Below the pieces are notes generated by a model that searched no databases, had not been told where the DNA came from, and was given only the letters and a program-made list of their open reading frames with translations. Source: a virus. From it: DNA of 20,377 bases. The translations under genes were made by a program, and so were the position numbers. Positions 1 through 20,377 of this stretch are shown here, in pieces. The stretch lies in the IMG/VR virus record IMGVR_UViG_3300031565_005284, positions 1-20,377 of that record. One strand, 5' to 3'. Position 1 is the first letter of the stretch; each line of letters opens with the position of its first letter.

Positions 1-2
1 TG

Positions 3-347
3 ATGGCGACGCTGAACAATCACCCCGAGGCCAGCTACGCTTACGGCGCCTATGAACTCGACAATGGGATCCACTGCGATCAGCGGTTCGACGAAAAGAA
101 GTTGCGTCGCGGTAACTTCATTTCCACGATGGCCCTGATTCGCACCGATGACTTTCCCGGTTTCGATGAGGAGATCCAGCGGCTTCAGGATTGGGACCTC
201 TGGTTGACCATGCTCGAGCAGGGTAATACCGGCGCTTACTGTGGGCGCCTTACCTTCCGAACCGTGAAGCGCGCCGGCATCACATTTGGGCCGGGGATCA
301 GTTGGCGAGAGGCGGAACGCGCCGTCAAGGTCAAGCACGGATTATGA
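3..347 (+). CDS. Glycosyltransferase family 2, C-terminal part (5' truncated by window edge)
   Basis: This is the C-terminal portion of a GT2-type glycosyltransferase, which would transfer a sugar from an activated nucleotide donor to a glycan or protein acceptor. The visible part has the pattern seen after the donor site in GT2 enzymes: SYAYGAYEL, then RRGNFISTMALIRT, then GFDEEIQRLQDWDLWLTML, where the DWDLW segment carries the usual acidic residues before the acceptor region. The Rossmann-like N-terminal half with the first Asp motif is absent, so the ATG at position 3 is an internal Met and the gene starts upstream of the window. Its TGA overlaps the ATG of the next gene (ATGA), indicating translational coupling inside a glycosyltransferase operon. 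Confidence 0.8.
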   Translation: MATLNNHPEASYAYGAYELDNGIHCDQRFDEKKLRRGNFISTMALIRTDDFPGFDEEIQRLQDWDLWLTMLEQGNTGAYCGRLTFRTVKRAGITFGPGISWREAERAVKVKHGL

Positions 348-1042
348 GAATCGCCGTCTATACACTGACTCGCGATCGGCTGGAGTACACAATGGCGGCG
401 TTCGCAAGTCTTCGGGAAAAGGCCGGATTGCCGTTCGATCATTTCGTCGTCGATAACGGCTCGAAAGATGGGAGTTTGGACTGGATCATGGACGTTTCCA
501 AACCCTACTGGTTCCAGAACTTTCCGAACAATGTGGGGATCAGCGCTGGATCGAATCGGGCGCTTGGAGCCATACTTGCTCATGCCAAACCTTACGATTT
601 GATCGTGAAATTCGACAACGACTGTCTGGTAAAGAGCGCGAACATACTCGGTCAGTTTTGTGAGATCTTCGCCGACGTAAAGCGGTTTTCATCGGCTTTT
701 GTACTTTCTCCCCACGTTGAGGGAATCATAAACCAGCCGATTCGATCCCGGTATACGATGCTCGCTGGACGGCGTATCGGCTTGACTGCGATTGTTGGCG
801 GTCTGTTCCATGTCGTATCGCCCGAGATTTACCGGCAGTATCGTTACCCTTTGAACCTTCCCCTTGCCAGGGGCCAGGACGATCATTTCTGCAGGTGGTT
901 TAAGCGGCATGGCGGCGAGGTCGGATACGTCGAAGGGCTCACGGTCGAACACATGGAAGGTACCGATGGACAGGCCCGCCGGTATCCCGAATACTTCAAA
1001 CGGAAATGGCAGGAGGAAAAAACCATTGCGCCGTCTTCGTGA
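344..1042 (+). CDS. Glycosyltransferase family 2 (GT-A fold)
   Basis: A 232-aa GT2-like glycosyltransferase, predicted cytoplasmic. Seen: the N-terminal strand MRIAVYTLTRDR, the nucleotide-binding motif VVDNGSKDGS (Asp at about residue 37), the segment NVGISAGSNRAL typical of the family, a DxD-like metal and donor motif FDNDC at about residues 90-94, and a late acidic motif RGQDDHFCRWF that fits the catalytic-base region. The start at 344 is chosen because it forms an ATGA overlap with the upstream gene; a longer reading from 302 would only add an unsupported leader. Donor and acceptor cannot be read from the sequence. It overlaps the downstream methyltransferase by 17 nt if that gene starts at its TTG codon. 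Confidence 0.85.
   Translation: MRIAVYTLTRDRLEYTMAAFASLREKAGLPFDHFVVDNGSKDGSLDWIMDVSKPYWFQNFPNNVGISAGSNRALGAILAHAKPYDLIVKFDNDCLVKSANILGQFCEIFADVKRFSSAFVLSPHVEGIINQPIRSRYTMLAGRRIGLTAIVGGLFHVVSPEIYRQYRYPLNLPLARGQDDHFCRWFKRHGGEVGYVEGLTVEHMEGTDGQARRYPEYFKRKWQEEKTIAPSS
1011..1016 (+). promoter_or_regulatory. Shine-Dalgarno AGGAGG deciding a TTG start
   Basis: A perfect AGGAGG lies 9 nt before the TTG at 1026. No in-frame ATG occurs near the start of the methyltransferase homology; the next upstream in-frame ATG candidates lie well inside the preceding glycosyltransferase. This makes TTG 1026 the best start for the methyltransferase gene. Confidence 0.75.
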
Positions 1043-1628
1043 ACGAAAGATCGACACACCGGAATTTTACGAGAAGGTGTGGAGCGAAGAGTATAACACT
1101 AGACCTTACTATGATGCGGTTCGCCAACGCGCCCTTGCTCAAAAGGTCGAACCGGGGAACCGAGTTATTGACCTTGGCGCGGGGTGTTTTGGAACCGCGC
1201 AGTTTATCGTCGAGGAGCTTCAAATACCGGATGTGCTGTTGATTGCGGTCGATTACTCTTACACTGCACGGCGCATCGTCTTAAACCGTCTTGCGGGCCA
1301 TCATTGTTTCAACTATGTCTGCCATGCGGCAGAATCCACGCCGCTCCGTGCTTCCTGGTTTGACGTCGTGATTGCCGGCGAGTTGATCGAGCACTATGAA
1401 GATCCGGCTGTGCTGGTCCAGGAAATGGCGCGACTGACCAAACCGGGGGGCTGGATGGTGATTTCAACAGTCAATACCAAGTGCCCGAATGCCATCGCCC
1501 ACTGTGACTATCCGGAGCACGTTTGGGAGTTTGAGCCCGAGGATCTGATCCGGATGTTCGCGCCCTTCGGCAAGCCGTACTACTTTCTGCTCGGCGACTA
1601 CCATATGCTCGAGTGCCAAAGGATCTAA
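1026..1628 (+). CDS. Class I SAM-dependent methyltransferase
   Basis: A 200-aa Rossmann-fold methyltransferase using S-adenosylmethionine. Motif I is visible as VIDLGAGCFG (about residues 46-55), an acidic strand follows (LLIAVDYSY), then the post-II/motif IV region VIAGELIEHYEDP (from about residue 115) and motif VI-like LTKPGGWMVIST (from about residue 138). This matches the Methyltransf_11/23 type of small-molecule and sugar methyltransferases rather than DNA methyltransferases: there is no DPPY or PC motif. Its place among glycosyltransferases suggests O- or N-methylation of a sugar, which is an inference. The start is TTG with a perfect AGGAGG 9 nt upstream; an ATG-initiated reading from 864 would overlap the previous gene by about 180 nt and adds residues without recognisable homology. 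Confidence 0.85.
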   Translation: MRRLRERKIDTPEFYEKVWSEEYNTRPYYDAVRQRALAQKVEPGNRVIDLGAGCFGTAQFIVEELQIPDVLLIAVDYSYTARRIVLNRLAGHHCFNYVCHAAESTPLRASWFDVVIAGELIEHYEDPAVLVQEMARLTKPGGWMVISTVNTKCPNAIAHCDYPEHVWEFEPEDLIRMFAPFGKPYYFLLGDYHMLECQRI

Positions 1629-1674
1629 CGATGCTTCGTCTTGCCCGAAACGACCGCAACCTGATCGGAGTGTT

Positions 1675-2352
1675 ATGCAAGTAATCGTCACGTCTTATTG
1701 CCGTCCGCTGTACTTACGGCAGACGGTAAAATCGCTGCGGCAAGATCCGATCGAGTTGTATATCGTCGATGGCGGCTCCGACCAAGAGACCTGCGATTAC
1801 ATTCGGTCGGTTGCCGATGGTTGCCTCTTCTTCGAGGGCAACCCCGGCGCGGATCACCTGAAGACCGAGGGCATCAAGCAGTTCGTAACCGAGCCCGAGT
1901 TCGTTATCACGTCCGATGACATCGCCTATCCCAAGGGCTACTCGGCGCAGATCCTCGCCAACTACCGGGCGATCAACAAGAATGGCCTGGAGTGGACTTT
2001 TTGCGCTTGTAACCAGTGGAGCATCACGTCGAATCCAGGGCATCGGTTCATCACCGTGAATGGCGTCGAGATCCTGCCGGTTGCAACCTCCCAAGTTCTC
2101 GGCGCGATCATCGACACGGAAATCTGCCGGTCAGTCGGCTACTTTCCGGTCTATGGCAAGAGCGGCCAGGGCGACTGGGCGTTTTCTAAACGACTGCGGG
2201 ATCGGGGGCTGAAAATGGGGTATTGGCGGCAACCGATCGCCGAGCACATTGGGCGAAACAAATGGATCGATTATCCGGAATATTCGGAAGCCTTTGCACA
2301 GGATGAAAAACACTTTCATCCCAAAGCCATCGCCGATAAGGGCATGGGTTGA
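1675..2352 (+). CDS. GT2-like glycosyltransferase
   Basis: A 225-aa protein with a GT-A-type pattern. It begins with the first beta strand MQVIVTSYCRP, followed by the nucleotide motif YIVDGGSD (Asp about residue 32). A metal-binding DxD-like motif is seen in VITSDDIAYP (Asp 81 and 82), and the late segment GQGDWAFSKRLRDRGLKMGYW resembles the acidic catalytic region of GT2 enzymes. It follows the methyltransferase by 46 nt; a GGAG lies 4 nt before the ATG. A 17-codon ORF starting at 1631 overlaps this start and is probably spurious. Donor and acceptor are unknown. Its last 50 nt overlap the downstream deacetylase gene in another frame. Confidence 0.75.
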   Translation: MQVIVTSYCRPLYLRQTVKSLRQDPIELYIVDGGSDQETCDYIRSVADGCLFFEGNPGADHLKTEGIKQFVTEPEFVITSDDIAYPKGYSAQILANYRAINKNGLEWTFCACNQWSITSNPGHRFITVNGVEILPVATSQVLGAIIDTEICRSVGYFPVYGKSGQGDWAFSKRLRDRGLKMGYWRQPIAEHIGRNKWIDYPEYSEAFAQDEKHFHPKAIADKGMG

Positions 2353-2875
2353 CCTCGACGATTTCTGCGAGGGCAATCAGTCCTGGGAACAACTGGAGTG
2401 TATCAAGCGTCAAGTCCCTGGTTTCCGGGTCACGTTGTTTTCGATTTTGGGTCGCTGCTCGCAACGGTTTCTCCAATGGAGCCGGTCCTGGCCTTGGATT
2501 GATCTTGTGCCGCACGGCTGGATGCACCGGGATTGCTACGAGTGCGCCGCATGGACCTACGAGGAGATGATCCGCTATCTCGATCGCATCGAGCCCCTTC
2601 GGTTGACGCGGGGATTCAAGGCTCCCGGTTGGCAGATTTCCGATGCGGCCTATGTCGCCTTACAAGACCGCGGCTATTGGGTCGCCGATCAGGAGTACAA
2701 CGAACACCGCTGGCCGACTGGCTTGAAGGTCTACCTGCTCGATGATCCAAACAAGATTCACGGCCATATCGGACACCTGGGCGGCTTCAACCAAAACGAA
2801 CTGGGCCTCATTACCGATCGCATTGTCGCGCATCGCAACTTTGGTTTCATCAAAGATCTTGTTTCGTCCCCATGA
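2303..2875 (+). CDS. Polysaccharide deacetylase-like protein (NodB/CE4-type)
   Basis: A 190-aa protein with the motif series of NodB-type carbohydrate esterases, which remove acetyl groups from N-acetylated sugars using a divalent metal. Seen: an Asp cluster VDLDDF (Asp 17, 19, 20) near the N-terminus as motif 1; HGWMH (His 71 and His 75), an H-x3-H metal ligand pair, as motif 2; FKAPGW (about 105-110), equivalent to the R-x-P-x-G type motif 3 with Lys in place of Arg; and a His-rich HGHIGH (153-158) in the position of the last motif. At 190 aa it is short, so it may be a minimal or distant member. The ATG at 2303 overlaps the previous gene by 50 nt; an in-frame ATG at 2249 gives a longer but less likely product. 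Acting beside glycosyltransferases, it likely edits an N-acetylhexosamine in the same glycan. Confidence 0.7.
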   Translation: MKNTFIPKPSPIRAWVDLDDFCEGNQSWEQLECIKRQVPGFRVTLFSILGRCSQRFLQWSRSWPWIDLVPHGWMHRDCYECAAWTYEEMIRYLDRIEPLRLTRGFKAPGWQISDAAYVALQDRGYWVADQEYNEHRWPTGLKVYLLDDPNKIHGHIGHLGGFNQNELGLITDRIVAHRNFGFIKDLVSSP

Positions 2876-3762
2876 CTTACGACATCATTATTCCCCATTT
2901 CGGCGCGCCGGAAGTGACGCCGCTGGCGATCAACTGCCTCGAATCGATTCGCGCCTACAGCGCCGAGTACCGGCTGATCTTCGTCGACAACGGGAGCCCC
3001 GCCGAGGAGTGGGAAAAGATCGACCCTTATGTTCGCAGCCATGAGCGCCTGAGCCTGCTCCGCAACACTAAGAACACGGGGTTCATCACGGCAGTCAACG
3101 AAGCGCTGGCGCTTTCCACGGCTCCCTATATCGTGCTGATGAACAACGACACCGAGGCCGTCGCTGGATGGCTTGAGAAGCTCCGTGCTGCTCTCGAGAA
3201 CCGTGTCGGCATGTCAGGGCCGCGGACAACCACGGCGCAAAGCTGGCAGGGCCGCTGGCAGGGCAGAAACGGCATTCAGATCCTTCAGCCCCAGGCGATG
3301 CTAGCTTTCTTTTGCGTGATGATGACGCGCCAAGTCTTCGAGACGATCGGCTATCTGGATCCGGCCTACGGAATGGGATTCGGCGACGATGACGATTACT
3401 GCCGGCGCGCGGTTCAGGGTGGCTTTCAATTGGCGCTGGTTCAGGATCTTGTCATTCCCCACCATCACCGTAGTACCTGGAAGTCATTGTATACAAAGGC
3501 GCAGATCGTCGCAATGCAGAATGGCGCGATGCGGCGCTTTGAAAAATGGGAGGGTTCCGTGAAACACGAACCGCTTCAGGCGCTCGGCGCTTGGCAACAT
3601 CTGGAAGGCGAGCCTTCCTCTCAGTCGCCTTGTTGCAACGTCAAAGTCGTCGGAGCCATTCAGGACAATCATGTACTCCTGGGCCGGTGCGCCCGGTGCA
3701 AGAGTGACATTTACACGCTCAACGTCAAGACCGGGCAGCTTCGCGGGAGGCTCCGGGCCTGA
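2872..3762 (+). CDS. Glycosyltransferase family 2 with C-terminal Cys-rich zinc-ribbon-like tail
   Basis: A 296-aa protein. Residues 1 to about 220 are a clear GT2 domain resembling rhamnosyltransferase-type enzymes: DIIIPHFG strand, FVDNGSP nucleotide motif, NTGFITAVNEAL, the DxD-equivalent MNNDT (Asp about 93), and GFGDDDDYCRRA as the catalytic-base region, followed by HHHRSTWKS. Residues about 250-296 form an extra tail with Cys 254, Cys 255, Cys 273 and Cys 276 (the last two as CARC), spaced like a small zinc ribbon. Such a tail is not a usual part of GT2 enzymes and might bind a partner or the acceptor. The ATG overlaps the preceding TGA as ATGA, and the next gene begins on this gene's stop (TGATG), so the three genes are tightly coupled. 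Confidence 0.85.
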   Translation: MTYDIIIPHFGAPEVTPLAINCLESIRAYSAEYRLIFVDNGSPAEEWEKIDPYVRSHERLSLLRNTKNTGFITAVNEALALSTAPYIVLMNNDTEAVAGWLEKLRAALENRVGMSGPRTTTAQSWQGRWQGRNGIQILQPQAMLAFFCVMMTRQVFETIGYLDPAYGMGFGDDDDYCRRAVQGGFQLALVQDLVIPHHHRSTWKSLYTKAQIVAMQNGAMRRFEKWEGSVKHEPLQALGAWQHLEGEPSSQSPCCNVKVVGAIQDNHVLLGRCARCKSDIYTLNVKTGQLRGRLRA

Positions 3763-4460
3763 TGGTTACGCTGCTTACTCCGACTGGAGGCAGGCCAGAA
3801 GCATTTGCTCTCCTCGAACGTTGGATCGAGCGGCAGACTTACCGGGGCGAACTGCAATGGATCGTGATCGACGACTGCATTCCGCACATGCGGTTGACTC
3901 TCGGCCAGGATCATCTTTATCCGGTTCCGATCTGGCAGCCGGGGCAGAATACCCAGGCACGTAACCTCAAGGCCGCACTGCCCTTCATCAAGGGGGAGTT
4001 CGTCCTGTTCATCGAGGATGATGATTACTATGCGCCGGCCTACATCGAGCAGATGGTCAATCGGTTGAAAGAAGCCCCCTTAGTCGGAGAGCAATGCACG
4101 GTTTTCTACAACGTCCGGTATCGCTCCTACTATGTCCATCCGAATCGATCGAGCGCCAGTCTGTTCCAGATGGGCTTCCGTGTTCAGCCGAATACCGCCG
4201 AACAGGTAGCGAGAGCCCTCGGAACGCCCGGTTACATCGACGCGGAACTTTGTGCCCGGTGTCGCGGCCAATTGCGAATGTTCGCGCGCCATGTTCCGGC
4301 TCTTTCGATTGGGATAAAGGGCCTCCCGGGACGCGAGGGCATCGGGAGCGGCCACGATCCGCACGATCTTTTCAGATCCGATCCGAACTTGTCGATGCTC
4401 CGACTATGGATTGGAGAGGACGCCGATCAATATGTGGCGTTCTATCGGCCACGGAGATAA
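3762..4460 (+). CDS. GT-A/GT2-like glycosyltransferase
   Basis: A 232-aa protein starting on the last base of the previous stop codon (TGATG), with GGGAGG 11 nt upstream. The N-terminal half fits a GT-A glycosyltransferase: VTLLTPTGGRPEAF first strand and loop, WIVIDDC nucleotide motif, ARNLKAALPFIKGEFVLF, and the metal motif IEDDDYY (Asp 86-88). The C-terminal half (about 110-232) is divergent, contains a CARC pair, and ends with GHDPHDLF and an Arg-rich tail. Donor and acceptor are unknown. It is the last enzyme of the glycan cassette before the small zinc-finger gene. Confidence 0.75.
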   Translation: MVTLLTPTGGRPEAFALLERWIERQTYRGELQWIVIDDCIPHMRLTLGQDHLYPVPIWQPGQNTQARNLKAALPFIKGEFVLFIEDDDYYAPAYIEQMVNRLKEAPLVGEQCTVFYNVRYRSYYVHPNRSSASLFQMGFRVQPNTAEQVARALGTPGYIDAELCARCRGQLRMFARHVPALSIGIKGLPGREGIGSGHDPHDLFRSDPNLSMLRLWIGEDADQYVAFYRPRR

Positions 4461-4463
4461 TCA

Positions 4464-4649
4464 ATGGACGAAGACTACAGCACTTACAAATGGAAGGGGC
4501 AAACTCGCTATCGGTGCGAGTTCTGTCAATTCGACAGCTATTTGCCGGAGCTGATCGAAAAGCATGTTCGGGAAATTCACAGGTCGGCGAACAGAAGCAT
4601 CCTGCTCAATGCGACCGGTCAGCCTTTCGAGAATCCATTCGAGCAATAA
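4464..4649 (+). CDS. Small C2H2-type zinc finger protein
   Basis: A 61-aa protein with a single classical C2H2 pattern: Cys 18 and Cys 21, then 12 residues, then His 34 and His 39 (C-x2-C-x12-H-x4-H). Within the finger, Tyr 16, Phe 23 and Leu 30 could supply hydrophobic core positions. A GGAG lies 7 nt before the ATG and the gene starts 3 nt after the glycosyltransferase stop, so it is in the same transcript. Small zinc-finger proteins in phages may bind DNA, RNA or a protein; nothing here decides between these. The CxxC with a following aromatic resembles the Cys-rich tail of the glycosyltransferase at 2872-3762, raising a possible enzyme partner role (inference). Confidence 0.75.
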   Translation: MDEDYSTYKWKGQTRYRCEFCQFDSYLPELIEKHVREIHRSANRSILLNATGQPFENPFEQ

Positions 4650-4653
4650 TCCG

Positions 4654-5058
4654 ATGAGTAACATCATCATCGATCCCCGGCATCGTGCCGACAAACCGGA
4701 AGATGCCAATTGGGGCGCGCCGGCTCAAAAGGCACCGCGTCGTCACGAGGTATCCGCGCCAGCCATCTACACGGCGCGTCTTCTCATGCGGAACTTCGAC
4801 ATCAAGCCGAAGACCGTATCGGGGCGCACGCCGCCGACCATTCCGGTAAGTGAGTACAACATCGCGCTTTTTGTCGATCTCTGCACGATGCTGTTTCGGT
4901 TAACGCCACTGCCTCAGCAGATCGATCACTGGCTGCGAGAGTTGAAGCACAACCGAGCCTCGCAGCAAGACATTCAGAAGTTTCTCGGGGAATTGAAGCT
5001 CGCCTTCGATCGTATCCCGAGTTTTCGCAACTATTCCACTGTCTATGACAGGAGGTAA
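4654..5058 (+). CDS. DUF4214-like hypothetical protein
   Basis: A 134-aa protein lying between the glycan cassette and the tail tube gene. Residues about 1-65 are polar and Pro/Arg-rich without recognisable motifs. Residues about 68-115 (from YNIALFVDLCTMLFR through IDHWLRELKHNRASQQDI) resemble the DUF4214 helical pattern, in which an FV..LY..LLGR helix is followed by a GL.YW...L..G segment and a second helix. That domain is known from S-layer and glycosyltransferase-associated proteins; the match is from memory and approximate. By position (immediately before the tail tube gene) it could instead be a tail terminator or completion protein. The ATG at 4654 is preferred over 4564, which lies inside the zinc-finger gene. 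Confidence 0.5.
   Translation: MSNIIIDPRHRADKPEDANWGAPAQKAPRRHEVSAPAIYTARLLMRNFDIKPKTVSGRTPPTIPVSEYNIALFVDLCTMLFRLTPLPQQIDHWLRELKHNRASQQDIQKFLGELKLAFDRIPSFRNYSTVYDRR
5050..5055 (+). promoter_or_regulatory. Strong Shine-Dalgarno of the tail tube gene
   Basis: A perfect AGGAGG overlaps the end of the upstream gene and sits 8 nt before ATG 5064. A strong site fits a protein needed in hundreds of copies per virion. Confidence 0.7.
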
Positions 5059-5063
5059 TCACA

Positions 5064-5489
5064 ATGGCCATCACCACCGCAAAAGGAACTCTTATCAAAA
5101 TCGGCGACGCGTCCAGTCCCGAACTCTTCGCTCCCATCGGTGAAGTACGCTCCATCGACGGGCCGGGTGCCAGTGCTGTCGTGCAGGATGTTACGACGCA
5201 CGCGACGTCCGGAAACTGGATGAACAAGCTGGCTACGCTGCTCGATCCGGGCAACGTCAGTTTCGCCGTCAATTTCGATAAGGACGATGCGACCCACGCC
5301 TTTGCTACTGGTATGTGGGCCGATTTCATCGCTTTGTTCAAGCGCAACTGGCAGGAGATCTTTCCGAACTCCGCAGGCCAGTTGGCGTTCGCCGGCTATG
5401 TTACCGGCCATCCGTTCGTGGCGCCGGTCGACAACGTGCTCCAGGCAAACATTGAGCTGGCACTGACCGGAGCGATCGAGGCCACGTAA
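5064..5489 (+). CDS. Phage major tail tube protein
   Basis: A 141-aa protein read as the tail tube subunit that polymerises into stacked rings around the tape measure. The evidence is positional and compositional. It lies directly before a tail chaperone pair and the tape measure gene, the canonical order in siphoviruses. It has the length (about 140 aa) and the beta-rich, Ala/Gly/Thr-rich character of lambda V-type tube proteins, and the N-terminal pattern TTAKGTLIKIGD...FAPIGEVRSIDGPG common to phage tube proteins (a short strand, then an 'E-V-x-S-I' loop). It has a perfect AGGAGG ribosome site. No cleavage site or membrane segment is seen. It could also be a major tail protein of another fold, but the role is well supported by context. 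Confidence 0.8.
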   Translation: MAITTAKGTLIKIGDASSPELFAPIGEVRSIDGPGASAVVQDVTTHATSGNWMNKLATLLDPGNVSFAVNFDKDDATHAFATGMWADFIALFKRNWQEIFPNSAGQLAFAGYVTGHPFVAPVDNVLQANIELALTGAIEAT

Positions 5490-5505
5490 GCAGAATAAGG
5501 AGATC

Positions 5506-6048
5506 ATGAGCAAGATCAAGTTGGGCGGGGTGACCCGCCCTCTCTATTTTGACCTGAACACCTACACGGCGTTCGAGGAAAAGACCGGGCAATTCTTTCT
5601 GGAGTCGATCGCACGGCTCCAGCAGGCGGTAAGCGCCGCCGAAGAAACCATCGGCACGCTGTCCAAGGATCCGGCACAGCAGCAAAAACAGCTCATCGAG
5701 AAGAACATGGCCGTCCTGCGACGTGTCAGCTTCAAGGACATTCACGCGCTGCTGTGGGCCGCTCTCCACGAATATGATCCGCGCAATCCTGAAGCGGAAC
5801 CGACCTGGCCGCTCAGCCATGCCGAAGTCGGGCGCATGGTGAACTTCCACAACCTGAGCGAAGTCATCAACATCGTGATGAACGGGATCACCGAGCACTA
5901 CCCGAATCAGGATGAGATGCCCCAGGAGGTTCCGACAGACGGCGACCGCCCTACCGAAAGCCCCTCACCCGCCGCGAGTGGTGGGGAAACGTCTTCGGGC
6001 TTGCCCGATTCCATTTCCGCGTCCCTCGAACTGAGTTCGGACGCCTGA
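5506..6048 (+). CDS. Tail assembly chaperone (gpG-like)
   Basis: A 180-aa protein in the position of lambda gpG between tail tube and tape measure genes. It acts in the cytoplasm and coats the tape measure during tail assembly; it is not part of the virion. Seen: a short N-terminal beta region (KIKLGGVTRPLYFDLNTY), helical central segments with FEEKTGQFF and RVSFKDIHALLWAAL, which resemble tail chaperone families, and a disordered Pro/Ser/Glu-rich C-terminus (about 140-180). That disordered end covers a region where the -1 frame is open and protein-like, as expected where the ribosome shifts to make a G-T fusion. AAGGAG precedes the ATG closely. Confidence 0.75.
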   Translation: MSKIKLGGVTRPLYFDLNTYTAFEEKTGQFFLESIARLQQAVSAAEETIGTLSKDPAQQQKQLIEKNMAVLRRVSFKDIHALLWAALHEYDPRNPEAEPTWPLSHAEVGRMVNFHNLSEVINIVMNGITEHYPNQDEMPQEVPTDGDRPTESPSPAASGGETSSGLPDSISASLELSSDA

Positions 6049-6296
6049 CGCTGCGCGAGTTCTTTATCCTGCTGCGCGAGTTTCGCCTCGAGCAGCGGAT
6101 GTGGAATCTTCGTGTGTGGTATCTGATCCACTTCAGCTACAACACACAGATTCCAGACAAGGACCGGCACAAGCGGCTTCGTCCAGAGCAACTGTTTCCG
6201 GATCTTGCTACCGTTCCTGTGTCCGAAGGGGCCGAGGTCGATCCAGACCTTTCCTACAAGCAGCACTTAATGATGTTTGGCCGCATGAGCGGCTGA
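5916..6296 (+). CDS. Tail assembly chaperone T-domain, -1 frame extension (gpGT-like)
   Basis: After a stop at 5913-5915, the frame one base behind the gpG-like gene is open from 5916 to the TGA at 6294-6296. It has no credible start codon with a ribosome site before ATG 6099. Its product is protein-like across the overlap and beyond the gpG stop, for example RTEFGRLTLREFFILLREF and RMWNLRVWYLIHFSY, so translation of only the ATG 6099 piece (65 aa) would lose the strongest part. This matches lambda-type gpG/gpGT, where a low-frequency -1 shift adds a T domain that recruits the tube protein. The shift would happen within 5916-6048; the exact codon is not determined. Coordinates give the open extension, not an independent gene. 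Confidence 0.65.
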   Translation, partial: DAPGGSDRRRPPYRKPLTRREWWGNVFGLARFHFRVPRTEFGRLTLREFFILLREFRLEQRMWNLRVWYLIHFSYNTQIPDKDRHKRLRPEQLFPDLATVPVSEGAEVDPDLSYKQHLMMFGRMSG

Positions 6297-6315
6297 TCCC
6301 CCAACAAACAAATCC

Positions 6316-9300
6316 ATGACCAACGTAATCGCAGATCTGGCAGTGCGCCTTACGGCCAATATGTCGGATGTGAACGCCAAGTTCACGAAGTTGGATACCG
6401 ACCTGAAGACTGCCTCGTCGGGATTCACGGCGATAGGGGGCGATCTGACTTCGCTCGGCACCAAACTGTCGATTGGACTTACTGCACCATTGGTCGCTGC
6501 CGGCATCGCCGCATTCAATTTCAGTACCGACTTCAACGCGGCGATGGCGAACGTAGCGACGTTGATACCGGGCAATGTTGATCGCGTCGAGGAGTTGAAA
6601 ACCGCCGTGCAGAATATGGCGGTAGAGGTCGGCAAATCGACCGGCGACCTCGCGGGTGGTCTATATCAGATTATTTCGGCCTTCGGAGATTCTGCGGACA
6701 CAGCGCAATTATTGGAGATCAACGCGAAAGCAGCGGCCGCTGGACTCGCCACAACGACCGATGCCATCAACCTCACCAGTTCGGTCACCAAAGGCTATGG
6801 CGACGTGACTGCCGAGGCCGCGCAGAAGGCGGCGGATCTCGCTTTCCAGACGGTCAAGCTCGGGCAAACTACCTTTCCCGAGTTGGCAGCTTCCATCGGT
6901 AGGGTTGTCCCGATCGCCGCGACATTGGGAGTAACCCAGGAAGAATTATTCGCCGGCTTTGCAACGCTGACCGGTGTTACCGGAAACGCCTCGGAAGTTT
7001 CCACACAGCTTGCCGGGATTTTGCGGGCGATGATTAAGCCTACGGATGATATGTCGGAAGCTATCAACTCTTTGGGTTACGAGTCGGCGCAAGCAATGGT
7101 ACAAGACCTCGGACTCGTGGGCTCGCTGCGGGCGTTGATCGGCACGACTGACGGATCCCAGGAGGCCGTGGGTGAGTTGGTACAGCGCGCGGAAGCCCTG
7201 ACCTCTATCTTTGCCCTGAGTGGCGGGCAGGCTGAGACGTTCGATCAGAAATTGGCCGCGATGGCGGATACTACCGGAGTGGCGACCGAAGCGTTTCGGG
7301 AACAGACCGAGGGCATCAACGCGACTGGCTTTCAGTGGAATCAATTCAAAATTCGTATGACCGGCGTTGTTGAAAAACTTGGTGACGGGCTCTTGCCAGC
7401 GCTCTCAAAGTTGCTCGACCTTCTCGAGCCCGTCGTCGGATGGATCGGCGAGATGGCTGATAAGTTCGGCAATCTTCCGACGCCGATTCAAACTACCGTT
7501 ATTGCCGTGGTGGCGCTGGCTGCTGCCATCGGCCCGATGCTGATTGTCGCCGGTCAGTTGGTTACTGCGGTCGGTTCGATAATCCCCGTACTTACTAAAC
7601 TCATCGCAGTGACGGGGGGCGGATCTGCTGCGCTCATGGGCATTGCGAAGGCCGTGCCTGTGGCCGCCGCCGCTTTCGCTGGCTGGAAACTCGGCGAGTG
7701 GCTAAATTCCTTCACGAATGAGTACAAGGATGCCGAGGAAAAAGTACAGGCATTGAGCGATTCGCTCGAAGCACAGGGCGTCGTAATTGAACGCGGCGGA
7801 AAAAGCCTGAAGGACTGGGCCGCTGAGGTATTCAAGGCTAGCGAAGCCCTAGACGCGAACAAGAAGAGCACAGAAGCGGCAAAGGAAGCGACCAAAAAGG
7901 CAGCGGAAGCGGCCAAAAAGGCAGCGGAGGAACAGAAGAAGTTTACGGAGAAGCAGAAAGTAGCCGTCAAAACTGCTGCCGAGCTGGAAAAGGAACAAAA
8001 GGACCTAAATGAAGCCTATGACAAGTACCAAAAGTACCTGAAGGACGCGAAACGCGAGACGGCGCTCCATCAGACAGAGATCTGGAAGCTCAATCGGGAA
8101 ACGATCAAAGCGAAGGACGCGACGGCGCTGTTCTACCAGGGGCTGATTAAAGTCGGGGATGAGACGGTTGATTACACTGCCGTAGCCTATCGCCTGCGCG
8201 ATTCCCTCACGGCCATTGAAACTGCTGCGCTGGACGTGAAGGACATGATGCCTCCGTTCTCGCAGGCGATCAGTGACGCCATCGGCCTGTCCACTCCCCA
8301 GGTCAACAAGCTGGGCGACGCCATGAAGACGCTCGGGCTGGACTCCATCGCCTCGAAACAAACGATCGCCGAGCAGATGACGGCCGCCCGCGATGCCGTG
8401 CTAGGCAGCGGCGTGGCAACCGACTTCGAGAAACAAACCGCGATTTACCGGGCGCTGAAGGCTCAGGTCGACGCCGCGAAGGAAGCCGGGGTCGATATTC
8501 CGGCCGAGCAGCAGAAACTTCTCGATCAGCTTCGCACTGAACTCGAAGGGGATAAGGGAGTGTCGAGCCTGAAGAAGCCCTGGGACAGCCTGAAAAGCCA
8601 GGTATCGACGATCTTTACCGATCTCAGTAAAGATCTGAACGACATCCTTTGGGGCGAAGGCGGGGAGTCGATCAAGTCCAAGTTCCTCGGTATGTTCGAG
8701 TCGATGGGGCAGGCGGTAACCCGGTTCGTCATCGAGTATCTGGAGGGCAAACTGTTCAGCGCGTTTGCCAAGCTCCTCGATGATATTTTGCCGGCCATCG
8801 GTAAGGCGCTCGGCGGTCTGTTCGGCTTCGGTGGCGGCGCGGCGGCGGCTGCTGGAACAGCGGCTGGTACGGCTGCCGGCGGCGCAGCGGCGGGGGCTGG
8901 CGGCGCAGCGGGAACTGCGGTGGGCGCGGGCATCAGTGGGACACTCGGCGCTGTGTTCGGCGGGATCAGTGCGGCCACCGGCGTGATCGGCCTGTTTCAG
9001 AACGCAAAGCAGGAAACCACCCTTAATGCGATCGAAGAGAGCACACGGCGTTCCGCCCTCTACCTCGGCGACCGAGCCGATGGCGGCATCCTGGGCGTGC
9101 TCTTCAGTATCAACGAAGAATTGGCGTGGGGAGTTGGGACGAAAGCACTGGAACGGATCCGGGATGAAATGGTAAACCTAGGCGCGGGTTACATCAATCC
9201 GTCGCTCGATACCTTAAAGGACAATGCTGCGGCGATCAAATCCAGCCTGGAAGCTCTGGAAACCGTAGGCCTGAAAGTCACTCCAGAAGCCGATGTGCGC

Positions 9301-10035
9301 GACATAATTCCTCCTGATGTGTTCAGTGATATTGACGGCCACCTTACTATAATCTCCGACGAAATGAAACAGCTTGGTGCGGGTTACATCAACCCATCGC
9401 TGGATTCGATGAAGCAGGCGCTTTGGGATATTATCGCGCTCCTATCCGGTGGAATTGTCATATCCGATTCAGCGCTTTCAGCGTTGGAAGAGTTATCTAC
9501 TCCCACAATCCCGGAACCCATAATACCGCCACTATCCCCAGATCCTGGCCTAATGGGAAACATTACTGCCGCTGGACTTGCCAGCAATGCCCTGGCTTTC
9601 CGCGAGTGGACAGTTGAAATGCTGTCTTCGATTTCCTCTGCAATTACAACTCCTCCCGAACTTGACATTACGCCGCTTACTTCACTGCTAACCAGCATTG
9701 GGGCGAGACTCACCGAAATCTGGGATCGTATTGGAACACTCACGGACGTTCTGACCTTCCATGCCAAGGCGCTTTGCGCGGGCATCCTACCGCGTCTGGA
9801 TAAGTTGATCTTCCACACCGAGGCGCTCTGCGCGGACATTCTGCCACGTCTGGATGTTCTGAATCTTCAGACTGAGGCGCTCTACGCCGGCGTCGTCCCA
9901 CGGCTGGATCAGATCGCCAGCCAGCCGCGCGCTAACATCACGATCAACGTTGCGGTCGGAGGCACGTCTTCGACTGCCGACGATATCGCCAACGCGATCG
10001 CCAATAGTCTGCGCTCCCAAGGGCTTGCTTCTTAA
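6316..10035 (+). CDS. Tail tape measure protein
   Basis: A 1239-aa protein that sets tail length and occupies the tube lumen. It is the longest single-chain helical protein of the tail module and follows the G/GT chaperones. N-terminal residues 1 to about 300 look like the TP901-type core, with the repeated pattern of Gly/Ala-rich helices (SLGTKLSIGLTAPLVAAGIA, FSTDFNAAMANVA, VGKSTGDLAGGLYQ). A hydrophobic stretch lies at about 391-435. A highly charged Lys/Ala/Glu coiled coil spans about 465-600. A Gly/Ala-rich low-complexity and hydrophobic segment lies at about 836-895. The C-terminus carries two kinds of internal repeats (about 949-1033 and 1146-1199). At about 1.5 angstrom per residue it predicts a tail near 185 nm. 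No lytic transglycosylase or peptidase motif was recognised. No clear SD precedes the ATG. Confidence 0.9.
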   Translation: MTNVIADLAVRLTANMSDVNAKFTKLDTDLKTASSGFTAIGGDLTSLGTKLSIGLTAPLVAAGIAAFNFSTDFNAAMANVATLIPGNVDRVEELKTAVQNMAVEVGKSTGDLAGGLYQIISAFGDSADTAQLLEINAKAAAAGLATTTDAINLTSSVTKGYGDVTAEAAQKAADLAFQTVKLGQTTFPELAASIGRVVPIAATLGVTQEELFAGFATLTGVTGNASEVSTQLAGILRAMIKPTDDMSEAINSLGYESAQAMVQDLGLVGSLRALIGTTDGSQEAVGELVQRAEALTSIFALSGGQAETFDQKLAAMADTTGVATEAFREQTEGINATGFQWNQFKIRMTGVVEKLGDGLLPALSKLLDLLEPVVGWIGEMADKFGNLPTPIQTTVIAVVALAAAIGPMLIVAGQLVTAVGSIIPVLTKLIAVTGGGSAALMGIAKAVPVAAAAFAGWKLGEWLNSFTNEYKDAEEKVQALSDSLEAQGVVIERGGKSLKDWAAEVFKASEALDANKKSTEAAKEATKKAAEAAKKAAEEQKKFTEKQKVAVKTAAELEKEQKDLNEAYDKYQKYLKDAKRETALHQTEIWKLNRETIKAKDATALFYQGLIKVGDETVDYTAVAYRLRDSLTAIETAALDVKDMMPPFSQAISDAIGLSTPQVNKLGDAMKTLGLDSIASKQTIAEQMTAARDAVLGSGVATDFEKQTAIYRALKAQVDAAKEAGVDIPAEQQKLLDQLRTELEGDKGVSSLKKPWDSLKSQVSTIFTDLSKDLNDILWGEGGESIKSKFLGMFESMGQAVTRFVIEYLEGKLFSAFAKLLDDILPAIGKALGGLFGFGGGAAAAAGTAAGTAAGGAAAGAGGAAGTAVGAGISGTLGAVFGGISAATGVIGLFQNAKQETTLNAIEESTRRSALYLGDRADGGILGVLFSINEELAWGVGTKALERIRDEMVNLGAGYINPSLDTLKDNAAAIKSSLEALETVGLKVTPEADVRDIIPPDVFSDIDGHLTIISDEMKQLGAGYINPSLDSMKQALWDIIALLSGGIVISDSALSALEELSTPTIPEPIIPPLSPDPGLMGNITAAGLASNALAFREWTVEMLSSISSAITTPPELDITPLTSLLTSIGARLTEIWDRIGTLTDVLTFHAKALCAGILPRLDKLIFHTEALCADILPRLDVLNLQTEALYAGVVPRLDQIASQPRANITINVAVGGTSSTADDIANAIANSLRSQGLAS
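7888..7929 (+). repeat. 21-bp tandem repeat in the tape measure coiled coil
   Basis: Two adjacent 21-nt units (7888-7908 and 7909-7929) differ at few positions and encode the heptads ATKKAAE and AAKKAAE. One unit equals one heptad, so duplication would lengthen the coiled coil while keeping its register. Confidence 0.8.
9160..9414 (+). repeat. Pair of GAGYINPSLD repeats in the tape measure C-terminus
   Basis: The motif DEM-x2-LGAGYINPSLD appears twice, with Met codons at 9169 and 9364, 195 nt (65 residues) apart. The DNA copies differ mostly at third codon positions, so the repetition is kept at protein level. Confidence 0.8.
9751..9912 (+). repeat. Three 54-bp tandem repeats near the tape measure C-terminus
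   Basis: Three adjacent 18-codon units occupy 9751-9804, 9805-9858 and 9859-9912. Each unit carries the pattern (K/E)AL(C/Y)A-x-(I/V)(L/V)PRLD. The first two have Cys where the third has Tyr. The DNA has diverged at many third positions, so the array is not a very recent expansion. Confidence 0.9.
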
Positions 10036-10038
10036 ATC

Positions 10039-12360
10039 ATGCGTCTTTTCATCGAGATTGGCGACATCCCTCGTGGGAATCAGGTCTTGCTCGAGGGCTT
10101 CGACATCACTAAGGATCTCGGGGGCCGGATGGCTATGTGCCGGTTGCAAATGCTGGCCGATCCCTCCGAGCGGGCGGCGGTCGGTCTCGGTAAAGTCGGC
10201 AGCGCGGTCGTCGGTCAGTCGCCGAGCCCGTTTCAAGAAATCGTCATCAACGAAAACCTCGGAAGCTCCCCGCTCGGCGTTTACTTCGATGAGGCGACTT
10301 TTGACGAAGCGATCTTCGGCGGCGGTACCGGAGGCTCTCCGGTTGGCGATCGCCAGTTCGCGGGCTACGTTTCCGACGTTCGGCCTGAGTACCTCCGCTC
10401 CAATCCCGCCAAGATCAAGTACCACATCACTTGCCAGGATTACACCGTCCTTCTCGATAACACCGAAGTCACCGAGATCAGCTATTCAAACCAGACCGAC
10501 AAGGACATCATTCAGGCCGTTTTCACCGCCTACCTTCCGGAAGTCGATACGTCGCTCGTTTCCTCGCTGACCACGATCGAGACGTTCAATCTCGAGGGCG
10601 AGAGCCTCCGGACCTTCATGGAGAAGATCGCGGAGCTGACGGGCGCCGAGTGGTACCTCGACTTCGACAAGCGCCTCCGCTACTATTTGCCTTCCTCGAA
10701 CCCTGCCCCGTTTTCCCTCACCGAGACTCCCGATTACAGCACCAGTTTCGATTTCGACCGCAAGAGCTTCGACTATGCAGAGGATTTCCGGACGCCGGCA
10801 AACCGGGTGAAGGTGATCGGCGGGCTCAAAGAGAACGAAACCGCCTACACCGCGACGTCTCAGGATCTCAACAGCCAAGCCGCGTTTGGGAAAGTCTTCA
10901 GCCGGGTGATCGTCGATCGCAACATCGCCTCGGACACCGAGGCGCAGCTTCGCGCCCAGGTCGAAGTTCAGCGGTACGCCTTTCCGGAGAAAAACGGGAC
11001 GGTGACCTACCGGCGCGATGGCGTGAACATCGGCCAATTGCTCACCATCAACTCGCCGACGCGCGGGCTATCCGGTGACTTTCTAGTGCGAAAACTCTCG
11101 ATGCGCTGGAAAAATCCCTCGCTCACCGAGTACACCGCGGAGTTCGGCGACTACCGGCCCGATCTCGCCAAGACGCTGCGGCGGCTGAAGGAGTTGGCGA
11201 AGGAAAAAGCCCCGACGCCGCTGGCGAAGCCGGTTCAGAAATCGGTCTATGTCGATCACTTCGCGTCGACCATCGAGCCGGTGCAGATCGTCAATTCCCT
11301 GCCCTCGCTCCCGGATCCAAACTACAGCGCGAATGCCGTAGTCCTGCTCACCACGGACCGGAAGATCTACCGTAGGAACGGCGACGCTTGGACCGCCGTG
11401 GTTCCGACCACGGACCTCAGCGGAACGATCATCGAAACGCAGATCGCCAACGATTCAATCTCGACGCCAAAGCTTCAGGCTCTTTCGGTAACCTCAGGCA
11501 TTCTCGCCGCCAATTCGGTCATCGCCGGGAAGGTTGCGGCTGACGCCGTGACTGCCGGGACGATTGCCGTGGGTGCGATTCGTGCCATCGATGCGGTTTT
11601 TGATTCCGGCGCGATCCAGAGCGCCGACATCGGCAACGCGCAGATTAACAATGCTCACATCGTCAGCTTGGGCGCTTCGAAACTCACAGCAGGAACGATT
11701 GACGCCAGTGTCATCACGGTCACGAATCTAAACGCCTCAAATATCACGACGGGCACGTTGAGCGGTAGCTACCTCGATGATGGGACGGTTGCTGACATTA
11801 AGATCGCCTCGGGCCTGAGCGCCACGAAGATCACCACAGGTACCCTCGACGCCTCCGTCGTGAGCGTGACGAACCTGAATGCCTCGAACATCACAACCGG
11901 ATCGATGGCTGCTGATCGCATTGGAGCAGGAACGATGGATGTAGGCAGCGGCGGGCTGACGATCAACGGAACAGGTAGCGTGACCGTAGCCTACAACGTC
12001 AGGGCGACCGACTTCAAGAGTAAGACCAGCGGAAATTTGGTCATCAACTCGTCTGATGAGTTTGTCGGCACCAATGTCAAGACCGGAGGCACTGGAGCAA
12101 CCGGCAGTGTTCAGACAAACTCCCTGAACGTCGGCGGCGCACAACGTATCGATTCCACCGGGGCGGGCAATCTCGCAACGGTCCAATGTGGGGCCTGGGC
12201 GAACTCTTCCGAATATCGGGTGGGAACCATAAAAGTAGTCGGGGCTCAGGGTTCCGCCATCGGCAACCCGACAGGCGGGACCACAGTGGACACGGAGGCC
12301 CGAGCCGTGATTGTGAGCATTCTCGGGGCCATCCGTACCCACGGCTTGATCGCAACGTAA
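10039..12360 (+). CDS. Baseplate hub / tail tip protein fused to fibre-like C-terminus
   Basis: A 773-aa protein starting 3 nt after the tape measure stop, in the position of the tail hub (gp27-, late D- or gpJ-type). Residues 1 to about 390 are beta-rich with hub-like features: FIEIGDIPRGNQVLLEGFDI, the insertion GDRQFAGYVSDVRP, YHITCQDYTVLLDN, a central SLRTFMEKIAELTGAEWYLD typical of hub second domains, and NRVKVIGGLKENE. A Pro/Lys linker (about 390-405) leads to a repetitive C-terminus (about 440-690) of T-x-G-T-I-x-A-S and NLNASNITTG units, as in gpJ-like central fibres, ending in a small globular cap. It would close the tail tube and project toward the cell surface. The assignment is from order and motif style; no enzymatic residues were recognised. 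No SD is seen, suggesting coupling to the tape measure gene. Confidence 0.7.
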   Translation: MRLFIEIGDIPRGNQVLLEGFDITKDLGGRMAMCRLQMLADPSERAAVGLGKVGSAVVGQSPSPFQEIVINENLGSSPLGVYFDEATFDEAIFGGGTGGSPVGDRQFAGYVSDVRPEYLRSNPAKIKYHITCQDYTVLLDNTEVTEISYSNQTDKDIIQAVFTAYLPEVDTSLVSSLTTIETFNLEGESLRTFMEKIAELTGAEWYLDFDKRLRYYLPSSNPAPFSLTETPDYSTSFDFDRKSFDYAEDFRTPANRVKVIGGLKENETAYTATSQDLNSQAAFGKVFSRVIVDRNIASDTEAQLRAQVEVQRYAFPEKNGTVTYRRDGVNIGQLLTINSPTRGLSGDFLVRKLSMRWKNPSLTEYTAEFGDYRPDLAKTLRRLKELAKEKAPTPLAKPVQKSVYVDHFASTIEPVQIVNSLPSLPDPNYSANAVVLLTTDRKIYRRNGDAWTAVVPTTDLSGTIIETQIANDSISTPKLQALSVTSGILAANSVIAGKVAADAVTAGTIAVGAIRAIDAVFDSGAIQSADIGNAQINNAHIVSLGASKLTAGTIDASVITVTNLNASNITTGTLSGSYLDDGTVADIKIASGLSATKITTGTLDASVVSVTNLNASNITTGSMAADRIGAGTMDVGSGGLTINGTGSVTVAYNVRATDFKSKTSGNLVINSSDEFVGTNVKTGGTGATGSVQTNSLNVGGAQRIDSTGAGNLATVQCGAWANSSEYRVGTIKVVGAQGSAIGNPTGGTTVDTEARAVIVSILGAIRTHGLIAT
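11686..11907 (+). repeat. Pair of 75-bp repeats in the hub fibre region
   Basis: Units at 11686-11760 and 11833-11907 each encode 25 residues, reading T-x-GT(I/L)DAS followed by TNLNASNITTG. They are 147 nt apart in phase. Synonymous differences between copies indicate protein-level conservation of a fibre repeat. Confidence 0.85.
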
Positions 12361-12801
12361 TCAGTTGGTTTCGTTCACTTCGATCAGCCGTGTCGCCGCC
12401 GTTGCCTTGAGTGGCGTTATAAGGATCGATCGGACCTGGACCTTACCGACCAGGAACAGATGGTTTGTCCACTCCGGTTGATCCCGATAGTGCCGTGGTA
12501 CAAAGTCCATCCGACAGAGATCTCTCCCCAATTGGTCGCGATAATTCAATGTGATCGAGAGCGCTTCCGTCTCATTATCGGAGATGTAGACGGCAACCCA
12601 AATACCTTCTTGGGCCTGTTGGGGTGCGGGTGCAATCCAGATGCCGCCTCGCTGTGGCTGCTGGAATAGACGTATCAGCCCGGTTGTACTCCAGTGATAC
12701 CAGTGGACGGTCAGGCTATCCGATCCCTGCGCTCGGATTTGCGGAACGACGGCGATCAACGCGATCACGATCAGGATCGTAATTCTTTGAAGGATTTTCA
12801 T
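12361..12801 (-). CDS. Small exported protein, reverse strand (moron-like)
   Basis: A 146-aa protein on the strand opposite to all surrounding tail genes. Its stop codon abuts the stop of the hub gene. The N-terminus is a clear Sec signal peptide: MKILQR, a hydrophobic core ITILIVIALIAVV, and a cleavage site after QIRA. The mature part of about 120 residues is probably beta-rich (alternating LTVHWYHWST, GGIWIAPAP, GIWVAVYIS, ALSITLNYR) and has one Cys. No family is recognised. A GGGAG lies 8-9 nt upstream of the ATG and a promoter-like sequence lies about 50 nt upstream, so it can be expressed independently of the late operon. Such morons are often expressed from prophages and change the host envelope; that role is an inference here. 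Confidence 0.7.
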   Translation of the reverse strand: MKILQRITILIVIALIAVVPQIRAQGSDSLTVHWYHWSTTGLIRLFQQPQRGGIWIAPAPQQAQEGIWVAVYISDNETEALSITLNYRDQLGRDLCRMDFVPRHYRDQPEWTNHLFLVGKVQVRSILITPLKATAATRLIEVNETN

Positions 12802-12853
12802 TTGTTTTTCTCCCTGTAGGATAGTTCGGCGAAGGCGTCGAAACGTTGCAGTC

Positions 12854-12882
12854 AGTATGAAGAAAAAGTGTCGTTTTGTAAA
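12854..12882 (-). promoter_or_regulatory. Putative sigma70-type promoter for the reverse-strand exported gene
   Basis: On the reverse strand, TTTACA (12877-12882) is followed after exactly 17 nt by CATACT (12854-12859). This is 5 of 6 and 4 of 6 matches to the -35 and -10 consensus. It would start transcription near 12847, leaving a leader of about 45 nt before the ATG ending at 12801. The host's promoter rules are unknown. Confidence 0.45.
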
Positions 12883-12886
12883 GAGC

Positions 12887-12893
12887 AGAGAGG
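12887..12893 (+). promoter_or_regulatory. Shine-Dalgarno AGAGAGG deciding a TTG start
   Basis: AGAGAGG lies 7 nt before TTG 12901. The alternative in-frame GTG at 12868 overlaps the reverse promoter region and has no good ribosome site, so TTG 12901 is preferred. Confidence 0.5.
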
Positions 12894-12900
12894 TAAGACA

Positions 12901-13200
12901 TTGGCATTAAAGAAGATCGAGCATGAAATCCAGAATCCCTGGCGGGTTCACATCCGCGAGGTTCTCGGCCAGATCCAGCAGGGCGAGGGTCTGATCCTCC
13001 AGTTGCGGGGCCGGATCGCCCTTGTCGAGCAGGACATCGCCTTCATGCGCCGGCATCTCGGCGTGCTCCTGGCGCAGATCGCCCAGGCCGACGAGTTGCC
13101 GAAGCCGGAAGGCGAATACAGCCTGAGCGCGGACGGCAGCAAGATTCTGGGCGTGTTTCAGGACGACAAGGAGGATCAACCCGATGGCGTGGCCGAATAA
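12901..13200 (+). CDS. Small coiled-coil hypothetical phage protein
   Basis: A 99-aa protein from TTG 12901, or 110 aa if the GTG at 12868 is used. Residues about 3-58 form a predicted amphipathic helix with hydrophobic residues in heptad-like spacing (VLGQIQQGEGLILQLRGRIALVEQDIAF), suggesting a coiled coil. The end is short and acidic (DDKEDQPD). No signal peptide or membrane segment is seen. It restarts the + strand tail module after the reverse-strand insertion and overlaps the next gene by 17 nt, so it is probably a minor tail or assembly protein. Its function is not recognised. Confidence 0.6.
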   Translation: MALKKIEHEIQNPWRVHIREVLGQIQQGEGLILQLRGRIALVEQDIAFMRRHLGVLLAQIAQADELPKPEGEYSLSADGSKILGVFQDDKEDQPDGVAE

Positions 13201-13447
13201 TTGGACTGACAGCGAGACGATGACACAGGCGCGTCTTACCGAATGGACGAACGCGATCAAGCAGTGGGGCGACGACGTGGATACCAATGGCTACGGTGTG
13301 ATCGTCGAGTCCTCCGCACCGACCGATGGCGACATTCCGACGCGCGGCGTCGTGTTCTACCTCGATGAGACAGCGCACGCTCTCAAGGTGCGTGTCCGGT
13401 ACAGCGACGGCTCGACGCTCAAGAGCGGCTCCGTCACCCTCACCTGA
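13184..13447 (+). CDS. Small hypothetical phage protein
   Basis: An 87-aa protein with no recognised family. AAGGAGG lies 9 nt before the ATG inside the upstream gene. The N-terminal third is helical and Trp-rich (WPNNWTDSE, ARLTEWTNAIKQWGDD). The C-terminal part is beta-like (RGVVFYLDETAHALKVRVRY, then SDGSTLKSGSVTL), a style common in small proteins next to phage fibre genes. It is probably a structural or fibre-accessory protein, based only on position and composition. Confidence 0.6.
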   Translation: MAWPNNWTDSETMTQARLTEWTNAIKQWGDDVDTNGYGVIVESSAPTDGDIPTRGVVFYLDETAHALKVRVRYSDGSTLKSGSVTLT

Positions 13448-13448
13448 T

Positions 13449-13454
13449 AGGAGG
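13449..13454 (+). promoter_or_regulatory. Shine-Dalgarno deciding the start of the 785-aa protein
   Basis: AGGAGG lies 6 nt before ATG 13461, in the gap after the previous stop. It supports a start that exposes a signal peptide, rather than the longer reading from 13326 that overlaps the upstream gene. Confidence 0.8.
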
Positions 13455-13460
13455 TCTTTC

Positions 13461-15818
13461 ATGAAGCGACTATTTCTGTTCCTGTTGGCGACGGGGCTGT
13501 TGTGCGCGCAGACGGCGAAGTTCCCCTCGGCCATCGCGACAGACAACGATCTTCTCGTAGGTAAGGACCGTTCCGCCAGCACGCTGTCGAGCGGCATCGA
13601 TGCCAGCACGCTCTCGATCCCGGTGGTCGACGGTTCTGTGTTCGTGCAAGACGAAGTGATCACCATCGATCAGGAGCAGATGCTGCTCTGCTCGGTCGCC
13701 GGCAACACGCTCACCGTCTGTTCCGGGGGTCGCGGATTCGCGGGTACCAGTGCGACGACTCATGACTCCGGCGCGAACGTCCGGGGCCACATTACCGCGT
13801 GGCACCATAACGCGCTGCGGGAAGAGGTCCAGGCCATCGAAGCGCAGATTGGAACGACGATGACGACCTGCACGGCGGGCCGCGTCTTCTTCGCGGGTTC
13901 CAGTGGCGTTGTCGATTGTTCGGGAAACCTTACATGGGATGGCTCGACGTTGACAGCTTTCAGTGGCAGCTTCTACGATTCGACGCCGACTACGGGGAGT
14001 ACGACGCTCGCGATCAGGGCCGGCGCGGGTCAAAGCACTACCAATCTCCAGGAGTGGCGAAATAATGCTGATTCCATCATAGCCAGAATCACAAATACTG
14101 GCATGTTGGTTGGTCCCGGTTACAACGACATCACGGCGAAGATCAGCGTCGAAAGCGCGGGTATGTATCTCGCCAACGACAGGCAGTTGAATTTTTCCTC
14201 GACGACGGCCTACGGGGGTACGGTGGATCTCGCACTGTTCCGTAATAGTGCCGGGTTGTTGGAAGTCAATAGTGGCACCTCCGGCCAACTCCGCGACTTC
14301 AAACTGCGCCGACTCTGGGCAGCGGCGGATTCGGCGCCCTCCTGTACCAGCGGAAATTACGGTCTCTACGCGGACAGCGGTTCGTCGATCTGGAAGAAAT
14401 GCACGAACGGCACAATCACCGATCTCGATACAGGAGCTGGCGCGGCTTACTACCAGACTGTACAGGATGAAACCACCCCGCTCACACAACGTCCGACGAT
14501 CAACTTCACCGGTACCGGAGTGACGTGCGCCGATAATGCGGGAGCCACGCGAACCGATTGCACGATCGCAGGCGGCGGCTCCGCGACCCGATATGAGCTT
14601 GAGGTCACCCGCACCGACGCCGACACCCTGACGATCAACCCGAGCTGTTCTTCGTCCACGCCCTGTAACATCAAGGGCAATCAGTTTACCTCCTCGGCCA
14701 CCGTGGACATCACATCGGGGTCGGCTTCGGACACGACTTACATCTATTTGGATACGACTGGCGCGATCATCGTCGGTTACAACGCGGCGAACACATACAC
14801 TTGCTCCGGTTGCACATCCACAAGCGGAATCACTTCCTTTCCTTCGTCGGCGGTGCCGGGGTATGTCTGGCCGGTGACAACCGCGACGTTTGATTCGACC
14901 CTTGCCACATTCGACAAACGCTCGTTCCTCTACGAGAAAGAGGCTGTCGCAGGTACCGGCGTGTCCATCACTGACACCTACGGGAAGGCGACCATCTCCC
15001 TTGACACGGCTGTCGTCCCGTTCTATTCCACGGGGGCCGGAGTGCCCTCGGGAGCCTGCACTGAGGGAACGCTGTTCTATCTGGACACGACCAACCACAA
15101 TGGCTACTACTGCACCGACACCGACACCTGGGAGCAGATCGACGGCGCGGGCGGCGGCGGTTATGCCACGATTGACGACGAAGACACTCCACTAACGCAG
15201 CGGACGACGCTCAACTTTGCCGGTGCGGGCGTGACTTGCGCCGACGATACCAACCAGACGACTTGCACGATCCCAGCCCTGGAGGCCACCACGATACGTC
15301 AGGTGTACAACCTCTCCATGCCGACCTGTAGCGCCACTCCAAGCGTCGTGGGTTATGGGGTCTGGACGCTGGATGCTACGAACGGGGCAGCCGTTAGTTG
15401 TACCGGGCCGAGTATTGCCTACGACGACGCCGCGACGGGAAAACGGGCCTTTACTCAAGTCATCCTTCCGGCGAATTGGTCTTCAGGTGACGCCGTGGAT
15501 GCGGTTCTGTACTACACCACTAATTATCTCGGTGGAAGCCCGCAAACCAAGTTCTTCGTAGAAACAGCGTGTAGGGCGGGTGGCGAATCTAACTCGTGGA
15601 GCTACAACACGGCGGCGTCGCAGACCGGGAGCGCCGGAACCGACACCGTGATCTACAGCATGACCGTCTCCAGTATCCCCATGACGAACTGTGCTGCTGG
15701 CGAGGCGATGCGCGTCCAACTTCGCAGGGCGGATTCCGCCGACGAAGGGGACACGCTGGACGCGAAGATTGCTTATGTCGTTGCATTCCAACTTCGTTAC
15801 AAGGTGACGGTGAACTAA
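13461..15818 (+). CDS. Large fibre-like protein with N-terminal signal peptide
   Basis: A 785-aa protein that starts with MKRLFLFLLATGLLCAQ, a typical Sec signal peptide (Lys/Arg, hydrophobic core, cleavage after CA). The Cys is not in a lipobox because Leu precedes it. The mature part begins with a segment common in phage tail proteins: IATDNDLLVGKD, VDGSVFVQDEVITID, GGRGFAGTSATTHDSGA, and HITAWHHNALREEVQAIEAQIG. Beta-rich repeats follow, including two copies of a module with TPLTQR and GAGVTCADD-like sequence. The many Cys residues in CTI, CAD and CTG contexts would suit disulphide formation outside the cytoplasm. The likely role is tail fibre or host-range protein, but an export signal is abnormal for a virion protein made in the cytoplasm. 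Its stop overlaps the next ATG (TAATG). Confidence 0.65.
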   Translation: MKRLFLFLLATGLLCAQTAKFPSAIATDNDLLVGKDRSASTLSSGIDASTLSIPVVDGSVFVQDEVITIDQEQMLLCSVAGNTLTVCSGGRGFAGTSATTHDSGANVRGHITAWHHNALREEVQAIEAQIGTTMTTCTAGRVFFAGSSGVVDCSGNLTWDGSTLTAFSGSFYDSTPTTGSTTLAIRAGAGQSTTNLQEWRNNADSIIARITNTGMLVGPGYNDITAKISVESAGMYLANDRQLNFSSTTAYGGTVDLALFRNSAGLLEVNSGTSGQLRDFKLRRLWAAADSAPSCTSGNYGLYADSGSSIWKKCTNGTITDLDTGAGAAYYQTVQDETTPLTQRPTINFTGTGVTCADNAGATRTDCTIAGGGSATRYELEVTRTDADTLTINPSCSSSTPCNIKGNQFTSSATVDITSGSASDTTYIYLDTTGAIIVGYNAANTYTCSGCTSTSGITSFPSSAVPGYVWPVTTATFDSTLATFDKRSFLYEKEAVAGTGVSITDTYGKATISLDTAVVPFYSTGAGVPSGACTEGTLFYLDTTNHNGYYCTDTDTWEQIDGAGGGGYATIDDEDTPLTQRTTLNFAGAGVTCADDTNQTTCTIPALEATTIRQVYNLSMPTCSATPSVVGYGVWTLDATNGAAVSCTGPSIAYDDAATGKRAFTQVILPANWSSGDAVDAVLYYTTNYLGGSPQTKFFVETACRAGGESNSWSYNTAASQTGSAGTDTVIYSMTVSSIPMTNCAAGEAMRVQLRRADSADEGDTLDAKIAYVVAFQLRYKVTVN
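14457..15275 (+). repeat. Two copies of a TPLTQR fibre module
   Basis: Segments at about 14457-14570 and 15168-15275 encode related modules of about 36 residues: D-E-x-TPLTQR, then NF-x-G-x-GVTCAD, then a Cys-Thr-Ile ending. The second copy is shorter by about two residues. This points to modular growth of the fibre. Confidence 0.8.
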
Positions 15819-18800
15819 TGCGCTGGCTGGCTGCACTTCTGGCGTTGCCGCTTGCGGCAGCGGTTGACAACCTGCGGGTGGTGGACACGACCGCCACGCA
15901 AGCCATCATCTCATACGCCGCGCCGGACACAAGCGCCTGCACGGTCGAGATCAGCGAAGACCCCAGTTACTCGCCCGTGGTCCATGACGTGAACGCGACA
16001 TTGTTCTCCGGGTCCAACAGCGACTCACGAACCGGGAACATCACCCTCGGGCGGCACCGGACAATCACCATCGGGCAACGAAAGGTCGAGACGGCCTCCG
16101 ACGACAAGAACTACAGCCGCGCCCTTGAGACGGATCGCCTGCACTACGGTCGGGTGACCTGCGGCGGTGACCAAACCACATTCACCTTTCGCACCCGCAA
16201 TATCCCGTTTGGCGACAGTCACGGCGCAGGGGTGATGCAGGCCATGAGCGACGGTTCCGGCAGACCGTTGATTCCGAGCGTCAACTACACGACCCGCACC
16301 AAAATCATCGACCCGCTCACGGGCGTTCCCATGTGGCCGATTATGATGCCACGTGACTACACGACGGATCAGACCTTCTCGGTGGATACCTGTTCGGGAA
16401 CGGGATGGAGCGGCGTCTGCCAGGTGGTGACTGATGACAGCACTTACGCTTCGACCTCGACCACTAATCCCTTGCTGGTGGTGGCAAACATCACGGCGTT
16501 CAGCTACGGGCAGAGCGGCATAGACGTGATGGACTTCGTGCAGTTCCCAATCAACGGATATGGAGCCGGGGGCACGGAGGCGCAACGTACCGTCAATGTC
16601 TGCCTGACGCGGGATAACGGTCAGACCTGTAGCCCGACGCAACAGGTAGTCCTGCCGGCCACGGACGGCAATGTGACGGCAGGCACCGGGACGGCGGGAG
16701 ATTGGTGGGAACCCGGCGTCTGGCATCACCAGGGGAACACGCGGGGGGCGGGATGGGTCAAGACGGCCTCCTCGACGCCGACCACCTCTGTCACGTTCAC
16801 GACCTCGACCGACTGCAACCGGCTCCGGGTAGGCAGTGTCGTTCAAGTGTTCCCCGACGGTTCCACCACGAAGACTTATCTCACCGTGCAGTCCTTGGAA
16901 TGTCCTAGTGCCGTAGTGGATTCGGAGGTCAACCTGTACAACGGAGGCTTGGGCGTTCCATTCCTCATCGCGGGCGGAATCCAGAACAACAAGGGCTTCG
17001 GTCTGAAGATTTGGAAGGCGAACGACGACGGCCAGGCGATCTATATTGACCGGACGCAGGTAACGGTTGGGCGCACGTCGAACTTCTATAATGGTAGCGC
17101 CGGGTTTCACAACACATGCTCAAAGAAGGACACTGCGAACGGCGGATGGTACAAGTGCATTGCCAGTAACTCGGGTAATCCAGCCACCGAGATGTACGCC
17201 ATTCGAGAAACTGCCAGCGGCGTTCCGGAGATCCGCAATATGGGTGCGGTTCGTTTCACCGGCTCCTTGGTCGGATGCACCGGATACGCCTATCCAATCA
17301 CGTTTGGTTTCGGAGCAAGACCTTGGGACGGTTCCGACTCGAATGTGATATGGGCCACATGCAACGACGATCTAATCAAGGCGACTTTCACCAACACAAG
17401 TTACACCGAGAAAGACCCCGGCGGTATTCCCATCGCGGACTTCTCGCTGGTAAATATCAGTGACTCCTACACGATCAGTTCCCTAATCTCGGCTTTCGCC
17501 AGCGCCAACGATATCTGGTACGAGCCGTACTACGGGACATCTTGGGGGATGGAAGCGGTTCAAGGCAACTATGTCATCCTCGGCAATCGCATGGGGCAAC
17601 AGGACAGCTTCGCGTGGATTGCAGTTCTCGACACCGGGAACAAGCTCCCCCTTGGAAGTGGCTGGGTGGGCAGCTTGGGCGGAACTAATCCCGAGGCGAC
17701 GGATGGCACCGGGTTCGTCAAGGCTATGGCCTCGCTGTTTGATCGTTCGGCGTCCCGCTGGAACACTCTTCACACATTTGAGTGGGTGGGGCACGAGCCG
17801 GTCATGTGTCCCGAGGTCCAGACGGCGGGCAAGGCAACTGCCTTCGGTATCGGCCCTTATAAGACTACGCTCAAAACAGCGATGACTTCTTGTAATCCGT
17901 GCGGGGAAGAAGACATCGATGTTGATAGCACCTGGGACACGACCACCTACCGGACCCCAACGTGGGGGCCGACCGCGCTCAACAGCAGTGGAACAACCGT
18001 CACCCCGGCAAGCGGGAACATCAAAGAGCACCTGTATATTGGAAGCAAAATCAAAGCGAATCCCGGTGGCGGCGATGAGATCCGAACCGTGACAGCGGTG
18101 AGCGGGAACTCAGTCACCATCGATACGGCGTTCAGTAGTGACCTTTCAAGTACCGCTTTCACGTACACGTTTCCCACTGCCCCCGCTTGGTGGCATGTCG
18201 GCGACCCCATCGGTGACCGGGCGCCGTGGGCGCTCCTGAAGGTTGATGCCGGCGATCGAATCCAGATCGACAGCGAGTATGTAACCGTTGTTTCACGGAC
18301 GGAGAACGCTGAAGACCTAACTATTCGCGTCCAGAGGAGCGGAAGCCAGCCAGCCCACAACATTGATGCAGTCATCAATATGCGCGGCAAGGCAGGCTAC
18401 GCTAATTACTGGTACTTCACGTTGGATCGGAACGCCAGCACCAGCACCTACTATGCGCCCTACGACGCGCTCAATATTGGGCACGGAACTTACGGGAACG
18501 GGATTCGGGTTCAGTCCAATCACAGTATCCAGGTTGCCGACATCAAAGACTACACGAACTGGAACCAACAGACGCATTCCATCAGCAAGGCTCCTAACTT
18601 TGCTGGGAAGCACGCTCCCGCTGATGGAAACTCCTACCAGTCGCACCCTTCCAATATCCAGTACGAAGCCACCGGCAATCTGACCAAGACATTTTACGAT
18701 CTAACGCCATTCCAGGGAACCAACCTGTTCTCCGTCCAGAACAACACGGCGGCAACGAGGGTGTCCGGGTTCACGCACGTCTACAAGTACCTCTACGGGC

Positions 18801-19645
18801 AATCACGCGCCATGTACACGAAGCATCTGGACACATGGGCCGTGGCTGGAGCGCGACTGCTCACCGACATCAGCGGCCCAGGCAGTTCGATCACGGACAG
18901 CGACAGGTACAAGTATTGTGTTGCGACTGTGGCCAACGAGTGTGTCACCGGGTCGGCGGTGGGGGATATCTACCTCAATGTTCCGAACCTTGTGCAGACC
19001 TACCGCTACTGCGCTGCTGGCGAAGTGTCGACGCTTGGTCCGGACTGGGACGATGCCTGCGCCGGGGAGAAGTCGATGGCGGGGCACGTCACAATTCAGT
19101 TCGGCGTGTTTGGCCCCGTCAATGACACCGTAGCCAGCCATGGACGGGTGCTCGAAACCCAGTTTACCGGCCTCCGGTATTCGACCACCGCAAATGCGCG
19201 TCCGTTGCCAGATGCGTCCCTTGCGGTGTTCAGCGCACAGAACGGCAATCGTAATTTCTTCATGCTGCTAAAGATTCCACCGCTGCCGCCACGGGATTCC
19301 GTGAACCGCAGCACGTTCATCCCGATTCCGGTGCAACTCAGCCCGCCCGCCAGCCTCAGCGTGAACAACGCCATCGTGGAGTTCGGCTACGACACCAATT
19401 TCTACTGTACGTCCCGCTTGGAGGCGTGCGTCGCCAACGGCTCGACGGTCAACGAGACGACGCCGTTCACCTGGCCCACGGAGGCGGGTGGCGAATCTAG
19501 CATCACGGGGGTCTCATGCGCCTCGGGCTGCACGGTGACTGTCCCGGCCTTCTCGCAACGGGTCCTGTATTACCGCTGGAAGTACCGCAACGCCAGCAAT
19601 GTAGTTCTCGCCACCAGTTCTACGCAAGTCATGGCGGTGCCTTAA
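15818..19645 (+). CDS. Very large exported protein of bacterial-secreted type, phage tail-linked
   Basis: A 1275-aa protein starting on the last base of the previous stop (TAATG). The N-terminus MRWLAALLALPLAAAV is a Sec signal peptide. Residues about 18-80 resemble a fibronectin type III-like or Greek-key start (DNLRVVDTTATQAIISYAAP, then CTVEISEDPSYS). The bulk is beta-rich and Ser/Thr/Asn/Gly-rich, with many Trp/Tyr and repeated short motifs, but no catalytic signature was recognised. The last about 110 residues (from PVQLSPPASLSVNNAIVEFG through CTSRLEAC to CSSGCT-like CASGCTVTVPAF and RVLYYRW) resemble the C-terminal tails of secreted Solibacter-type proteins, recalled from memory. It may be a receptor-binding or surface-displayed protein. 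An alternative is a host gene captured by the phage. Confidence 0.6.
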   Translation: MRWLAALLALPLAAAVDNLRVVDTTATQAIISYAAPDTSACTVEISEDPSYSPVVHDVNATLFSGSNSDSRTGNITLGRHRTITIGQRKVETASDDKNYSRALETDRLHYGRVTCGGDQTTFTFRTRNIPFGDSHGAGVMQAMSDGSGRPLIPSVNYTTRTKIIDPLTGVPMWPIMMPRDYTTDQTFSVDTCSGTGWSGVCQVVTDDSTYASTSTTNPLLVVANITAFSYGQSGIDVMDFVQFPINGYGAGGTEAQRTVNVCLTRDNGQTCSPTQQVVLPATDGNVTAGTGTAGDWWEPGVWHHQGNTRGAGWVKTASSTPTTSVTFTTSTDCNRLRVGSVVQVFPDGSTTKTYLTVQSLECPSAVVDSEVNLYNGGLGVPFLIAGGIQNNKGFGLKIWKANDDGQAIYIDRTQVTVGRTSNFYNGSAGFHNTCSKKDTANGGWYKCIASNSGNPATEMYAIRETASGVPEIRNMGAVRFTGSLVGCTGYAYPITFGFGARPWDGSDSNVIWATCNDDLIKATFTNTSYTEKDPGGIPIADFSLVNISDSYTISSLISAFASANDIWYEPYYGTSWGMEAVQGNYVILGNRMGQQDSFAWIAVLDTGNKLPLGSGWVGSLGGTNPEATDGTGFVKAMASLFDRSASRWNTLHTFEWVGHEPVMCPEVQTAGKATAFGIGPYKTTLKTAMTSCNPCGEEDIDVDSTWDTTTYRTPTWGPTALNSSGTTVTPASGNIKEHLYIGSKIKANPGGGDEIRTVTAVSGNSVTIDTAFSSDLSSTAFTYTFPTAPAWWHVGDPIGDRAPWALLKVDAGDRIQIDSEYVTVVSRTENAEDLTIRVQRSGSQPAHNIDAVINMRGKAGYANYWYFTLDRNASTSTYYAPYDALNIGHGTYGNGIRVQSNHSIQVADIKDYTNWNQQTHSISKAPNFAGKHAPADGNSYQSHPSNIQYEATGNLTKTFYDLTPFQGTNLFSVQNNTAATRVSGFTHVYKYLYGQSRAMYTKHLDTWAVAGARLLTDISGPGSSITDSDRYKYCVATVANECVTGSAVGDIYLNVPNLVQTYRYCAAGEVSTLGPDWDDACAGEKSMAGHVTIQFGVFGPVNDTVASHGRVLETQFTGLRYSTTANARPLPDASLAVFSAQNGNRNFFMLLKIPPLPPRDSVNRSTFIPIPVQLSPPASLSVNNAIVEFGYDTNFYCTSRLEACVANGSTVNETTPFTWPTEAGGESSITGVSCASGCTVTVPAFSQRVLYYRWKYRNASNVVLATSSTQVMAVP

Positions 19646-20073
19646 TCGGGGCTCGGCTTGGTTTGCAATGCCAAGCCGATCAGATCGCGGTGTTCGGATG
19701 TGAGTTCGGCGAGGGCCAGGAAGAAATTACGATCTTCCTCGGTCTTACTCAATCCCGCCAGCAGCAAGCACGCAAACGAACCAGGTTTGCGGTTTTGCTG
19801 GAGCCAATTCCCGACTGTTCCGTGTGCCAGCTTCAATGTTTCGGAGAGTTCCTGTTGCGTGAGTCCCAGGGCCTTTTTGAGTGCGCGTATGCGATCTTTC
19901 ACGACTTTCCGGCGCTGCCACTCATTGTGCGGAATTTCCTTTTCCCTTTTTGGGGTTATGGTCAATGGCGGAACGCTTTGATGGGGCGTTTTGAGCTGGC
20001 GTTGTTGATTTCGCAATCTCATTTCGGTCTCGTTTTCCCGAATCCTTTGTTCCCTTGGTCGGCGCTTCGCCAT
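19642..20073 (-). CDS. XRE-type helix-turn-helix DNA-binding protein
   Basis: A 143-aa reverse-strand protein. Residues 1-55 are strongly basic and polar (MAKRRPREQR...). The HTH domain lies at about 60-105: RIRALKKALGLTQQELSETL provides helices 1 and 2, and the recognition helix follows in AHGTVGNWLQQNRKP, a classical XRE/Cro-CI pattern. A short helical C-terminus follows (LALAELTSEHRDLIGLAL). It is likely a transcription regulator, possibly of phage lifestyle genes. The basic arm could add nonspecific DNA binding. Its stop overlaps the stop of the 1275-aa gene by two bases (convergent). A purine-rich ribosome site (GGGGAAAGG) precedes the ATG. It lies downstream of the 79-aa gene on the same strand and may be cotranscribed with it. 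Confidence 0.75.
   Translation of the reverse strand: MAKRRPREQRIRENETEMRLRNQQRQLKTPHQSVPPLTITPKREKEIPHNEWQRRKVVKDRIRALKKALGLTQQELSETLKLAHGTVGNWLQQNRKPGSFACLLLAGLSKTEEDRNFFLALAELTSEHRDLIGLALQTKPSPD
19653..19679. terminator. Perfect 9-bp hairpin at the convergent gene ends, possible terminator
   Basis: TCGGCTTGG (19653-19661) pairs perfectly with CCAAGCCGA (19671-19679) across a 9-nt loop. It lies 7 nt after the end of the tail-operon stop codon and inside the last codons of the reverse HTH gene. No T-run follows on either strand, so classical intrinsic termination is not clear. It may act with Rho or be a chance coding palindrome. Confidence 0.35.
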
Positions 20074-20116
20074 CGCCTTTCCCCACCCCCTTGGATAACG
20101 CCGAAGGGGATGGTAC

Positions 20117-20356
20117 CTACGTTCTCCTTGGACCCATAACCCCCATGCGCCCTTTTTTTGCCACCCCAGACGGCTGCGTTATGGGAGCTTCTGAAGACAT
20201 CGCGTCCAGATAGCCAATGATTCTCTCCGCCAACCCCGGATTCTTCTCCAACACCTTTTCCAAATGTTCATGTTCCCTTCTGGTCGTAGGGTATGGGTAT
20301 TTGTCAAGAGCCAGTTGCGGGGGACTCGAAGGATTGGAAGCAGCTTGTGACAGCAT
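20117..20356 (-). CDS. Small hypothetical protein upstream of the HTH gene
   Basis: A 79-aa protein of unknown family. A central charged helix (PTTRREHEHLEKVLEKNPGL, then AERIIGYLDAM) is flanked by Pro/Ser-rich and basic ends. It has no signal peptide or membrane segment. It precedes the HTH gene on the same strand with a 43-nt gap and may form a two-gene regulatory unit with it. Its ribosome site is weak, so the gene is not certain. A direct repeat of TTTTGAC lies immediately upstream. Confidence 0.45.
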   Translation of the reverse strand: MLSQAASNPSSPPQLALDKYPYPTTRREHEHLEKVLEKNPGLAERIIGYLDAMSSEAPITQPSGVAKKGRMGVMGPRRT

Positions 20357-20358
20357 TA

Positions 20359-20377
20359 TTTTGACCGCTCTTTTGAC
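20359..20377. repeat. Direct repeat TTTTGAC with 12-bp period at window edge
   Basis: TTTTGAC occurs at 20359-20365 and 20371-20377, about one helical turn apart, just upstream of the reverse-strand small gene. The spacing suits cooperative protein binding on one DNA face. The array may continue beyond the window. Confidence 0.4.

Follow-up and report, generated by a model that had tools for sequence, protein, structure and literature searches.

Gene content and boundaries of the cassette

The window analyzed here, the whole 20,377-nucleotide stretch of IMG/VR virus record IMGVR_UViG_3300031565_005284, carries at positions 1–4460 seven consecutive genes on the + strand, encoding five GT-A/GT2-type glycosyltransferases, one SAM-dependent methyltransferase and one CE4-fold deacetylase, in the order GTa, GTb, MT, GTc, DAC, GTd, GTe (Table 1). 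A preliminary description of the sequence had listed the same seven enzymes, and Pfam and PHROG matches, folds and motifs agree with its assignments. The tight coupling of the genes that it described is real as well: the GTa/GTb and DAC/GTd junctions are ATGA overlaps, the GTd/GTe junction is TGATG, and GTb/MT and GTc/DAC likewise overlap. Promoters and terminators within positions 1–6500 were not above chance, and therefore no internal transcription start is claimed.

TABLE 1. Genes of the cassette and of the adjoining tail module, with coordinates in the window.
Gene	Position	Strand	Assignment and evidence
GTa	1..347	+	GT2/GT-A glycosyltransferase, C-terminal part only; PF00535 E 9.9e-10, phrog_14775 6e-7 (full protein)
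GTb	344..1042	+	GT2-like glycosyltransferase, DND motif; PF13641 1.6e-4, PF00535 4e-4
MT	1026..1628	+	Class I SAM-dependent methyltransferase, TTG start, overlaps GTb; PF13489 1.2e-14
GTc	1675..2352	+	GT2 glycosyltransferase; PF00535 3.9e-5, above cut-off
DAC	2303..2875	+	CE4/NodB-type polysaccharide deacetylase (predicted); fold and motifs
GTd	2872..3762	+	GT2 glycosyltransferase; PF00535 1.3e-18
GTe	3762..4460	+	GT-A glycosyltransferase; PF00535 2.3e-7; EDD and KG.PG..G.G.GH invariant (30-member alignment)
ZF	4464..4649	+	Small zinc-finger-like protein, 61 aa; conserved tail-tube neighbor
U134	4654..5058	+	Tail-module protein, 134 aa; directly upstream of tail tube in all relatives seen
Tail tube	5064..5489	+	Major tail (tube) protein; phrog_158 6.5e-15, PF16460 2e-6
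Tape measure	6316..10035	+	Tape measure protein; phrog_991 2.2e-55
Tail tip	10039..12360	+	Tail tip or fiber-like protein; phrog_1330 8e-15

GTa is truncated at the window edge. The window was extended upstream with two near-identical contigs (L002 and L038) that reach 4.9–5.3 kb further, and the complete GTa (190 aa) lies at L038:5067-5639. On both contigs the cassette starts at an ATGA overlap with a tail-terminator gene, contains exactly seven genes, and is preceded by connector and tail-completion genes. The upstream extension, which the preliminary description had proposed as a check, revealed no further glycan genes, and sugar-nucleotide, flippase, polymerase and membrane genes were absent from the cassette and from up to 5.3 kb upstream of it. 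None of the cassette proteins contains a transmembrane segment. Virion genes on both sides place the cassette in a phage late operon, as had been supposed, and because they flank it on overlapping contigs, its origin in a host locus outside a prophage, the finding named beforehand as fatal to the phage interpretation, is excluded. The cassette had, however, been placed directly before the tail-tube gene, and this needs correction, since the 61-aa and 134-aa genes intervene.

Glycosyltransferases and methyltransferase

The PF00535 cut-off is passed by GTa, GTc, GTd and GTe; GTb falls below it, can be aligned with 30+ phage glycosyltransferases, and is the partner most frequently found upstream of the deacetylase. 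Inspection of the sequences revealed acidic DxD-like motifs in all five transferases, including DDD in the L038 copy of GTa. The model of GTe (pLDDT 94.5) has SpsA as its best fold match. GTd ends in a Cys-rich C-terminal tail, read from the sequence as CC..CxxC, and its GT-A part alone weakly matches GtrB-like O-antigen conversion proteins (phrog_841). The methyltransferase matches Methyltransf_23 (PF13489), with VIDLGAGCFG as its glycine-rich motif I.

The deacetylase

DAC matched no Pfam family at E 0.1 and no PHROG, and a sequence search against the PDB returned marginal matches only. Its AlphaFold model (pLDDT 94) matches acetylxylan esterase with a VIA Z of 13.3 (2.8 Å over 153 residues), and ArnD and PgdA with a VIA Z of 12.6. 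In an alignment of 43 homologues, D19, D20, H71 and H75 are invariant, the core FKAPGWQI is invariant or nearly so, and H153/H155 are conserved at 90% or more. On its modeled fold and conserved motifs, DAC is predicted to be a CE4/NodB deacetylase, sharing fold and metal/catalytic motifs with ArnD, PgdA, acetylxylan esterases and the turret protein of the archaeal virus HFTV1, and differing from them as a compact subfamily with the fixed FKAPGWQI motif. The Pfam polysaccharide-deacetylase model is an aid to detection rather than a defining feature of the fold, and the missing match reflects sequence divergence with fold and motifs kept. This subfamily was absent from 694 sampled genomes of Pseudomonadota and Bacteroidota, the two phyla to which the search, run with a positive control, was limited.

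The top Foldseek match of DAC was the HFTV1 turret deacetylase domain (2.5e-5; VIA Z 11.2), and virion deacetylases have precedents both in these turrets and in the tailspike of Acinetobacter phage Aristophanes (PMC12494034, PMC8471582). DAC, perhaps with other cassette products, might accordingly be a component of the particle that edits host glycans at attachment. We consider this improbable, since DAC consists of one 190-aa domain, lacks any further domain for attachment, for a stalk or for carbohydrate binding, is accompanied by glycosyltransferases in 54 of 56 loci, and scores slightly higher in VIA against ordinary bacterial CE4 enzymes than against HFTV1.

Exchange and selection within the cassette

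In a sibling phage (L003), whose structural genes are mostly 87–96% identical to those of the window, the outer glycosyltransferases are kept (93% identity for GTa) and the middle of the cassette is different, including an epimerase. GTb is a mosaic: its first 40 residues are 92% identical to the sibling, and over the other 185 residues identity is only 50% to the sibling and 64% to an unrelated phage (L044). In a tree of the whole GTb protein the window is still paired with the sibling, so that the evidence for exchange inside this gene is the mosaic of identities and not the topology of the tree. In the DAC tree the window groups with the unrelated phage (support 0.87), leaving the sibling outside. 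The dN/dS values of cassette genes relative to the sibling were 0.06–0.24. These comparisons show modular exchange in the middle of a cassette whose genes are under purifying selection.

Recurrence in unrelated phages

Comparison of gene order among related phages, a further check suggested in the preliminary description, showed that the same ordered set, with parts exchanged, is present in dozens of uncultured-phage contigs whose head and tail genes are unrelated. Most of these cassettes lie inside the head-neck-tail block. Homologous cassettes, searched for irrespective of position, adjoin genes for neck, head-closure, head-maturation-protease, major-head, terminator and tail-tube proteins, and GT2 genes were confined to the late-block cassette in 7 of 8 long contigs checked. 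GTe homologues also occur within such blocks in bacterial genome assemblies, including those of Lysobacter and Stenotrophomonas isolates, where the prophages of these cultured bacteria carry a reduced form consisting of GTe with a methyltransferase or a GT42-like gene. Among 50,697 phage records, GTb and DAC had no sequence homologue and the gene order was essentially absent; comparison of DAC, GTb and GTe with cultured phages yielded essentially nothing, and a full-text literature search found no paper describing this type of cassette.

The cassette is not a chance arrangement, because the ordered set recurs in dozens of contigs and its genes have the low dN/dS values given above. The neck-tail junction could be an ordinary cargo (moron) site that tolerates insertions, filled with assorted genes unrelated in function, and contents do vary considerably from one phage to another, genes for sulfotransferase, TylF and FkbM methyltransferases and epimerases being among them. 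We find little reason to favor this explanation, given that the contents are overwhelmingly glycan enzymes, that the order GTb - MT - DAC - GTd is preferred in unrelated phages, and that the cassette genes are under purifying selection.

Proposed role in virion glycosylation

The best explanation for these observations, and one we hold to be somewhat more probable than all others together, is virion glycosylation, which the preliminary description had also inferred: the cassette would decorate the phage particle with a variable sugar chain. The cassette would be expressed late, together with the neck and tail genes, and the soluble GT-A glycosyltransferases would work in the cytoplasm, assembling a short oligosaccharide from host nucleotide sugars on a virion protein produced at the same time, the likeliest candidates being the tail-tube, neck or fiber protein. 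The methyltransferase may cap a sugar, and the CE4 enzyme may deacetylate the chain, at a HexNAc for instance, by which the glycan would be completed or unmasked. Related phages would alter the sugar structure by exchanging the middle enzymes and retaining the first and last transferases, and swapping of this kind between fixed ends is as expected if an exposed glycan is under diversifying pressure. Virion glycosylation is also favored by the exact, ATGA-coupled placement of the cassette after the tail-terminator module and before the tail-tube module and by phage-encoded glycosyltransferases without membrane partners, and it is strengthened by the recurrence of the cassette in unrelated phages, where it again lies at the head-neck-tail junction. 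A late-operon location is no proof of a virion target, as late genes can alter the host envelope too.

The gtr and oac morons are phage genes that modify host surface glycans. The cassette enzymes might similarly act on LPS, capsule or another envelope polymer, causing a superinfection block or a serotype change; enzymes of the glycosyltransferase and CE4 types are characteristic of pathways for surface polysaccharides, and the GtrB-like match of GTd and the placement of ArnD, an LPS-precursor deformylase, among the closest folds to DAC count against a virion target. In acidobacterial vOTUs, moreover, a polysaccharide deacetylase has been listed alongside a GtrB-like protein (PMC11924767). We nonetheless regard modification of the host surface as unlikely. 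Both the cassette and gtrABC place GT2-type enzymes on phage genomes, but the cassette lacks GtrA, has no membrane anchors in GTa–e, and is embedded in a structural operon, a site that would be silent in a lysogen, here and in the prophages of the isolates. The preliminary description had pointed to the lack of a flippase, polymerase or membrane protein, and this holds over the 5.3 kb upstream and, for two marker families, in 27 related records, where the GtrA-type flippase (PF04138) and the WcaJ/WbaP-type initiating transferase were each found in 0 of 27, which weakens the case for O-antigen conversion; the window, like its nearest relatives, is a fragment, and partner genes may lie elsewhere.

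A passage in PMC12619734 cites Pyle 2024 for diverse phage glycosyltransferases that decorate DNA, and the transferases described here could in principle glycosylate hypermodified bases of phage DNA. This seems very improbable, as the cassette lies among virion genes and not among replication genes, it is not obvious what a CE4 deacetylase would do on DNA, and a thymidylate/hydroxymethylase-type synthase (PF00303) was found in 2 of the 27 related records, which are fragments, and in none of the window's own contigs.

Glycosylation of the particle itself has been described for mycobacteriophages of the Che8, Rita and Maravista type, in which, according to passages in PMC12619734 and PMC11256854, glycans are carried on capsid and tail-tube subunits (Freeman 2023, PMID 37329881). 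As in the cassette, the glycosyltransferases there are phage-encoded, the putative target being a capsid or tail-tube subunit, and these passages mention no membrane partners. Maravista, as portrayed in a passage of PMC11256854, has a few glycosyltransferases near the 3′ genome end, in contrast to the five glycosyltransferases, MT and DAC located here between neck and tail-tube genes, and exchangeable middle genes are a feature of the present cassette. The cassette is likely to be a new, multi-enzyme form of the virion glycosylation known in phages. More tentatively, and with the balance somewhat against it, it may belong to a system widespread in uncultured tailed phages, in which soluble glycosyltransferases (GT2, GT4, GT42-like), methyltransferases and phage-specific CE4 enzymes, encoded at the neck-tail junction in ordered sets that are exchanged horizontally, would build edited oligosaccharides specific to the phage type on virion proteins, and the virion "serotype" would change through enzyme genes rather than fiber genes. 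The GT42-like gene, often adjoining GTe/MT in related phages and absent from the window, matches the Campylobacter sialyltransferases CstI/CstII by profile at E 5e-5 over only ∼75 residues. If this interpretation is correct, many uncultured phages bear variable, enzymatically edited sugar coats, the plug-in gene sets that build them move between unrelated phages, and virion glycosylation is common and no longer a peculiarity of some mycobacteriophages, adding to the ways in which attachment and recognition can vary.

Flanking tail genes

The 61-aa zinc-finger-like gene was considered as a cassette member and rejected, as it adjoins the tail-tube gene even where the cassette is absent. By tblastn it lies beside the tail-tube gene in six relatives (L101, L102, L103, L106, L107, and L047), and in L101 the terminator gene is followed directly by the zinc-finger, U134 and tube genes, with no cassette at that site. 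Relatives of the tail-tube protein in phage records are distant and come from Streptomyces, Thermobifida and Tetraselmis-associated phages. The signal peptides look acidobacterial, although this is only an impression.

A glycan cassette in the late block

The window, 20,377 bases long, is one whole IMG/VR virus record, and seven coupled genes fill its first 4,460 bases. Glycosyltransferase family 2 was matched above the Pfam cut-off by GTa, GTc, GTd and GTe and with weaker support by GTb, and MT was matched as a class I SAM methyltransferase. DAC, the deacetylase, had no match in Pfam or PHROG; its alignment with 43 phage homologues revealed conserved D19 D20, H71-x3-H75, FKAPGWQI and H153/H155, and its AlphaFold model (pLDDT 94) matched the CE4 enzymes acetylxylan esterase, ArnD and PgdA at VIA Z 12-13. 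GTe was confidently modelled as a GT-A fold, with SpsA as its nearest match. No candidate transmembrane segments were found in any cassette protein. The C-terminal third of GTd is a Cys-rich, zinc-ribbon-like tail (CC...CxxC), for which the 227-aa GTd of L044, a contig of another phage, is too short.

Two contigs overlap the window: L002, along 9.7 kb at 99%, and L038, along 2.9 kb at 100%; they extended it upstream by 4.9 and 5.3 kb. Since their gene order leads through connector and tail-completion genes into GTa, the seven genes constitute the complete cassette. The preliminary description had placed a glycan cassette inside a late operon, and this held upstream, with no genes for nucleotide-sugar synthesis, flipping or polymerisation attached to it in the window or these contigs. 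It had also put the cassette directly before the tail tube gene; the two share a block, but are separated by a 61-aa and a 134-aa gene. In the related phage contig L101, whose tail tube is 59% identical to that of the window, zinc-finger, 134-aa-type and tube genes come after the terminator gene with no cassette between, so the site can be empty; the glycan genes of this contig, a 1,639-aa fusion among them, lie a few genes upstream.

Features of the window and of related contigs
Feature	Location	Strand	Remarks
Repetitive protein, 1,174 aa	L038:24-3548		upstream 1; just 5' of connector genes; no Pfam/PHROG match
132-aa and 111-aa proteins			upstream 2-3; connector position; PHROG matches of unknown function
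Neck1/tail-completion protein			upstream 4
Head-tail connector protein			upstream 5; labelled tail terminator; ATGA overlap with GTa
GTa (cut by window edge), GTb, MT, GTc, DAC, GTd, GTe	window 1-4460	+	cassette, in this order
GTd	window 2872-3762	+	Cys-rich C-terminal third
61-aa gene, 134-aa gene			zinc-finger-like (61 aa); follow cassette
Tail tube	window 5064-5489	+	then tail gene in chaperone position
Tape measure	window 6316-10035	+	follows chaperone-position gene
146-aa ORF	window 12361-12801	-	no Pfam match
785-aa protein	window 13461-15818		no Pfam match
1275-aa protein	window 15818-19645		no Pfam match
CI-repressor-like protein	window 19642-20073	-	helix-turn-helix; PF07022, 2.7e-5
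GGPSL...IND...CD..WW family	L044:5309-5959, L101:7017-7682, L104:2134-2820, L106:7374-8042, L107:2897-3571, others		42 members in loci
1,639-aa fusion	L101:2117-7036		head-tail region; FkbM methyltransferase, GT2 and GT4 domains; weaker GT9 (heptosyltransferase) match
Sulfotransferase, TylF methyltransferase, GT2-like gene	L102:145-3106, L103:341-4431		same region; L103 also a putative transaldolase, by eye
323-aa cassette gene	L044:7681-8652		weak glycoside hydrolase family 76 likeness, E 5e-4, below cut-off
Large signal-bearing proteins	L101:17058-20414, L106:3485-6028		

Exchange of enzymes between phages

In the sibling phage contig L003, connector and tail proteins were 87-96% identical to those of the window (zinc-finger gene, 61%); for GTa, GTd and GTe the identities were 93%, 92% and 86%. 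Where the window has MT and GTc, the sibling has an NAD-dependent epimerase and a different transferase, and GTb and DAC were only 57% and 52% identical. The unrelated phage L044 was nearer to the window in both (GTb 67%, DAC 58%), and the DAC tree joined the window with L044 (support 0.87), leaving L003 outside. Residues 1-40 of GTb were 92% identical to the sibling's and the remainder 50%. Against the sibling, dN/dS was 0.06-0.16 for GTa, GTd and GTe, and 0.13 for GTb and 0.24 for DAC, two more divergent genes with dS near saturation. The genes have thus been kept functional while enzymes were swapped.

The window differed from L002 at 90 positions over 9.7 kb, 89 of them in the tape-measure gene (compared over window 6316-9670) and one in the cassette, with one small indel besides, which suggests recombination inside the tape measure.

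Recurrence in other phages

DAC was detected in 64 viral contigs, and GTe in 36 viral contigs as well as in 21 bacterial genome assemblies. Once duplicates of the window had been set aside there were 56 DAC cassettes, still with some near-duplicates among them, and 54 of these contained glycosyltransferases. Relative to DAC, GTb was upstream in 39 cassettes against 6 downstream, and MT upstream in 31 against 6 downstream, whereas GTd was downstream in 35 against 12 upstream. L044, L056 and L047 share the near-full order GTa-GTb-GTc-DAC-GTd-GTe, although the major head proteins of L044 and L056 belong to different families (phrog_4523, phrog_29); further families (phrog_1357, phrog_267, phrog_10) occur in the remaining phages with DAC. 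Flanks of GTe loci matched Neck1 (14 proteins), adaptor, head closure, head protease, major head, terminator and tail-tube families, and those of DAC loci further glycosyltransferases with adaptor, terminator, major head and tail-tube families. Of 61 GTe loci, 28 pair GTe with MT, and 25 pair it with a protein whose profile matches the CstI/CstII sialyltransferases (GT42; E 5e-5); the family of this protein, GGPSL...IND...CD..WW, adjoins MT/GTe. In eight long contigs GT2 genes occurred only in the late-block cassette, except for a second group in L101.

Among 50,697 phage records, DAC and GTb had no match and GTe a single weak one. No DAC turned up among 694 sampled genomes of Pseudomonadota and Bacteroidota, in a search that detected 6/6 DAC-bearing records as positive control.

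Proposed function

Among known kinds of system, the cassette belongs with phage-encoded glycan modification, nearest to virion glycosylation. Its position, its neck-tail recurrence, the absence of membrane partners and a precedent in mycobacteriophages (PMC12619734, PMC11256854) lead us to favour somewhat the reading that soluble enzymes made together with virion proteins would assemble an oligosaccharide on one of these proteins and edit it; acceptor, sugars, enzyme order and purpose are what we infer. The 1,174-aa repeat protein is conceivably a head/neck decoration protein and the glycan acceptor.

Conversion of the host O-antigen by the cassette is unlikely, because GtrA and WcaJ/WbaP-type genes were absent from all 27 related records and genes at this location would be silent in a lysogen. 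Glycosylation of phage DNA seems very improbable, since base-synthase genes occurred in just 2 of these 27 records, though the records are fragments. For DAC alone, a deacetylase carried on the virion and acting on host glycans is a genuine alternative with precedents in HFTV1 (PMC12494034) and Aristophanes (PMC8471582); it has a small probability, leaving the accompanying transferases unexplained. Virion glycosylation by this cassette would be a distinct form, because it differs from known systems in size, editing functions, preferred order, placement and swapping between unrelated phages.

Other genes of the window

The two large proteins encoded after the tail genes begin with what look like Sec signals (MKRLFLFLLATGLLCAQ, MRWLAALLALPLAAA), which is unusual in virion proteins; comparable proteins occur in L101 and L106. 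The CI-repressor-like gene hints at a temperate phage. The 146-aa ORF stands alone amid tail genes and has a signal-peptide-like start.

Follow-up and report, generated by a model that had tools for sequence, protein, structure and literature searches.

Tailed-phage virions are commonly assumed to be produced entirely in the cytoplasm, and in other phages fibres or spikes can attach to particles that are already finished. Virion proteins exported by Sec ahead of assembly are represented by the coat proteins of filamentous phages. Signal peptides also occur on other phage-encoded or phage-like proteins. Lambda Lom, an exported protein from the tail-gene region, is an outer-membrane beta-barrel expressed in lysogens (PMC12309495); phages of Porphyromonas gingivalis encode Sec substrates, of which some have Gln at +1, and their role is given as unknown (PMC10367356); and the mosaic adhesive trimer (MAT) fibres of Bdellovibrio are signal-peptide-bearing, phage-fibre-like proteins that serve as the bacterium's own adhesins (PMC10769870). 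No earlier report of exported phage fibres was found in the literature searched, although most subscription papers and preprints were outside its coverage.

The stretch of DNA analysed here, referred to as the window, is a linear 20,377-bp virus record from IMG/VR (IMGVR_UViG_3300031565_005284). Its plus strand carries a siphophage tail module, which is followed by a pair of small ORFs and an ORF on the opposite strand, and then by the genes for two large proteins, P1 and P2. The general features of the region are shown in Table 1. The ATG of P2 overlaps the stop codon of P1 (TAATG), so that P2 is translationally coupled to P1. A preliminary description of this DNA had linked both proteins to the tail, and the four tail genes 5' of them on the same strand bear this out, with P1 and P2 placed in the structural operon after the tape measure and hub genes, as is typical of tailed-phage fibres and spikes. 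It had also spoken of related prophages; the leaders and the tail linkage hold, but a prophage state has not been shown, the window being a linear virus record. A CI-like repressor gene and glycosyltransferases are present in the window. A separate promoter for P1 and P2 was rejected, since promoter-like sites near P1 were no more than shuffled background.

Table 1. Features of the tail region of the window and of proteins P1 and P2.
Feature	Position	Strand	Remarks
Major tail protein	5064..5489	+	PF16460 just under cut-off; phrog_158
Tail protein	5506..6048	+	phrog_2115
Tape measure protein	6316..10035	+	PF10145
Baseplate hub/tail protein	10039..12360	+	PF05954, below cut-off
146-aa ORF	12361..12801	-	Third leader, MKILQRITILIVIALIAVVPQIRA/QGSDS; opposite strand to P1
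110-aa ORF	12868..13200	+	5' of P1, on the P1 strand
87-aa ORF	13184..13447	+	Overlaps 110-aa ORF; stops 13 nt short of P1
Shine-Dalgarno sequence of P1	13449..13454	+	AGGAGG; 6-nt spacer to ATG at 13461
P1	13461..15818	+	785-aa leader-bearing fibre-like protein
P1 predicted signal peptide	13461..13508	+	MKRLFLFLLATGLLCA; cut before Gln17 inferred; mature start QTAKF
Predicted mature P1 N-terminus			QTAK/FPSAIATDNDLLVGK; expected semi-tryptic (pyro-Glu) peptide
P1 N-terminal domain	13521..13901	+	phrog_7578-like; 39% identical to N-terminus of leaderless tailspike L138
P1 module 1, first copy	14448..14573	+	Cys356/Cys367 pair
P1 module 4	15018..15143	+	Cys533/Cys551 pair; common to leader-bearing L048, L073, L076
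P1 module 1, second copy	15159..15278	+	Cys593/Cys602 pair
P1 C-terminal domain	15282..15815	+	Homologous to C-terminus of L045 fibre
P2	15818..19645	+	1275-aa leader-bearing protein; no family match
P2 predicted signal peptide	15818..15862	+	MRWLAALLALPLAAA; mature start VDNL

Both proteins begin with Sec-type leaders, as had been proposed, at starts supported by a strong Shine-Dalgarno sequence (P1) and by the TAATG coupling (P2). In each leader a positively charged n-region is followed by a hydrophobic core without charges and by a cleavage site of small residues, which meets the sequence criteria for Sec and signal peptidase I substrates (n-region, core, and small residues at −3/−1). Cleavage of P1 before Gln17 would leave Leu at −3, and because the automatic call put the site later, the exact P1 cleavage site is inferred. 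By inspection, neither leader ends in the lipobox [LVI][ASTVI][GAS]C: that of P1 ends in TGLLC, with Leu at the −1 position of the motif, and that of P2 has no Cys. No further membrane segment was found in mature P1 or mature P2. Leaders were called throughout by a home-made rule that is blind to Cys, on simple gene calls; the rule flagged 2 of 204 interior Met residues of leaderless fibre ORFs, a false-positive rate of about 1%. When the leaders of all loci are considered, Gln stands at +1 in 25 of 94 predicted cleavages, as against 3.6% after interior [AVS]xA, using a cleavage call that gave no reward to Gln. This resembles the Q-rule of Bacteroidetes signal peptidase substrates (PMC5837995), although Bacteroidetes hosts are not established here.

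The two proteins are rich in Cys, with 21 in the 785 residues of P1 and 23 in the 1275 of P2 (44 in 2060 together), compared to 5 in the 2333 residues of the four 5' tail proteins, a 10-fold contrast. Close pairing of these residues exceeds random placement in both P1 (p=0.002) and P2 (p=0.003). Neither protein has a significant Pfam match or an S74 domain, and an AlphaFold2 model of the whole of P1 was poor (pLDDT 39). Domains common to virion fibres and spikes are found in P1 but not in P2, for which there was no match, and a sequence search for P2 relatives found none in viral contigs, phage records or the collected loci; the case for P2 therefore rests on its leader, Cys pairing and position alone. 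A scan with a DNA pattern for module 4 of P1 recovered one new locus, which is leader-bearing, and a control pattern gave no matches.

The relationship between leaders and Cys pairs is clearest in a 42-aa module (module 1; GYATxQDEGTPLTQRTTxNFxGxGVTxxDNxGxTRTDxTI) that is present twice in P1. Scans of viral contigs and genomes recovered it in 70 distinct scorable ORFs, 26 of them leader-bearing, and in two forms, one with a Cys pair (GVTCxDN...TDCTI) and one without Cys (GVTAxDN...TDVTL). A leader is present in all 18 ORFs with the Cys-pair form and in 8 of the 52 with the Cys-less form (p=7e-11), albeit with ORFs that are not independent. After coverage-based clustering by whole-protein similarity with module 1 masked, the pair occurs in 17/25 leader-bearing and 0/38 leaderless clusters (p=1e-9). 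Clusterings that joined proteins through the shared module or low-complexity repeats collapsed the set (p=0.03-0.04), and we consider the coverage-based version fairer. Counted by module copy, the pair is found in 24 of 37 copies in leader-bearing ORFs and in none of the 66 in leaderless ORFs; the remaining 13 of the 37 lack it, and a lone Cys occurs in no copy. An AlphaFold2 model from an alignment of 41 copies predicts a hairpin with strands at 32-37 and 42-47 (local pLDDT about 80-86), in which Cys34 is opposite Cys45 by strand register and the two are cross-strand neighbours. The simplest reading is that a disulfide in module 1 is of use, and occurs, only where a leader routes its protein into an oxidising compartment. 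The cysteines had earlier been described as consistent with such a compartment, and both this association and the local pairing in P1 and P2 agree. Because the module copies are related and their hosts unknown, and the leaderless proteins may derive from other hosts, host lineage may account for part of the association; among those ORFs of leader-bearing contigs that lack the module, Cys content does not differ significantly (p=0.26). A second module (RGxxGTxAxxHxxGAxV) is very common and mostly leaderless. The leader rule flags 7 of 100 scorable ORFs with it, about four of which, P1 included, have leaders convincing by eye, and with so few leader-bearing ORFs the Cys test gives p=0.14.

Mature P1, from residue 5, aligns to the N-terminus of the tailspike L138 with 39% identity over 127 aa (E 3e-22). 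L138 (L138:405-2477) is a 690-aa beta-helix protein whose gene adjoins that of an SU10-adaptor (head-tail adaptor). It has no leader, and its initiator Met lies a few residues ahead of the shared domain, at the place where mature P1 begins; Cys77 and Cys87 of the P1 domain are replaced by Ser and Ala. In an orthologous exported trio (L010, L011 and L211) the junction of cleavage site and mature protein is kept (A/NSLLLDATTK) in spite of divergence in the leaders, and a leaderless homologue in the siphophage record MW202497 (L213) starts at their mature start. Homologues lacking the leader had been named in the preliminary description as grounds for refuting export. They do occur, as L138, L213 and many module 1 proteins, but without the Cys pair, and where it is visible they start at the mature N-terminus, as would be expected if the leader was added to a fibre and is not spurious. 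The comparison with L138 fits a P1 leader that was added ahead of a virion-type domain. No leader-bearing homologues were found in isolated phages, and the few matches are metagenome-assembled phages.

Leader-bearing genes in the other contigs often lie in runs inside structural operons, after genes for an internal virion protein, the major head protein or the tape measure. Among the other ORFs, 47 of 210 in leader-bearing contigs have leaders, compared to 14 of 377 in leaderless contigs (strict calls, same-strand ORFs). In L045 a run of five comes after an internal virion protein of podophage type, in L048 three lie at the end, beyond the head genes, in L032 two are found between head genes and tape measure, and in L059 there are four large ones, one of them a collagen-like tail fibre (phrog_5073, E 4e-41). 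L037 has at least seven; as a pointer to the host it was not usable, as 294 genomes of the phylum of its MAG matched only that MAG, and the host is not established. Right-handed beta-helix, Ig-like, chondroitinase-B-like and GDSL-like domains are seen in these runs, several of them weakly. Two contigs are informative as to what else the phages encode. In G299 (40 kb), which has terminase and internal virion protein genes, the recognised fibre- or spike-like ORFs are all leader-bearing, and the same is true of the recognised candidates in G300 (49 kb), which has portal, protease, major head protein and tape measure genes. ORFs of 568 and 785 aa in G299 and a 1490-aa hub-like ORF in G300 have no informative family match, and a receptor-binding protein without a leader could still be among them.

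Export and cleavage of the leader-bearing proteins are well supported by sequence, and we hold this with high confidence; that export, cleavage and disulfide formation take place in vivo is inferred. On balance we think it probable, if by no means certain, that P1 and P2 are virion fibres or spikes with functional Sec signals, whose folding, disulfides included, takes place outside the cytoplasm and which are added to particles at lysis or later. Sec would translocate P1 and P2 while the head and tail tube assemble in the cytoplasm, and the host signal peptidase I would remove the leaders. The mature chains would then fold in the periplasm or outside, with local Cys pairs forming disulfides. 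With head and tail both formed in the cytoplasm, fibres that have been exported could be added no earlier than lysis, and finished particles may meet them once the envelope opens, with attachment presumably through the N-terminal domain. There are no virion or localisation data, and both attachment and its timing are inferred; that P1 and P2 are virion parts is likewise an inference, which rests on the tailspike domain at the P1 N-terminus, on where the genes lie in the operon and on the absence of any evident alternative from G299 and G300.

In the main rival reading, the proteins are exported without becoming part of the virion and act on an infected or lysogenic host, whether as surface adhesins, as decoys or receptor masks, or as secreted depolymerases. 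Precedents are provided by Lom, the P. gingivalis phage proteins and the Bdellovibrio adhesins, some leader-bearing neighbours have enzyme- or adhesin-like domains, and the window itself encodes a CI-like repressor together with glycosyltransferases that could alter the host surface. We regard this as possible but rather unlikely: the N-terminal domain of P1 is that of a leaderless tailspike, P1 and P2 are on the same strand as the virion genes and tightly packed with them, promoter-like sites near P1 are at background level, and a phage needs a fibre or spike, yet no leaderless candidate was recognised in G299 or G300. Among the export options the genome context favours a virion part, although the choice is not settled. 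The preliminary description also allowed that the hydrophobic N-terminus might be used for something other than export, such as a retained peptide that inserts into or tethers to a membrane during assembly or DNA injection. Leaders that are short and without a clear cleavage site do occur (L004, L005 and L006), but the enrichment of Gln at +1, the junction conserved despite diverged leaders, the local Cys pairing and the coupling of leaders to Cys pairs all disfavour this option, which we consider quite unlikely. That the pattern is an artefact of wrong starts, or of chance hydrophobic N-termini in a Cys-rich host lineage, is very improbable, for although the leader rule is home-made, the gene calls simple and the hosts unknown, the window has a strong Shine-Dalgarno sequence and stop-start coupling, the rule is rarely wrong, leaders recur in the 26 module 1 ORFs, and the Cys contrast is 10-fold inside the window.

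Returning to P1 and P2 as exported virion proteins, their combination of an export signal with paired cysteines is seen again in other uncultivated phages, and this suggests that the fibres of some phages are produced in one compartment and the remainder of the virion in another. A broader proposal, of a widespread class of tailed phages with two-compartment virions, whose Sec-exported, oxidised and disulfide-bonded fibres or spikes join only when lysis mixes the compartments, is plausible, but we hold it too tentatively to call it probable. Were export and oxidation of fibres to come first as a rule, views of assembly order, of fibre stability in soil and water, and of how 'secreted' phage genes are annotated would change. 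Leaders and Cys pairs could then be used to locate receptor-binding proteins in phages of uncultivated hosts, and recombinant versions of such fibres would need periplasmic expression. Should the proteins instead remain with the host, then a sizeable group of surface proteins encoded by phages has been misfiled as tail fibres.

The closest leaderless counterparts of P1 are fibres and tailspikes in a similar operon setting, L138 sharing its type of N-terminal domain and L003 (MW202697) its module 1; unlike P1 they have neither leader nor Cys pair, and they presumably fold in the cytoplasm. MAT fibres have a signal peptide as P1 does. In MAT fibres a conserved beta-rich domain of ∼130 aa comes next, and in P1 a domain of ∼127 aa that is not shown to be related to it. 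They differ in that P1 and P2 are encoded in a phage tail operon, and P1 and P2, without a significant Pfam match, show no S74 tip, a result that does not extend to NS74 tips. The P. gingivalis phage genes are thought to be host-modifying, and in the available part of that report they are tied neither to tail fibres nor to Cys pairs (PMC10367356). Lambda Lom shares with P1 and P2 a signal peptide and a gene among tail genes, but no match to an outer-membrane beta-barrel, or to any other Pfam family at significance, was found in P1 or P2. In filamentous phages the whole virion is assembled at the membrane, whereas in the phage encoding P1 and P2 only the fibres would be exported.

Immediately past P2, the 1275-aa leader-bearing protein, lies a CI-repressor-type HTH gene (PF07022), which hints that the phage is temperate. 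An opposite-strand ORF between the baseplate hub gene and P1, the 785-aa fibre-like protein, encodes a third product with a clear leader (predicted Sec-type signal peptide), with Gln at +1; no family match was found for this 146-aa protein. Four family-2 glycosyltransferase genes and one methyltransferase gene are clustered immediately upstream of the tail genes, and, as judged by eye, comparison locus L207 has a comparable series of glycosyltransferase/methyltransferase-like genes close to its leader-bearing tail gene.

Coordinates of features in the window and in comparison loci
Locus	Positions	Strand	Feature
Window	344-4460		glycosyltransferase/methyltransferase cluster
Window	12361-12801	-	146-aa ORF
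Window	19642-20073	-	repressor-type gene
L004 (MW202637)	409-6073		~6 leader-bearing genes
L037	5003-18022		at least 7 leader-bearing genes
L032	7290-11902		2 large leader-bearing genes, 1 small lipoprotein-like gene

Further leader-bearing proteins, in L091, L103 and L125, carry the RGxxGTxAxxHxxGAxV module, common in phages, and are without a Cys pair. Leader-bearing genes also occur in groups. Those of L004, a siphophage record from Manatee Spring, are within the tail region, and one product (489 aa) has a lipoprotein-like LGAMGC motif. The L037 group, on a contig binned as Phycisphaeraceae, is downstream of a tape-measure-like gene. That of L032 is flanked by the major head protein and tape measure genes, a position atypical for fibres.
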